In this document: positions 1 through 56,416 of the stretch, piece after piece | How positions within the stretch are numbered: the first letter of the stretch is position 1 | Layout: the number at the start of each line of letters is the position of its first letter | From: a virus | IMG/VR virus record: IMGVR_UViG_3300021440_000005 | Location: 1-56,416 of that record | DNA: 56,416 nt | Reading direction: 5' to 3' (one strand) | The notes under the pieces: model-generated | What the model was told of the DNA's origin: nothing | Database searches by the model: none | Seen by the model: only the letters and a program-made list of their open reading frames with translations | Made by a program: the position numbers and the translations under genes

Positions 1-105
1 CTCCGCTAGAAACTGCTCCAGAAGAAGTAACCGAAGTAGCAGAAACGCTAGCCAGCGTTGAATTTCCGTTTACAGAAAGAGTACCAGAAACAGTCTCGTT
101 GCCGG
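1..105. repeat. Terminal direct repeat closing the circle
   Basis: These 105 bases are repeated without change at 56312-56416. The tail-fibre reading frame runs through the joined ends without a stop. The repeat is therefore the overlap of a circular assembly rather than a biological terminal repeat, although a circularly permuted virion genome would look the same. Closed length is about 56,311 bp. Confidence 0.95.
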
Positions 106-559
106 TCAGAGCTAGCGTAGAAGCAGTAATGTTAGTATTTCCTGATCCTGCATTAACAACAAAATTAGTGTTATTTGTCGATATGTCGAAATCAAGTGTT
201 GGATTTCCAGATGAATTAGTATGGAAAATACCTGCTGAAGTTAAAGGAAATGCGCTGATGTTTGCTTCACCAGTTATCGGACTGTTAATTAAAATGTTTT
301 TTGTGTTATCAGCCCCGACCGCCCCAATATTAATTGAGGCTGGAAGCGTACCTATTTCATCAGTTGCCGTAAGATAAGTTTGATTGACTATATCTGGGGA
401 AACGCCTGCCATAGAGGACAAAAGTTGTCCCCCAATAGCTCCGCGGTAGGTCGAATTATCTGTAAAAAGATAAAAAGTGTTTGGATCAAGATTTGGTAAC
501 AATGAATTGTATTGCTCAGTCGTTATCTCTTGATAAGCTAAAAATTGAGTATTTTTCAT
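1..559 (-). CDS. Tail fibre with S74 chaperone domain, N-terminal part
   Basis: This is the first part of a 409-residue protein whose frame continues through position 1 into 56311-55641. The ATG at 559-557 has an AGGAG ribosome site 8 nt upstream. Residues about 17-34 read YNSLLPNLDPNTFYLFTD, like the virion-attachment start of other phage fibres. The remainder is Asn/Thr/Ser-rich beta-fibre sequence. The gene follows the 610-aa virion protein at 570-2402 by 10 nt and is the last structural gene before terminase on the circle. It probably binds the host surface. Confidence 0.85.
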   Translation of the reverse strand, partial: MKNTQFLAYQEITTEQYNSLLPNLDPNTFYLFTDNSTYRGAIGGQLLSSMAGVSPDIVNQTYLTATDEIGTLPASINIGAVGADNTKNILINSPITGEANISAFPLTSAGIFHTNSSGNPTLDFDISTNNTNFVVNAGSGNTNITASTLALTGNETVSGTLSVNGNSTLASVSATSVTSSGAVSSG

Positions 560-569
560 GTTACAGCTC

Positions 570-2402
570 CTATGTAGCCAAATAAATAAATGATGGAGTC
601 CCGATGTTGACTGAATCAAGTCCATCCAATTGGGAAACAATCACACCAGTCATTCCAATTTGATTGATTGCGGCTGACAAAATATTTGCACCATTCGCAG
701 CTGGTAAAGTAACACTGCGGTACGAATATCCTGCCGTATTCCTTAGAACTAATAAGAAAGTAGTACTTTCGGTAAAGTTTGAACTATCCGCCATGTCAAG
801 ATTAATTAACCTTAAAATGCTTTGAGTGCCAGTTGGGAAAAACTCATTTTCAGAAGAATCAGCTGTCATTAACTTAACGTCTTGCAAAACCATCGGCGTG
901 GGCACTGTAAGAGAAGTAATTTCTGTTTCAAGTTCGATTTCATAGCCTGCAACACCAGTTTTTGAAAGGGGAACTGTCAATGATGCAAAATCAACAGGAG
1001 GTGTAAAAGTCATGTAATAATGACCAGGGAAATTCTGCGTATGGGAAGCACTTAAAGAAGTAAAATTAGTCACATTAGTGAAAGTTATCGCCAATGGCAC
1101 GGACATTCTGTCTGTCCAATCCGTGAAAATTACATTGTAAATGTCTGTTGCGGTGTCTTGCGCGGTGAATACGGCGTATAGATTACCTGTTGAAGTAGGA
1201 GGTGTGGAAGCTGAATCGATATTTAATCCGTTCACAAAGAAATAGATTTCCCCATTAATTCTATAAACTTCCATCACGTCACCAGCTGTAGGAGTAACTC
1301 CTGCAATTGTAGTTGCTGTGCCCGCAATAACTTTTTGGTAAATCGCATTACTTCCGTCGTAAGTTGCGGAAAGCTGGAAGTTCGGAGTGCCTGCTGCGTT
1401 AGTGGTTTTAAATCCAATAGTGAAACGATTAGTTGTAGCTGTTGGAATGGCAACGATTGTTCCCGAAACGATACAATCTGCTGCGCATGCTACATTTGAT
1501 GCAGCAAACGCAGATGTTCCGGAGGAAGCTAAGGAATAACGGGCGAAAGTTTGAGAGTTTGAAGCAGTTAGACCATTTGATGTATCCGACAAAGGAGTCA
1601 AATTACCAAATGTTCCATCTACCTTACTGTATTTATAATTTACTGTTCCGTCAGTAAAAGGATTTGTATAGGTCAAAATTGCACAATAGGGAATCGAACT
1701 TGAAGAAATAAATAATCCATCTCCAGTTTGAGGCAAAAGATTATTGTAAGGATTGAAGAAAGGTGGGTTAGCAGTGCCATCTTCGGATTCCTCAATGACT
1801 CCAGTAACTTCCCAACCTCCAGTAATTTCTAGTTGAGTTGAAATTGTAGCTCCATCAAGAATTCTTAAACGAAGCCATTTCTCTTTCGGGACGTTTGCAC
1901 CAATGTTCGTAGCTACCCAATCAGTAGGAGGTGTAAATGTAATTGTTGAAAGTCCAGATACAGTATAAAAATCAGGTGAATATGTCGCACTGGTTAAAGT
2001 TGAATAACCCGTTGCAGTTGAATATTCCGCTACAAAAATAATGTCAGTTCCTGCAATCGGCGTTGAAACATTAAATGTGAAACCAGTAATTGTTTCACGC
2101 ACTGCATAATACATATATGGGATACTAGTCGCAGTAATCGGACCTGGACCTGGACCAGCTGGTGGATCGTATGGCGCTACAGCAATAGAATTGTTGAACG
2201 AGTCTTGAAGTTCAGTCCAAACCACAGTTTCTGGAATGGAGGAAAATGTTGCGGATTGAACAGCATAATTAATTTGATGAGTTTTGGTGTAATACTTCAT
2301 CGCTGAAGGTTCAAGATGCGCGACAGAACCAATAATCACACCATCAGATTTTGCACCGAAATTTGTACCGATAGTTTGTGGAATAGGAAGAGTTATATCC
2401 AT
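570..2402 (-). CDS. Beta-rich virion protein with lectin-like domain
   Basis: 610 residues, Thr/Ser/Asn-rich and almost entirely beta in character. It has no signal peptide or membrane segment. Around residues 285-430 it resembles a LamG/concanavalin-like fold, including GDVMEVYRINGEIYFFVNG, typical of carbohydrate-binding jelly rolls. A proline/glycine linker lies near residue 82. It sits directly before the S74 fibre and after the endolysin, so a tail-tip or receptor-binding role is likely. The ATG at 2402 has AAGG upstream and a TATAAT box in the 75-nt gap. The family is not recognised. Confidence 0.7.
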   Translation of the reverse strand: MDITLPIPQTIGTNFGAKSDGVIIGSVAHLEPSAMKYYTKTHQINYAVQSATFSSIPETVVWTELQDSFNNSIAVAPYDPPAGPGPGPITATSIPYMYYAVRETITGFTFNVSTPIAGTDIIFVAEYSTATGYSTLTSATYSPDFYTVSGLSTITFTPPTDWVATNIGANVPKEKWLRLRILDGATISTQLEITGGWEVTGVIEESEDGTANPPFFNPYNNLLPQTGDGLFISSSSIPYCAILTYTNPFTDGTVNYKYSKVDGTFGNLTPLSDTSNGLTASNSQTFARYSLASSGTSAFAASNVACAADCIVSGTIVAIPTATTNRFTIGFKTTNAAGTPNFQLSATYDGSNAIYQKVIAGTATTIAGVTPTAGDVMEVYRINGEIYFFVNGLNIDSASTPPTSTGNLYAVFTAQDTATDIYNVIFTDWTDRMSVPLAITFTNVTNFTSLSASHTQNFPGHYYMTFTPPVDFASLTVPLSKTGVAGYEIELETEITSLTVPTPMVLQDVKLMTADSSENEFFPTGTQSILRLINLDMADSSNFTESTTFLLVLRNTAGYSYRSVTLPAANGANILSAAINQIGMTGVIVSQLDGLDSVNIGTPSFIYLAT

Positions 2403-2477
2403 GGAAAAACCTTATTTTTATTGTTATTAAACACATTATAATAGAATAAGGGTTCTTCCGAAATGTCTAAGATTGAG

Positions 2478-3119
2478 CTAAGGTGTGCGGAAAACGCGCG
2501 CAATCCATCCCATAAGAAATATTGATTGATTGGGTTTCGATTTTACAAGCTGATGAAAGAAGTTTATGGTCTCAGCTCGGAGTGCCCAGAGTAAACCCTC
2601 ATGATTTTTTATGGCTTTTATAGCTTCAAAAGTTTGTTCTCCAATTTCACCGTCTACAACAATTTGATGTCCGCATGCAATAATGGCTCTTTGAAGAATA
2701 ATGCCAGCCTGTTTTTCACCCATCATGACGCAATTATCGAAAGTTTTAATGGCTATTACTCGATTTGGAATTTCCCCATATCTGCCTACGTCCCAATAAT
2801 TCTTTTTGTAGATATTTTTAGCCTCATTGAGAGAAAGTTTTTTAACATCTACTCCTGGATTAAAATTAGATGCAATTCCATAATTTGTTTCCCCCCCCGC
2901 GTCTAAATCAGAGTTTGAATACCCCCCCTCGTTTTTAAGAACATATTTGAACGCTTCGTCGAAAGAGGGGTATGTTTCAGATTTATATGAGCTCTGAATA
3001 TGGATCGAGCTATAGGCGATTAAAATAATTATCCCTAGTACCAAAAATGTTTTAAAAGAATTCTTAGTTCCAGAAAGAAAATGGATCATTCGGATCAATG
3101 GTTGTTTTTTGGGGCTCAT
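2478..3119 (-). CDS. Endolysin, glycoside hydrolase family 108, signal-anchored
   Basis: A muramidase that cleaves peptidoglycan for lysis. The GH108 signature appears as NEGGYSNSDLDAGGETNYGI at residues 63-82, with catalytic Glu64; YWD and FDN motifs follow, then the C-terminal peptidoglycan-binding-3 part (VDGEIGEQTFEAIK). One hydrophobic segment at residues 23-39, preceded by Lys, makes a signal anchor, so release may be timed by membrane depolarisation. I chose the start at 3119 because AAGGA lies 8 nt upstream; the frame is open to 3155 and Met at 3089 is also possible. It overlaps the preceding virion gene. Confidence 0.88.
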   Translation of the reverse strand: MSPKKQPLIRMIHFLSGTKNSFKTFLVLGIIILIAYSSIHIQSSYKSETYPSFDEAFKYVLKNEGGYSNSDLDAGGETNYGIASNFNPGVDVKKLSLNEAKNIYKKNYWDVGRYGEIPNRVIAIKTFDNCVMMGEKQAGIILQRAIIACGHQIVVDGEIGEQTFEAIKAIKNHEGLLWALRAETINFFHQLVKSKPNQSIFLMGWIARVFRTP

Positions 3120-5358
3120 TTTCATTTTCCTTTTCTGACGTCTCGTTTTTAACAAGTTTTCTTAATGCCTGAACATTTTTTGCAGTTGGAAGGTAAGACT
3201 CAAGTGTTGGGTTTTTAACTAATTCCTTTAATCCTCCTGGTTTTAAAACAGTTTCTTCAGAAATCATTGTCTTGAGTATACTTTTAGCGAAGTTAATTAA
3301 CGTTTTCTTTGGCATTCCCCCCAACGCAATAATAGCTGGAGCAGAGGCCACATTATCAATGGTATTCAAAGTATCTGAAGTCGGAGCCGTAAAAGATGTA
3401 TTTGCAGTTCGATGAGCATTCTTGTTATGAAGTAATGCTTCTCGATAATCTTCTAGAGAACCTTTTGCATCCGGATTTGCTTTCTTCCAAAAATGCTCTA
3501 AAACTGGCATTGAAGTATTTTTATCCAAGTTGCCTACAGCATTAAAAAAACGTGAAGCATTGAACTTGTCTCCTGCGCTATGACCCATAGAATACATAAG
3601 TTCATTAATATATTCCTTGAAGTTTTCACCCCCTGCAAACTTATTTATAGCAGGCGTATCAGCTTTCTTGGCATCCTTCTCAACTATTCGTTTTTTAGGC
3701 TTACCAGTTTCAGGATCAATCTTCTGATCTAACAACTCATTTTCCAAGAACTTTACACGCTTAGTTGGGGAAGTTGGTGGTTCGGAAACTTTTTGATATT
3801 GATCCCAATTGTTACGTGAAGTTTCATTAAAAAACTTAGTATAGTCTTCGTTTGTTTTAACCCATTTAGCTAAGTCTTCCTGAAGATTTAACCTTTCCAT
3901 GTTTGTTTTAAAATCTGAATTAACAGCATCGCGAATTAACCCTAATTGATTTTTATTAAGAACTTTTGTTGAAGAATCAGGATGGTTTTTCTTTTGTAAA
4001 ACTTTATATTTTTCATCCCAAGTATTAAAATCAATAGGTTTTGATAAATCATTTTTTAATTTCAGGAATGAAGAATCATCAACACCTCTAGCAATTTCCT
4101 GAAATGCTTTATGAGTATTCTTCATATTAAAAGCTTTGGGATCTGTAACACCTTCCGCTCCTTTTTTTGCATCGTATCCAAACATTTCTAGAAGTTGAGA
4201 TTTATCGTTTGGGTATTTTGCTGATAACTCCGTAAATTGTTTAAAATTATTTGGATTGGTTTGTTCCAGGTTTTTTAGAAACCCTTCTGCATTATCGATT
4301 GTACCTAAATCAGTTTTAAGCTTTTCACGTATTGGATTCCTAACTTTTTGTTGCTCACTGTGAAAAGCATCTCGAAAGTCTTTTATTTCATTAAGCATTT
4401 TATCTGTGGCTGATTCAATATTTGGATTTCCTCTAGTTCTTCCAGCTATTGATTCACCAATATTTTCAAGGAATTTATCTGCATTAAGTCTTGCAGCAGT
4501 ACCTTCATTTGTTTGTCCCAAAGCAGTTATGAGTTGTTTTAGTCTTGCTGCTCCTACCGATTCATCTTTGAGAACTGACCCAAGATCAGGGTTTAAATCA
4601 AGCTTTTCGAAGAGCTTAACCTTTTCTGGATCCACATGTTTATTGATATATTTTTTTGTTCCACCATTAATGCTTCTTTGTGCGGCGCTTGTTGCCAAAG
4701 GAGTTAAAGAAGTAGCTAACCGTCCTAACATTGATTCTTGGTCAAAGTTTTCTGAAGCTAATTTAGAGCCTATATGTGCAGGCAAATACTTTAACAATGT
4801 TTCACGTAATAATTTAGTATCTTTAGTAGGAATTTTGCTCATCTCTGCGACAAAATCAAATAAGCCCTTACCGTATTTATTGGTAATTTTACTGCTTAAA
4901 AGATTCTGAACTTTTTCTACTGGAAGGTTGTATTTGTTAATTATTCCCGCGATTTTAGGGGATTTTGAAGCAGCCTTTCCAGCAGCCAGAGGAGCAACAA
5001 ATGAAGCGAATTCATTAGTAAAATTTTTGAGATTTTTTTCCTCTTCCGAAAGATTTTTATCTGCATATTCTTCATTGGTCAACCAATCTATACCCTTTTC
5101 AGCCATATCTTCAAAAGGTCGAGCTGATTTACCTTTACCATAAGCGGTATATCCATAAATATTTCCTAACATATCTACAAGGGATAAAACGCTATCCAAA
5201 ATACTTGCTGCGCCCAAAGCACCGCCTTTTAAGGCTGCAGGTAATCTTTTATCTGGTTTTCCTATTCTACTAGTGTCGTAGTCATATTCTCCTGCAGATT
5301 GCTGAATATCCTTCCCTAAATTTGCAGCTAATTTAGCCAAATACCCGTAATAGCTCAT
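3064..5358 (-). CDS. Large internal virion protein, target of spacer 6
   Basis: 764 residues, Lys/Asn-rich and mostly helical. A Gly/Ala-rich hydrophobic stretch near residues 44-75 could insert into a membrane, as in podovirus ejection proteins. No enzyme motif is visible. The ATG at 5358 has AGGAG 7 nt upstream and overlaps the previous gene's stop (ATGA). It lies in the run of large structural genes before the endolysin, which fits an internal-core or DNA-ejection protein. Bases 3553-3583 inside it match CRISPR spacer 6 in 27 of 31 positions. Confidence 0.7.
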   Translation of the reverse strand: MSYYGYLAKLAANLGKDIQQSAGEYDYDTSRIGKPDKRLPAALKGGALGAASILDSVLSLVDMLGNIYGYTAYGKGKSARPFEDMAEKGIDWLTNEEYADKNLSEEEKNLKNFTNEFASFVAPLAAGKAASKSPKIAGIINKYNLPVEKVQNLLSSKITNKYGKGLFDFVAEMSKIPTKDTKLLRETLLKYLPAHIGSKLASENFDQESMLGRLATSLTPLATSAAQRSINGGTKKYINKHVDPEKVKLFEKLDLNPDLGSVLKDESVGAARLKQLITALGQTNEGTAARLNADKFLENIGESIAGRTRGNPNIESATDKMLNEIKDFRDAFHSEQQKVRNPIREKLKTDLGTIDNAEGFLKNLEQTNPNNFKQFTELSAKYPNDKSQLLEMFGYDAKKGAEGVTDPKAFNMKNTHKAFQEIARGVDDSSFLKLKNDLSKPIDFNTWDEKYKVLQKKNHPDSSTKVLNKNQLGLIRDAVNSDFKTNMERLNLQEDLAKWVKTNEDYTKFFNETSRNNWDQYQKVSEPPTSPTKRVKFLENELLDQKIDPETGKPKKRIVEKDAKKADTPAINKFAGGENFKEYINELMYSMGHSAGDKFNASRFFNAVGNLDKNTSMPVLEHFWKKANPDAKGSLEDYREALLHNKNAHRTANTSFTAPTSDTLNTIDNVASAPAIIALGGMPKKTLINFAKSILKTMISEETVLKPGGLKELVKNPTLESYLPTAKNVQALRKLVKNETSEKENENEPQKTTIDPNDPFSFWN
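3553..3583 (+). other. Protospacer-like site for spacer 6
   Basis: This 31-nt stretch of the plus strand matches spacer 6 (38691-38721) at 27 positions. Mismatches are at spacer positions 7, 22, 23 and 25. The flank on the 3' side is CCCATAGAAT. The site is inside a minus-strand virion gene, so the guide would pair with the coding (non-template) strand, the orientation most effective for blocking elongation by dead Cas9. Confidence 0.85.
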
Positions 5359-6263
5359 CTGTTTACTCCTACCGCATTATCTAAAAATTCTTTTCGTTTT
5401 TTTGGATCACTTATTTGACGAGCTGCTCTTAAGACTTCTTCAGATTTTTGATACGCTGCTTTCTCGTTCAGTCCTTGATCAAGCAATATTTGAAAAACAG
5501 TTCCCTGAGTTAAGATCCATTTATTAGTTTCTTCCAATTGATTTACTTCTGCTTTGTTGATTGAAGGGTTAAATAGAAATGAGAATGTTGGCTCATTGAT
5601 ATATTTTCCCCCTTTAGGTAGCTGCCCAGCTATGGCTTTTTTATCCCGGATATGAGTGTTAGGATTAGTCATTCTTTTGATTAATTCTTGCTCTTCCTTC
5701 GCTTTGGTATAATCCTGAATAAGTTTATTAATTTTATGTCTTTCTATTGCATTCGGCTGCATACCTTCCGATGCCATCTTCTGTCTACCTATATCTTCCA
5801 TTGCGCCATGGTGACGAATGTTTTCTTCTAGCCCTTGAGATTTAAGCATAAAATCTTGACCATGACTTTGATCAAGAATGTCTAATTCCCTTGATTTAAG
5901 TGAATTCTGCTCTTTGTATTGTTCAACACTCATAATTGTGTTGATCATTTTTTGCTTCAATTCTTCTCGAGAGACTTCTTGAAGCATTTTATTTTTTCGC
6001 AAAGAATCTTGAGCTGCTACACCAGCATTATGGGATGCGCCCATGCGAGACAAAACGGATTGGTCATAATTTCCTCTGCCGGCTAAGGATCCATAAGCTC
6101 CCGAATCATATGCATTCTGAAGTTCTTCATCAGATGGATCTGAAAAAGGAATTTGTTGAGATGATGGATTAGCTGATTCATACCCTTGAGGAGATTGATT
6201 TGCAGCCATAAAATTCTGCATTATTTGATTTAAGAAATTTTGAGCTAAAGCACTACCTTGCAT
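5355..6263 (-). CDS. Internal virion protein, helical
   Basis: 302 residues, Gln/Asn/Ser-rich at the N-terminus, then long charged helices (about residues 85-200) and a short helical C-terminus. No signal peptide or catalytic motif is present. GGAGG lies just upstream of the ATG at 6263, which overlaps the previous gene's stop by one base (TAATG), so translation is probably coupled. Position between two large virion genes suggests an internal-core or ejection protein. The family is not recognised. Confidence 0.65.
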   Translation of the reverse strand: MQGSALAQNFLNQIMQNFMAANQSPQGYESANPSSQQIPFSDPSDEELQNAYDSGAYGSLAGRGNYDQSVLSRMGASHNAGVAAQDSLRKNKMLQEVSREELKQKMINTIMSVEQYKEQNSLKSRELDILDQSHGQDFMLKSQGLEENIRHHGAMEDIGRQKMASEGMQPNAIERHKINKLIQDYTKAKEEQELIKRMTNPNTHIRDKKAIAGQLPKGGKYINEPTFSFLFNPSINKAEVNQLEETNKWILTQGTVFQILLDQGLNEKAAYQKSEEVLRAARQISDPKKRKEFLDNAVGVNR

Positions 6264-9022
6264 TATTTGCTTCCTCCGAAGATATTTTTTGCTAAATCAA
6301 CAGCTGGTCCAACCCAATCCACTGGGTTGACACGTTGTTGCTGAGCCTGCTGAGGCATCCGATTTATATCCCTAACGTCTTGCCCCATTGAATTAAGTGG
6401 TTTTGGTGTCGGCAAAGGTGCGGCACTATATGGCAGATTGGGAATTGGAGCTCCTTGCAATTGACCAAAGAGATCAGCTGGTCTTCTTCTGTTCGCTTCT
6501 TCCATTGCACGTTTTTGTTGTAATCGTGCATTAAGTTTATTTTGTGCATCTTGAGTCTGTGCTTGTCCAAGCGTTCTTCGAGTATCTAAGGCACCAAGAT
6601 GCTTTGATTCCTGCATGTCGTTAAACGCTTGCATATTAGCCGCAGCGGATGCCCGAGCAATGTTGGAAACCGAAGCAAGTTTACCCATTTGGTCAGCCCC
6701 AGTTAAGTTACGCTGACGCTCTTCCGAAAGAAGTTTTGCACCTAGATTCCTCTCTTCCGTTTCACGCATTCTTTCTTCACGCATTAGCCTATCGTCAAGA
6801 TCTCTTCTCATTTTACGTTCCTGATTCTCGAACTGTTTCTGTTTTTCACGTCGCAGAGAGTTGAACCAATTAAATCCACCAAACTGATTTCTCAGGTTGT
6901 TTTCAAAACTCTCTCTTCTTTCTTGAGCTTCCTCTTCGAATCTTTCAAGAGCCTGTCGTCGAAAAACATCGTTAAGCGCTCGAGTATTTTGAGATGAATA
7001 CGCATTAATATCTTCAGGGGAAATAGGTCTTACACCCTCCCTTAAATAAGGGTCGGACTTTCCTAAAATACTATCTTCATTCATTAACTCTTGATATGTT
7101 TTTCCTATAGACGCATCGCGTTGATGTGATCGGTCCATGAATCTTTGAAGTTTTGCAGGATCGTTTAAATTATATCTAGCCTTCAAAAAATCAACAATTT
7201 GTTCTTCAGCTAAAAGTTTATTTGGATCGTCTGCCGCAAACATTTGTTCAATTGGGAAGTCCTCTTCATGATGATTTATAAGATTTAACATCATTTTGAT
7301 TGCTTGTTCCCTCGCCGCAGCTTCAGTATCAACTCCCGCAGGGATAGATTGGACATTGTGCCGTACATATTCTGGTGCAATGTCATTCAGTAATTGACCT
7401 TGAACGTCATCATCGGCTTTGCGTAATTCAGTTCTCACAGCTCGCATTGCAGGAGCGTTTTTCTGGTAAAGTCTTTGTGTATAGGGATTAGTTTCGTTTA
7501 ACCTTTCTTCCCTTTTCATATTAGCCAAAGCTCTTGCTGCAGCATCGCGTTCGCTACTACGCATAGTTCGGTATGCTGTTGAAGCAGTTTCAACATCTGG
7601 GTCATATCCCGAGCCTCTTTGTGCTTGAGCTGCTCTCAAGTTTTCTTGAGTTAAATCAGAAAAATCAGAAGGTTCATCACCCGGACCTCGTTCAGTTTGT
7701 GTGGATATAGATTCTGGTGCAGGAGGTGAAGCTTGAGGTGCTCTCACATTTTCCTGATTCATGTCTGATATATCATATCGTTCGACATCTGGAATTCCTT
7801 CTTCACGAGGCTCTGGAGAAGTTTGAATACCTCTAATCGCCTCTTCATATGGGGCACGTCTTTCGCTATTTCCGAGAGCGTTTTCAGATGGTCTGTATCC
7901 CCTTGTAAAAGATTTTTGAAAATATTCACGTGCTTTAGATGGATCTTCAGCAATCCCTTCTCGACCTAATTGGAGGATTCTCCCTATAGTAAATGGAGCA
8001 TGACGACTTCCTAACGAATCAGCTAAATTTAAAAGTTCAAACCCTTTCTCAGGAGATTTGATTTTCCCATTTAATCCATAAAAATAGTCTCTTCCCAAAT
8101 TATATATTTCATTAGGTTGTAGGTTTCTCAAGTCATCTTCAACTTCTTGCGCGCGTAAAGTACCTTGTGCGGTCGTAGCTGGTGGTGCTGCTTGAGCTTG
8201 CTCCGTTCTAGCTGGTGAAGAAGCTCTAGTTGCATCAGTTATTCTCCTTAAATCTTGTTCAGCTGAACTCGCTTCACGTGCATTTTGGACTGCCGTGGTT
8301 GTGGCCTCCTGTCTATTTTGTCTTCTTGCTTGATCTTCAATTGATCTGGCAGCAGCTGTGCTTTGTCGGTCAATCATTTGATTCGCCGAATGCTCTAAAG
8401 CTGCTTTTCGATTCTCATCCACATGAGCTTTAGCTTCACGACTTACCTCTTGAAGTAAAGATTGAACTGCTTGAGGATTGGATAAGTCGACTTGTGCTGT
8501 AGGAGGTGTTTGTTGCACAGCAGCAGAAGATGCTCCCCTTGCTGTTTGAGCTGACTGAGGGTTTGAAGTATCACCTCTTCGACTTCCTACCATATCTTCA
8601 AATGTAACATTACTCTTCTTCATTCCTTTTGCTCGAGCGGGTTGAGCAGGTTCAGTTTGAGTTTGGATTGACTCAGAAGGTTTTGCTTCTAATGCTGATG
8701 TTTTTACTAAATCTTTGAATTTTTCATTAGCTAATTTGAGAAATTCTTTTCTTTCGTTAACCCTCTTTCGGTTAGCTTCTAATGAAGTGTCAGCAAAATG
8801 AGATAGCAATGTGCCTTTATAACCATATTTATCTTTTGGTGAATTAATAAATTCCTCTAAATAATTTAAATCTTGTGAATTTAATTCAGAGGGATTACTA
8901 ATAAGCTTTCTAAGAGATGCATCATATTTTGGTTGTAACCACATCGATGGAGGTAAAGTCTCCATCACATGGATAAGTGGAATTACCCTTTCTAAGTAAC
9001 CTAAAAGTTCATTGTTTTTCAT
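6263..9022 (-). CDS. Large virion protein with Sel1-like repeats
   Basis: 919 residues, rich in Arg, Gln, Ala and Glu. Around residues 300-385 are Sel1/TPR-type repeats, including LGRDYFYGLNGKIKSPEKGF, then IGRILQLGREGIAEDPSKAR, the solenoid usual in bacterial and eukaryotic regulators and rare in virion proteins. Before it is a disordered Ala/Gln/Thr linker; after it are acidic repeats (SDMNQENVRAPQA and SDLTQENLRAAQA are near-copies) and Arg/Glu coiled coils. Likely an internal virion protein; the solenoid may bind a host protein after ejection. Confidence 0.65.
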   Translation of the reverse strand: MKNNELLGYLERVIPLIHVMETLPPSMWLQPKYDASLRKLISNPSELNSQDLNYLEEFINSPKDKYGYKGTLLSHFADTSLEANRKRVNERKEFLKLANEKFKDLVKTSALEAKPSESIQTQTEPAQPARAKGMKKSNVTFEDMVGSRRGDTSNPQSAQTARGASSAAVQQTPPTAQVDLSNPQAVQSLLQEVSREAKAHVDENRKAALEHSANQMIDRQSTAAARSIEDQARRQNRQEATTTAVQNAREASSAEQDLRRITDATRASSPARTEQAQAAPPATTAQGTLRAQEVEDDLRNLQPNEIYNLGRDYFYGLNGKIKSPEKGFELLNLADSLGSRHAPFTIGRILQLGREGIAEDPSKAREYFQKSFTRGYRPSENALGNSERRAPYEEAIRGIQTSPEPREEGIPDVERYDISDMNQENVRAPQASPPAPESISTQTERGPGDEPSDFSDLTQENLRAAQAQRGSGYDPDVETASTAYRTMRSSERDAAARALANMKREERLNETNPYTQRLYQKNAPAMRAVRTELRKADDDVQGQLLNDIAPEYVRHNVQSIPAGVDTEAAAREQAIKMMLNLINHHEEDFPIEQMFAADDPNKLLAEEQIVDFLKARYNLNDPAKLQRFMDRSHQRDASIGKTYQELMNEDSILGKSDPYLREGVRPISPEDINAYSSQNTRALNDVFRRQALERFEEEAQERRESFENNLRNQFGGFNWFNSLRREKQKQFENQERKMRRDLDDRLMREERMRETEERNLGAKLLSEERQRNLTGADQMGKLASVSNIARASAAANMQAFNDMQESKHLGALDTRRTLGQAQTQDAQNKLNARLQQKRAMEEANRRRPADLFGQLQGAPIPNLPYSAAPLPTPKPLNSMGQDVRDINRMPQQAQQQRVNPVDWVGPAVDLAKNIFGGSK

Positions 9023-10603
9023 CTATACCCCCACTGCTTTTAGGTTAATTTTAATATAATGAGAGAGTTCTTTAGTTGGCTTTGGAATTCTTTTAGTATT
9101 CATATCCTTATACTTTCGAATCTTTTTAACGAATTCGTCCAGAATTTTAGTACCCTTTTCGAGGTTTCCATTCCCTATAACAGTTACATGCTCAGGAGAA
9201 ATCTTGAATTCTCCCGCTGAAAGAGCGCAAGCAACCATTGGCTTTTTATCTTTCTTCAAAGTTTTTGATGGTAACTTTTCAAGGAACTCCTCTAAGCGTT
9301 TAGCACCATTCTCTGAACAACCATCGCCAATTTGTGAAACCGTAGAGGCGTCGATAATGTATGAACCGTGAGGGACATCCACATAAATATTGTCTTCTTG
9401 TCCCCCCTCATATCCATCTATATATTGAGACTTTTTTAACGGTGCTAAGTGTCTAACTTTTCCACCTTCCTTAAATGCATTAAGTGGTCGAGCAAAGTTA
9501 ATCCTTCTTGAATTCTCACTTTTTTCTAGTTCAGGATTCATTGGATTATAGCCACTAGTTGGATGAAATCTGTTCATGAAATGGTCATAAAGCGTCTTAT
9601 TATAAAGACGATTCTCAAGAGCATCTTCGCGTAATTTTTGTTGGTATTTCCTCTGATTTTTACGTTCAGATTTCATCTCTTTGATTGCTTTTTTTCTATC
9701 ATCGGTCTTTCCACCAAGTCCAAAAATATCCAGTCCAGTAGTAATAATGTCAGCAATTAGATCTTGCGTGCTTCCTTTTCCAAATTCTAAGATGGAACTT
9801 GATGTGCCTTTGTTATCAAGACCTCGTTTCTCCATAGCTGGTTTTTTTATGAAATGATCATGTGCTTTAGTAATGCCCATCCCTAATGCGTCCATTAATG
9901 CCCTGGAATAGTCTGTCTCCTCATCCCCATATTCATCTTCATCATATTCGTAGCCATCGGAATGTATTCTTGGTTGCGATGATTCATTACCTCCTCCAAA
10001 CATTGCCGAGCCTAATGCTTCCGCGCCTCCTCCAATTGCTGCGCCTAATGAGGTACCTACAACAGGGATAAATGAACCGACTATTCCTCCGATTAATGGT
10101 CCCCAAAAAGCAAATTGAGGAAAACCAGTTTCCTTATTAACTTCATGATATTCTTCTGGAACGTTGTCCCAAAAAAATTCGAACAAAGTTTTAGGCATTA
10201 ATACTATCTGGTTGTCTGATCCCTCCCCCATTTCTGCTAATGCAGCTGCCTCAGGTGCTTCTACGGCTTCAGGAATATCTATTTCCTGTTCAGGAGGTAA
10301 GAACTTTGACTTAATGTCAGAAGATTTTTTTTGGATATTTTTTTTATCAGATGAACTGCCCCCTACAAAATTATGAATAGCTCCAGCAACCTGATTTTTA
10401 ATTTCAGGATTAGAAAAAATGATATCGTTCAGCTCATGAAACTCTGGAATATTCCATGGGTTATTTCGTGAGACACCGGAAGGTTGAATGCTAGAAAGCT
10501 CCTCGACCTCCTTTGTGTTCATGTGAGCAAATATATCATTATCGCTTGGCTCTTGACCCAATCTTTCCTCTTCCAGAGGTAAACCATTCTCTTCGGGGTT
10601 CAT
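9023..10603 (-). CDS. Virion protein with duplicated GDG-type domain
   Basis: 526 residues. The acidic N-terminus (FAHMNTKEVEELSSIQ) resembles that of the next gene (IIAHFSPKEIEDLNFLQ), so the two share an N-terminal domain. A hydrophobic Gly/Ala stretch (about residues 168-200) could enter a membrane. The C-terminal ~130 residues hold two related units, GSYIIDASTVSQIGDGCSEN and GEFKISPEHVTVIGNGNLEK, a motif I know from podovirus structural proteins. AGGAGG precedes the ATG at 10603. Probably a neck or internal component. Confidence 0.65.
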   Translation of the reverse strand: MNPEENGLPLEEERLGQEPSDNDIFAHMNTKEVEELSSIQPSGVSRNNPWNIPEFHELNDIIFSNPEIKNQVAGAIHNFVGGSSSDKKNIQKKSSDIKSKFLPPEQEIDIPEAVEAPEAAALAEMGEGSDNQIVLMPKTLFEFFWDNVPEEYHEVNKETGFPQFAFWGPLIGGIVGSFIPVVGTSLGAAIGGGAEALGSAMFGGGNESSQPRIHSDGYEYDEDEYGDEETDYSRALMDALGMGITKAHDHFIKKPAMEKRGLDNKGTSSSILEFGKGSTQDLIADIITTGLDIFGLGGKTDDRKKAIKEMKSERKNQRKYQQKLREDALENRLYNKTLYDHFMNRFHPTSGYNPMNPELEKSENSRRINFARPLNAFKEGGKVRHLAPLKKSQYIDGYEGGQEDNIYVDVPHGSYIIDASTVSQIGDGCSENGAKRLEEFLEKLPSKTLKKDKKPMVACALSAGEFKISPEHVTVIGNGNLEKGTKILDEFVKKIRKYKDMNTKRIPKPTKELSHYIKINLKAVGV

Positions 10604-10612
10604 TTTTTCCTC

Positions 10613-11896
10613 CTATACAGCAGAGCGTCTGTTGAAATAATTACGTGTATTGTTCATAGCATTATTGTAATACTGTGGATTCACAGACCCAAAACCATTT
10701 GCCATAGCTTGAAATGGCGACTGCCCACCCATATAATTTTGCATGGTGTTAAAGCCGCCTTGTGCCCCTAAACGGGCATATGGATTTGACAATTGATTAA
10801 TCCCACCTTGGGTTCCAGCCATCAAAGCTTGGGCGGGTGACGCATTGTTTCCATATGCTTGCATGCCTTGACCAACCGCTGCACCCATTGGTGTATTTCC
10901 GTAATTATTGTTAATAAAGTTACCAGCTGACGATGCAACGTTTCTGCCTGCGCCTTGCATAGGAGCATTATTATTAGATATGTTTCCGCTTACATGTCGC
11001 ATTAAATTTCCTATCGCGTCCGCACCCATATTAGATAGAGATGAAGCGGCATTACCTGCCAGCCCCGACATAGCAGCTCCAATTTCTGGTGCGCCCAAAG
11101 CCGTACCTAATCCCATTGCTGCATCCGATGCCATTCCTCCTATCATAGGAGAAAGTGAATGAATTCCGTGCTGTACTTGATTTGCTGCCGCATTAATGGC
11201 TGGTGAAAGATATGGTTTCACTCCGCCGGCTAAAGCAGAAATACCATGATTCATTAAAGAGGAAGGATCGAGACCACCATTTTGTAGTTGGGATGCCCCC
11301 ATTTGTCCTACTGAATTTACTGCATTTCCTACCGCGCCTCCAATTCCAGCACCCAAATCTCCCATACCAATCGAATTACCCAACTTGCCTATACCTTCTG
11401 AAATCGCGTTGCCAGCCATCGGCGCAAGTTTTGAAATTAATCCTCCAGCGGCAGGTGCAAGCGCACTACCTATCGACGAAACCGCCTTAGTAACCGGACT
11501 AAAAAGGTTACCGATCGACCCTAATAAATTTCCTAGGAAATACTCGCGTTTACCAGTATGAGGATTGACTGAGGGCTTTCCTTTATTAAGCATCATGTCA
11601 AAAAAATCTGCTAACTCTCTTGGCAAGACTGCTGCCTTAGAATCTCCAAATCGACCGCTATCTTCAATAAATTGAGCGATTCCTTCTTTTGAAGGTGATT
11701 CATGCGGTAATTGAGAAATTTTTTCCATAATTTCGGGTTGCATTAGCATCTGAAGTAAAGGAAGAAATGACGGTAGCCCTGTCGCCTCGTCTTTGTGTTC
11801 TCCATTTTGGAGAAAGTTAAGATCTTCAATTTCTTTGGGGGAAAAATGAGCAATGATAGTTTCATCATTGTCATCAAAATCATGAGAATTTGACAT
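10613..11896 (-). CDS. Gly/Ala-rich virion protein
   Basis: 427 residues. The N-terminal ~125 residues are charged and paralogous to the start of the following gene, with matching AHFSPKEIEDL and LPRELADFF segments. From about residue 125 onward the chain is low-complexity Gly/Ala/Asn with repeated hydrophobic patches, like pore-forming or internal core proteins. There are no catalytic motifs. The leader carries the AATAATAA-type element seen before many genes here. Role inferred from position only. Confidence 0.6.
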   Translation of the reverse strand: MSNSHDFDDNDETIIAHFSPKEIEDLNFLQNGEHKDEATGLPSFLPLLQMLMQPEIMEKISQLPHESPSKEGIAQFIEDSGRFGDSKAAVLPRELADFFDMMLNKGKPSVNPHTGKREYFLGNLLGSIGNLFSPVTKAVSSIGSALAPAAGGLISKLAPMAGNAISEGIGKLGNSIGMGDLGAGIGGAVGNAVNSVGQMGASQLQNGGLDPSSLMNHGISALAGGVKPYLSPAINAAANQVQHGIHSLSPMIGGMASDAAMGLGTALGAPEIGAAMSGLAGNAASSLSNMGADAIGNLMRHVSGNISNNNAPMQGAGRNVASSAGNFINNNYGNTPMGAAVGQGMQAYGNNASPAQALMAGTQGGINQLSNPYARLGAQGGFNTMQNYMGGQSPFQAMANGFGSVNPQYYNNAMNNTRNYFNRRSAV

Positions 11897-11976
11897 GTAA
11901 AACCTATTTATTTTTATTATTAGTTAGTGTTATTTTACATGTTTTTCGAAAGGGGGGCTACAAAAACCCCCTTGTA

Positions 11977-12555
11977 TTAATAGTAAGTACTTTGGGCAAA
12001 ACTTGTCATATCAGAATCTGCCTGTATTTGCATACGCATACCGAATTGGTTAGCCTCGGAGTTAAATCCTTTTTCAGTAGTTTTCATTGAATGAGCAATG
12101 ACCGGTGCGTGGATTCTATTTTCATATTCGCGTTGCGCGTCAGCGTCTTTTTCCATTAAGACTAAACCATTTCTCTTGATTAACTCATCGTCAGTATCAA
12201 ATTCATACATTTGTGACAAACCACGAGATGGTGATCGATTATCTTGAAAACGCATTTTCGTATCGTCACTAACCGTCGGTAATTCTTTATGGCGGCATTT
12301 GTGAACGTAGGACCATCCATTATCCTTGTGCCGCTCAATATTTTCATACATCACAGCTTGCCGCGATTCATTCCAATATTCGACATCCCCGTATTCCATA
12401 TTGTCCGGTTTATACTTCATATCAATGGGAGATTCCCAAAATTGGCTTGGTCGATGCTCGAAAGCTCCGATTCGTGATGAGTTTTTAGCTCTTAAATCTC
12501 TTTTAGCTGTAGATTTTAGATATCTTTCAATATCTTCTTGCGGAATATCATACAT
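11977..12555 (-). CDS. Conserved-looking structural-region protein
   Basis: 192 residues, hydrophilic, rich in Asp, Glu, Arg and aromatic residues, with no hydrophobic segment. The start MYDIPQEDIERYL is preceded by AGAAAG. It lies between the scaffold-like protein and the large virion proteins, where head-completion or neck genes are common. The family is not recognised. Confidence 0.6.
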   Translation of the reverse strand: MYDIPQEDIERYLKSTAKRDLRAKNSSRIGAFEHRPSQFWESPIDMKYKPDNMEYGDVEYWNESRQAVMYENIERHKDNGWSYVHKCRHKELPTVSDDTKMRFQDNRSPSRGLSQMYEFDTDDELIKRNGLVLMEKDADAQREYENRIHAPVIAHSMKTTEKGFNSEANQFGMRMQIQADSDMTSFAQSTYY

Positions 12556-12572
12556 ATTTTATCTTTCTATTA

Positions 12573-13469
12573 TTATATTTTATAGATATTTGGACTTTCG
12601 TAGTTTTGCTTCTTTGCATTCAAAAATCTTTTGCGAATAAACTCTTTGTGTTTGTCGTTCAACGCATGGTTCATGAAACCTTCGAAAGTTTTTTGCTCTT
12701 CAGCAGACATGGTTAAGTTTTTTTGCTTGTGCCGCGATTGATAATTGTTTACTGGAGCCGAAAAACTATTTCTTCTTGTGTTATGTTCCATGGGCGAATC
12801 GCCTCCTTCTATTTCGGAATTGATCATATTTTCTAAATCTTCAAAATAAGCAGGAGAGAATTCTTCGTCACCGCGTCCCTGTCGTTTGTACTGCATCGAT
12901 AATTTTGAAGATAATTTCTGAGCTAAATTGTAGGCTCCTTGCGAAAAGTTAGGGTTTGTTTGATCGAAATGATTAATGAAAGGGTTTCGCTCTAAAAATT
13001 CTCTATAGTTTGCATCTGCTTCCGAATTAACATATTGAGCAGTTTGTTGCTCAGATACATAACGGTTCAACTCTTCTTTTTCCTTTTGGATTTGATACTT
13101 TTTCAACTTCAATTCCATCAGAGCATCTTCTGCCTCTGTTTTTGCCTTCAGGTCATTTTCAGCCTCAGCAGTCATCTTTGCAAATTTGATATTTGTATTT
13201 ACGAGCTCCAGCGTTGATTCATCTTTTTCCAGGGAAGCTTTTTTTAGCTCATTCAATAAACGTTTTTGCTCGTTCAATTCGTTGAGAAGTTGTATTTTCT
13301 CCTGTTCGAGTCGTGCCGATTTAGAAGGTCGACTTTTCCTAGATTCGTTTTTTTCTTGAGAATCTTCTTCTGCACTTTCAAACAAATTGTGTTTTGCATT
13401 ATCCTGTATTCCATCTCCGGACAATGTTTCGTTTAACGAGGTGTAGAAATCTATGTGTTCTTTTTCCAT
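12573..13469 (-). CDS. Scaffold-like coiled-coil protein
   Basis: 298 residues. Residues about 50-145 form a long uninterrupted coiled coil rich in Glu, Lys and Leu. The middle is acidic and the C-terminus is basic (QSRHKQKN, then KEFIRKRFLNAKKQN). Highly charged helical proteins with a basic C-terminal helix beside portal and capsid genes are usually scaffolding proteins, in which that tail binds the coat protein. AAGGA precedes the ATG at 13469. Inference from composition and position. Confidence 0.6.
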   Translation of the reverse strand: MEKEHIDFYTSLNETLSGDGIQDNAKHNLFESAEEDSQEKNESRKSRPSKSARLEQEKIQLLNELNEQKRLLNELKKASLEKDESTLELVNTNIKFAKMTAEAENDLKAKTEAEDALMELKLKKYQIQKEKEELNRYVSEQQTAQYVNSEADANYREFLERNPFINHFDQTNPNFSQGAYNLAQKLSSKLSMQYKRQGRGDEEFSPAYFEDLENMINSEIEGGDSPMEHNTRRNSFSAPVNNYQSRHKQKNLTMSAEEQKTFEGFMNHALNDKHKEFIRKRFLNAKKQNYESPNIYKI

Positions 13470-13480
13470 TTTTTTTATCC

Positions 13481-13948
13481 TTATGTATGTAAAAAGTCAG
13501 TCGGATCTTTAAAAAATCCTATAATATCCCTATCTTTGACAATAATTAAGCGGTGCGTCGAAGTATTTTTTTCTTGTGATCGAAGCAAATCATACACAAC
13601 AAAGTCCCCGTACGAAGCAGTCGCGCCACAACGAAAGTTTACTTTGTCAAAACACTCTTTGCCCATTTTTATTATTTTACCTGCATAAATCGTATCTTCT
13701 TTATATTTTTCTGGAGAGATAAAATCAGCATATTCATTGCGATTTAATTCAGCTAAAACAACTTCGTTAAAAGCAATTTCAAAATCTGAGTCGCAATATT
13801 CAGAAAATAATTTGTCAAGCTCCTCTTGAGATCTTTTTTTCCGGTTTTGATTTCGCCAATCAGTTTCATCAAAAAAGGGAAGAGGCTCTTCAATTCCGTT
13901 CTTACAAGATGAAGAAATTACAGGGAAATACTTAACGATTGATGCCAT
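13481..13948 (-). CDS. GroES-like small protein, second copy
   Basis: 155 residues and a paralogue of the gene just upstream: both begin with a PLPF(F/Y)(D/E)E-W-N-NR segment and end in a GroES-like pattern, here GKIIKMGKECF, GATASYGDFVVYD and LIIVKDRDIIGFFKDP. This mirrors the GroES order GxVVxVG, GDxVxF and a closing ExDIxAxV strand. It overlaps the upstream gene by one base (TAATG). A co-chaperonin role for the GroEL-like protein at 50615-52348 is possible, but a head-assembly protein with a similar beta-barrel cannot be excluded. Confidence 0.6.
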   Translation of the reverse strand: MASIVKYFPVISSSCKNGIEEPLPFFDETDWRNQNRKKRSQEELDKLFSEYCDSDFEIAFNEVVLAELNRNEYADFISPEKYKEDTIYAGKIIKMGKECFDKVNFRCGATASYGDFVVYDLLRSQEKNTSTHRLIIVKDRDIIGFFKDPTDFLHT

Positions 13949-14487
13949 TAAGAATTCACCAATGAAAATGGATTTCCAACTAATCCCTTAATATTCACGT
14001 CCTGAACTAAACAGATTGGATTATTTTTCGTACGAATTCTTATAACATTCGAGCCATCAATCATGACGTAGTCCCCAATTGAAGCTTCTGCCCCCAGCGG
14101 GAAACGATCAGTTGAAAAACAGCCTAAACCTAGACGAATTATTTTGCCAATCGTCCAGTTTCTTGCTCCAGAAGAATCTGGGTCTTTAACATTAAGAATG
14201 CTTCCATCCCAACTTTTTACTACTGTTTGGTGTGTTGCTGAATATTCTTCCAAAACTACCCAAAACTGGGCAGGTTGGAAATACTCAGTACCGAAAGCTT
14301 CCCTCATCATCTCATTCTCTTCTTCAGTTGTGCGAAGAATACGATTTTTGTTTTGCCATGCATTCTCTTCATAAAATGGTAAAGGATGATAAACGCCTAA
14401 CTTGTGCTCTTTTTCGACTACAGGGTAGACAATATGGTTAGGTTTAGAGTCAAAAAACTCTTTAATTTTCTGAGTTCGATCCGTCAT
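13948..14487 (-). CDS. GroES-like small protein, first copy
   Basis: 179 residues. After a ~110-residue N-terminal part unlike GroES, the end reads GKIIRLGLGCF, GAEASIGDYVMIDG, then ICLVQDVNIKGLVG, closely following the order and spacing of a GroES barrel. A mobile-loop IVL/IVI segment is not evident, so substrate or partner use may differ. Its start lies inside the end of the HTH gene and it is coupled to the downstream paralogue. Beside the scaffold gene, it may act in capsid folding. Confidence 0.6.
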   Translation of the reverse strand: MTDRTQKIKEFFDSKPNHIVYPVVEKEHKLGVYHPLPFYEENAWQNKNRILRTTEEENEMMREAFGTEYFQPAQFWVVLEEYSATHQTVVKSWDGSILNVKDPDSSGARNWTIGKIIRLGLGCFSTDRFPLGAEASIGDYVMIDGSNVIRIRTKNNPICLVQDVNIKGLVGNPFSLVNS

Positions 14488-14749
14488 TTTCTATTGTGTC
14501 CTTATTGTTTTTTTTATTGGGTACAAAAAGCCTTGATCTGATGAAGTCTTCTAAGCCAGATTTCAAAAAGAAAATCTGACCGTATTTACCAGCAGGTTGT
14601 GAATGTATAAATTGATCTTTTTTTGCGCGTAAAGTGTGGACAGAGAAGCCAGTGTACTTTGCTGCCTCTTCGGCAGTTAGAAGAATTGGATTAAAATCGG
14701 ATTTATCAGATAAACCAACTTTTTTTTCCATCTCAGTTATATCAATCAT
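14462..14749 (-). CDS. Small helix-turn-helix DNA-binding protein
   Basis: 95 residues from the chosen ATG at 14749; the frame is open to 14818 but that extension is only low-complexity Asn/Leu overlapping the portal start. Residues about 24-50 (LLTAEEAAKYTGFSVHTLRA) are an excisionase/MerR-type winged helix-turn-helix, followed by a wing (GKYGQIFFLKSGLEDFIRS). Such proteins act as excisionases, regulators or, beside packaging genes, as small terminases. It faces the portal gene across a 60-nt AT-rich gap containing TAATAATAA repeats. Regulator or small terminase are both possible. Confidence 0.6.
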   Translation of the reverse strand: MIDITEMEKKVGLSDKSDFNPILLTAEEAAKYTGFSVHTLRAKKDQFIHSQPAGKYGQIFFLKSGLEDFIRSRLFVPNKKNNKDTIENDGSNSEN

Positions 14750-14809
14750 TTGAGACTCGAGGTTATTATTGTTATTATTGTCAGATAATAATAACAAAAA
14801 AAAATTAAA

Positions 14810-16984
14810 ATGTATCAAAAAAATGATCCCAGTTTAGAAAATCAAAATTTAGTCGATGTTTTGGACAAAGATTATGTGAATGAACTTGGTAGACAGTTAA
14901 AACGTAGGACTGATGACGAATATTCAGCACGTTCAAACTTCATGGAAATTATTCATTCTTCATTGTCGGCATTAGGCTTAACCCAATATCAAAAGGGGAG
15001 AGGCACTGACTCAGGACTTGAATCAGACATTGTCGACTCGACATTTCTGCAGACATGGATTCAAATTAAAAATGAATTTGCTGCAGAGTTACTTGCTCCG
15101 TTTAAGATTGCAAAAACCGACATAGCTCATCGCAATTTACTTAACGCATCGCCCAATGGGAATGAGATGATTTCTCAGTTGGACGTTTATGCTCAAATAG
15201 TTGAAGAAGATATTAACAATAAACTCAATTGCGAATGGTCAGATTGGTTATTTGAAATTAAAAAGGCAATAGGAGCAGCATTTTTAACTGGTTCATCTAT
15301 TAGTAAAGTCTACATGGATCCAGTAATAAACAGACCAGTTTTAAAGATGATTAGTCCTGAAAATATTTTAATTGGTGAACACGAAAGCTCGATAGAAAAA
15401 GCTCGCTGGATCGGTCACATTTATACTCTTACGGAAGAAGAGTTAGATATCTATCAAGCGAAAGGTGTTTTTGCGGCAGTAGATATTCCTCCCGATAATT
15501 CCTACAACGAGCAAAACACTATATCCATTTCTGAACTAGAAAATAGAATTTCAGGTATCGATAGTGCGGCAAAAGATAACGATACAATTAAAAATTATAC
15601 TTTTGTCGAGGTACAGTTTTGGGAATGTGCAGCCAACAACGACGACCCTGCTATATTCACTGGTTCTGAAGAAACGGATTTCACATATTATCCTTACACA
15701 GCACATATCCATAAAGAAACTGGGACTGTTATGGCGATAGATCATGCATGGGATTTAGTTGATGGAGAAATTGTTAAACGTCAAACAATGTTTAAGATGA
15801 CATTTCTTGAGGCTAATGATTTTTGGGGTATCGGTCTAGCCCAGACATGTATTGGACTCCACAAAACCGCAACAAATATCCTTAGAAATCTTACCGATTC
15901 GTTAGCAATTGCGAACTCTCAAACTCTTGTTATGTCGCAGAATTTAGCTCCTCAACAGTCAACTATAACCTTGAGGAATGGTGAAGTGAACTCAATTGCT
16001 TCGCCGAGTGCAGATATAAACGACGCTTTGATGAGGTTGCCTTTTGAACAACCTAGCCCAATGTATATGGATTTTTGGGGACAGTTAAAAGAATCGATAT
16101 CAAAGATGGCTGGGCTTTCATCGGTAACTTTGCAGAACCTTCCACCTAACATGCAGGGGAATTTCCTTTTAGCTTTAATGGATAAAGAAAGCAAACCAAT
16201 GTCTGTTGTTTTGCAAAATTTCCAGTTTGCTTTCAACCAAATGTTTAAATTATTGCACAAGTTGTTAAGAACTGAATGGGCAAATAAACCAATTGCTCCA
16301 AGAGTTTCACCTTTAACTTACGGTGAGGTTTATCACGAATCTATAAATATTATTTCTGCTCTTGATCCGTCAATGTCGAGTTCGGCTGCACAATTAGTCA
16401 GGATGCAAACATTGCTGGATTGTGCTCTTCAATCTCCGCAACTACATGATCTTTCGGCTGTTTATGAGCGTTTGTATAAAATTATGAAGATTGATAACTA
16501 TAAGCAATTATTGCTTCCGCCAGAGGTTCTTCAACAACAACAAGAGCAGGCAATGCAAGCGCAACAGCAAGAACTTGCTGCGCAACAGCAACAACAACAG
16601 GAACAAAACCAAATTCTTATGGCTGACATTGAGAATAAGAAGATGGCAAATGAACAGGAAATAAACCTAAAATTTGAAAAACTTATGTCTGATAATGAAT
16701 TGAACCGGTTGAAAATAATACTTGAGAAAGAAAAGAGCCTGAACAATTTTAGACTCCAGCTTTTAAAAGAAAAAGGTGCAGTCGTTAAACAGAAGAATGT
16801 TGAAATTGCTCAATTGGATAAAGCTAAGAGAGAATATCTAGTAGATAGTGCTGAAATGAAGGCAGCACATGGAATAAGTTTACCAAATATTCCTGAACCT
16901 AAATTAGAGAATTACGATATCGAAGACATGCCTTTGCATGTTGATGATAATAATACTGTTTCAGGCGAACCCAAATTGGGGTAA
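14810..16984 (+). CDS. Portal protein
   Basis: 724 residues, the size of podovirus portals. The N-terminal and middle parts carry the usual portal features: SDWLFEIKKAIGAAFLTGSSISKVYMDP-type wing region near residue 140-170 and the MFKMTFLEANDFWGIGLAQ stretch near residue 330-350 that leads into the clip and stem. The C-terminal ~190 residues are a Gln-rich coiled coil (crown/barrel), with a polyglutamine run near 580. It is the dodecameric DNA channel that docks terminase. Bases 15979-16001 match CRISPR spacer 3 exactly over 23 nt. Confidence 0.9.
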   Translation: MYQKNDPSLENQNLVDVLDKDYVNELGRQLKRRTDDEYSARSNFMEIIHSSLSALGLTQYQKGRGTDSGLESDIVDSTFLQTWIQIKNEFAAELLAPFKIAKTDIAHRNLLNASPNGNEMISQLDVYAQIVEEDINNKLNCEWSDWLFEIKKAIGAAFLTGSSISKVYMDPVINRPVLKMISPENILIGEHESSIEKARWIGHIYTLTEEELDIYQAKGVFAAVDIPPDNSYNEQNTISISELENRISGIDSAAKDNDTIKNYTFVEVQFWECAANNDDPAIFTGSEETDFTYYPYTAHIHKETGTVMAIDHAWDLVDGEIVKRQTMFKMTFLEANDFWGIGLAQTCIGLHKTATNILRNLTDSLAIANSQTLVMSQNLAPQQSTITLRNGEVNSIASPSADINDALMRLPFEQPSPMYMDFWGQLKESISKMAGLSSVTLQNLPPNMQGNFLLALMDKESKPMSVVLQNFQFAFNQMFKLLHKLLRTEWANKPIAPRVSPLTYGEVYHESINIISALDPSMSSSAAQLVRMQTLLDCALQSPQLHDLSAVYERLYKIMKIDNYKQLLLPPEVLQQQQEQAMQAQQQELAAQQQQQQEQNQILMADIENKKMANEQEINLKFEKLMSDNELNRLKIILEKEKSLNNFRLQLLKEKGAVVKQKNVEIAQLDKAKREYLVDSAEMKAAHGISLPNIPEPKLENYDIEDMPLHVDDNNTVSGEPKLG
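15979..16001 (+). other. Perfect 23-nt protospacer-like site for spacer 3
   Basis: Identical to the last 23 nt of spacer 3 (38502-38524), the part of a type II guide retained in mature crRNA and read outward from the PAM. The 3' flank is CGCCGAGTGC. The remaining 8 nt of the spacer do not match. The site lies in the portal gene and the guide has the same sense as the mRNA, so it pairs with the template strand. Confidence 0.93.
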
Positions 16985-17019
16985 AATAAAACAAATAATA
17001 ACAATAAAGGTTAATGAAA

Positions 17020-17334
17020 ATGTCTAACCACAACAAAGTAGAATTTGCAACCAAAGAAGGTATTACTTATGAAACTTCTTTGACTGATTTCGCAAATCGT
17101 CATAATCTCACCAATGACGAATTTTTACGCGGCAGCGGTCGCACCCATCGCGCAACTGGCGGCAATGTCGAAGCTACTGGAACTATGCCAAATTGGGCTC
17201 AAGGAGAACAACAACAAGGCGCAAATACGGGGGGTAAAATTCGTTTTGAATGGAAGGGTGGTTCCAACAACAAACGTATTATTCGGAAAGATGGCGGTAC
17301 AGTCATGAAGAAAATTTTAGGCTCACTTTATTAA
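17020..17334 (+). CDS. Small basic protein after portal
   Basis: 104 residues, Gly/Lys/Arg-rich, with RATGGNVEATG and KDGGTVMKK. AAAGG lies 9 nt before the ATG at 17020; the ATG at 17014 would be only 3 nt from it. There is no hydrophobic segment. A strong hairpin terminator follows at 17347-17375. Perhaps a minor virion or DNA-binding protein; function unknown. Confidence 0.6.
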   Translation: MSNHNKVEFATKEGITYETSLTDFANRHNLTNDEFLRGSGRTHRATGGNVEATGTMPNWAQGEQQQGANTGGKIRFEWKGGSNNKRIIRKDGGTVMKKILGSLY

Positions 17335-17346
17335 AAAAATGTGCAA

Positions 17347-17375
17347 GGGGGGGGTAAGAACACCTCCCCTTTTTA
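17347..17375 (+). terminator. Rho-independent terminator after the portal operon
   Basis: Eight G followed by T pair with ACCTCCCC (one G-U), then a run of T. It lies between the small basic protein and the ERF gene, whose ribosome site begins right after it. Confidence 0.8.
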
Positions 17376-17388
17376 AAAGGTAGAAAAA

Positions 17389-18048
17389 ATGAGCAAAGAA
17401 ACGGTAAACGTTCCAGAAGTAATAAAAGCTAAAACCCAAATAATCTCTGATATCAATAAACTTGGAATTAAAAAAGACATCACGATAAGCTATAAAGAGC
17501 GATCATTCAAGGGCAGATCGACTGAAATTATCGTTAAAAGAGTTGCGGAATTAATCGCAAAATACCATCTTTCACTTTCAAACAATATTCGTGAATTCAA
17601 GGCTGAAAACAACCGTTATTTCATTATTATGGAATATACACTGACTTCATCTTTAGATAATTCCTCCACTATGGGGATTGGATTAGGAGTAGGTGAGAAC
17701 GCAAATCCAGATCGAGCAATTCAGAATGCTTGCACCTATGCCTTCAAACATTTTCTGACTCAAACATTTTTTATAGCTGAAGGTGGAGGTGAGGAAGAAG
17801 AGGAATTAGCAGAGCCAATAGATCCTGAAGAAGAAAAGAAAGAAAAGTTCAGAGCGGCGGCAGTGAGATTACGCGATGACATGAAATCACGATTTGATCA
17901 ATCGCCTAACGATGTCGATGCAAACACAGAAATATTTCAAAGGGAATATCTCCCGAAAATTAACAACGAAGCTTTTCCTCAAGAAATTCGGGCTCAATGT
18001 TTTGCGCTGGCAAGGGCTAGAAATATTGTCACGCACACTGTCATATGA
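17389..18048 (+). CDS. ERF-family single-strand annealing protein
   Basis: 219 residues. The N-terminal ~135 residues have the ERF layout: an early beta region (YFIIMEYTLTSS), a glycine-rich turn and NPDRAIQNACTYAFKHFLTQ, corresponding to the conserved ERF motif DPQxxGSAxTYxRRYxL. ERF proteins anneal complementary single strands during phage recombination and circularisation. An acidic linker (EEEEELAEPIDPEEE) and a helical tail follow. The downstream gene overlaps the stop by 4 nt (ATGA). It works with the SSB and VRR-NUC encoded elsewhere here. Confidence 0.65.
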   Translation: MSKETVNVPEVIKAKTQIISDINKLGIKKDITISYKERSFKGRSTEIIVKRVAELIAKYHLSLSNNIREFKAENNRYFIIMEYTLTSSLDNSSTMGIGLGVGENANPDRAIQNACTYAFKHFLTQTFFIAEGGGEEEEELAEPIDPEEEKKEKFRAAAVRLRDDMKSRFDQSPNDVDANTEIFQREYLPKINNEAFPQEIRAQCFALARARNIVTHTVI

Positions 18049-18251
18049 GTGAAGTTAATTATAGAAAATATCTCAAGAGGAGAATTGATGAAGAAATTAA
18101 TTCTCTCCTTGAACTATTGGTGAAAGAAAAGAAACTTGAATCCATATATGAACTTCAGGGTAAGATAGTTGGCTTAAAGCTCACTTTAGTGTTTATGGCT
18201 GAAATTGAAGAACATTTTAGAAAAATGTTTGAGCCAAATTACGAATTGTAA
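18045..18251 (+). CDS. Small helical protein coupled to ERF gene
   Basis: 68 residues, nearly all charged amphipathic helix. The ATG overlaps the ERF stop (ATGA), so it is translationally coupled and may be an accessory of the annealing protein. Its end overlaps the convergent gene at 18239-18490 by 13 nt. No family recognised. Confidence 0.6.
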   Translation: MSEVNYRKYLKRRIDEEINSLLELLVKEKKLESIYELQGKIVGLKLTLVFMAEIEEHFRKMFEPNYEL

Positions 18252-18490
18252 AGTTGGATGAAATAGATAGCCCATTCTCTCCAGGCTTCTTCGGTTTTAT
18301 AGACCTTTTTATCTGGGATAGGTGCATCCCTAAATTTTGGAAGTTGAATGAGAACTTCCACCCATCCCCACCAATTCTTAACTGGATAGGCTACTGGTAT
18401 ATTATCTTCTGGGAATGCTGCAATTAACAATGCAACCCAAGTTGAAAATTCAATGCCGAACGGAAGAGCTATAGTATTGGGAATTGCCAC
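18239..18490 (-). CDS. Small Trp-rich structural-operon protein
   Basis: 83 residues starting with GTG at 18490, which overlaps the previous stop (TAGTG). Trp- and aromatic-rich (NWWGWVEVLIQLPKF), soluble. Last gene of the 30.5-18.2 kb structural operon and directly after the gp10-like neck protein. Function unknown. Confidence 0.6.
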   Translation of the reverse strand: MAIPNTIALPFGIEFSTWVALLIAAFPEDNIPVAYPVKNWWGWVEVLIQLPKFRDAPIPDKKVYKTEEAWREWAIYFIQLYNS

Positions 18491-20025
18491 TAAGGTTTCA
18501 CTGCTCCAAGTTGATAATTTATTTGATTTACCCCCATTTGGAAAAAGCCATTTAAACAGTTGGAACTGAATTTAAAGGATATGTATCTTCCCTGGTCAGA
18601 TAACGAAAGTTGTGTATCAGATTCCAGGAAAACTTTACTTGAAGAAACAGAGGGTTGGGACTTTGGGTAATCATAATTTAGTATTTCAATATTGAGTGGT
18701 CCAGATTGGATTATATCTATTTCCATTTTTCGAATAATCATCTCAAGGTTTATCTGTGGATTTTGTTGAAATGCATCAAACAATTTTGTCTGAAAATAGG
18801 ATTCAATCGGATATGAAAAATTATCATTTACGACGTTATACCCAACTTCGTGTGCCCATACTGCATAGGTTTGCGAACCAGAGTAAATATTTTGGTTAGA
18901 ATCTGCCATTAAAGGATAATTTAATAGTTTCTTCTTCAGTCCACATGTTCTCGCCATTATGGTATCGTACCACAGGTTTTCGTCGAGCTTATAAATCACT
19001 GCATCAGAACATTCAGTTTTATTCCCTCGGGGGTAAAAGAACCAAATTTCTTGGAAATTACCTACGTATAATCCCCATACTTTTCCTTTGTAGTTTAAGT
19101 TTATATTATCAAAGAAATAGTTATGGTTAGTTGTATTTGGGATGGGATTTGCTACTCCATTGTATAAATAGAATTGGTCGTTACCGACCCAAACGAACCC
19201 GTTTTGATGAGTTTCGACAATACTGGAAGGAGAGAGAAGAGATATTTGTGGAGCTGCTTCGCCAGAAGTAAATCCTCCTCCAGTTGTGTTTGGCACAACA
19301 TTAAACAATGTATCTATTGACCAAACCAACAATCCACCACGGAATCTTCGCGCAGCAAGAAGCTTTGAATTTGATACGGGAATGGTGTAGCAGCCTGTTC
19401 CAGTCCATACTAATGGTGATTCACCGTTATTCGAATACATGACGCCGTTATTACCAAAAGTAAAAATATACGGCACTGAAACTACGATTCCGCCTGCCGT
19501 AGTTTGATTTGCAAAGATGAACCTATCAGTAGAATTTGATGGAGCAAAATATACATTTGCAACTGTTGTTTGGGAAGGATTCTCTGAGTTAGGAGGTGCT
19601 GCAAAAATAATGACTTCCGAAGTTTCCTGGGTATCTTCTGCAAAAATTGTATACGAATCAACGCTAAATGTTAGCGATGGTGATCCAGGAGTAGGTACAA
19701 CCCAGTCGATTGGAGTTCGATCAACTTCGTTTCCAATGGAACCATTCGGTAGAAAATCAACGTGTGACACGCCAGTATCTCTAAACAAAAAAACTCGCGT
19801 AAAATCATCAATTGCAACCTGGAACATTGCTCTAACGGGATATTGGTTACCAGTAATATATTTTTCGAATCCTCCCATTTTTCTTGGCTTGGAAGCGTAA
19901 AATCGACAGTGCTGCATATCTAAATATGTTTTTCCATCTAAAGGAGGTGTATCACGATTAGAACCTGGTTCAGTCTCAAAAGCTTGGTTGATATACCCAT
20001 ATTCAAGCGAATAAACGTCTGACAT
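18490..20025 (-). CDS. Tail-hub/nozzle protein, P22 gp10-like
   Basis: 511 residues; the ATG at 20025 overlaps the upstream stop (TGATG), preferred over the GTG at 20028. The sequence is a beta-propeller-like chain with repeated Gly-aromatic blades, including FTFGNNGVMYSNNGESPLVW and QNGFVWVGNDQFYLYNG, as in packaged-DNA stabilisation/nozzle proteins. Order in the operon (capsid, then gp4-like adaptors, then this) matches podovirus neck assembly. Confident as neck protein, less so as to family. Confidence 0.65.
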   Translation of the reverse strand: MSDVYSLEYGYINQAFETEPGSNRDTPPLDGKTYLDMQHCRFYASKPRKMGGFEKYITGNQYPVRAMFQVAIDDFTRVFLFRDTGVSHVDFLPNGSIGNEVDRTPIDWVVPTPGSPSLTFSVDSYTIFAEDTQETSEVIIFAAPPNSENPSQTTVANVYFAPSNSTDRFIFANQTTAGGIVVSVPYIFTFGNNGVMYSNNGESPLVWTGTGCYTIPVSNSKLLAARRFRGGLLVWSIDTLFNVVPNTTGGGFTSGEAAPQISLLSPSSIVETHQNGFVWVGNDQFYLYNGVANPIPNTTNHNYFFDNINLNYKGKVWGLYVGNFQEIWFFYPRGNKTECSDAVIYKLDENLWYDTIMARTCGLKKKLLNYPLMADSNQNIYSGSQTYAVWAHEVGYNVVNDNFSYPIESYFQTKLFDAFQQNPQINLEMIIRKMEIDIIQSGPLNIEILNYDYPKSQPSVSSSKVFLESDTQLSLSDQGRYISFKFSSNCLNGFFQMGVNQINYQLGAVKP

Positions 20026-21020
20026 CACACACCTAACAAATCTTTTATGTACGGATACGGCTCTCCCGCTAGCTGAATGGAATTAACATTTCCAGTAACT
20101 GCGTTTACTCCATTACTATTGAATTCCAGTGTGTTAGTTCCATTAATAGACACTTCGATATTAGGTGAATTGAGAAAAAACCCTGTATTTGTTGCACTAG
20201 AGAAATAATACGGAGGTGAAATAGAACTGCCAGATATTACTTCTATACCTTGGGAAGTAATTGTTGCGCCAAGATTGGTATTATTAAACCCTAATCCTTC
20301 AGTAAACCAATTCGAGCCGTCGGTGTATATCATACATGATTGATTTTTAGAAATTGAGAGACTGGCTCCGTTATCAATTAAATTTGGACTTGTTGGAATT
20401 ATTGAAATTAAACCGTTATCGACATATGAAGTGTTTTTTATAAAGAAAAAGAATCCATCATAAAGCGAACTTATTGAAGGAAGAGCAATTGAAGAAGTTC
20501 CCCCTACCCAATTAATAATTTGTGAAAGGTAAGTTTCATCGAGAGTAAAAGTTGAAGATTTGGTCACTACAAGCATGTTCTGGTTTAGTTTTGAATCTAA
20601 AGCTTTTAGGCCTGCCCCAGCTAATTCGGAGGCATTCGCGGCCGAAGTAGTTGAGCCCATTTGAAGGGTTGTCCATATATTGTTATTCGTGAGCACAACC
20701 TGCCAAACCGTTCCAGGAGATAACGTTACAATTTCATTACCCTCAAAACTCTTTATTTTAATATTTGCATTGGACTTATTTGAAAAAGTCGCAGCATTTC
20801 CAGGTGCACCTAAATTTGTATCTGGCAGATTAATTATTCCTTGGAACGAACCAGTTTGAATGATTATGGTATATGCGGAGAAATAATTGGTCGAAGGAAC
20901 AAACGTTCCAGGAAATACCAATGTAGCTGATTGATTCGTTGTAGTCAGGTTTATAAGGTTGTAAAAAGAATACGCGGGGGTTACCCCGTTGTTTATCGGA
21001 GAATAAGGTAGAAATGCCAT
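20025..21020 (-). CDS. Beta-rich tail/neck protein
   Basis: 331 residues, Asn/Ser/Thr-rich, without signal or membrane segments. Glycine-punctuated beta repeats continue to the C-terminus (EPYPYIKDLLGV). It starts at 21020 with the AATAATAAGAAA leader that forms a perfect inverted repeat with the leader of the divergent VRR-NUC gene. Position suggests a tail appendage or neck whisker. No family assigned. Confidence 0.6.
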   Translation of the reverse strand: MAFLPYSPINNGVTPAYSFYNLINLTTTNQSATLVFPGTFVPSTNYFSAYTIIIQTGSFQGIINLPDTNLGAPGNAATFSNKSNANIKIKSFEGNEIVTLSPGTVWQVVLTNNNIWTTLQMGSTTSAANASELAGAGLKALDSKLNQNMLVVTKSSTFTLDETYLSQIINWVGGTSSIALPSISSLYDGFFFFIKNTSYVDNGLISIIPTSPNLIDNGASLSISKNQSCMIYTDGSNWFTEGLGFNNTNLGATITSQGIEVISGSSISPPYYFSSATNTGFFLNSPNIEVSINGTNTLEFNSNGVNAVTGNVNSIQLAGEPYPYIKDLLGV

Positions 21021-21064
21021 GTCTTTTTTCTTATTATTTTACTTAGTATAATAAGAAAAAAGAC
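21021..21064. promoter_or_regulatory. Perfect inverted repeat between divergent genes
   Basis: The 16 nt at 21021-21036 and 21049-21064 are exact reverse complements. Each arm ends a few bases before a start codon (21020 minus, 21068 plus), so both mRNAs begin with TAATAAGAAAAAAGAC. The AGTATA at 21045-21050 reads TATACT on the minus strand, a probable -10 box. Confidence 0.75.
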
Positions 21065-21067
21065 AAC

Positions 21068-21457
21068 ATGATACCCCCTATTGATCTTTCAGAAGATGAG
21101 ATTTGTATTTTATTTATTGGTCACCTTGAAGATCTGAAACGAATGAATTTATTGGATTTTATGTACCTTCATATTCCTAATGAAATCTCATCAAATAAAA
21201 ACCCATTTTTTGGCAAAAAACTTAAACGCATGGGGAAAATTAACGGCGCGGCTGATTATTTGATAGCTTGGGAAGGAGGGTATGGATTTATTGAATTTAA
21301 GACCCAAAAGGGTAAGCAAAACGATTCTCAAAAACAATTTGAGAAGGATTGCAAAGCCATGAATATTAAATATGAAATAGCCCGTAGCGTGAGTGATGGT
21401 ATAAAAATACTAAGAGATTGGGGACTTCTTAAGCTAGTTAACTTCAACATTTGCTGA
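21068..21457 (+). CDS. VRR-NUC domain nuclease
   Basis: 129 residues with the PD-(D/E)xK core of the VRR-NUC family: HIPNE near residue 35, GKKLKRMGKINGAADYLI with Asp63, and FIEFKTQKG with Glu76 and Lys78, then a conserved Gln/Phe helix (QKQFEKDC). Stand-alone phage VRR-NUC proteins are structure-specific nucleases, thought to resolve Holliday or branched intermediates before packaging. It is the only plus-strand gene inside the structural operon and its end overlaps the convergent neck gene. Active-site residues are intact. Confidence 0.85.
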   Translation: MIPPIDLSEDEICILFIGHLEDLKRMNLLDFMYLHIPNEISSNKNPFFGKKLKRMGKINGAADYLIAWEGGYGFIEFKTQKGKQNDSQKQFEKDCKAMNIKYEIARSVSDGIKILRDWGLLKLVNFNIC

Positions 21458-22093
21458 TCGATCAGTTCTATTCATTAAATCGGTATTCAATGTATCTTGA
21501 ATAGCTTGAGCTAAAGTTTCTTTGTAAAAGTTAATATAATATGAGTCTTTAAGATAAATATACATTTGTAGTAACGCACCGTAAGACAACACATCCATTA
21601 ATCTTTGGGTAAAGTAATTTGACTGGTTAGTAGGACTTAATGGCTGATATAATTCGTGGAAAATGAATTGAAACCCAAATCCATCATAATTTGGTGAAAG
21701 ATCTACCGGTGTAGGTGTTACAAATAGAGTGTTAACGTCTAGCTCGGAATAATCAGAGGGAATTCCATTAGCTTCATTGGTTGAAGTTACACTTTGGGCA
21801 TATTCATTCAAACGATAAGTTAAAACATGAGCTTCGTTCGAACTTCTTGGGTCATAGAATGTTAGAGAAATAGGTCGAATATACAAATTGGGTAGCTGAA
21901 TAGTCGATTGTCCTTGTCCCCAGGTGCCAATTAAAATTTTCTGCGTTCCAAAAATATTTAATCTTCTAGATAGATCTAATTGTGCAAGCAGAATGAAGTT
22001 TGGCATTTGATCAATCAAATCGGTGTCATTTGGTCTTGCAGAGATCTTGGTCATATAATCGACCAACCCATCATATGTATAAAGAGGGATCAA
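21434..22093 (-). CDS. Head-to-tail adaptor-like protein
   Basis: 219 residues. The start is TTG at 22093, supported by GAGG 8 nt upstream and overlap with the previous stop (TTGA). The N-terminal helix pair (IDQMPNFILLAQLDLSRRLN), beta insert and C-terminal helix (YGALLQMYIYLKDSYYINFY) follow the pattern of phage gp4-like head-completion adaptors. It would form the ring beneath the portal. Confidence 0.65.
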   Translation of the reverse strand: MIPLYTYDGLVDYMTKISARPNDTDLIDQMPNFILLAQLDLSRRLNIFGTQKILIGTWGQGQSTIQLPNLYIRPISLTFYDPRSSNEAHVLTYRLNEYAQSVTSTNEANGIPSDYSELDVNTLFVTPTPVDLSPNYDGFGFQFIFHELYQPLSPTNQSNYFTQRLMDVLSYGALLQMYIYLKDSYYINFYKETLAQAIQDTLNTDLMNRTDRSANVEVN

Positions 22094-22761
22094 TTAGTTA
22101 TCCTCAAATTAATATAAAAACTAATAGGAGGCGGAGAGGGCGAGATAATATTAGCCCCAATTGAATATCCCGCAGGAAGAAAAAAAGAAATTGTTTTTTC
22201 CGGGTCGGTTGTAGTTGGAGAAATAAATTTAGCAACCGTCAAAAATTTCGTAGGGTTTGTAATGTAAATTTCAACAGGAACTGGTCCGGATAAAATACTT
22301 AGGTTTTTAACAAGATATGAATTAGTTTGACTGGCAAGAAGAGTAATATTTCCTGCTCCAGTGGGGGAAATTAAACCTCCATAAGTTGTTGAACCCGCCA
22401 AGATATTTTGTTGTACAAATTGATAATCAATTTTTATATTAATTACGTTACCTGTTGGAGCAATCGTTAAAACTTGTAACCGACCTACAGGTGATAAAAT
22501 CAGCGGATTATCAAAATTGTTCAATAACAAAGTTGTGCCGGTAGGATCGTTTACAGAAAATAAAGATATTGTCGTAGTAGCTGGTACATAGTTTAATTTA
22601 ACGGTAGTATTTGCATCTGTAGCGTTGCTTGCATATACGGATCTAATAATTAGAACTTTTGCCGCATCATACCCGGCTAGACTGTTGATTTGAATGTTTA
22701 CAGTATCAACATCATTGTTATTCACTTGCGTATGTGCAATTGTTCTATTAAAAAATGCCAT
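22090..22761 (-). CDS. Beta-rich virion protein
   Basis: 223 residues, mostly hydrophobic/threonine beta strands, with no signal peptide. It overlaps both neighbours (TAATG at its start, TTGA at its end), so it is tightly coupled to the neck genes. Likely virion decoration or neck component; not recognised. Confidence 0.6.
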   Translation of the reverse strand: MAFFNRTIAHTQVNNNDVDTVNIQINSLAGYDAAKVLIIRSVYASNATDANTTVKLNYVPATTTISLFSVNDPTGTTLLLNNFDNPLILSPVGRLQVLTIAPTGNVINIKIDYQFVQQNILAGSTTYGGLISPTGAGNITLLASQTNSYLVKNLSILSGPVPVEIYITNPTKFLTVAKFISPTTTDPEKTISFFLPAGYSIGANIISPSPPPISFYINLRITN

Positions 22762-23033
22762 TAGTCTAATGTCCCTCTAGGAAAAGGTCTTGCGTTCATT
22801 ACTGGTCTTGGATCACGGAATATGCGTGGTGTTTTACCAACTGGGTTTGGGATATCAACGTGGTCTTTATGGGCTAATAAACCTGTATTAACTAATGCAT
22901 TTCCTGCCCATTGGTAAACTGGACGTAAGTCTTTATGTAGACATATCATGCCAGTTAAGTCGCACTGAGCGGATGGGGAAAAATTATCCATTGTAACGGA
23001 TATTTTTGATGGACCGAAAATAGAGAAGCTCAT
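22761..23033 (-). CDS. Small structural-operon protein
   Basis: 90 residues, Pro/Arg-rich at the C-terminus (RIFRDPRPVMNARPFPRG). It begins with the AATAATAAGAAA leader and a TATACT box (62-57 of 230xx), so it has its own promoter inside the operon. Function unknown. Confidence 0.6.
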   Translation of the reverse strand: MSFSIFGPSKISVTMDNFSPSAQCDLTGMICLHKDLRPVYQWAGNALVNTGLLAHKDHVDIPNPVGKTPRIFRDPRPVMNARPFPRGTLD

Positions 23034-23040
23034 TTTTTTT

Positions 23041-23062
23041 CTTATTATTTTATTAAAGTATA
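23041..23062 (-). promoter_or_regulatory. Late-type promoter and leader motif
   Basis: On the minus strand: TATACT (23062-23057), then AAAATAATAAGAAA immediately before the coding start at 23033. The same arrangement is found before the gene starting at 21020. Related leaders precede the genes starting at 28913, 29729, 30542 and 55455. Confidence 0.55.
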
Positions 23063-23069
23063 ATCTTTT

Positions 23070-24176
23070 TTAACTTGGATATGAAGGCTTTTGAATCTTT
23101 AAACCTCCAAGATCATTGTTGCTTAGCTTAGCTTTTTGGAATTCCATCTCTGCTATGCCCATCAAAACTTGAGCCTGGTCAGCTCTTGATGATTTCAAAG
23201 CTAATTTATAAGCAAGTTCATATTCCAGGGCAGGAATAAATAACCGATTTATAGGTATTTCATCGCTTAAAAAGTTAACTGTTAATGGATATTTCACTGC
23301 TCGCATTAAACCAAAGTTATTATAGTTCGCTTCATTCGCATAATCTTGAATCAAAGGGAGGTCGGATGGTGCTTGATAAATATTAACAATAATATTTTGC
23401 TTCTGCTTTTCCAAAGAATAAAGAGTTGGGGAAGATTTATTTTCTCTTGCAGACAATTGCATATACGCTGATCGACCAATATTTGATCGATATATACTCT
23501 GTATATACTGTTCAAAATATAGTTCCCTTATATTCAGTGTGTTGCCCCCAATCTCACGTATTTGAAGATACTTAAATGCTTGAGGCTGATTGATTTGAAA
23601 CCATTGAGTTGAAAGTTGCGAAGGGAAACCTATAAATTTGGTAGGGCGATCCATTTTATAAAGCGTTAACCAATTAGTCTGGTCGTTTGAACCCTCTAAA
23701 ACTAATTGATATTCCGTATCTTTCGCGGAACATACTCCGAAAAAATCCGATTTATACGGACCATCATCCCAGTTAAAGTTTATTCCAATTGTTCCATTTG
23801 GTGAAGTTTGCTCGCAAGAAGTGGTGATGTTCTCATCGAAGGCAGCGGCCGGACTGCCCCCCGCTGACGAATACGGTATACCAGACCTTCTTCTTCCAAG
23901 AGTTGCCAGGTTAAAGTCGTATACGTCGTAAAATCCATCTGGCAGTTCATATCGAATCAAACCATTCTGGAATTTTATTAATGTCTGTGTTTCGTTAAAT
24001 TGTATGACTCCTGAGTTAGCCCAACTCGAAAGAATACTATTAATTGAAAATAAAGCAGTTTTGATTAGAAACCCACCTATCTTTTCTGGTGGGATTCCAA
24101 TGAGCATGCATGATTGATCTATCAAATCACGCGCTTTAATCGAATTAAAGTTATTATTTGGGTTAACCAAAGCCAT
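23070..24176 (-). CDS. P22 gp4-like adaptor with inserted discoidin-like domain
   Basis: 368 residues. Residues 1-90 (ARDLIDQSCMLIGI, then NSILSSWANSGVIQ, then YELPDGFYDVYDF) and the C-terminal ~100 (FIPALEYELAYKLALKSSRA) form a gp4-type adaptor. Between them, around residues 105-215, is an insertion resembling an F5/8 type C sugar-binding domain: FDENITTSCEQ, LVLEGSNDQTNWLTLY and FKYLQIREIG. Such an insertion in the adaptor would place a carbohydrate-binding lobe outside the neck. The start overlaps the upstream stop (TAATG). Confidence 0.65.
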   Translation of the reverse strand: MALVNPNNNFNSIKARDLIDQSCMLIGIPPEKIGGFLIKTALFSINSILSSWANSGVIQFNETQTLIKFQNGLIRYELPDGFYDVYDFNLATLGRRRSGIPYSSAGGSPAAAFDENITTSCEQTSPNGTIGINFNWDDGPYKSDFFGVCSAKDTEYQLVLEGSNDQTNWLTLYKMDRPTKFIGFPSQLSTQWFQINQPQAFKYLQIREIGGNTLNIRELYFEQYIQSIYRSNIGRSAYMQLSARENKSSPTLYSLEKQKQNIIVNIYQAPSDLPLIQDYANEANYNNFGLMRAVKYPLTVNFLSDEIPINRLFIPALEYELAYKLALKSSRADQAQVLMGIAEMEFQKAKLSNNDLGGLKIQKPSYPS

Positions 24177-24406
24177 TATTTACTTACTTTGCCGCCATTT
24201 CGTTTTACCATTCCTGCTTTGCAGTCCTTTTCCATCTTCCCACCATTAATATAATCTGGTGAAACCGAACCACCTTTTCGGAATTTCAAGATTTCCATCT
24301 TTCCACCGTTGTTTCCAAATGCATGGTTCATTTTATTGTTCAAATCTTTAACAAATGAACCACCACTTTCATCTGCACTGCAAATTGTTACTTTTTTCAT
24401 AGTCAT
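24176..24406 (-). CDS. Small GGK-rich protein
   Basis: 76 residues. The ATG at 24406 has AGGAG 9 nt upstream; a longer frame to 24463 lacks a ribosome site. Three Gly-Gly-Lys units (NNGGKME, INGGKME, RNGGKVSK) recall the GGK/KDGG of the small protein after portal. Coupled to the adaptor gene. Unknown function. Confidence 0.6.
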   Translation of the reverse strand: MTMKKVTICSADESGGSFVKDLNNKMNHAFGNNGGKMEILKFRKGGSVSPDYINGGKMEKDCKAGMVKRNGGKVSK

Positions 24407-24416
24407 TATGAGTCTC

Positions 24417-25103
24417 CTAATTGAATAAAGATTGTAAATTAATAGTATATGAAATTTCTGCATCCTGTGTTTCGATGTACAGGTAGAAATAGTTTACTGG
24501 TTGTTGATAGTAAAAAGGGCTCGTCATCGAAGTAGTGAGGTTTACGAGGCTCGCATCCAAAGGAAAAGGATTAAATTCAGAAGCAGTTGTTTTGGAGTTG
24601 ATATCCGATAACACTGAACCCTCAATTGTATACCGCGTCCCCCCAGTGTCAGTAGATAAAGTAACAAAATGAGAAGATTTGGCTCCATTCGATAATGCGA
24701 TAGCCGTTTGACCTTTCGCGGCGAATCCAATACTAAACGAAGGGATCGCTACAAAATTAGACGCATACACACCATTTAACCCCGTATAGGCATTCACTGA
24801 CTGAACGATAGTATCTCCTGCTACTATGGTTATTTCTTCCGTGATTGGTTGCCCAAAAACATTAAATCCATCCAATACAACATTAAAATTATCTACATAA
24901 GCAGCTCCTAAAGTAATAGTAACGTTTCTTGCATTACATATTTCTCCATCAATCGAAGGTGTAGGAACGATTAGATTTACTGGAGAAATAAATGGATACC
25001 CAGTCAATGTCTGGTTTGTTGGATATATTGAAATACCATTTGCAAAGAATGTTGGATTAGCAATCGGATAAGTGTAGCGATTACTAATTATATAATTATA
25101 CAT
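24417..25103 (-). CDS. Beta-rich virion protein
   Basis: 228 residues from the ATG at 25103 (GGGAGG 7-8 nt upstream; the frame is open to 25139). It contains VTITLGAAYVDNFNVVLDGF followed by QPITEEITI, a strand-turn-strand also visible in the proteins at 26151 and 27100. These look like diverged paralogues, possibly capsid decoration or neck proteins. Confidence 0.6.
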   Translation of the reverse strand: MYNYIISNRYTYPIANPTFFANGISIYPTNQTLTGYPFISPVNLIVPTPSIDGEICNARNVTITLGAAYVDNFNVVLDGFNVFGQPITEEITIVAGDTIVQSVNAYTGLNGVYASNFVAIPSFSIGFAAKGQTAIALSNGAKSSHFVTLSTDTGGTRYTIEGSVLSDINSKTTASEFNPFPLDASLVNLTTSMTSPFYYQQPVNYFYLYIETQDAEISYTINLQSLFN

Positions 25104-26154
25104 TAGAAGCCTCCCAATTAGTTGAGATTGGGGGTGCACCTATGACAACAGGAGGATAATTGGAAAGAACTGATACGCCAGGTTCCTCTGTTCCGTCTTG
25201 AGGTATGTTTTGATCTAGCCAATATTTTGGTAAAGACGTTCCGAATCCGAACACATTTTGGACTACAGTTAGATAGAAATCATTCAATTGTTCTTCTGTT
25301 ATTTTCCCAGATTGAAGCAATGAGATCACAATTTGGGATGGATTAACTATAGGTCTAGGATTGTTTACAGGAGCGGAAAGCTGAACTAAAGGATTTGTGA
25401 TAAATGCTCCACCTAACCCTGTCGGAGTGAAATATTCAGCGTTGCTTGCAGGAGCACCTGTATAACAAGGAAAGTTAAAATTATTTAACTGTTCTTGTGC
25501 AGTAGGGGTTGATCTCCTCATGGCTAAATTCATAGTCATAAGATTTGCAGATGTACCAAGATTATAATACGGCAGTTCTACTGAACCCCAAATTCCTACA
25601 TACAGATTATATGGAGTGGTATCATTATTAGTAATTCTTAATTGATAAAGATCATAAACACATATCGGGGAAACCCAGACGCCATTTGCCGCGATTGAAA
25701 TATTGTTTATATTTAATGTGCCATATTGACCATAGCGATCTATATAAGAAATTTTAATTTGTATGTTGTCTACGTTAACCCGAGAGGTTATGAATAGTTG
25801 GGTTGGGTTAGCAAACCTTAAAAATGAGTTTTCGCTATTAGCAAAATATTGTGTATAGCTTACTCCAGAAGAATTAGCTGGAGATATATATTTTGATAAA
25901 GGGAATTCTGATGTGGCTCCTGCACCCACAATCAATTCGTTAGAAGAATACGTCGTAATATTCAATACATCAGATGCGCAAACCCAATTTACTGTTGGAA
26001 TTGCTTGTCCGATCCCTACTCCTTGGTTTACACCGAATTTTCCAGGTAAAGCAAAATCACCAGAACTTACATATCCTTCAGAAGTATTTGTTCCGACATT
26101 TGCTGTAGAATCGATAATGGAATCTAAAGCTGAATTACTGAAAATTTGACTCAT
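25096..26154 (-). CDS. Beta-rich virion protein
   Basis: 352 residues from the ATG at 26154, which overlaps the upstream stop (ATGA); the open frame extends to 26172. A central block (LFITSRVNVDNIQIKISYI) and C-terminal SLLQSGKITEEQLNDFYLTV helix are visible. One of four consecutive beta-rich genes with similar architecture. Structural by position. Confidence 0.6.
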   Translation of the reverse strand: MSQIFSNSALDSIIDSTANVGTNTSEGYVSSGDFALPGKFGVNQGVGIGQAIPTVNWVCASDVLNITTYSSNELIVGAGATSEFPLSKYISPANSSGVSYTQYFANSENSFLRFANPTQLFITSRVNVDNIQIKISYIDRYGQYGTLNINNISIAANGVWVSPICVYDLYQLRITNNDTTPYNLYVGIWGSVELPYYNLGTSANLMTMNLAMRRSTPTAQEQLNNFNFPCYTGAPASNAEYFTPTGLGGAFITNPLVQLSAPVNNPRPIVNPSQIVISLLQSGKITEEQLNDFYLTVVQNVFGFGTSLPKYWLDQNIPQDGTEEPGVSVLSNYPPVVIGAPPISTNWEASNV

Positions 26155-27095
26155 TGTGACCAACCTTTCCAATTAGTAACATTGTTTTGTCTACCGTATA
26201 CTGAAAATACGGAGGCTCCAAAGACAGGCGCATCATCCCCAACATACGCTCCATTAATTAATTGGTTATCGATGGGGTAGGTTTCTGTTTGGAAGGTATT
26301 TAATTGTTCAACCGTATTATCGATACCCCATATAATTTGAGTTACAACACTGTTGGATGGAGAACTTTGATTATTTGGACTCATTAGAAGCAAAGGCCTA
26401 GGACGACCCTCAAAATATCCAACATTCTTATTCCATGAAGCAGGGTAATAATTTAGGGTAGAAAAAAGAGTTTCAGAAGAAAATTCAACATCTTCTACAG
26501 CTTGTGGTCCGAGAAAGTCAGGAGTACTAGTTCTTTCCCGTGTAACAGAGATTAAATTTCCCGAATAACTACAATCAGTATAAAGTAGTTCGGCATAACC
26601 TGAAGTAGATAGTATGAAAGTACAATCATCTGCAAGAGGTGCTGCTAACTCGATTTCTGCATGTGTTAGGATAAATATGCCGCTATCAATTAATAATGTT
26701 TCAAGTCCTGTAGAAGTGAATGTTCTTCCAAAGGATATTTGGTTATAGAATCGGTCGAAACCACTAATATTAATTGTAAAAACAACAGCCGCGGAAACAC
26801 TAACTTCTAAAGCTCTGGGATAATCAAACTTTATCCCTTTTACATTGTTTTGTATTTGAATTGGATTAGCGAAGTCAGTGAATGGAAAAATTCCTGTAGA
26901 GGTTTCAGGCAGCCCTAAAGTTGATAGTTCAGATTTTCCCAATAAATTAATAGGATAACTCTGAACTAAACCCGAAGGAATACCAGAGTTAGGAAATGAC
27001 GTGGGAGATACATTTCCTTCGCGAATACCGTCCGGACGGTTAGTTCCTGAGAACGAATATGAATTTATTAAGTAGTCGATTTGATTTTGTTCCAT
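26151..27095 (-). CDS. Beta-rich virion protein
   Basis: 314 residues from the ATG at 27095 (AGGGA 8 nt upstream; longer frame to 27146 overlaps the previous gene). It includes VSAAVVFTINISGFDRFYNQ, the conserved strand pair of this gene group. The C-terminal region is Asn/Thr-rich. Probably a decoration or neck protein. Confidence 0.6.
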   Translation of the reverse strand: MEQNQIDYLINSYSFSGTNRPDGIREGNVSPTSFPNSGIPSGLVQSYPINLLGKSELSTLGLPETSTGIFPFTDFANPIQIQNNVKGIKFDYPRALEVSVSAAVVFTINISGFDRFYNQISFGRTFTSTGLETLLIDSGIFILTHAEIELAAPLADDCTFILSTSGYAELLYTDCSYSGNLISVTRERTSTPDFLGPQAVEDVEFSSETLFSTLNYYPASWNKNVGYFEGRPRPLLLMSPNNQSSPSNSVVTQIIWGIDNTVEQLNTFQTETYPIDNQLINGAYVGDDAPVFGASVFSVYGRQNNVTNWKGWSQ

Positions 27096-27099
27096 TTTT

Positions 27100-27981
27100 T
27101 TATCCCTGCCAATCCACCCATCCAACCGAATATGGCTCTTCACCAATAACTTTCGTTATATCGTTCGGAAATGGGTCTGTACTTGTAATTGGGTTAGAGT
27201 TAAAGCTCCAACCGGCGCCCGAAACTGCCATCCAGACAGTGAGAGGGAAAGTTACGTCATCTGGATTTGCTTCCAAATTTAACCTTGGTCTAAGTAAATT
27301 AGATGTTAAGGTTACTGGATTAGCTGGATTTGGTGAATCGGGTCTTCCATCTGTACCTAAACTAAACTGAGTTTCATATGGAGTTGCTGACTGAGCAAAA
27401 AGGTATAGATTCGGCCTTGTAGCATCACTCATAGAAATTAATCTTACGTTTTCCCCTTGATTTGTGAATGGGAAGTCATAATACCCTTTTACAGTTACTG
27501 TTACAGTTAAAGGGAAAACATCTGACTCAATATAAATCGCAGTTATACTTCTGTATGGGCGAAGAATTGATGGATCTCCTCCAATCGAAGTGGCTAAAGA
27601 ACCTTGTGTGGTCATTTTTCTGTTGTAAAATTCATAACCAGATACAGTTGCAAAAGAGTTCGTGGTCGCTTCTGGAGCAGAGATTGAAATACACCTTGGT
27701 ACGTTAAGCTCTAAAAGATTATTCGCAATTGCAGAAACAGGATTTGTAATAAAATTAGATGCAATTGGGACGTATCCATTTGCATTCATTGTAACCGTAA
27801 CGACATTTACAGCAGTATTTATAACTCCATCAAAAGTATATGGACGCGGTGAGCCCACGCCAACTCCCATTGACGTCCAAGCACCAGGCGTTTGGAAATT
27901 ACCGACACTCAAACCCTGGATATAATCAGTTCCAGGGTTATCGTTTAAATCAATTATCATATCAATGGGATTGACAGCCAT
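27100..27981 (-). CDS. Beta-rich virion protein next to capsid gene
   Basis: 293 residues, AGGAG before the ATG at 27981. It contains SITAIYIESDVFPLTVTVTV and GYYDFPFTNQ, again the beta pattern shared with the next genes. Directly downstream of the major capsid gene, so a capsid decoration or stabilising protein is the simplest guess. Confidence 0.6.
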   Translation of the reverse strand: MAVNPIDMIIDLNDNPGTDYIQGLSVGNFQTPGAWTSMGVGVGSPRPYTFDGVINTAVNVVTVTMNANGYVPIASNFITNPVSAIANNLLELNVPRCISISAPEATTNSFATVSGYEFYNRKMTTQGSLATSIGGDPSILRPYRSITAIYIESDVFPLTVTVTVKGYYDFPFTNQGENVRLISMSDATRPNLYLFAQSATPYETQFSLGTDGRPDSPNPANPVTLTSNLLRPRLNLEANPDDVTFPLTVWMAVSGAGWSFNSNPITSTDPFPNDITKVIGEEPYSVGWVDWQG

Positions 27982-27989
27982 TTTAACTC

Positions 27990-28913
27990 CTAACCTAAGT
28001 TTTCGACTAAAGGTGCACGCGCGGCGTACATTGATCGCCAGTTGTCGAAACTTATTACCAAACGCATAAATGAGGAAATAATTAGTGACCAGTTTTGTGG
28101 ATCTGGAGCCTGCAACGTTTTCAAAGTTTCGCGCATATATTCCTTGAATCCAATAATTCGTGTTCTGAAGAAATAACCATTAGGAATGATGAAACGGTTA
28201 GATTGAATTCCTTCTTTTGCATACTGCAATTCGTTAGCAGGGTTCAACTCGAAAGACGAAGTACCAGGCTTAGTTACTGAGTTCATTACTACTGTGGCTT
28301 GAGGAAGCATTGGAGGAGCAACGATTAAAAGTTTAAAGTGGTTTTCAGGAACTGGCATACCATTTGCAGCTTTCAGATACCAAAGTCTGCTCATCAATTT
28401 GTTCAAAGATTGCATATGAAGTGGTGAAGCATAAGGTAGAGTATTTGATTGAACGCCGTCAGCAATCGGGTGTACTTCAGAGAAGTAAGGTAAATTGTCC
28501 CAGCCAACTGTTGCATTTGTCCAACCTTCGTTTAAGACTTTTGCAGCTAATAAATTCTGTCGCAAAATATGACTTTGCATAAATGCTGTACCGTAAGCTG
28601 GCGTCATTTGCTCACGATACAAGTTGTCTGCGATCTGCTCTTCTGTTGGAGCGATTTGTAAGGTGTATTTTTTAACATAAAAATATTTTTGTCCGCGACC
28701 TTGAATCGTGTCGGAATATGATGCAGCACCCTCTGGGGTATATTGCGAAGCACCCATCATGGCAATTTCCGAGGTTACCTCATATGAACGTTCCGTTCTT
28801 AACATATCGGTGAACGATTCGTATTCTTTGGCTACCGTAGGATATACGTCCGTAAAACTTTCGAAGCCTGGTTGCGTAAGAGCGATGATGGTACTTGTGG
28901 TAATTAACTTCAT
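27990..28913 (-). CDS. Major capsid protein, HK97 fold
   Basis: 307 residues, the usual length. The layout fits an HK97-type coat: early helix with FTDMLRTERSYE, an E-loop-like segment (GASQYTPEGAASYSDTIQG), the spine helix region (QSLNKLMSRLWYLK), P-domain beta strands (HFKLLIVAPPMLPQATVVM) and the closing FRTRIIGF/SWSLIISSF/RSMYAARAP strands. AAAGGAAA precedes the ATG. It sits between the duplicated abundant protein genes and the decoration-like genes. Confidence 0.75.
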   Translation of the reverse strand: MKLITTSTIIALTQPGFESFTDVYPTVAKEYESFTDMLRTERSYEVTSEIAMMGASQYTPEGAASYSDTIQGRGQKYFYVKKYTLQIAPTEEQIADNLYREQMTPAYGTAFMQSHILRQNLLAAKVLNEGWTNATVGWDNLPYFSEVHPIADGVQSNTLPYASPLHMQSLNKLMSRLWYLKAANGMPVPENHFKLLIVAPPMLPQATVVMNSVTKPGTSSFELNPANELQYAKEGIQSNRFIIPNGYFFRTRIIGFKEYMRETLKTLQAPDPQNWSLIISSFMRLVISFDNWRSMYAARAPLVENLG

Positions 28914-28952
28914 TTGGTATTTCCTTTATTATTTTTTTTTTTAAATACTTAT

Positions 28953-29729
28953 TTAAGTTGTTAGAGGTTGTACTATGGTAAAAGATTGCGCGTTTGTTGC
29001 GTCAATTCTCACTTTAACCTGGGGGTTTATCACAGGATTTGAACTTGTGGAGTAATCGTCTGGGTTGACACATCCTATTAAACGGGCGGAAATACGCGTT
29101 CCGTTTCCTAAATCATCAAATGCATTTTGCCAGTAAACCCCTGACAATCCATCCACCGCTGTATTTCCCATCGGGAAAGCTAGACTATTAACGGGATTTG
29201 GAGTTGGACTATTTGGCACATCAGGCAAATTAACTTGATAGGTGTTTAATGAAATCAGTGGGCCTTTTGTAAGGATGTCCTGATATTCTACAATTACGCC
29301 TTCATCATTGACCCCACCTGCCTGAACCTGGAATACTCCTTGTAAATCAACGCGGACAACAGCCATCACTTGTGTTTCTGGTTCAATTAAAGTTCCAGGA
29401 ATGAAGTTTGTCGATTGTTTTATATATCCGGGTTGTCCCAAAGGTGTGTACTTGAAACCTTCAAAAACTCCTATAACTGGGGCATAAATCGTTTGAACTA
29501 CTCCCGTCGGAAGCGGATAAACATATCCAGTTGGAGCTTGTGGAACATAATTATTAAATGAGTCGGGTGGAACGGATGCAACGTAGAAGTTTAAAACTGC
29601 CACGTCTCCAGCAAACCCGTACCAACCTCCTGTTGTGGGGAATGGAAACTCTTCGACGCCAGATTGGGCTAATGAAGAGTTGGAATGGCTATATAGAGAT
29701 CGTAAGCCATAAGGTGAAAGAGCTGCCAT
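28953..29729 (-). CDS. Abundant virion protein, copy 2
   Basis: 258 residues, close paralogue of the neighbouring gene: the first ~75 residues differ at only a few positions (MAAL-PYGLRSLYSHSNSS). Pro/Gly-rich beta protein with VMAVVRVDLQGVFQVQAGG and a C-terminal PQVKVRIDATNAQSF. Both copies have the same strong leader (AATAATAAGAAAGG). It lies before the major capsid gene, so a head-decoration protein is likely. Confidence 0.7.
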   Translation of the reverse strand: MAALSPYGLRSLYSHSNSSLAQSGVEEFPFPTTGGWYGFAGDVAVLNFYVASVPPDSFNNYVPQAPTGYVYPLPTGVVQTIYAPVIGVFEGFKYTPLGQPGYIKQSTNFIPGTLIEPETQVMAVVRVDLQGVFQVQAGGVNDEGVIVEYQDILTKGPLISLNTYQVNLPDVPNSPTPNPVNSLAFPMGNTAVDGLSGVYWQNAFDDLGNGTRISARLIGCVNPDDYSTSSNPVINPQVKVRIDATNAQSFTIVQPLTT

Positions 29730-29753
29730 AGGTATAACCTTTCTTATTATTTT

Positions 29754-30542
29754 TTAAGAAGTTAGAGGTTGAACAATTGCAAAAGATTGAGCGTTGATCG
29801 CATCAATTCTTACTTTAACCTGTGGGTTATAAACAGTCTTAGAACTTGTGGTGTAATCATCGGGGTTTACACAACCAATTAAACGGAAAGGATATGTTAT
29901 TCCTAGTCCATTTGATTGAAACGGTAAGTTATTATCTGAATCAAAGTACAAACTTGACATTCCGTTTTCTCCAGTATTTCCCATCGGGAAAAGCAGAGCG
30001 TTCACTGGGTTTGGAGTTGGACTATTTGGCACATCTGGTAACGTCACTTGATAGTAGGCTAGCGCAGAAAGATAGGATTTTGTTAAAATATATGGTCTTT
30101 CAACGACTCCTTGGCCATCAGAACGCCCTGCTTGCACTTGGTATACACCTTGCATATCAACTCGAACCACAGCCATTACCTGCGTTCCAGGTTGAATTAA
30201 GGTTCCGGGAATGAAGTTTGTCGATTCTTTGATATAACCTGGCTGCCCAAGAGGGGTGTATTTAAATCCTTCGAATACACCGATAACTGGTGCATAAACC
30301 GTATTATTTTGACGTACAGTAGGATAAGGATAAACATATCCAGTTGGAGCTTGTGGAACATAATTATTAAATGGGTCGGCTGGAACGGATGCAACGTAGA
30401 AGTTTAAACATGCTACGTCTCCAGCGAATCCGTACCATCCTCCTGTTGTGGGGAATGGAAACTCTTCGACGCCAGATTGCGCTAAAGAAGAGTTAGAATG
30501 GCTATATAGAGAACGTAAGCCATAAGGGGCAAGAGCTGCCAT
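29754..30542 (-). CDS. Abundant virion protein, copy 1
   Basis: 262 residues and first gene of the 30.5-18.2 kb operon. Nearly identical N-terminal half to copy 2, diverged in the C-terminal third (residues about 145-225), suggesting tandem duplication followed by divergence of an exposed region. Its leader carries AATAATAAGAAAGG and a TACAAT-type -10 upstream. Structural role inferred. Confidence 0.7.
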   Translation of the reverse strand: MAALAPYGLRSLYSHSNSSLAQSGVEEFPFPTTGGWYGFAGDVACLNFYVASVPADPFNNYVPQAPTGYVYPYPTVRQNNTVYAPVIGVFEGFKYTPLGQPGYIKESTNFIPGTLIQPGTQVMAVVRVDMQGVYQVQAGRSDGQGVVERPYILTKSYLSALAYYQVTLPDVPNSPTPNPVNALLFPMGNTGENGMSSLYFDSDNNLPFQSNGLGITYPFRLIGCVNPDDYTTSSKTVYNPQVKVRIDAINAQSFAIVQPLTS

Positions 30543-30555
30543 AGGTGTAACCTTT

Positions 30556-30585
30556 CTTATTATTTTTATATTATTTTAATTGTAT
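30556..30585 (-). promoter_or_regulatory. Leader and probable promoter of the capsid operon
   Basis: Minus strand reads TACAAT (30584-30579), an A/T-rich stretch, then AATAATAAGAAAGG before the start at 30542. It matches the late-type leader seen at other structural genes. Confidence 0.5.
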
Positions 30586-30589
30586 CGAA

Positions 30590-30663
30590 AAAAAAGTTGA
30601 CGTGAAATAAAAAAAAGGACTACTACTTCGTTAACTTTTTTATTTTTATTTCGAAGTAAGTCG
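30590..30663. repeat. Nested inverted repeats upstream of capsid operon
   Basis: Three pairs of arms interlock here: AAAAAAGTTGACG (30590) with CGTTAACTTTTTT (30629), GAAATAAAAA (30604) with TTTTTATTTC (30643), and GACTACTACTTCG (30618) with CGAAGTAAGTC (30652). The set could be a terminator for traffic from either side or a protein-binding site. The 240-nt gap 30543-30782 otherwise holds only the leader above and the stem-loop at 30724. Confidence 0.6.
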
Positions 30664-30723
30664 CCCTAGAAAGGTTTATTTGGCTGGATGAACCATCGCC
30701 ATATTAAGCATAGTAATTTAAAA

Positions 30724-30750
30724 GTTGTGTTACAACATAAATCGTGTAAC
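30724..30750 (+). promoter_or_regulatory. Stem-loop also present at 38094
   Basis: GTTGTGTTACAACATAAAT is almost repeated at 38096-38114 with three changed bases (ACA to TCG). Both copies contain GTTACA followed 9-10 nt later by TGTAA, forming a small palindrome. One copy precedes a small plus-strand gene, the other lies at the 5' end of the candidate tracrRNA. A shared operator is one explanation. Confidence 0.45.
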
Positions 30751-30782
30751 TATTTTACGGGATATAAAAAAGATATAAAAAT

Positions 30783-30968
30783 ATGGCTTATATTATTGAA
30801 ATAATTGCTCTCGTTTATGTTTACTATTTAATCTTCAAATCGGTTGCACGAAAGTTAAAACTTCAACGGCGACGCAACTATTTGTACAATTTGACTATTA
30901 TTCCAAAAGGGTTAATAAAACGACATGATTTACCGTTTTCTGAAAATATTAAAATTAAAAATTATTAA
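30783..30968 (+). CDS. Small membrane protein
   Basis: 61 residues. Residues 3-20 (YIIEIIALVYVYYLIF) form one membrane segment, followed by a basic stretch (RKLKLQRRRN), giving an inside-facing C-terminus by the positive-inside rule. There is no clear ribosome site, only A-rich sequence. The stem-loop at 30724 lies just upstream. Could be a holin-like or superinfection protein, but only membrane insertion can be supported. Confidence 0.4.
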   Translation: MAYIIEIIALVYVYYLIFKSVARKLKLQRRRNYLYNLTIIPKGLIKRHDLPFSENIKIKNY

Positions 30969-31055
30969 ATTTTTTGAACGAAAAAAGTGTGAAACGAACC
31001 CCTTTAAATGCACGGGAAAAGTTAAACACCCCTATCAAAGAAATAAGAACAAACG

Positions 31056-31442
31056 TTAGTCTTGTAAAGCTTTGGTATAAAATGAAAGGTCGATCTTTTT
31101 GTTATCCTCGACCTTCTCCTCTTTAATATTAATTGGTAGGTCGTTCACCGAGCAAAGCATTCTTGCTTTGTCCGTCAAATCTATTACGTTCGAAGAAATA
31201 TCCTCAATTTTTACTTTTTCAAGAATATCGCCATACATTTTTAATGACGTTAAAATTTTATTTAAGAGTGAAGGTGTTAACTGCTTTTTAGCTAATAAAT
31301 TAAACGCTTTCTCATGCGCGACTTGAACATCGTGTAAATTTCTCATCCGCATTAAAAAGGATAAGTTAGCCTCCTCGAACATTCTATTTTCGAGTAATTG
31401 CATGCGCATTGAATCGATAAGCATATTTTTGGAGGCAGTCAT
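31056..31442 (-). CDS. Helical protein of unknown function
   Basis: 128 residues, mostly helical, Met-rich at the start (MTASKNMLIDSMRMQLLENR). Its gene follows the 31446 gene by 3 nt in one operon. A small terminase has not been recognised elsewhere and this is a candidate by size, but no DNA-binding motif is obvious. Confidence 0.55.
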   Translation of the reverse strand: MTASKNMLIDSMRMQLLENRMFEEANLSFLMRMRNLHDVQVAHEKAFNLLAKKQLTPSLLNKILTSLKMYGDILEKVKIEDISSNVIDLTDKARMLCSVNDLPINIKEEKVEDNKKIDLSFYTKALQD

Positions 31443-31445
31443 TTA

Positions 31446-31949
31446 TTACATCCCGTTAAATTTTGTTAGCCCGCGAATAGTTGAATATAGTACTTCGTCA
31501 AAGCATTCTGTTTTTAGTGACCATTCGAATTCTTCACAGAAATCAGCGTACTTTTTAAATATGGGGTGAGTTAATATTTCACGTTTCCAGACTGCAAAAC
31601 GTTCAACTTCAACCCGGAAGTCTTTGTTATCACGGATAAAAGAATACTCTGGTGGGTCTACAAACAAGAAAATAAATGTTTTTTTACAGGCAATAGGTTT
31701 CATTTCCTGGTTGTTTTGGACTACTGACAATTTGATGGGAACGTGTACAAAGAAAGGGAAGATTACATTATCGATTTCGCCTTCTAAACCAATGGGACGA
31801 TAGTTCATTGGCTCGACATATATTCCTTTATCAATTCTACTTATCAAGTGAGCCATGATTTGAAATCTTTGTTCTTTTGTAAATGCTGGCGCATTTTCGG
31901 CTACGTCTTGTTTATATTGATTTTCTGTTATTTCAGGTTTCTTCGACAT
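31446..31949 (-). CDS. Soluble protein of unknown function
   Basis: 167 residues, no membrane segment. Central beta segment (NVIFPFFVHVPIKLSVV, then KKTFIFLFVDPPEY) followed by helices rich in Phe/Trp/Glu. AGGAAG before the ATG at 31949 and an ATAATAATAGG leader. Transcribed away from cas9; the two share a divergent intergenic region of about 230 nt that also holds the small-RNA candidate at 32006-32068. Confidence 0.55.
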   Translation of the reverse strand: MSKKPEITENQYKQDVAENAPAFTKEQRFQIMAHLISRIDKGIYVEPMNYRPIGLEGEIDNVIFPFFVHVPIKLSVVQNNQEMKPIACKKTFIFLFVDPPEYSFIRDNKDFRVEVERFAVWKREILTHPIFKKYADFCEEFEWSLKTECFDEVLYSTIRGLTKFNGM

Positions 31950-32005
31950 ATTTTCTTCCTATTATTATGGAAAAATAATATCACGTTTGGATTTTCTTAC
32001 ACTAG

Positions 32006-32068
32006 AAAAAAAGATAGTAGGGATTTTTCCCTACTAGAGCTTTACAGCACAAGGTGCTTTGTCGATAC
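32006..32068 (-). ncRNA. Candidate small RNA divergent from cas9
   Basis: Minus strand: -35 TTGCAT (32103-32098), 17-nt spacer, -10 TATGAT (32080-32075), then ~63 nt holding the tight hairpin AGCACCTTGTGCT, the 8-bp hairpin AGTAGGGA/TCCCTACT and seven T. Its size, two hairpins, U-tail and position resemble tracrRNAs encoded opposite cas9. Ten bases, TTTTGTATCG, can pair with repeat bases CGATATAGAG using three G-U pairs, but half of them precede the predicted start and the first six repeat bases pair poorly. It may be an alternative tracrRNA, a regulator, or just a terminator. Confidence 0.4.
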
Positions 32069-32111
32069 AAAATGATCATAAAACAAAATATCATGCTATG
32101 CAAGATATTTC

Positions 32112-32152
32112 TTGAACATTTTTCAAACTAGTTTAAAATCACTCTAGATAAT
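32112..32152 (+). promoter_or_regulatory. cas9 promoter with repeat-like sequence
   Basis: TTGAAC (32112-32117), 16 nt, TAAAAT (32134-32139), start expected near 32146. TAAAATC and TCTAGAT here (32134-32140 and 32143-32149) equal the reverse complement of the CRISPR repeat's GATTTTA and ATCTAGA in the same order, with a 2-nt insertion. The -35 boxes of this promoter and the divergent small-RNA promoter are 8 nt apart. Confidence 0.55.
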
Positions 32153-32180
32153 ATGTTTTTTTTAAAAATAAGGAGTGTAA

Positions 32181-35100
32181 ATGAACAGTTTAGGTTTAAA
32201 AATATCATCTAATTTCGTTGCATATTCTCTAATACAAAAGGGGGAAGAGAATAAATTTCTTAGCACTGGTATACACATGTTTAAGGCTAATGAAGATCCA
32301 AAGCTTGGAGGTTCGCTTCAAATAGCCCGTTCTGGATTCAGAAGACGCCGTGCTTGGTTGAAGCGACGAATAAAGCGGTCGATTAATATTAGAAATATAT
32401 TCAAAACTTTAGGAGTTTCTACTTCTCCTAGTTCTGAAGAACTTAGAAAAGTTTGGGATTTGAGAGCAAAGGGATTGGACGAGAAACTTTCCATCCGTGA
32501 ACTTCAGATAATCATAGTTTACATGTCAAAAAAACGTGGGTATAAGTCCAACCGCCTTTCTAACTCACCAGCTAATGAAAATGGGAAGATCCTCGAAGCT
32601 ATTGCACGAACTAAAAACGAGATTAAAGAAGCTGGGGCTCGTACTTTTGGTGAGTTCCTGAAAGACAAACGTCAGAAGCGTAATCGTAAAGGCGAGTATT
32701 TGTTTTTCGCTGACAGAGAGATGATTGAAAATGAATTTGATTTGATTCTTGCTAAACAGCTTGAGTTAGGTTTAGAGGGCATAACTGAAGATCTTGTTGA
32801 GAAGATTCGTGAAGTATTGTTCTATCAAATTCCCATGAAGACTTTAGGTCACTTTGGTAAGAAATGTTACATTTACCCAGAAGAGAATGTACTTCACCGC
32901 GATACTTTTACTGCCAATATTTTTAATCTTTTGCGCAAAATTAATGACCTCAACATTTATCGATACAAACCTGAGTACGAAACCTACACACTTAACACTC
33001 GTCAGATCGGTGAGATTGTCCTCAAGGTATTTGATAAAAAAACTTTAACATATAAAGCTCTTAGAAAGATGTTAGGTCTTTCCATAGACTGGATAATTAA
33101 TATTGAAGAAGAAACTTTAGATAAATCTTTCTTTAATTTCACTTCTTTTCATGACTTATATCCCATATTCTCGAAAGTGGCATCATTTCCTTATGTTTTG
33201 GATAAGGACTCTCCTGAAGATATTTTAGATAACCCGAAAGCGATCAAATTCTATGACGAATTAATTAACTGTTTAGCCATTAACTTTGAACGAGATGAGT
33301 TACTGCATGAAGTTATTAAAGTCTTTGAAGACAATGGAGTTTCTGAATTTTTGGATCTTTATGACAAGGAAGAGGATGACGAGAAGTTTGATATTTATGA
33401 CATAGTTTCTTTAGAGAACTTCACTACTATGCATTCTCTTTCAAAGAAGGCCATGGAATTCTTTATAGAGCATTTCCAATATGGAAAAAGCTATGCAAGT
33501 ATTTTCAATGAACATTTCGCTAAAAACTCTGGTCTTGAAAAGTTGGTTAAGCTTCCACGTTTTGAAGAAACTAACAACTCTGTCATTAACCGAACTTGTG
33601 CCGAAGTACGTAAAGTTATTAACGCACTTAAGCGTGAGCATGAGATTGATGAAATTTATTTCTATTCAGTTCCTGATTTTGGATTAAACATGTCTGACAG
33701 ACGCCGATTAGCTTTCCTTGAGCGCGAACATAAGAAGGTCCGTACTTCACTGGTTGAGCTTTTGAAAGAGATTTGCATTAACGATCTTTCTGAAGAAACC
33801 ATTCAAAAGGCTGTGCTTTGGAAAGAGCAAGGTGAGCGTTGTATCTACACTGGTAAGTTTATAGCCCCAGATTTGCTAAATACTGATCAAGTTTCTATTA
33901 TTAATATTTTGCCTTATGGTGCTACTTTTGATAATAGCTCTGACAACAAGGCTCTCATTTATACTAATCATGACATTAAACGGAAGTCTAAATCCTTAGC
34001 TTTGTTAGCTAAAACAGACGAAAGGATCAATGCAGCTACATTCTTCTCTGATATTCAGAACATGTATAACGACAAGGTTTTGAGACATAAGAAGTATGAA
34101 CGATTGATGACCCTTGAGTTTGATGAAGCTGAGTTAAAACTAAAGAATCGTATGGATAACAGAGTAGTTAACCGAAGAATTATTAACCACTTCTCTTCAT
34201 ATCTTGTCCCACGCGAAAATGTCTTTTCAATTCGCAACAGTGTTGTTGATAACCTGAAAGAATATTTGTCTCTTAATCAATTAGAGTTTAAAGATTCTCG
34301 AGATAAAGTTGATTCAAAATACGAACATATCTTGGACGCAATGATTGTGAACTTCGCATCCAAAGACCTTCTTGAGAAGTCAGCTGCATATTTTGATTCA
34401 GTTGATAAGACGCAGGATTTCACTTATTCCGTGAGTTTTGTCGAGGAGTTAGAAAATGCAAAGATAAACCGTATGATTTCATGTGACGCTTCAGGTTCTT
34501 TGCATGGTAGCACGATTTACAAGCTCCCTAAGAAACTTCGTCACAAATACAAAGAAAATGAAACATTCATGTTATCAGTCAATGAATATTTGGATGAAGA
34601 GAACAGAATAATCAAACGTGTTCCACTTGAAACTATTGATAAAAAGAGCTTGAAAAATTTAGTGTGTAAGCTAGATCCAGGCAAACATTTATATTCAGAA
34701 ATCGTGAAACGTTTAGATAATGAGCCAGATCCAGAGAAGGCTTTTGTTGCCCCTATCTTCTTGAATGATAAGTTTAATCATCCAAAAAGAGTTAAAGAAG
34801 TTGAGATTTTCGTTGAAACACGTTCTGGAATTTTTAAACATCAGGGGGTTGCTGCTAACGGTGACTTCATACGTTTAGACTTGTTTAAGGACACGGATGG
34901 TAATATTTTGAGTTGTCCAATATATGCAATGGACGTTATTCGAGGTAAGCTACCTAATTTCCATATTACTGAAGATGGCTATGAACCGCTGAACTATACT
35001 CATAAGTTTTTGGCATCAATTAACAAAAACCAGAAGGTACTGTTTACGAAGACTAAGAAAGATTCGAAGATGGAAATCACTGGTTTTTTCCTGAACTACA

Positions 35101-35300
35101 ACCGTTCAAACAACGGCGTTCTGCTTACAGACATTATTGTTAAGACTTATAATCATCAGGGTGTATTGCAGGAAAAAGTAAGCATTCTTGAAAATGTCTT
35201 CTACTTGAAATCAGTTGATAATGTGCAGGTATTCCACTACGATATTCTAGAGTCTAAACACCTCATCGACTTTAAGGGTAACCAACCTCAATTCAAATAA
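32181..35300 (+). CDS. cas9: Nuclease-dead type II-C Cas9
   Basis: 1039 residues, normal for a compact type II-C Cas9 and uninterrupted. RuvC-I reads LGLKISSNF, with Lys7 in place of the catalytic Asp. The Arg-rich bridge helix (about 50-72) is intact and is followed by the family's KKRGYKSNR. RuvC-II reads EIYFYSVPD, with Tyr495 for Glu. The HNH domain keeps LWKEQGERCIYTGK (~546-560) but the DHxxPYS core is VSIINILPYG, so Asp/His are Ile574/Asn575, and the later Asn is Ser603. RuvC-III keeps His716 and Asp719. Recognition and PAM-interacting parts are full length. It should bind guide RNA and DNA without cutting. AGGAG precedes the ATG; a terminator follows. No cas1, cas2 or csn2 nearby. Confidence 0.95.
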   Translation: MNSLGLKISSNFVAYSLIQKGEENKFLSTGIHMFKANEDPKLGGSLQIARSGFRRRRAWLKRRIKRSINIRNIFKTLGVSTSPSSEELRKVWDLRAKGLDEKLSIRELQIIIVYMSKKRGYKSNRLSNSPANENGKILEAIARTKNEIKEAGARTFGEFLKDKRQKRNRKGEYLFFADREMIENEFDLILAKQLELGLEGITEDLVEKIREVLFYQIPMKTLGHFGKKCYIYPEENVLHRDTFTANIFNLLRKINDLNIYRYKPEYETYTLNTRQIGEIVLKVFDKKTLTYKALRKMLGLSIDWIINIEEETLDKSFFNFTSFHDLYPIFSKVASFPYVLDKDSPEDILDNPKAIKFYDELINCLAINFERDELLHEVIKVFEDNGVSEFLDLYDKEEDDEKFDIYDIVSLENFTTMHSLSKKAMEFFIEHFQYGKSYASIFNEHFAKNSGLEKLVKLPRFEETNNSVINRTCAEVRKVINALKREHEIDEIYFYSVPDFGLNMSDRRRLAFLEREHKKVRTSLVELLKEICINDLSEETIQKAVLWKEQGERCIYTGKFIAPDLLNTDQVSIINILPYGATFDNSSDNKALIYTNHDIKRKSKSLALLAKTDERINAATFFSDIQNMYNDKVLRHKKYERLMTLEFDEAELKLKNRMDNRVVNRRIINHFSSYLVPRENVFSIRNSVVDNLKEYLSLNQLEFKDSRDKVDSKYEHILDAMIVNFASKDLLEKSAAYFDSVDKTQDFTYSVSFVEELENAKINRMISCDASGSLHGSTIYKLPKKLRHKYKENETFMLSVNEYLDEENRIIKRVPLETIDKKSLKNLVCKLDPGKHLYSEIVKRLDNEPDPEKAFVAPIFLNDKFNHPKRVKEVEIFVETRSGIFKHQGVAANGDFIRLDLFKDTDGNILSCPIYAMDVIRGKLPNFHITEDGYEPLNYTHKFLASINKNQKVLFTKTKKDSKMEITGFFLNYNRSNNGVLLTDIIVKTYNHQGVLQEKVSILENVFYLKSVDNVQVFHYDILESKHLIDFKGNQPQFK

Positions 35301-35311
35301 TTGCTAGTTTT

Positions 35312-35340
35312 CCCCTTCCTTAATAAGAAGGGGTTTTTTT
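35312..35340 (+). terminator. Terminator of cas9
   Basis: CCCCTTC and GAAGGGG form a 7-bp stem with an 8-nt loop, followed by seven T. It lies 12 nt after the cas9 stop, so cas9 is a one-gene transcript. Confidence 0.9.
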
Positions 35341-35418
35341 CCTTGTTTGGATAAACACTTAAAGTATGGCAAACATTATTTATTACTCTTTTAGCAAATT
35401 TAAACATTTTAGATCCCC

Positions 35419-35874
35419 TTAGTGACATGTAAACGAATGATGTTCCTTGAAGGGTCGTTCGAGCTTAACGTCTTTATCTGGGGCGGAAATCACCGTCCGA
35501 CAAATCGTTACCCGGGACTTCTTAGTATTCTTCTTACTCATTCTTTTCCCATCAGCAATCAAGTTCTCTCTGAGCTCATATGTGTTGTGGGCAACTAGGG
35601 TCTCAAGCATTTCGTTGTCGATTTCAGTCATCTTGAACGTGTTTATGAAGTTTTCATATTCAAATTCATACTTGATTAAGGTATTAAAATTTTGTTTAAA
35701 AACAATCCCTATAAACACTGTCTTTGGATAGCCTTGAACGTCAATAACCCCAAACCTGATAGATACTTCTTTGAAGTGAAGATACTTGCCAACCAAACTC
35801 ATATAATCTTTAGGAGTAAAGTTCACATCCGGGTTATCAGTTAAAAACTTTTTTACATCCATTTCATTGTACAT
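35419..35874 (-). CDS. Protein of unknown function coupled to rep gene
   Basis: 151 residues. Beta-alpha N-terminus (YLHFKEVSIRFGVIDVQ), basic middle (GKRMSKKNTKKSR) and His-rich end. The start overlaps the replication-initiator gene by 11 nt, with AAGGA upstream, so it is probably co-translated with it. No family recognised. Confidence 0.6.
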   Translation of the reverse strand: MYNEMDVKKFLTDNPDVNFTPKDYMSLVGKYLHFKEVSIRFGVIDVQGYPKTVFIGIVFKQNFNTLIKYEFEYENFINTFKMTEIDNEMLETLVAHNTYELRENLIADGKRMSKKNTKKSRVTICRTVISAPDKDVKLERPFKEHHSFTCH

Positions 35875-36967
35875 TTATTATTCCTTTTAAAATATTTCCT
35901 ATCGAGAACGCGGACGAGATATGATTTTTCGCGCGGCGCTCCTCGTTACTCATCTCATCAAGGCGCTGAGCATTTCGAATCCGATTCTGATAGTTCATTT
36001 TACGCAGGTAGTTTTTGGCTATGCAAGCGCAAAAGTTGAGGAAATGCTGATCGTTTTTGAATTCCTTATCTTTTATCTGCTGAGAAAACGTATTAATCAC
36101 ATAGTCGAAGGTTCGTTCAACTTTCGAGCAAAATGAACTGTAATTTCGTTTAGACCATGCGTTTTTAAATCTGATTTTCAAATTGTCCAGGTATTCTCGT
36201 TCGAGATGTTTATACTGCCAAGCCTTCTTCGGGGCTTGGAAAAGGTCTTTGTAGTATCGTTTCTTCTCCTCTAAGCTTTTTTTTCTCAAAACATATTTAA
36301 GAGTTTTGTTTAAATTTATAAATTTAATTAACTGTGCGACAAATTCATTTTTGTTATTCACAGCCTTGTTTTTACTTGGCTGTCGCAGCTTCATAACGTA
36401 CTTCGGAGCAAGACGGGTGATCTTAACTTTGAAGCCATTTCTTATCTCAACAGTCTGAGTTAAATATCCTTTTGTAATGAGTTTTTGGCAGTATTCAGAA
36501 ATTGTCTCTCGAGGAATGCCAATTTTCTTAGATATTTCCTGGTAAGATGGGAATTTAAGTGTCGAATAGGCTTGGTAAACGTATACCATATACAATTCCG
36601 CGACATTAATTGTCAGATCGGCTGGGATTTTAGCATTAATATAGACTCCTTGAGTTGGATTAGCGTATTTTTCTGCTAATTTTATAGCAGTATGCGCTTT
36701 TCCATTGAAAACCATAGAGATATACCCTTTTTTCTCGAGGTCATGGAGGTGTTTTTTAACCTGGCTAGTCAGTTGAGTCTTGGTTTTGCTCATATTCCAG
36801 CGTCTAGCGAGCGAAACTATAGGAATTACTCCCTGAAGTTGGATCATAGAAAGAAAAACCATGATCATTCGTTGCGTTTTAGACAGATTTTTGTCATTTA
36901 GCAAACTATTTTCAACGAATTTGAATTTTTCAGTTGACGAAGTGTTATGAAATGGTTTAGAAGTCAT
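35864..36967 (-). CDS. Replication initiator-like winged-helix protein
   Basis: 367 residues with two winged-helix units: LSKTQRMIMVFLSMIQLQ through KKHLHDLEKKGYIS (about 28-85), and FPSYQEISKKIGIPRETISE through KGYLT (about 138-170). The basic C-terminal half resembles phage and plasmid Rep/DnaA-DnaD-type initiators. AAAGG lies 9 nt before the ATG. TTCTTGTTGT repeats lie just upstream and an overlapping leader frame precedes it, as in iteron or leader-coupled plasmid rep genes. No polymerase gene is visible, so host machinery is probably recruited. A regulator is the alternative. Confidence 0.6.
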   Translation of the reverse strand: MTSKPFHNTSSTEKFKFVENSLLNDKNLSKTQRMIMVFLSMIQLQGVIPIVSLARRWNMSKTKTQLTSQVKKHLHDLEKKGYISMVFNGKAHTAIKLAEKYANPTQGVYINAKIPADLTINVAELYMVYVYQAYSTLKFPSYQEISKKIGIPRETISEYCQKLITKGYLTQTVEIRNGFKVKITRLAPKYVMKLRQPSKNKAVNNKNEFVAQLIKFINLNKTLKYVLRKKSLEEKKRYYKDLFQAPKKAWQYKHLEREYLDNLKIRFKNAWSKRNYSSFCSKVERTFDYVINTFSQQIKDKEFKNDQHFLNFCACIAKNYLRKMNYQNRIRNAQRLDEMSNEERRAKNHISSAFSIGNILKGIINVQ

Positions 36968-37322
36968 GCAACAACGCCTTTCTTCTTCTGCTGCTGCTGC
37001 TTCTTGTTGTGCTTCTTGTTGTTAAGGTTCTTCTACTTGAAGTTCTTGTTGTTGAAGAAGTAAGGTTTAAAGCTTGGCGGCTAATATGTTGTAAAAAAAG
37101 ATCTTCCACCCTTAGTTTAACTACTGAGGGTTTTTTTATCTCTATATTTTGATTACAAGTATATAGCATCGATTTATTATTCTTATTTATAATATTTATA
37201 ATATTGATAAGAAAATTAACTTTTCTCATTTTTCCTGTTGACACAGGTTCGATAAATTCGTTATATTCAACTTGCATTAAGTTTTCCTCGATTCTAACCA
37301 GTCGGGGAATTTTCTTTTCCAC
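36957..37322 (-). CDS. Leader frame overlapping rep start
   Basis: 121 codons. The first ~85 residues look protein-like (RLVRIEENLMQVEYNEFIEP); the last ~35 are low-complexity Ser/Thr/Arg produced by CTT/GTT repeats. It ends 8 nt past the rep start codon, an arrangement that permits translational coupling. It spans a plus-strand terminator at 37109-37137. Either a real small protein or a leader peptide. Confidence 0.35.
   Translation of the reverse strand: MEKKIPRLVRIEENLMQVEYNEFIEPVSTGKMRKVNFLINIINIINKNNKSMLYTCNQNIEIKKPSVVKLRVEDLFLQHISRQALNLTSSTTRTSSRRTLTTRSTTRSSSSRRRKALLHDF
37001..37052. repeat. Iteron-like repeats upstream of rep
   Basis: TTCTTGTTGT occurs at 37001-37010, 37013-37022 and 37043-37052, embedded in CTT/CTG-rich sequence just upstream of the initiator gene. 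Short tandem repeats in this position often bind the initiator and mark the origin. The low-complexity context makes chance or slippage a real alternative. Confidence 0.4.
37109..37137 (+). terminator. Plus-strand terminator in rep leader region
   Basis: CCCTTAGT and ACTGAGGG (one G-U) with a 6-nt loop and seven T, oriented for plus-strand transcription. No plus-strand gene lies before it, whereas the rep leader is on the minus strand. It could end an antisense RNA that controls rep, as in several plasmid copy-control systems. Confidence 0.6.
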
Positions 37323-37356
37323 GACCTAATTTCAAAAAAAAAGTTCAGAAATATTG

Positions 37357-37376
37357 TTATCAACCCAGTTTGATAA
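37357..37376. promoter_or_regulatory. Palindromic operator candidate
   Basis: TTATCAA and TTGATAA are exact inverted arms separated by 6 nt, 16 nt before the start of the resolvase-fold gene at 37393. A probable autoregulatory site. Confidence 0.5.
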
Positions 37377-37392
37377 AGTCAAGGATATTAAT

Positions 37393-37989
37393 ATGCGTTA
37401 CGGATATATTTTGAGTACTAGGTTACCGAAGGATGCATTAGATCAAGAAAGAGTCTTGAAGGGGTGCGACTGTTACGAGATTTTAATTGAGTCTTTAGAG
37501 GACAATTTTTACTTACTTAGACGGTTCATTGCGAGTATGACACCAAAAGATGTTTTGATAGTATCACGAGCAAGTTCATTAGGTAACACTGCTAAGCAGA
37601 TTATCGAGCATATTACGTCACTTCTAGATAAAAATGGGCACATCATATCTATGGATGGGTTGTTAGATTCCCGCAAACCTGATTTTAAAAAGCAGCTGGA
37701 TGCTATGCTTGCTTTGGTAAACCAGATGCTGTATAGAAAGTTCGTCTATGCAAAAAAACCGAGACCTAAGAACTTAGAGCGTCTTCGTTACGCTTATAAG
37801 ACGTTAGAGCGACTTCCCATATTAATTAGAATGCTTAAAGAAGGTCAAACCTTCAATTTTATTTCATACAAGACTGGGTATGATATTAAAACCATGCAAA
37901 AACTCATCCATCATTTAAAAGAAGATGAAGATGGGTTAATGGAACTTTACAAAACTTTCTTAGCAAGGAAGAAGATGTTTAAAAGGTAA
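37393..37989 (+). CDS. Catalytically degenerate serine-recombinase-fold protein
   Basis: 198 residues from the ATG at 37393, which has AAGGA 7 nt upstream (frame open to 37354). The fold follows resolvases: RYGYILSTRLPKDALDQ corresponds to GYARVSTxxQ but lacks the Arg, and DVLIVSRASSLGNTAKQI corresponds to DxxxVxxLDRLARS with the second essential Arg lost. The C-terminus has a helix-turn-helix (NFISYKTGYDIKTMQKLI) as in invertases. It should bind DNA but not recombine it, so it may be a regulator. It lies just before the tracrRNA candidate and the CRISPR array. Confidence 0.65.
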   Translation: MRYGYILSTRLPKDALDQERVLKGCDCYEILIESLEDNFYLLRRFIASMTPKDVLIVSRASSLGNTAKQIIEHITSLLDKNGHIISMDGLLDSRKPDFKKQLDAMLALVNQMLYRKFVYAKKPRPKNLERLRYAYKTLERLPILIRMLKEGQTFNFISYKTGYDIKTMQKLIHHLKEDEDGLMELYKTFLARKKMFKR

Positions 37990-38054
37990 GAAATTCTGCA
38001 AAGTAGGATTTTCAAACTGACCCATTTTTTTACCCTCACTAGTATGATTTTCTC

Positions 38055-38082
38055 TTGACTGGTTTCAATTCTATGATATATT
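38055..38082 (+). promoter_or_regulatory. Promoter of tracrRNA candidate
   Basis: TTGACT (38055-38060) and TATATT (38077-38082) with 16-nt spacing; five of six bases match consensus in each box. Start expected near 38089. Confidence 0.6.
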
Positions 38083-38088
38083 GGCGAA

Positions 38089-38182
38089 ATAGTTGTTGTG
38101 TTACATCGTAAATATGTAAAAGCTAAGCCTTAGCTTAGCGAGACAGCCTGGGTGGGACTTATCCCACTTGGGTTGTTTTTTT
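38089..38182 (+). ncRNA. tracrRNA candidate upstream of the CRISPR array
   Basis: About 94 nt. TTACATCGTAAAT (38101-38113) can pair with repeat bases 1-14: GUU, then UACGAU after one bulged A, then UAG after one mismatch. Then follow a perfect 7-bp stem (AAGCTAA/TTAGCTT, 38120-38136) and a terminator hairpin (GTGGGA/TCCCAC with flanking pairs) with seven T. Strong promoter, location 143 nt before the first repeat and two 3' hairpins all fit a tracrRNA. The anti-repeat is short and also part of a palindrome found at 30724, so this is a candidate, not proof. Confidence 0.5.
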
Positions 38183-38325
38183 CTATTGAATCCTTTTTTT
38201 CTAACAACTATACTATTTATGAAACTTTTTTATTCATTCTGTTTCAATTTACGATCTCCTCAACCCCAGTTTTTCAAATTTCTGGGGTTTTTTAATATCT
38301 TTGTTTAATTTTACGCTATAACGCA
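38183..38325 (+). promoter_or_regulatory. Array leader region
   Basis: AT-rich leader between the tracrRNA candidate and the first repeat. CCCCAG/CTGGGG (38264-38287) followed by six T is a second terminator; TTTACGATCT near 38248 resembles the repeat start. TATAAC at 38317-38322 may be the array's -10 box, without a convincing -35. Confidence 0.4.
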
Positions 38326-38757
38326 ATTATATGATCTAGAGATATCGGAAGGTAATATACCCGCCGAAGTTTATTACTGCAAACCCAACTGGTTATACAA
38401 TATAGAGATTTTAGTAGGTAATATACCTTCTAACATCCTTCATAAAGAGCTTTCACAGTTTTACGATATAGATATTTTAGTAGGTAATATACCGGGGGTC
38501 TTGGTGAAGTGAACTCAATTGCTTGTTATACGATCTAGAGATTTCAGAAGTTCAAATACCCCCTCATTAGTTATACGCGGGTCGATGAGTTATACGATCT
38601 AGAGAAAGTAGTAGGTAGTATACCCATAAAATGCGGATATATGTTACCACCTAGGTTATACAATCTAATGATTTTAGTAGGTAGTATACCTGAAGCCTTG
38701 AACTTGTCTCCGTCACTATGAGTTATACGATATAGAGATTTTGTTAAGGAGTATTCC
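38326..38757 (+). CRISPR. Seven-repeat CRISPR array with self-matching spacers
   Basis: 36-bp repeats begin at 38326, 38392, 38458, 38525, 38589, 38655 and 38722. The consensus starts GTTATACGATATAGAGATTT and ends AGTAGGTAATATACC. First, fourth and last copies are most degenerate. Spacers are 30, 30, 31, 28, 30 and 31 bp. The GTT start, terminal inverted repeats (GTTATAC/GTATACC) and 36/30 geometry are typical of type II-C. Spacer 3 (38494-38524) ends with 23 nt identical to 15979-16001; spacer 6 (38691-38721) matches 3553-3583 in 27 of 31. Spacers 1, 2, 4 and 5 have no convincing match here. The matching ends support plus-strand orientation. Confidence 0.93.
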
Positions 38758-38794
38758 CTATAAATGGATCATTACTAGAGGAATTGATTATACA

Positions 38795-39361
38795 CTAAGC
38801 ATCTTGTCCAGATTTAAGTGGGTCTACGTTAATCTTAATCTCAGGGTCGTGAAGACGTTTAGGTACACCTAACGAATCCTTAATCTGAATACTCTTGTCA
38901 TGATATTCACTAGCAGCCTTCTTGGATTGATTAGATCCCCATATGCACACTCCCGATATCATGCCAAACACAACGCCTAGCATGTTAGCTAATCGTGCTT
39001 CCATGAAACCAGCTGCACCTATTGCTGACACTAACATAGATCCAAAAGTCGAAAGTGCTCCTAACACACTAGAACAAACATTAATTTTATGACAACAGCT
39101 GGCACTATCCGATAAACTCTTTTCTTCTTTTATCAGATCTTCAACTTGATTCTTCAAGTATGCGTGCCTGTCGAACAACGTCTTAGGGTCAACCGGATCA
39201 AACGAGTGCATCGACTTCGGACGGGGAGAAGAAGGAATTGTCTCGCTTGACCTTCTTGTTTCTTTACCTGGATGTTCGGGGACTAACTCTTGTGAGTCGA
39301 ATGGCTCAGCAGCTGCTAAAGAAGTAATGCATACCGATAAAATTAAAGGAGTAGTCTTCAT
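38795..39361 (-). CDS. Secreted membrane-associated protein
   Basis: 188 residues from the ATG at 39361. MKTTPLILSVCITSLAAA is a signal peptide with cleavage after AAA. A Pro/Ser-rich linker, a short coiled coil (~60-85), a Cys cluster (SASCCHKINVC) and two hydrophobic helices (SSVLGALSTFGSMLVSAIGA and ANMLGVVFGMISGVCIWG) follow. An extended -10 (TGGTATAAT) lies upstream at about 39413-39405. The type is common in intracellular alphaproteobacteria and unlike the surrounding phage genes, so it may be host-derived cargo. Confidence 0.7.
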   Translation of the reverse strand: MKTTPLILSVCITSLAAAEPFDSQELVPEHPGKETRRSSETIPSSPRPKSMHSFDPVDPKTLFDRHAYLKNQVEDLIKEEKSLSDSASCCHKINVCSSVLGALSTFGSMLVSAIGAAGFMEARLANMLGVVFGMISGVCIWGSNQSKKAASEYHDKSIQIKDSLGVPKRLHDPEIKINVDPLKSGQDA

Positions 39362-39391
39362 TTGGGCCTGTATTATTATTATTCGAACCAA

Positions 39392-39986
39392 TAATATTAT
39401 ACCACTAATTGAGATATTGTTTTCATATTTAATCCTCGTATCCTGCGTATAAAAATCGTCCCTATAGCTTCATACTAGCAGACAGAAATTTTTACCTACT
39501 GAATTATATAAATCGTAAGTTATAAACTTTATTTGAATATGCGAGTCTTACCTACTGAGTCATTGCCCCACAAGACTGCACCTTCTTAAATATTCATAGT
39601 ACTTACTAAACAATACAAAAGTTATACTTTTGTTTTACACCCCATAAGTTTTATCCCTATTCAACGATTAATCATACAAATAATGTTCATGTTGTTGTAC
39701 TGATTTATAGTCAACCCTGTAAGGTCATACAGTTCAAAAAGAATGCTCAAATTTTACAAAACAGGATTTATAGTCATACATGTAATTACTTGAGATTAAT
39801 TAAAACGACTTTTCCGTCTCTATATAGCAATAAATGTACTTTACTTGAGAATACTTTTATTAGCTATACATGTTAACTCTTTATATCCAGGTTTTAATGT
39901 TAGTATTATTGATACAATATTTAAAAGAGGTGTTTATACTCTTCATACGCTTGAAAATTAAATGAAACATTAATAGGAGACTATAC
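39392..39986. other. AT-rich intergenic region with repeat remnants
   Basis: 595 nt without a convincing gene. On the minus strand near 39485-39522 a degenerate copy of the CRISPR repeat is visible (ACGAT, then CAGTAGGTAA at the right spacing); CAGTAGGTAA occurs again at about 39558-39549. Several TATAC/CATACA motifs recur. The dnaK ribosome site (AGGAG) ends the region. Confidence 0.5.
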
Positions 39987-41894
39987 ATGACTTCAAAAAA
40001 AGTAATTGGTATTGACTTAGGAACTACAAACTCGTGTGTTGCGATCATGGATGGCAGTCAGGCTAAGGTGATTGAGAACACAGAAGGACGTCGCACGACG
40101 CCATCGATTGTTGCCTTCACAGAAAGCGGCGAACGTTTAGTGGGTGATGGCGCAAAGCGTCAAGCGGTAACGAACCACGAAAATACATTCTTTGCGATTA
40201 AGCGTTTAATCGGACGTCGTTTCGAAGACGAAGCTGTGCGCAAGGATATCGATCTGGTTCCTTATAAAATTGTAAAGAGTGACAATGGTGATGCGTGGGT
40301 GAAATCTCGCGATAAGAATTACAGCCCCAGCGAAATCAGCGCATTCACATTGATCAAAATGAAAGAAACTGCTGAAAAGTTCTTGGGTGAGACGGTGTCT
40401 CAGGCTGTGATTACAGTGCCTGCGTACTTTAACGACGCTCAACGTCAAGCGACTCGGGATGCGGGTAAGATTGCAGGATTGGAAGTCTTGCGTATCGTGA
40501 ACGAGCCAACAGCTGCGGCATTAGCGTACGGCTTGGATAAAAAAGAATCTGGCGTTATCGTGGTATACGACTTGGGTGGTGGTACGTTTGACGTGTCTAT
40601 CCTTGAAGTCGGTGAAGGTGTGTTTGAAGTTAAATCCACAAATGGGGATACGTTCCTGGGTGGTGAAGACTTTGATGGGCGCATTGTTCAGTACTTAATT
40701 GATGAATTCAAAAAGGAAACAGGCGTAGATATTTCCAAGGATAAAATGGCTTTGCAACGCTTGAAAGAAGCTGCGGAAAAGGCAAAGATTGAACTGTCCA
40801 GCAGTATGCAAACTGAGGTTAACTTGCCCTTTATCACGGCTGATGCAACTGGTCCAAAGCACTTGAACATCAAGCTTTCCCGTGCGAAATATGAGACATT
40901 AGTGGATGATTTAATCCAACGCACCATGAAACCATGCGAGAAAGCTTTAAAAGATGCGGGCTTAAAAGCTTCAGATATCGACGAAGTTATCTTGGTTGGT
41001 GGTATGACACGTATGCCCAAGGTGATTGAAGAAGTTAAACGCTTCTTTAACAAAGAACCTCATCGTGGGGTGAACCCTGATGAAGTTGTGGCGATTGGTG
41101 CTGCGATTCAAGGCGGTGTGTTAACGGGTAATGTTAAAGACGTTGTGTTGTTGGATGTGACGCCATTGTCATTGGGTATCGAGACATTGGGCGGTGTGTT
41201 TACACGATTGATTGATCGCAACACAACAATTCCAACCAAGAAAAGCCAAACGTTCTCTACGGCTGAGGACAACCAAACAGCTGTGACAATTCGTGTGTTC
41301 CAAGGTGAGCGTGAAATGGCTGCGGATAACAAAATATTGGGTCAATTTGATTTGGTAGGATTGCCGGCGGCTCCACGCGGAATGCCACAAATCGAAGTTA
41401 CCTTTGATATCGATGCCAATGGTATCGTGCATGTGTCTGCAAAAGACAAGGCAACGAACAAAGAGCAGCAAATTCGCATTCAGCCCTCAGGTGGATTGAG
41501 TGATGCCGATATCGAAAAAATGGTGAAAGATGCCGAAGCCAATGCCGAAGCTGATAAAAAACGCCGTGAATTGATTGAGGCTCAAAACCAAGCGGATACG
41601 TTGTTGTATACGACTGAAAAGACGCTGAAAGAGCATGGCGATAAGATTTCTGCAGCGGACAAAGACGCCGTCGAAAAAGATCTGGCTGCGTTGAAAGAGG
41701 TTGCAAAGTCTGAGGATCTGGAGACAATCAAAGCTAAAACAGACGCGTTGATGCAGTCATCGATGAAACTGGGCGAGGCAATGTATAAGGCGGCTCAAGA
41801 GGCTCAGCCATCAGCTGAATCAGGAGAAACTTCAAAAGACGATACCGTGGTTGATGCAGAGTTTAAAGAAGTCGACGAAGACGACAAAAAATAA
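39987..41894 (+). CDS. dnaK: Chaperone DnaK (Hsp70)
   Basis: 635 residues, full length. The ATPase domain has [25 protein letters not shown] and [11 protein letters not shown]; the substrate domain and lid are complete and the end is acidic ([11 protein letters not shown]). Sequence character is alphaproteobacterial. It refolds proteins with DnaJ in the cytoplasm. AGGAG precedes the ATG. The gene is visibly richer in G and C than its phage neighbours, indicating relatively recent capture from a bacterium. It forms a pair with dnaJ 100 nt downstream. DnaK is rare in phages of this size. Confidence 0.97.
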
Positions 41895-41994
41895 GACTTA
41901 AAGTGATAAAGCTCCGTGTTCAAAAGTGGAAACTGATTGAATGCGGGGCAATTTTTAATTATGAACATATTTGAGTTTCTGTTGAGGAAGAAGA

Positions 41995-43131
41995 ATGACA
42001 TCAAAAAAAGATTATTACGAATTGATGGGAGTTGCTAAAAACATTTCACCAGAAGGGTTGAAAAAAGCGTATCGTAAGCTGGCAATGAAATACCACCCCG
42101 ATCGGAATCAGGGCGATAAAGACGCCGAAGCAAAATTTAAAGAAATTAGCGAAGCATATGAGGTATTGAGCGACGAACAAAAACGAGCAGCTTATGATCA
42201 ATATGGTCATGGTGCCTTTGATGGTAGCATGGGTGGCGACGCAAGCGGCTTCTCTAACTTTTCAAATATTTTTGAAGAGGTTTTTGGGCGAGGGTTCGGA
42301 GGAACAGGTGGGCAACGGGCTCATTCTCAAGGACAGCCGGGATCTGATTTACGATATGATGTGACCATTACCTTAGAACAAGCTCACCAAGGAATGTCTG
42401 AAAACGTATCCCTACGTAAGAGCGAAAAGTGTAGCGAATGTAATGGTTCAGGGGCTTCTAAAGGTACTAATTCTTCAACCTGTGACCAGTGTTATGGCGC
42501 GGGAACAATGCGATTCCAACAAGGTTTTTTTACTCTGGAACGTATGTGTACAAAGTGCGGTGGAGCAGGTCAAACGATAAAAGATCCCTGTAAACCCTGC
42601 GGTGGGTCTGGACGAATTCAGAAACAAAAAACAATCTCAATCACAATTCCCGTGGGTGTCGAAGATGGTACGCGTTTACGTGTTGCCGGCGAAGGTGATG
42701 CCGGAATGCGCGGTGGACAAGCGGGGGATTTATACATCTTTATTTCTGTAAAACCTCATGAATTGTTTATTCGACATGGCGACGATATTCATTGTCAGGT
42801 GCCTATTCCCATGACTACTGCCGTGCTGGGGGGTGAGGTTGAAATTCCAACAATTGATGGAACAAAAGCAAAAGTGACTATTCCTGCGGGATCACAACCA
42901 GGTGAGAAGTTAAGGCTAAAATCAAAAGGAATCAACGTAATGCGTACCACCCGACGGGGGGATATGATAGTTCATGCAATGGTCGAAATTCCCGTGAATT
43001 TAAATGCTGAACAGCAAAAACTGATGAAAGACTTTAAGGATTCAGACAAAGGTAAACCTAACGATCATCACCCAAAAACAAAAAGCTTTTTCGATAAAGT
43101 CAAAGGGTTTTGGGATAATATGAAGAAATGA
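41995..43131 (+). CDS. dnaJ: Co-chaperone DnaJ (Hsp40)
   Basis: 378 residues, complete. J domain with YHPDRN near residue 32, Gly/Phe-rich linker ([14 protein letters not shown]), four zinc-binding motifs ([36 protein letters not shown]) and the beta-sandwich C-terminus. It stimulates the DnaK ATPase. Codon use is less G/C-rich than dnaK. GAGGAAG precedes the ATG. grpE is not present, so the host's would be needed. Confidence 0.97.
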
Positions 43132-44010
43132 GTTGGGTGTAGTCAAACAAACTGAAGTTGCATCATTAGATCATTTCTGAAAAAGAATCTTACTCTAGCA
43201 TAGTATGTTATACATTTAGTCTGCTTCTTGTTATACACTTGTTCGAATAGATGACGTACTTCTAAAAAAGACGTGTAATAGACATACCCTTTCCAGATTA
43301 GAACTTACTTGAGTAAAGGTCATATAAATATTTGACATGTAGAAATACATACAACTGGTTTCAACTTATTGCGTTATACAATTAGTCTAACTCTAATTGG
43401 TAACATAGATCTGAATTCATACAATACATTTAGTTATATTAATACACTTTGTAATAATACATATATTTTCATACAGTACCCCATTATACAGATTTTAGTT
43501 AAATAAGGACTCAAGCATGTACATTTTAATATGCCTGTTAAATTATACAGATCACTGCGGCTAACCGTCATACAAATGTAAATAAAACTCCATTATTATA
43601 TAAAAATAGTAGGAAAGATGTGTCTCAGACATACAGATTTAAGGGAAAAACCGCATGGATGCTGGCGGGATTCGGGTCTTTGGATTATACTTAAAAAAAT
43701 CCTGGGTGTGTGAGGGGGGACAAGCGCGTTACGCGCAAAGCGAGGGGGGTCAACTCGGAATTCCCAGCATGCTTCGCCTTTTCTCACCAAACCCTTTTAA
43801 CAAAAGTAATAATGTCATACGCTTAAATTTGTTTTACATATTCTTTATGATCCATCCTACACCATACCCCCTACCATTTATTCAATAATTACAGAGAGTA
43901 TCCCGATTCAAGATGAACATTATACATCCACTATCTTTATAATCTTTTTATTTGACTTTGTAGTAGTACTACCAATACTTTAGGGATGATAAATTATATA
44001 GGAGTACAAG
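43132..44010. other. Long intergenic region with eroded repeats
   Basis: 879 nt, no gene supported. GTTATACA followed by TAGTCT occurs at about 43207 and 43373; the latter ends 36 nt on with GGTAACATA, like a decayed CRISPR repeat. TTATACAGATTTTAGT near 43484 resembles a repeat with its middle deleted, and TTATACAG recurs at 43543. A G/C-rich palindromic element sits at 43652-43780. AGGAG-like sequence before 44011 serves the resolvase. Confidence 0.5.
43652..43780. repeat. G/C-rich palindromic element
   Basis: The outer arms, around 43652-43672 (GCATGGATGCTGGCGGGATT) and 43759-43779 (GAATTCCCAGCATGCTTCGC), are imperfect inverted repeats. Inside are GCGCGTTACGCGC and G-runs. Unlike the AT-rich surroundings it looks like a bacterial extragenic palindromic repeat, consistent with host-derived DNA. 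Confidence 0.5.
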
Positions 44011-44592
44011 ATGAAGTTTGGCTATGCACGCGTATCAACAACGAACCAGGATTATGAGATCCAGTTGGAATCCCTTAAGTCATACGGATGTGAACGAATC
44101 TACGATGAGAAGATAAGTGGTAAGACGAATGAGAGAGAGCAACTGCAGGCATTACTGTTAAGCCTACGCGAAGGTGACATAGTGGTGGTGTATAAGTTAG
44201 ATCGTCTAGCAAGAAGTCTTAAAGGTATGTTGGAGATCGTGGAGACTATTAATAAGAGAGGCGCAGGACTTGTGTCCTTAAACGCTGGAGACATGTGCGA
44301 TACCACAACTGCGATGGGCAGAGCATTCCTTCAAATCGCTGGCGTGTTCGCAGAGCTGGAGCGAAGCATGATTGAAGAAAGAACTAGTAAAGGACGTGAG
44401 GCAGCACGCGCGCGTGGCGTAGTGTTTGGGAAACCTCGAGGCAGTTCAAACAAGGCGACCGCGGCAAAACTTGAGAGGATAAAGATATACCTTAAGGCTG
44501 GGCAGAGCTGGTCATGGATTGGAAAAGAGGTAAAATGCTCGCAAACACTGGTTAGTCGAGCGGCAAAAGAGTTGAAAGAAATAGAAGAATAG
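44011..44592 (+). CDS. Serine recombinase (resolvase/invertase), intact
   Basis: 193 residues. Catalytic domain with GYARVST (Ser nucleophile), then VYKLDRLARSL with both arginines, the long E-helix (FAELERSMIEERTSKGREAA) and a C-terminal helix-turn-helix (GQSWSWIGKEVKCSQTLVSR). It could resolve dimers of the circular genome or invert a segment. A terminator follows at 44614-44636. Its completeness contrasts with the two degenerate relatives encoded here. Confidence 0.93.
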   Translation: MKFGYARVSTTNQDYEIQLESLKSYGCERIYDEKISGKTNEREQLQALLLSLREGDIVVVYKLDRLARSLKGMLEIVETINKRGAGLVSLNAGDMCDTTTAMGRAFLQIAGVFAELERSMIEERTSKGREAARARGVVFGKPRGSSNKATAAKLERIKIYLKAGQSWSWIGKEVKCSQTLVSRAAKELKEIEE

Positions 44593-44613
44593 GGTAGGAA
44601 AGAATGTAAAAAT

Positions 44614-44636
44614 AGGGTAATATATTTACCCTTTTT
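44614..44636 (+). terminator. Terminator of the resolvase gene
   Basis: GGGTAA/TTACCC stem with a 5-nt loop followed by five T, 22 nt after the resolvase stop. Confidence 0.8.
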
Positions 44637-45075
44637 ACTGCAACTACCATTCTATCACAATTAACTTCTCTATCTTCTTCATCTTCTTCATCACTAACTT
44701 CATCACTATCTATATTAGTTTATCGAATATCATTACAAGTACTAAAATTTGCATCTCTAGTGTAAGCGTAATCTGAATTTTCATCTATGTCTATCTCTGG
44801 TTTTTAACTTAAATCTGGCTTAAATTTATGGCTGAGTGTCAACGAAGTCATAAATTTATTATAATGAAAAAAACAATGTCATACGTTATCAATATATATT
44901 TTTTTATACAAACCAATCTAATTCAAATACTCTATAAAATAGATGTGGTAATGCAATACCTCAAATATAATTTTTCACTAGACAATACTATTATTAAATA
45001 TATATTTTGTCAAAATGGAATCTCAAACATTCCAATACGTGAGTTTTAAAGTTAATTCAATGAAGAGGAAATGAA
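44637..45075. other. Intergenic region
   Basis: About 440 nt with CTTCTTCATC-type tandem repeats near 44660-44715. A 73-codon frame (44828-45049) has no ribosome site or recognisable composition and was not called. GAGGAA at 45065-45070 serves the next small gene. Confidence 0.5.
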
Positions 45076-45144
45076 ATGGAAGCAATTGGTTTCGCAGCAC
45101 TATTTATAGGGTTATTTTGGGTTTTCATGCATTACACAAAATAA
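45076..45144 (+). CDS. 22-residue membrane peptide
   Basis: ATG at 45076 with GAGGAA 6-11 nt upstream. The peptide (MEAIGFAALFIGLFWVFMHY...) is a single membrane helix with a short basic end, like small accessory subunits of membrane complexes. It is followed within 22 nt by the lipoprotein-like gene. Confidence 0.55.
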   Translation: MEAIGFAALFIGLFWVFMHYTK

Positions 45145-45165
45145 ATATGAAAAGGCAATAGTTAT

Positions 45166-45318
45166 ATGTCTAATTTAATCAAAAAGCTACTCCTGACAGC
45201 ATTTATTCTGTTAGGTTGTACAGTTATATACACAGAAGCACGAGATTACACTGATGAGAAGTTTGAAAAATTTTCACGTGAATGTGTGTTAATGTTAATA
45301 AAGCGTAAATATGCATAG
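45166..45318 (+). CDS. Small lipoprotein-like protein
   Basis: 50 residues. MSNLIKKLLLTAFILLGC is a lipoprotein signal with a lipobox-like LLGC; the mature part is a ~33-residue charged peptide. Outer-membrane spanins of phages have this form, so a lysis role is possible, but the endolysin is elsewhere. Confidence 0.5.
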   Translation: MSNLIKKLLLTAFILLGCTVIYTEARDYTDEKFEKFSRECVLMLIKRKYA

Positions 45319-45336
45319 AAAGTAATAAGAATAATA

Positions 45337-45825
45337 ATGGATGAAGAAAAAGCATTGGATACATTAAATTTTTACAAGGATAAAGGCAGTGCGTCCTTAA
45401 TCCTGATTACAGGTAAAAAGCAGAAACGTGAAGATCTAATATCCAAGTTTATAGATAGTGAACCAATATTTATTTTCAAGGCTACTCCTCAAACAACACT
45501 AAAGGATTTTGCAGACGAGTATTACAATTGGATTGGCTACGACAAAGGGGTACCGAAGAACTGGATGGATATGTTTTCAAAAATGAAAAATGTTCAGCTA
45601 ATACCAGATATCAGATTAATATTTGATGAAGTAAGCTACATGGAATTCCCAGATTCTATGTTTATCCCATCTCTAAAATATGCTTGGGATAATATTTTCA
45701 GCGAGAACCCAGATTTAATCCTAATCCTTGGTTGTACCGATGAGACTTGGATGAGAGAACGAGTTTCTTTCAATCCTGCATTTGTAGGGAGGATCTCTCA
45801 ACTCATAAGGCTTGAAAAAAATTAA
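45337..45825 (+). CDS. ATPase-like protein with lost Walker A
   Basis: 162 residues resembling the start of STAND/archaeal-type AAA ATPases: ITGKKQKREDLISKFIDS sits where GRRRxGKTxLI is expected but has no GK(S/T), then IFIFKATPQTTLKDFADEYY, Walker B-like LIFDEVSYM and LILILGCTDETWM (sensor-1 region). Without Walker A it probably cannot hydrolyse ATP. The C-terminal half of the family is absent. It starts the accessory operon; AATAAGAATAATA precedes the ATG. Confidence 0.55.
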   Translation: MDEEKALDTLNFYKDKGSASLILITGKKQKREDLISKFIDSEPIFIFKATPQTTLKDFADEYYNWIGYDKGVPKNWMDMFSKMKNVQLIPDIRLIFDEVSYMEFPDSMFIPSLKYAWDNIFSENPDLILILGCTDETWMRERVSFNPAFVGRISQLIRLEKN

Positions 45826-45848
45826 ACGTTAGTTATATGGATGAATAA

Positions 45849-46343
45849 ATGGAAATTTCAGAAGACGAATATCAAGATAGATTAAAAAGTTATTCTGACG
45901 CCAAAACAATATGGGATTTAAGAGATTCGATAATTCAAGAAGGTGGAAGAATGGGTAAATTAATGGAGGAATTGAAAGCATTCGAAATAAAGGAATATAA
46001 AAGAAATAAAAAGAGAGAAGAAGAAAAAGCAGAAGCAGAAACGAGAATGAAAGAAGAAAGCTTTATCGCTATTTCGCCAAGTTCTGACAAAAAACAATCA
46101 CTCAATGAAATTAGAGATCTTTTTAAGGGTCATTTGATTTGTGCTCTATTCGCAATAGAAATGAAATTTGAGCCTAAAACGCGTGATGATTTGAAAGATT
46201 CTATCATGAAATATTTATTTAAAAATTGTAGTTACTTAGATGAGAAATTTTACTCGAGATTCTCACACGATGAAAACTTTAGAGAAGATGTGATGAATTA
46301 TTTAACTATTGAGTTTATGAACGTTTACCCAACAGAGGATTAG
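45849..46343 (+). CDS. Charged accessory protein
   Basis: 164 residues: a Lys/Glu coiled coil (~45-75) and a C-terminal ~80-residue helical domain (HLICALFAIEMKF, then MNYLTIEFMNVY) that resembles the end of the proteins at 46465 and 47401. The three appear to be diverged paralogues. Function unknown. Confidence 0.55.
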   Translation: MEISEDEYQDRLKSYSDAKTIWDLRDSIIQEGGRMGKLMEELKAFEIKEYKRNKKREEEKAEAETRMKEESFIAISPSSDKKQSLNEIRDLFKGHLICALFAIEMKFEPKTRDDLKDSIMKYLFKNCSYLDEKFYSRFSHDENFREDVMNYLTIEFMNVYPTED

Positions 46344-46344
46344 T

Positions 46345-46455
46345 GAAAAAAACGAATGTACTCAAAGATTATGAATGAAAAAGGGTTATACTCTAACGAT
46401 CAAAAATGAATGAAAATGATCGCTAGTTTTATTAACGATCATAAATGAAAGTAAG
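46345..46455 (+). promoter_or_regulatory. Repeated motif before accessory gene
   Basis: AACGATCAAAAATGAA (46398) and AACGATCATAAATGAA (46434) are direct repeats, with an inverted TGATCG between them (46418). Likely operator sites before the gene at 46465. Confidence 0.4.
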
Positions 46456-46464
46456 GAGAAATAG

Positions 46465-46941
46465 ATGGAATATATAATAGTAATCTCATGCGGAATAACG
46501 ACCTCAATTATCGTAACTTTTATTTTTAGGAGAATGATCAATAAACGTTTGGAGAATTTAATGCGAGCATCAGAATCACTCGAAAGTTTACTAATTCAAT
46601 TGGAACGCATAGAAAAAAGAAATGTACAATTTGATCAACAATTACCTGAAGTACTGCCTTATACGACGCCTAAACTGACTCAAACTGAAGGGCATACCAT
46701 TCACAAGTCTGGGTTTATAAATCTATTTCATAGCTTGGAAGCAGGTATTTCTGGTGAGATTTTAAAGAATAACCCCACTAATAAGGAAGATTTATGGCTT
46801 GCGATTAAAACATGGTTCCGTAATCCAAAATGTTTCGATAAATATTTCGGAATGTTTAAAAATGAAAGCGAAGCTTTAATCCAGTCTGCAGCTCTGTACG
46901 TATTTGAATACTTTTCTAATAAATACTTTCCTGGAGAATAA
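46465..46941 (+). CDS. Membrane-anchored accessory protein
   Basis: 158 residues. N-terminal membrane helix (YIIVISCGITTSIIVTFIF) then basic RRMINKRL, a coiled coil and a ~90-residue C-terminal helical domain (FINLFHSLEAGI, then LYVFEYFSNKYF) related to neighbours. AGGAG precedes the ATG. Could alter the cell surface or block superinfection; no family known to me. Confidence 0.55.
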   Translation: MEYIIVISCGITTSIIVTFIFRRMINKRLENLMRASESLESLLIQLERIEKRNVQFDQQLPEVLPYTTPKLTQTEGHTIHKSGFINLFHSLEAGISGEILKNNPTNKEDLWLAIKTWFRNPKCFDKYFGMFKNESEALIQSAALYVFEYFSNKYFPGE

Positions 46942-46946
46942 ACTTT

Positions 46947-47210
46947 ATGGAATATACATTAATACTTTTTTTAGTATTAGGAATTATTTTAGCTAAGCGA
47001 TATCAACTTAAAAAAGTTGAAGAACAACGTCAGTACAATGAACGTTTAAATAAAAGCCTAGCCTGGGATAATTATTTTATAGATAAACGAATTAAATGGA
47101 ATGAAATGTATAATAAAATAGAAGACGAGCGCCGGCTGAGGGAGTGGAAATGCCCGGAAAGTCTAAAGCATTTGTTTAATACTGAAAATCAAAAAAGGAA
47201 TAAACTTTAA
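46947..47210 (+). CDS. Membrane-anchored coiled-coil protein
   Basis: 87 residues. Membrane helix at 2-17 (YTLILFLVLGIILA), then a charged coiled coil. Topology fits an inner-membrane spanin or accessory anchor. 5 nt after the preceding gene, in the same operon. Confidence 0.5.
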   Translation: MEYTLILFLVLGIILAKRYQLKKVEEQRQYNERLNKSLAWDNYFIDKRIKWNEMYNKIEDERRLREWKCPESLKHLFNTENQKRNKL

Positions 47211-47400
47211 TCCATCATAGGGCAGGTTGACAGGACCTGCTTTACTCCCATTTATTCACTCCTTTATATTCTTTTTATATCCTTATTCTTTAAATTCCCA
47301 ATAAACACTGGTGTTTTCGTCATAAATATAAAAGCAATTTTATTAGTTTTTTTAACCTACCTAGCATAATATTTAAGTGTAAGTTGAAAGGAATTTGAAA

Positions 47401-47850
47401 ATGAATACAGTTTTAAAAACAATACAAAAACTAAAAATACCATGTCAGGTAAGCCATGATTTCATGCCGAGATTGAATGATCGCAACGAATATTCGATGA
47501 CTCGTACTGAAGAATTTTTCGACGAACTTAAAATGGTGAAAATGTTAGCTTTGGACTTAAAAAGGACATTCCTATCCTTCACTTTATTTGAAGACGATCC
47601 CGAATTTGAAACAGTGATTCCATCTCTTTTGGAAAAACAATTGCAATCAATCTTTAAAATAAGAGCAAATATCGAACACTCATGGTTCTTGAACGATGTC
47701 GCATTGTATATGGTTGGAACTTTTTTATATATGAAACATATTATTGTGAAATATTTGCCCGAACGCGAGGAATACGATTTATCCCAGTTTTGCTTAGAAT
47801 GTGCTGACTTTTGGGCAGACTTCCACAAACGTCTATGTGATGGAATATAG
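47401..47850 (+). CDS. Accessory helical protein
   Basis: 149 residues; ATG at 47401 with AAAGGA upstream (a TTG at 47395 is in frame). The C-terminal part (NDVALYMVGTFLYMKHIIVK) resembles the domain in the genes at 45849 and 46465. Unknown function. Confidence 0.55.
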   Translation: MNTVLKTIQKLKIPCQVSHDFMPRLNDRNEYSMTRTEEFFDELKMVKMLALDLKRTFLSFTLFEDDPEFETVIPSLLEKQLQSIFKIRANIEHSWFLNDVALYMVGTFLYMKHIIVKYLPEREEYDLSQFCLECADFWADFHKRLCDGI

Positions 47851-47859
47851 GAGGTTCAG

Positions 47860-47982
47860 ATGAACTTAATTAAAATGAACTGGTTAAAGGTTATTAAGCG
47901 TTGTGTCGCAGAGAAAGACTGGCAATACGACTTAATGAAAAAATGTATAGAACGATTTGCACAAGTTAAAATAGAAGGATAG
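47860..47982 (+). CDS. 40-residue basic peptide
   Basis: ATG at 47860 with AGGAGG 5 nt upstream, ending 11 nt before the next gene. Basic helix with Trp and Cys (MNWLKVIKRCVAEKDWQYDL). The excellent ribosome site argues for translation. Confidence 0.55.
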   Translation: MNLIKMNWLKVIKRCVAEKDWQYDLMKKCIERFAQVKIEG

Positions 47983-47993
47983 GAGTACGTAAA

Positions 47994-48428
47994 ATGACAG
48001 AGTTAAAATTGAAAAAGCTGACAGAATTAGACAAAAAAATTATATACACTTGTGTAGGAAAACGTCCAAAAGGTGTGAGTTTTGACCTTATGGCTGAATG
48101 GTTAATTGAATATTATGGATTACCTAAAGAAGAAATATTTTCGAGTTGGAATGATATAAGATTGAGCGGTTTTAAAGCAAATACTTCTCTACTCCCAACG
48201 GCTTTAGTAAATTTCTTTAAAGTTAAGAGTGATGATTTGAACGATCCTACGCGTACTCCATATAATAAAATTGAGGTGAAAAGAAATAAAATAAACAAGG
48301 AAGAATCGTCATCAGATCTAGAGCTTTTGAGACGTGAGAATGCCGAGTTAAAAGAAAAGATTGGTAAGCTTGAACTTGAGCTACAGGCTAATAAAGTCCT
48401 AGGCGACAAACTATCTTTTCAATTCTAA
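47994..48428 (+). CDS. Helical protein with C-terminal coiled coil
   Basis: 144 residues. N-terminal helical region (LDKKIIYTCVGKRPKGVSF) that might bind DNA, Lys-rich linker and a leucine-heptad coiled coil (LELLRRENAELKEKIGKLEL), like a small dimeric regulator. AGGAG upstream. Followed by a strong hairpin. Confidence 0.55.
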   Translation: MTELKLKKLTELDKKIIYTCVGKRPKGVSFDLMAEWLIEYYGLPKEEIFSSWNDIRLSGFKANTSLLPTALVNFFKVKSDDLNDPTRTPYNKIEVKRNKINKEESSSDLELLRRENAELKEKIGKLELELQANKVLGDKLSFQF

Positions 48429-48438
48429 AGATAGCAAA

Positions 48439-48462
48439 CACCCCCTCACTTTGGAGGGGGTG
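48439..48462 (+). terminator. Hairpin ending the accessory operon
   Basis: CACCCCCTC and GAGGGGGTG form a perfect 9-bp stem with a 6-nt loop. A long T-run is absent, so it may be Rho-assisted or stabilise the mRNA end. Confidence 0.6.
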
Positions 48463-48755
48463 ATCTAAAATCTTTGCGTTTCTCTCGTGTTTAAAACAGT
48501 CCTAGAACTCTTCATTCTTTCGAAAACATTTTTAGGACGTTGTGGCTTTTTCATATCTCATTTAAACTTATCTCTAGAAAAATGGAAGTGGTTGGGATAT
48601 ATTCATAGTGGTTCACCCTTCTTCTAAAAATTCAAGAACTCACTTTTTAGTGGGGAACAGGGGTTTATATCCCCTAGGGTGAGCTTTCCTATATACATTT
48701 TTCACTTTTTAATACTAAAATAGTTTGCTATAGATTCTTTTTTAGGAGTTTTAAA
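48463..48755. other. Intergenic region before secreted protein
   Basis: About 290 nt without a gene. AGGGGTTTATATCCCCT near 48668 is a hairpin; CTATAGAT and TTTAGGAG just before 48756 give a -10-like box and ribosome site. Confidence 0.4.
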
Positions 48756-49328
48756 ATGAAACCAGTTGAAAATCTTTTATTAACATTTGGAATGTTCATA
48801 AGCCTTCTCGTCTTAAGTATTGCGAATGGAGCAAGTATTGCCGACCAAGACTCAACCATAAATTCCGTGACTTCAAGTTCAGACGAGTCAATCGAATTAA
48901 TCAATGCGCAGAGATTAATATTAAGAGAAGAGAGATGGGTTTCAAACCATGATGGAAGTTTATTAACTCTTCAAGTACATGGTAGAGTCAAAAATTATAG
49001 AAAAATCAGACGATTCATAGATGAAGGTAAATCAAATCGAGCTATACGATTACTGAATTCTATTTCCACGAAAGACAGGATTGTTCTGCCGATTGATATT
49101 TTGATTTTGTCAGAATATTATACATTTCTAGGGAATTACGAAAAAGTATTTCACCTTCTTTTTCTCTTACAACAATATCCAGTACACGTCAATCAAAACA
49201 CATGGCTTTATGCCTATAATTTACTTCAACGATTAGGGGAAGTAGATCTGAGTGTATTTTTTGAACCCTTCCTGCCCGAAAACGAACCACAAGATATTTT
49301 TGAATCTATCGAAGACTTTACACTATAA
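48756..49328 (+). CDS. Exported protein with short helical repeats
   Basis: 190 residues. The N-terminal ~27 residues (LLLTFGMFISLLVLSIANGA) are a signal peptide. The mature protein has TPR-like helices (YRKIRRFIDEGKSNRAIRLL, then YYTFLGNYEKVFHLL). Probably periplasmic or secreted; not recognised. AGGAG upstream. Confidence 0.65.
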   Translation: MKPVENLLLTFGMFISLLVLSIANGASIADQDSTINSVTSSSDESIELINAQRLILREERWVSNHDGSLLTLQVHGRVKNYRKIRRFIDEGKSNRAIRLLNSISTKDRIVLPIDILILSEYYTFLGNYEKVFHLLFLLQQYPVHVNQNTWLYAYNLLQRLGEVDLSVFFEPFLPENEPQDIFESIEDFTL

Positions 49329-49366
49329 GGGTTAGGTCAAATATTTGTGTTTCAAGGAAAGAAATT

Positions 49367-49382
49367 CCCCGTTATTACGGGG
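49367..49382. terminator. Hairpin between convergent genes
   Basis: CCCCGT/ACGGGG with a 4-nt loop between the exported-protein gene and ssb; A/T tracts flank both sides so it can serve both directions. Confidence 0.6.
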
Positions 49383-49389
49383 ATTTGAC

Positions 49390-49836
49390 TTAAAATGGGA
49401 TATCATCATCAATATTAAATGCAGATTTAGTTTTTGTAGATTTTACCACATTCTGTACTGCTGATTTCGCCTCCGTAATTTGATTTGCGCCTGCAACTTT
49501 GCCAAAAAGTATTATCGCTCCTCCAAATTTATTAACGTTGATCGCATACTTTTCTATCCATTCACCCTTTTGGTTTTTCCATTTCTTGTTAGAAAGATTT
49601 CCCCTTACCATTGCGTATGAGTTCAACCCTTGATTCAACAAATCATCCATTACTCCGTCATCAGAACATTCAATGTTGTGTACTTCTTCTTTGACTTTTT
49701 CTTCCCCTGTTTTTTTGTCAATCCAGCGATCCTCTGTGACAAGTTGGAATTTGCATATTTTGAAGTTGTTAAGGTCTAAAATTTCGGGAGTGGTGGCTAT
49801 TCGCCCTGAAAGTATTACTAAATTTGTTGATTTCAT
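49390..49836 (-). CDS. ssb: Single-stranded DNA-binding protein
   Basis: 148 residues. OB-fold start NLVILSGRIATTPEI, then KICKFQLVTED, EEVHNIECS and YAMVRGNLSNKKW follow SSB order. The acidic tip DDDIPF is the classic SSB protein-interaction tail. It coats single strands in replication and recombination, alongside the ERF and VRR-NUC proteins. Divergent from the gene at 49911 with a 74-nt shared promoter region carrying TAATAAGAAA. Confidence 0.88.
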   Translation of the reverse strand: MKSTNLVILSGRIATTPEILDLNNFKICKFQLVTEDRWIDKKTGEEKVKEEVHNIECSDDGVMDDLLNQGLNSYAMVRGNLSNKKWKNQKGEWIEKYAINVNKFGGAIILFGKVAGANQITEAKSAVQNVVKSTKTKSAFNIDDDIPF

Positions 49837-49910
49837 TTTTTATTTTTTTTCTTATTACTACTATGATAAATTATTAACCAGGTTGAAGAAAATAGCAAGA
49901 GTAAATTATA

Positions 49911-50549
49911 ATGACCATCGAGATAGGCAAGAAATTTAACAAAATTCTAGCATATGTTCCAATAACAGGCGCAATCGAAGAAATGGATGAAACATGTGCA
50001 GAGTTCATGGCATGGTGTAAAGGTGAAAAAATTAAAGTACACCGTCTTTTCGTTGAACCAAATTTAATCGATTACCCAATTCTTCAAGAGCTTAAGGAAT
50101 ATATTGAAGAAAACGACCTAGTTGTTTTACCAACCCTGGATGGTTTGTTTAAAACTTCTGGTGAGCTCTTAGAAGCAATACAAAATCTTTGTGATCGGAA
50201 GTGTAGCTTTTATACTCGAGACGAAGACTTGTTTTTGAATTTCTTTGATCCTTCTGAAAAGCAAAAAAATATTAACGAAACTACTCTTCTTGGTATTCGA
50301 AAAGCAGCAACTTTTGAAGACTCAATTAAACTAATTCGGATGCGTAAGGATTTATTGGATAGAAAGTTAAGCGGTAAACGCATTGCTAATCGATTCGTTT
50401 TGTCTAGGGAGGCTAAGAAAGAAATCGTGGCGCAAAAAAGAGCTGGGATAAAAGTTACTGAAATTGCCAAACACTATTGTATAAGTAACGACAAAGTTAT
50501 GGAAGTTATTACGAAACAAAATAAAGCAGAATTGAGTTGTTGGATATAA
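49911..50549 (+). CDS. Catalytically dead serine-recombinase-fold regulator
   Basis: 212 residues. The resolvase fold is traceable: ILAYVPITGAIEEM stands where GYARVSTxxQ would be, with no catalytic Ser/Arg pair, and NDLVVLPTLDGLFKTSGELLEAI replaces LDRLARSxxxLLE with Gly and Lys for the two arginines. The end is an invertase-type helix-turn-helix (KEIVAQKRAGIKVTEIAKHY). It should bind DNA without recombining it. Divergent to ssb; terminator at 50551-50572. Second such protein in this genome. Confidence 0.65.
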   Translation: MTIEIGKKFNKILAYVPITGAIEEMDETCAEFMAWCKGEKIKVHRLFVEPNLIDYPILQELKEYIEENDLVVLPTLDGLFKTSGELLEAIQNLCDRKCSFYTRDEDLFLNFFDPSEKQKNINETTLLGIRKAATFEDSIKLIRMRKDLLDRKLSGKRIANRFVLSREAKKEIVAQKRAGIKVTEIAKHYCISNDKVMEVITKQNKAELSCWI

Positions 50550-50550
50550 A

Positions 50551-50572
50551 AAGGAGTCCCGAAGGACTCCTT
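50551..50572. terminator. Bidirectional terminator
   Basis: AAGGAGTCC and GGACTCCTT form a perfect 9-bp stem with a 4-nt loop between the convergent regulator and groEL-like genes. Confidence 0.8.
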
Positions 50573-50614
50573 AATTATACACCCAAGAATTATGACCAAA
50601 TGGTTCATCGAAGG

Positions 50615-52348
50615 TTATCTTACAGCTTGACTCGCTAATTTCAAAGCAATTTCGCGCTGAATTTCTTCATATTCGTTATCTTCGGATATCAGAACATTAG
50701 TATTCATCATCAATCCTACAATTTCGATAGCGTTTGTAATCGTTTCAATTGCTACATTGACTGGGTCGAGAACTCCGTTCTCAAATAAATTTACTTGATT
50801 ATCTTCCACGCTCTTAGTTGGATCAAGCATTTTCAAGTTATAACCCTTCCAAGTTTTCAAATCTTCAGAATTATTTTCTGGTAAACGAAGATTTTCATTG
50901 TAGTTTATGGTAATCGATTTGTACAAATCGTGCACAGTTTTTACAAATGCATTGCTAATTATGGACTTTAAAGAAGGATATTCTTCTTTTAGCTGGTTAG
51001 CTAAATAACTGAAAACGGTACATCCACCTGGAACTACGCCATGTTTTCTTGCAGATTGAACCGCACAAATTGCATCTTCAACTCGATCTTTTGTTTCTTT
51101 CGTGGACTGGGATGTTTTACCTCCAACAGAAATAATTGCTACGCCATCCGCAAGTCTCGCCAATCGTGAGCCTTGATACGCAGCTTCAGAATCTTCAGTA
51201 GTTTTGTCCATCAAGTCGCGAATTTTAGTAGATTGTTCTTTGATAATGTCAGCTCGATCTGGACTTGGCAAAATAACTGTCTTGTCCATTTTACATATAA
51301 TTCGCTTAGCTGAACCCATATGCTTGACCCTAGCTGCGTTTCTCCCTGAAAGTGGTCCTAACTCTAATGCGTTCTTATTAGAAATAACTTTGCCACCAAA
51401 CACTATTTCGAGGTCGGTGTAAATATCATTAATTTGATATTCGTCCAAACCATGAAACATTTTGTTTAAAGAAATGCAGCAGCAACGGAAGAAATTCCCG
51501 TTTTCTTTGATGTTTGTAACCAAACCTGCTTCTGCGATAAAGGAAATATCTTTTGCAATAAGAACGAATGGTCTTCCAATAATCTTTGGATCTTCAGAAG
51601 AGAAGAAGTCAGCGAAAATATGTTTAATTTGCTCCCAGGAGCGAATCTCAATATCAGTCAAAACTATAGCTGGATCGTCGAGCGAGCATTCGATTTTACC
51701 TGCTTGGTTTGAATAATATTGAGATGTCATTCCCACAGGGAGGTATACTCCCTCACTAGAAAATACGGTAGTCTCTTTGTTTTTTGATTCCTCCATAACA
51801 AAGTTTCCATCTTTCCCAAGTTTCGATAATCCTTCTGCGATAATTTTTACTATCTCCTCATCTCCATTTGAAGAGGTGTAGGCTACCTTCTTTAGGATTT
51901 CTTTATCTTCTTCGACGTCTATTTTAATCTCTTCAAGCTTATCAACCAGACGTTTCCCAATATTCTTCATTTCTGCCACTTCTTGTGTAGAGAATGGGAT
52001 AGATTCGCCGGAATTCATACCCTCGAAAGTTCTTGAATCCAGAGCGGAGTTTAAAAGATGACGAGCAAATATAATAGCCGTTGTTGTTCCGTCCCCAACT
52101 CGATCAACTGTTTTTAACGAAACTTCTTTAAGAGAATTTAAACCCATGTTCATAAAAGTGTCCCGAACATTAGTTTCACGCGCAACCGAAACACCGTCTT
52201 TAGTTGATTTAGGCAAACCCATACGTGTTTCAATCATTACGTTCGCTCCGCAAGGGCCGAACGTTGATGAAACAGTTTTGTAAAGCGTTTCCACGCCTGC
52301 TCGTAATGCTTCACGAGCTTCTGAACCGTATAAATATTTTTTAGCCAT
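50615..52348 (-). CDS. GroEL-like chaperonin, divergent
   Basis: 577 residues, slightly longer than bacterial GroEL. ATP-site motifs are kept: STFGPCGANVMIE, KDGVSVARE and DRVGDGTTTAIIFA; also PGGCTVFSYLA and the final DPxxV segment (VLDPVNVAIETITNAIEIV). The Gly-Gly-Met tail of bacterial GroEL is absent. The apical domain is strongly diverged, so substrate or co-chaperonin preference probably differs. Likely folds capsid or other phage proteins; the two GroES-like genes at 13.5-14.5 kb are possible partners. Last gene of the minus-strand run. Confidence 0.9.
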   Translation of the reverse strand: MAKKYLYGSEAREALRAGVETLYKTVSSTFGPCGANVMIETRMGLPKSTKDGVSVARETNVRDTFMNMGLNSLKEVSLKTVDRVGDGTTTAIIFARHLLNSALDSRTFEGMNSGESIPFSTQEVAEMKNIGKRLVDKLEEIKIDVEEDKEILKKVAYTSSNGDEEIVKIIAEGLSKLGKDGNFVMEESKNKETTVFSSEGVYLPVGMTSQYYSNQAGKIECSLDDPAIVLTDIEIRSWEQIKHIFADFFSSEDPKIIGRPFVLIAKDISFIAEAGLVTNIKENGNFFRCCCISLNKMFHGLDEYQINDIYTDLEIVFGGKVISNKNALELGPLSGRNAARVKHMGSAKRIICKMDKTVILPSPDRADIIKEQSTKIRDLMDKTTEDSEAAYQGSRLARLADGVAIISVGGKTSQSTKETKDRVEDAICAVQSARKHGVVPGGCTVFSYLANQLKEEYPSLKSIISNAFVKTVHDLYKSITINYNENLRLPENNSEDLKTWKGYNLKMLDPTKSVEDNQVNLFENGVLDPVNVAIETITNAIEIVGLMMNTNVLISEDNEYEEIQREIALKLASQAVR

Positions 52349-52360
52349 GTTTTTATCCTT

Positions 52361-52825
52361 TTATATAATTGTTTTCTTCAACTCAAACTTTTCAAAATCT
52401 TCGTCAACCAAAACATAAACATAGTCTTGGTCGTGACGTAGTCGAAACCATTCGGTCGCCTGAATCATGATGATTAAATCTGAGTGTTGCTTTTCTTTCA
52501 ATCCCGCAATTACGTTTTTAATCCAATTTTCGAGGTCTGCCCGAGGATCGGGTATTTCCTCATAAAATATAATTTCTTGGATTGCATTGAAAACTGGTGT
52601 GTTGATTAATGTTGAGGTGTTTTTTGAAAAGTTAACGATCTTTTTTTTAAAGGTTTCACACTCAATCCCATTAGAAGAGATTATAAATTTATCGTGAAAT
52701 AGATTACCTCCATTGGATTTCCGCCATAAACATTCCATCAAAAATAATAATTTCATGTAATGCGCAGAGCTTATGGGCATCTCGAAATCTACTAAATATT
52801 TGACTGGAATCAACGTACTAACCAT
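52361..52825 (-). CDS. Panacea/DUF4065-like protein
   Basis: 154 residues. The N-terminal half fits the Panacea (SocA-like) pattern: TLIPVKYLVDF, then HYMKLLFLMECLW matching LxKLLYFAQGW, then LFHDKFIISSNGIECETFKK where FxAWxxGPVxPxVY is expected. Panacea domains act as antitoxins or proteolysis adaptors. The match is partial. 12 nt before the chaperonin gene. Antitoxin or adaptor role is inference. Confidence 0.45.
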   Translation of the reverse strand: MVSTLIPVKYLVDFEMPISSAHYMKLLFLMECLWRKSNGGNLFHDKFIISSNGIECETFKKKIVNFSKNTSTLINTPVFNAIQEIIFYEEIPDPRADLENWIKNVIAGLKEKQHSDLIIMIQATEWFRLRHDQDYVYVLVDEDFEKFELKKTII

Positions 52826-52835
52826 AACCTCTAAA

Positions 52836-53225
52836 CTATTTCTCCATTATTTGTTTAAAAGTATAAGGGCACTCACTCGGGTAATTCTCTAAAAATCCTT
52901 CGTCATATTTCATAAGAATAGTTAATGCTCCGTAGTAGTAATCCTTGACTACTTGATCTAAGTTTACTTCTTCCTTCGACAGTAGTTTTTTAAGATATTT
53001 CTTAACTTCCTTTCTTGCTAAAAGAAATCTTTCCTCATTAAAATAATTTTTGTCGATTATTTCATTTCTAAATTCTTTTAGTAATTTATAAGCAACCAGA
53101 TAAATAATATTTTGGTTAAAAACATAAGTGTTATAAGCTTGCTTACCTTCCGATTGAGATGGTGGGAAAGAAGGCTCCGAGTATTTAAGAATAGATTGTA
53201 ATGTAATAAGTTGTAGTTTCATCAA
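52836..53225 (-). CDS. Tandem paralogue B
   Basis: 129 residues, close paralogue of the gene at 53302 (shared AYNTYVF-QNI-YL-AYKL-KEFRNEI and the identical ending ECPYTFKQIMEK). All helical, soluble. The ~75-nt upstream spacer is also duplicated. Next to the Panacea-like gene, so one member could be its partner. Unknown family. Confidence 0.6.
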   Translation of the reverse strand: MMKLQLITLQSILKYSEPSFPPSQSEGKQAYNTYVFNQNIIYLVAYKLLKEFRNEIIDKNYFNEERFLLARKEVKKYLKKLLSKEEVNLDQVVKDYYYGALTILMKYDEGFLENYPSECPYTFKQIMEK

Positions 53226-53301
53226 AGATCATCTATTTCTTATAATTTTTATATAAGTTTAACTAAAACTGGTTCTAAAGCAATGGATTTTTATCAATAA
53301 A

Positions 53302-53682
53302 CTATTTCTCCATTATTTGTTTAAACGTATATGGACACTCTTCTGCATAGTCTGAGCGAGATCCTTCTTCTTTTTTCATTAATTCAATTAATGCTCCGAA
53401 ATAGTAATTTTTAACTAGTTCATCAGGATTAACTTCTTCCTTCAAAAGAATTTTCTTAAGATATTTTTTGGCAAGCTTTCTTACAGAAAGAAATGTATCT
53501 GTATTGAAATATTCTGTATTTTTTATTTCATTTCTAAATTCTTTCACGAGTTTATATGCTATAAGATAGGTGATATTTTGGCAAAAAACATAAGTATTAT
53601 ATGCATGTTCACCTTGCGATTTAGGAGGAGGAGAGGGAGTCTGTGTGAGAGCCATTATTCTATCAAACGAAACAAATTCCAC
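53302..53682 (-). CDS. Tandem paralogue A
   Basis: 126 residues. First of the duplicated pair; differs from copy B mainly in the first ~25 residues and near residues 100-115. The sequence CTGGTTCCAAAGCAATG upstream is repeated with few changes before copy B, so the unit duplicated with its spacer. Function unknown. Confidence 0.6.
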   Translation of the reverse strand: MEFVSFDRIMALTQTPSPPPKSQGEHAYNTYVFCQNITYLIAYKLVKEFRNEIKNTEYFNTDTFLSVRKLAKKYLKKILLKEEVNPDELVKNYYFGALIELMKKEEGSRSDYAEECPYTFKQIMEK

Positions 53683-53748
53683 AGCATGTGACCTTTAATT
53701 AAAATTTATATTTAGTTTAAACGAAACTGGTTCCAAAGCAATGAATTT

Positions 53749-55455
53749 TTATCTATCTAGGCGCATTTTATCGCGATAATCGTAGTCTTTTAACTTATAA
53801 ATTGTTGCCTCCATAGCTTCTTCATATCTTTGTGGCTTGTAGTGTTCCTCGGTTCCGATATATTTTCTATCAGCTAACCAGTCGATCGTCATGGTAAAGG
53901 TGTCCATCAGATCGCGAGCTTCCCCAACTACATGGGGGAACTGTGTGCAAATATCGATAAATCTTTCTCCAAAATAATCAGCTTTCCCGATATAGGGATA
54001 TTTGCCCATAACATAAACTCTGCCAGATTCAACGTACGGTTGCGTTAAACGAGCACGCATAGTTTTACCGTCTTCCGTCTTCCCATACTTGGTTGTTCCA
54101 AGCGCGGGAGGAGTGTACTGCAACGCGTTTAATCCAATTTCTCTTAACGATTGCGCTAGCGAAATACCGTTCGCTTTGGCTTCAATAAGTAAATGCGTGC
54201 ATGGGTAACTACCTTCCATGGGATTGGCTAAGTCAGTATCAAAAATATTTTTAGACATACGAATAACCATTTTTCTTAGGTCATTCCATTCCACCCTTCC
54301 ATACCAGAATGATAACAACATAACGTTGTACACTCCACGTTCGTCGCGGAATAGTCCGTAGCTCGAACATGCAGAAAATGAGGCTGTTGAAGATGTCGAA
54401 ATTGCTGTGTCCCAAGAAGTAATGATAAATTCGAATGGAGGAAGTTCACCGTGATTCCAAACCTTAAACCAGTTTCTCTCGAAGATACCACCCGAAGTAG
54501 GCAACGGTTCACATTGATAAAGTGACGAATAAGCTAGGGGTGACATTGTTGAACGAATGAATTCGTGTTGTTCGACGGAATGTCTTTCCGGGTTTATGTA
54601 TTCATTTTCGAATGTTCGGGGGTCTTGCCATAAAATTTTATCTGAACCAGGAAGATACGTCGTGCATCTTCTTGCAGATTTGAATTGAAAAGGTATTTCA
54701 ACACAAACTGTTCCGGGCAAATTCTTAGCTTTAACGTGTCCAAACAAATCATTCGGATGCACTCTGTGCTGACCAATTAAAAAACGTGTTGTTTCGGGGT
54801 CGATTTGACGATGGATAAAAATATTATCAAAATCTTCGCAAACTTTTTCGATTGAAGCTACATTATTTTTGTCTTTAATGTTGTTCGGGTCGTCGAAAGA
54901 TATAATCGTCCCTCCTCCGGAGGTGATCTGCCCACCATAAGAAGCAGCAATTCTTTCTCCACCTAGGTTGTTTTGGGTGATCATGCGATTTTGTTTTGTT
55001 AGGTAGAAATCCATTCCGAATAATTGTTGAAATGCAGGATGACGAATAATGTTCTGCATATACTCATTATCTCGTGTCGCATATCTTTCCGCGTAACAAG
55101 TATTTAAAAAACGTTCTTTGGGATTTTTTATCCATATCCAAGCTGGATAGATTACGTTCCAAAAAGTGGATTTTCCTTCTTTGGGGGGTTCCGTCCAAAG
55201 AAGAAACTTAATTTTGTTTTCCTGGAAAGCTTTTCCGTGTATGACACGGGCTTCAAATGAGTAACCCTTTTTTAAAGGAGTAGATGTTCCAGCATAAGGC
55301 CAAAAATCTTCCGTGAATGCGCCTAGATCGTTTCGGTACTTTTCTTTCAATTCATTAATTAATGGATCAACCGCTCCGTTAAGGAGTTTCTCAATACCAT
55401 TATATTTTGATTTGATACGATTTACTTCCGCGTTTAACGCTTTTAAATTAGCCAT
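53749..55455 (-). CDS. Terminase large subunit
   Basis: 568 residues. ATPase: Walker A TEPPKEGKST (88-97), Walker B IISFDDPNN (~184-192). Nuclease: ITSWDTA and LLIEAKANG, with an acidic later motif region (GEARDLMDTF). It cuts and pumps DNA into the prohead through the portal. The leader shows the TAATAAGAAA motif. Both domains look intact. No small terminase is adjacent; candidates are the HTH protein at 14462 or the protein at 31056. Confidence 0.93.
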   Translation of the reverse strand: MANLKALNAEVNRIKSKYNGIEKLLNGAVDPLINELKEKYRNDLGAFTEDFWPYAGTSTPLKKGYSFEARVIHGKAFQENKIKFLLWTEPPKEGKSTFWNVIYPAWIWIKNPKERFLNTCYAERYATRDNEYMQNIIRHPAFQQLFGMDFYLTKQNRMITQNNLGGERIAASYGGQITSGGGTIISFDDPNNIKDKNNVASIEKVCEDFDNIFIHRQIDPETTRFLIGQHRVHPNDLFGHVKAKNLPGTVCVEIPFQFKSARRCTTYLPGSDKILWQDPRTFENEYINPERHSVEQHEFIRSTMSPLAYSSLYQCEPLPTSGGIFERNWFKVWNHGELPPFEFIITSWDTAISTSSTASFSACSSYGLFRDERGVYNVMLLSFWYGRVEWNDLRKMVIRMSKNIFDTDLANPMEGSYPCTHLLIEAKANGISLAQSLREIGLNALQYTPPALGTTKYGKTEDGKTMRARLTQPYVESGRVYVMGKYPYIGKADYFGERFIDICTQFPHVVGEARDLMDTFTMTIDWLADRKYIGTEEHYKPQRYEEAMEATIYKLKDYDYRDKMRLDR

Positions 55456-55459
55456 TTTT

Positions 55460-55468
55460 CTTATTATT
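55460..55468 (-). promoter_or_regulatory. Late-type leader of terminase gene
   Basis: AATAATAAG directly before the coding start, as at the capsid and tail genes, with TTGAAT/TTAAAT-type A/T-rich sequence upstream. Confidence 0.45.
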
Positions 55469-55553
55469 TTTAAGCTAATTGAATTTTGGCTTAAAATTTG
55501 AATATAGTCAATTAATTAGGCATTTTATATAAATCTGGGCTTGAAAAAATGAA

Positions 55554-55602
55554 CCCCCCCTATGGCAGAGCCGTAGGAGGGTGTTGTCCTTTTTAGGGGA
55601 CA
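55554..55602 (-). terminator. Stem-loops after the tail-fibre gene
   Basis: CCCTATGGC/GCCGTAGGAGGG (55554-55581) forms a long stem with a 3-nt loop, and TGTCC/GGGGACA (55585-55602) a second. On the minus strand the first is followed by TTCATTTTTT. They separate the structural operon from terminase. Confidence 0.6.
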
Positions 55603-55640
55603 GAATAAATTATATTAAATATTGCTTACACAATCAAGCC

Positions 55641-56416
55641 TTAAATTCTTGCTTCTAAGTCATCAATTCTACTTTTTAACTTTTTCATCTCATTTAGTAA
55701 TAGAACACTCAACATACTGTAGTTAATAGAGAATGGTTTTTTTTCATTATAGCAGACGAGCTCCGGAATTATTTTATCGACTTCTTCAGCAATCATACCA
55801 AAACATTTTTCTCCCGAATCTATATGCGTATAATTGACGGGACGTAAATCATAAATCTTGTTAGTATCAATAGTTAAGTCGACTATATTCTTTTTGAACT
55901 TTTTACTGGAAGCCAACAAGTAAATGCGATTTCCTGATCTTACCAAAGCTGTGCCTGTTCCACTGGTAGTGATATTAGGCATATTGATGTCTTGTTGGTT
56001 AAGATACAGGGATGTACCAAAAAGACTGGTCGTTGCAACCCCAGTATTAATGTTAACATCCTGGTTATTCGAAACGACGTTTAACGCACCTGTCAAACTT
56101 AGATTCGCAGTAGTCAGAAAAGTAGCCGCTGTTCCTGTATTTATAACTCCGGCTGCATTGTTAGTAGTAAAGTTGAACGCGTTATTGACATAAAAAGTTC
56201 CACAAGTAACGTTAAAATTCGCTGTTCCATTAAAATATGACGCTGTGTTTCCAAAATTTACTTGAAAACCACCTGTTGTTTGCGAATAACCGTTACTCGC
56301 AGTAAGCAACCCTCCGCTAGAAACTGCTCCAGAAGAAGTAACCGAAGTAGCAGAAACGCTAGCCAGCGTTGAATTTCCGTTTACAGAAAGAGTACCAGAA
56401 ACAGTCTCGTTGCCGG
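55641..56416 (-). CDS. Tail fibre with S74 chaperone domain, C-terminal part
   Basis: This is the continuation of the gene starting at 559. Bases 56312-56416 duplicate 1-105. The last ~95 residues form an intramolecular chaperone/peptidase S74 domain: SSKKFKKNI, then IYDLRPVNY, then FGMIAEEVDKIIPELV, ending in a coiled coil (LLLNEMKKLKSRIDDLEARI). In this family the domain trimerises the fibre and is then cut off by a Ser-Lys mechanism; the conserved SxxxKxxI start is present. The preceding ~120 residues are repetitive fibre sequence. A stem-loop at 55554-55581 lies downstream, before terminase. Confidence 0.9.
   Translation of the reverse strand, partial: GNETVSGTLSVNGNSTLASVSATSVTSSGAVSSGGLLTASNGYSQTTGGFQVNFGNTASYFNGTANFNVTCGTFYVNNAFNFTTNNAAGVINTGTAATFLTTANLSLTGALNVVSNNQDVNINTGVATTSLFGTSLYLNQQDINMPNITTSGTGTALVRSGNRIYLLASSKKFKKNIVDLTIDTNKIYDLRPVNYTHIDSGEKCFGMIAEEVDKIIPELVCYNEKKPFSINYSMLSVLLLNEMKKLKSRIDDLEARI
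56312..56416. repeat. Second copy of the terminal repeat
   Basis: Exact copy of bases 1-105; see that entry. It encodes part of the tail fibre on the minus strand. Confidence 0.95.

What the first reader, a model, noticed from the sequence alone, without database searches (positions are those of the whole stretch)
32181..35300. A phage-plasmid encodes an intact but nuclease-dead Cas9
The 1039-codon frame is uninterrupted and has its own promoter, ribosome site and terminator. The catalytic residues I can align are replaced in RuvC-I (Lys7), RuvC-II (Tyr495) and HNH (Ile574, Asn575, Ser603); only RuvC-III His716 and Asp719 remain. The bridge helix and flanking domains are conserved. This pattern points to selection for RNA-guided DNA binding without cutting, a natural dCas9, rather than decay. 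Natural dead Cas9 in phages is, to my knowledge, essentially undescribed.
Basis: partly seen in the sequence, partly recalled or inferred. Interest (0 to 1): 0.97.

Follow-up and report, generated by a model that had tools for sequence, protein, structure and literature searches.

The report
Phage's nuclease-dead Cas9 with own guides
A bacterial virus carries a full-length Cas9 protein that has lost both of its DNA-cutting sites but kept its target-finding parts, next to a worn set of guide sequences, two of which match the virus's own structural genes, so it probably silences genes of itself or its relatives instead of cutting DNA.

Summary
ORF 32181-35300 is an uninterrupted 1039-aa type II-C-like Cas9. 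Loss is concentrated in the nuclease core: near-invariant positions kept are RuvC 11/30, HNH 11/18, bridge helix + REC + WED/PI 24/30. AlphaFold2 returns a Cas9 fold (best Z about 27). The surrounding genome is a tailed phage.

Not in the finding: a degenerate CRISPR array 3 kb downstream (38326-38757, seven 36-nt repeats 67-92% alike). Cas1 and Cas2 are absent. Two spacers match the phage's own structural genes far beyond chance: S6 27/31 in gene 3064-5358, and S3 25/31 in the portal gene, with 23 unbroken PAM-side bases. Best explanation: a natural dCas9 that binds kin-phage or own late genes without cutting (CRISPRi-like), for exclusion or self-restraint. Expression, guide production, binding and effect are inferred.

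"Essentially undescribed" is overstated: a phage II-C Cas9 with dead RuvC, active HNH and no array was reported in 2023. Dead in both domains plus a self/kin-matching array appears new. New variant of a known kind.

The parts
32181..35300 (+). Cas9-like protein, 1039 aa, RuvC and HNH catalytic residues replaced (K7, Y495, I574, N575, D598)
   Evidence: fold
32170..32175 (+). ribosome binding site AAGGAG, 5 nt before the ATG
   Evidence: sequence
35312..35340 (+). intrinsic terminator after cas9
38326..38757 (+). degenerate CRISPR array: 7 repeats of 36 nt (consensus GTTATACGATCTAGAGATTTTAGTAGGTAATATACC), spacers 28-31 nt; orientation inferred from the GTT start and from the position of mismatches in S3
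38494..38524 (+). spacer S3, matches own portal gene at 15971-16001: 25/31, the last 23 nt unbroken
38691..38721 (+). spacer S6, matches own gene 3064-5358 at 3553-3583: 27/31
15971..16001 (+). protospacer-like site of S3 inside the portal gene 14810-16984; 3' flank CGCCGAGTGCAG
3553..3583 (+). protospacer-like site of S6 inside structural-region gene 3064-5358 (minus strand gene); 3' flank CCCATAGAATAC
43373..43407 (-). candidate tracrRNA anti-repeat (duplex about -28 kcal/mol with the best repeats), between dnaJ and a DNA invertase; weak, 13/200 shuffled repeats score as well somewhere in the window
38089..38187 (+). candidate small RNA just upstream of the array: extended -10 promoter, hairpin, strong terminator; start inferred; repeat pairing weak (-7 to -12 kcal/mol)
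35864..36967 (-). replication-initiator-like protein (winged HTH, O-like/DnaD-like PHROG matches), neighbour of cas9
14810..16984 (+). portal protein (SU10 type), target gene of S3
3064..5358 (-). 764-aa protein of unknown function in the structural region, target gene of S6
53749..55455 (-). terminase large subunit, shows that the record is a tailed phage

Best explanation
A natural nuclease-dead Cas9 (dCas9), descended from a type II-C-like Cas9, is used by this phage as an RNA-guided DNA-binding protein. Guides come from the phage's own small, fixed (no Cas1/Cas2), ageing CRISPR array. At least two guides are directed at late/structural genes of this phage and its kin. Bound without cutting, the protein would act as a roadblock to transcription or replication: (a) silencing structural genes of related phages that enter the same cell (superinfection exclusion; S6 no longer matches its own gene well in the seed), or (b) restraining its own late genes during persistence (S3 keeps 23 unbroken PAM-side bases against its own portal gene, about the length of a mature II-C guide). 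Shown: the dead active sites, better retention of the binding domains, the array, the two matches, the absence of Cas1/2. Inferred: expression, guide processing, tracrRNA identity, binding, and which of (a) or (b).
For: Five of seven catalytic residues replaced that are nearly invariant in 106 homologues. RuvC keeps 11/30 near-invariant positions, HNH 11/18, but bridge helix + REC + WED/PI 24/30, REC alone 15/17. Cas9 fold predicted over the whole length. Intact 1039-codon frame despite a terminal branch of 1.75 substitutions/site versus a median of 0.26. Array with own spacers. S6 27/31 (null 19.4 +/- 0.8, max 22) and S3 25/31 (null 19.1 +/- 0.9, max 24), 0/200 shuffles each. No Cas1/Cas2. 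Two other IMG/VR contigs carry independently altered Cas9s beside arrays (L014 E->K and H->Y; L016 D->T, D->S, N->A); none of the 80 genome loci does. Precedents for binding-only interference between elements: Cas12m, type IV; and for kin-directed viral arrays: virus mini-arrays (PMC11656645, PMC6858448).
Against: The protein has lost 30 of 73 non-catalytic near-invariant positions, so binding could be impaired too. Enrichment of loss at the seven catalytic residues alone is not significant (p = 0.23). Array promoter and tracrRNA are unproven. Five of seven spacers have no significant DNA match in the window or in the host relative. S6 has three mismatches within 10 nt of its PAM side; the S3 guide would pair with the template strand, the weaker orientation for dSpCas9 roadblocks (own knowledge). 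No kin phage carrying exact protospacers was found. No relatives for dN/dS.
Confidence: 0.6

Rival explanations
1. Decoy anti-CRISPR: the dead Cas9, with a phage tracrRNA, sequesters the host's crRNAs and so blocks the host's own type II immunity, as proposed for RuvC-dead phage Cas9s.
For: A published precedent in phages (PMC10910872). A candidate anti-repeat lies at 43373-43407.
Against: The precedent has no array; this one has seven repeats with own spacers. The two genomes that share DnaK at 94-96%, and the third of their order, have no Cas9, so there may be nothing to decoy. The anti-repeat pairs with the phage's own repeats.
Confidence: 0.15
2. Decaying relic: a once active phage CRISPR-Cas9 that lost its function; the open frame has simply not broken yet, and the array is drifting.
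For: Long branch, 35 of 80 near-invariant residues lost, repeats only 67-92% alike, no Cas1/Cas2.
Against: About 76 in-frame stops expected from random codons, none seen; loss is concentrated in the nuclease core rather than spread (p 0.001 for RuvC versus binding domains); good RBS and terminator; S3 keeps 23 unbroken matching bases.
Confidence: 0.17
3. Array-independent regulator: the dead Cas9 works with a dedicated small RNA (for example 38089-38187) as a repressor, like Francisella scaRNA or tracr-L control, and the array is incidental.
For: A promoter- and terminator-bounded RNA candidate of about 98 nt sits beside the array.
Against: No evidence that this RNA binds Cas9; its pairing with the repeats is weak; two spacers match the genome significantly.
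Confidence: 0.08

Closest known systems
Phage-encoded type II-C Cas9 with inactive RuvC (Altae-Tran et al. 2023, PMC10910872)
   Same: Phage-borne II-C-like Cas9, catalytically altered, candidate tracrRNA nearby
   Different: There HNH is intact, no CRISPR array, SNF2 helicase beside it, proposed crRNA decoy. Here HNH is dead too, an array is present and spacers match the phage itself
Virus-borne mini-CRISPR arrays (Medvedeva et al. 2019, PMC6858448)
   Same: Viral spacers against closely related viruses, own copy of the target differing from the spacer
   Different: Those arrays have 1-2 spacers and no cas genes of their own; here the phage brings its own dead Cas9 and seven repeats
Type V-M Cas12m and type IV systems (reviewed in PMC11656645)
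   Same: Interference without cutting, carried by mobile elements, competition between elements
   Different: Unrelated effectors; here the effector is a Cas9
Francisella Cas9 with scaRNA, and tracr-L autoregulation (own knowledge)
   Same: Cas9 used for gene repression
   Different: Those Cas9s are active nucleases in bacterial chromosomes using partial-match guides
Nme1Cas9 and other II-C Cas9s
   Same: Fold, size, bridge helix, HNH and RuvC scaffold
   Different: Catalytic residues replaced; at most about 28% identity to the nearest homologues

Membership tests
Cas9 (TIGR01865) protein family | full-length profile match above the curated cut-off | tested here: met
   295.8 bits versus cut-off 100, residues 3-993
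Cas9 (TIGR01865) protein family | Cas9 fold with RuvC, bridge helix, REC, HNH, WED/PI | tested here: met
   AlphaFold2 pLDDT 75 (pTM 0.52), best matches all Cas9; Z 26.9 over 911 residues, rmsd 5.4, for Nme1Cas9 6jdv
Cas9 as RNA-guided endonuclease | RuvC D, E, H, D and HNH D/E, H, N catalytic residues | tested here: not met
   K7, Y495, I574, N575, D598; only H716 and D719 kept
Type II CRISPR-Cas system | CRISPR array near cas9 | tested here: met
   seven repeats at 38326-38757
Type II CRISPR-Cas system | tracrRNA with anti-repeat | tested here: inconclusive
   candidate 43373-43407 minus, 13/200 shuffles as good; no Rfam match
Type II CRISPR-Cas adaptive immunity | Cas1 and Cas2 adaptation genes | tested here: not met
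   no Cas1 or Cas2 in the record, controls positive; the record may be incomplete
Type II-C subtype | no csn2/cas4, Cas9 closest to II-C | tested here: inconclusive
   best solved relatives are II-C Nme, Hpa, Geo, Cj Cas9; csn2/cas4 not specifically searched and no adaptation genes to type by
Natural dCas9 / CRISPRi-like effector | guide-dependent DNA binding without cleavage | not testable with these tools
   needs biochemistry
RuvC-dead phage Cas9 decoy (Altae-Tran 2023) | no CRISPR array, active HNH | tested here: not met
   array present, HNH D/H/N replaced
Virus mini-array exclusion system | spacers match related viruses while the own site is altered | tested here: inconclusive
   S3 and S6 match own genes imperfectly; kin phages with exact sites not found

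The most novel reading that the evidence does not exclude
A phage runs its own CRISPR interference circuit: a Cas9 that has evolved to be dead in both nuclease domains uses fixed phage-encoded guides against phage structural genes to silence kin phages or to hold its own late genes down, so that RNA-guided repression by Cas9 arose in nature as a control of phage-phage conflict or phage lifestyle.
Probability: 0.4. Interest if true: 0.92.

Novelty: new variant of a known kind. Interest (0 to 1): 0.82.

Why it matters
dCas9 was an engineered tool. A natural version, dead in both nuclease domains, with its own guides that match phage structural genes, would show that evolution reached CRISPR interference with Cas9 by itself, and would give a directly testable system for how phages use CRISPR parts against each other or for their own gene control. 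Two further, independently altered viral Cas9s (L014, L016) suggest it may recur.

Tried and rejected
Rejected: Ser603 as the HNH residue (alignment gives D598). L018 as a dead Cas9 (its HHAVDA motif is displaced within the frame, not lost). Spacer matches for S1, S2, S4, S5, S7 in the window (S2, S4, S5, S7 not significant by DNA, S1 6/200; S7 has a suggestive protein-level match KWIITRG/KWILTQG in gene 5355-6263, 0/29 shuffles) and any spacer in the host relative G120. The 38089-38187 RNA as a well-pairing tracrRNA. An enrichment test on the seven catalytic residues alone (p 0.23). Searches that found nothing: Cas9 single-protein scan of IMG/VR; portal, gene 3064-5358 and the paralogous 262-aa proteins in IMG/VR; S3 and S6 patterns in IMG/VR; Cas9 in the order of G120; portal in that order; Rfam; literature phrases for a natural dCas9. 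A shuffle test with duplex energies timed out and was replaced. The sister position with L094 in the tree is probably long-branch attraction and is not used.

Full report
What is there. The window is an IMG/VR virus record of 56,416 bases. It encodes a tailed phage: terminase large subunit 53749-55455 and a tail fibre 55641-56309, an SU10-type portal 14810-16984, an SU10-type adaptor 21434-22093 and an ERF-like protein, and a further head protein. The portal is 21-23% identical to portals of phages of Roseobacter, Pelagibacter and others. On the + strand at 32181-35300 lies an uninterrupted 1039-codon frame that matches the Cas9 profile over residues 3-993 and NmeCas9 best among solved structures by sequence.

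The dead active sites. In an alignment of 107 Cas9s (the window plus loci from plasmid and phage records, IMG/VR and 80 genome loci) the seven catalytic columns are nearly invariant; the window has K, Y, I, N, D in RuvC-I, RuvC-II and the three HNH positions, and keeps only RuvC-III H716 and D719. I see no nearby acid or histidine in the aligned strands that would obviously stand in. The AlphaFold2 model (pLDDT 75, pTM 0.52) is a Cas9 over its whole length: Z 26.9 with 911 aligned residues to Nme1Cas9 in the catalytic state.

Selection or decay. Of 80 columns that are at least 90% conserved, the window keeps 45. By region: RuvC I/II/III 11 of 30, HNH 11 of 18, bridge helix plus REC plus WED/PI 24 of 30, with REC 15 of 17. 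RuvC against the binding regions gives Fisher p = 0.0014. Region borders were set by hand from the alignment and are approximate. On a FastTree tree the window's terminal branch is 1.75 substitutions per site against a median of 0.26, yet there is no stop; shuffling the ORF's bases gives 76 stops on average. This fits relaxed constraint on cutting with continued constraint on the guide- and DNA-binding parts. It is not a dN/dS test: no close homologue was found.

The array. The finding does not mention it: seven 36-nt repeats at 38326-38757, pairwise 67-92% identical, with spacers of 28-31 nt. The next best match to the consensus elsewhere in the window scores 23 of 36 against 29-34 for the seven repeats. 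Tandem Repeats Finder does not report it, presumably because the units are so divergent. Cas1 and Cas2 are absent while the controls ring, so spacers are probably no longer acquired, unless the record is incomplete.

Spacers match the phage itself. With the array masked, S6 matches 3553-3583 in 27 of 31 positions and S3 matches 15971-16001 in 25 of 31; shuffled spacers reach at most 22 and 24 in 200 trials. S3's six mismatches are all within its first eight bases and the last 23 bases match without a break. If transcription runs as inferred, that is the PAM-proximal part and about the length of a II-C guide (22-24 nt, own knowledge). S6 differs at four places, three of them within ten bases of the PAM side, and two of the three changed codons change the amino acid. 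The targets are the portal gene and a 764-aa gene in the structural region. Of the other spacers none has a convincing DNA match in the window or in G120, a 1.39-Mb relative of the likely host. Sites in other IMG/VR contigs were not found.

Guide RNAs. A candidate anti-repeat lies on the minus strand at 43373-43407, but 13 of 200 dinucleotide-shuffled repeats find something as good, so it is a candidate only. An RNA candidate of about 98 nt upstream of the array has a good promoter, hairpin and terminator but pairs weakly with the repeats. Neither has an Rfam match.

Independent cases. In two other IMG/VR contigs the Cas9 has also lost catalytic residues: L014 (E to K in RuvC-II, H to Y in HNH; with Cas1, a glycosyl hydrolase 108 gene and a near-perfect array; its six spacers do not match its own contig) and L016 (D to T, D to S, N to A; beside a very degenerate array). 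They sit elsewhere in the tree, so the losses look independent. None of the 80 genome loci shows such changes. The numbers are small and IMG/VR contigs may include non-viral DNA.

Mechanism. The most likely reading is a natural dCas9: RNA-guided binding without cutting, aimed at structural genes of kin phages (exclusion) or of the phage itself (restraint of late genes). The altered own sites recall the virus mini-arrays of Medvedeva et al. 2019, where the carrier's own locus differs from the spacer; the unbroken S3 stretch would allow self-binding. I cannot decide between the two. Rivals are a crRNA decoy as proposed for RuvC-dead phage Cas9s, a relic, or use with a dedicated small RNA.

Novelty. 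Phage Cas9 with dead RuvC and active HNH, without array, is known (PMC10910872; review PMC11656645). A phage Cas9 dead in both domains with its own array matching phage structural genes was not found in the literature held here, which lacks most subscription journals and preprints.

Noticed in passing
39949-43134: dnaK and dnaJ with their upstream region, 84.5% nt identical to an alphaproteobacterial genome of 1.39 Mb (G120; DnaK 96% aa) and to G224, flanked by phage genes on both sides; GC 43-46% against 37% for the window, so a recent capture of host chaperone genes or an assembly join.
   Followed up: partly
50615-52348 (-): A divergent GroEL-like chaperonin, 30% identical to the host relative's GroEL and below the curated GroEL cut-offs.
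   Followed up: no
L014 9989-13054 (IMGVR_UViG_3300047175_000060): Another viral-contig Cas9 with RuvC-II E to K and HNH H to Y, followed by Cas1 and a seven-repeat array.
   Followed up: partly
L016 5895-8975 and 9032-9786 (IMGVR_UViG_3300047170_000189): Cas9 with D to T, D to S and N to A changes beside a strongly degenerate CRISPR array that also contains reversed units.
   Followed up: partly
38795-39391 (-): Small secreted or membrane-like protein with a 41% identical homologue in G120, next to the array; possibly a host-derived gene.
   Followed up: no
39486-39530 and 43208-43560: Several further stretches resembling the repeat or its reverse complement (TGTATAAC motifs, TTACCTACTGA), perhaps old repeat remnants or promoter-like elements.
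   Followed up: no
28953-29729 and 29754-30542 (-): Tandem paralogous 258- and 262-aa proteins, 79% identical, no match in INPHARED or IMG/VR; possible capsid or decoration proteins.
   Followed up: partly
L002 3001-6144 (Pasteurella multocida record NZ_CP113523.1): A Cas9 reading frame without annotation, interrupted by a stop, beside annotated cas1 and cas2; probably a broken cas9.
   Followed up: no
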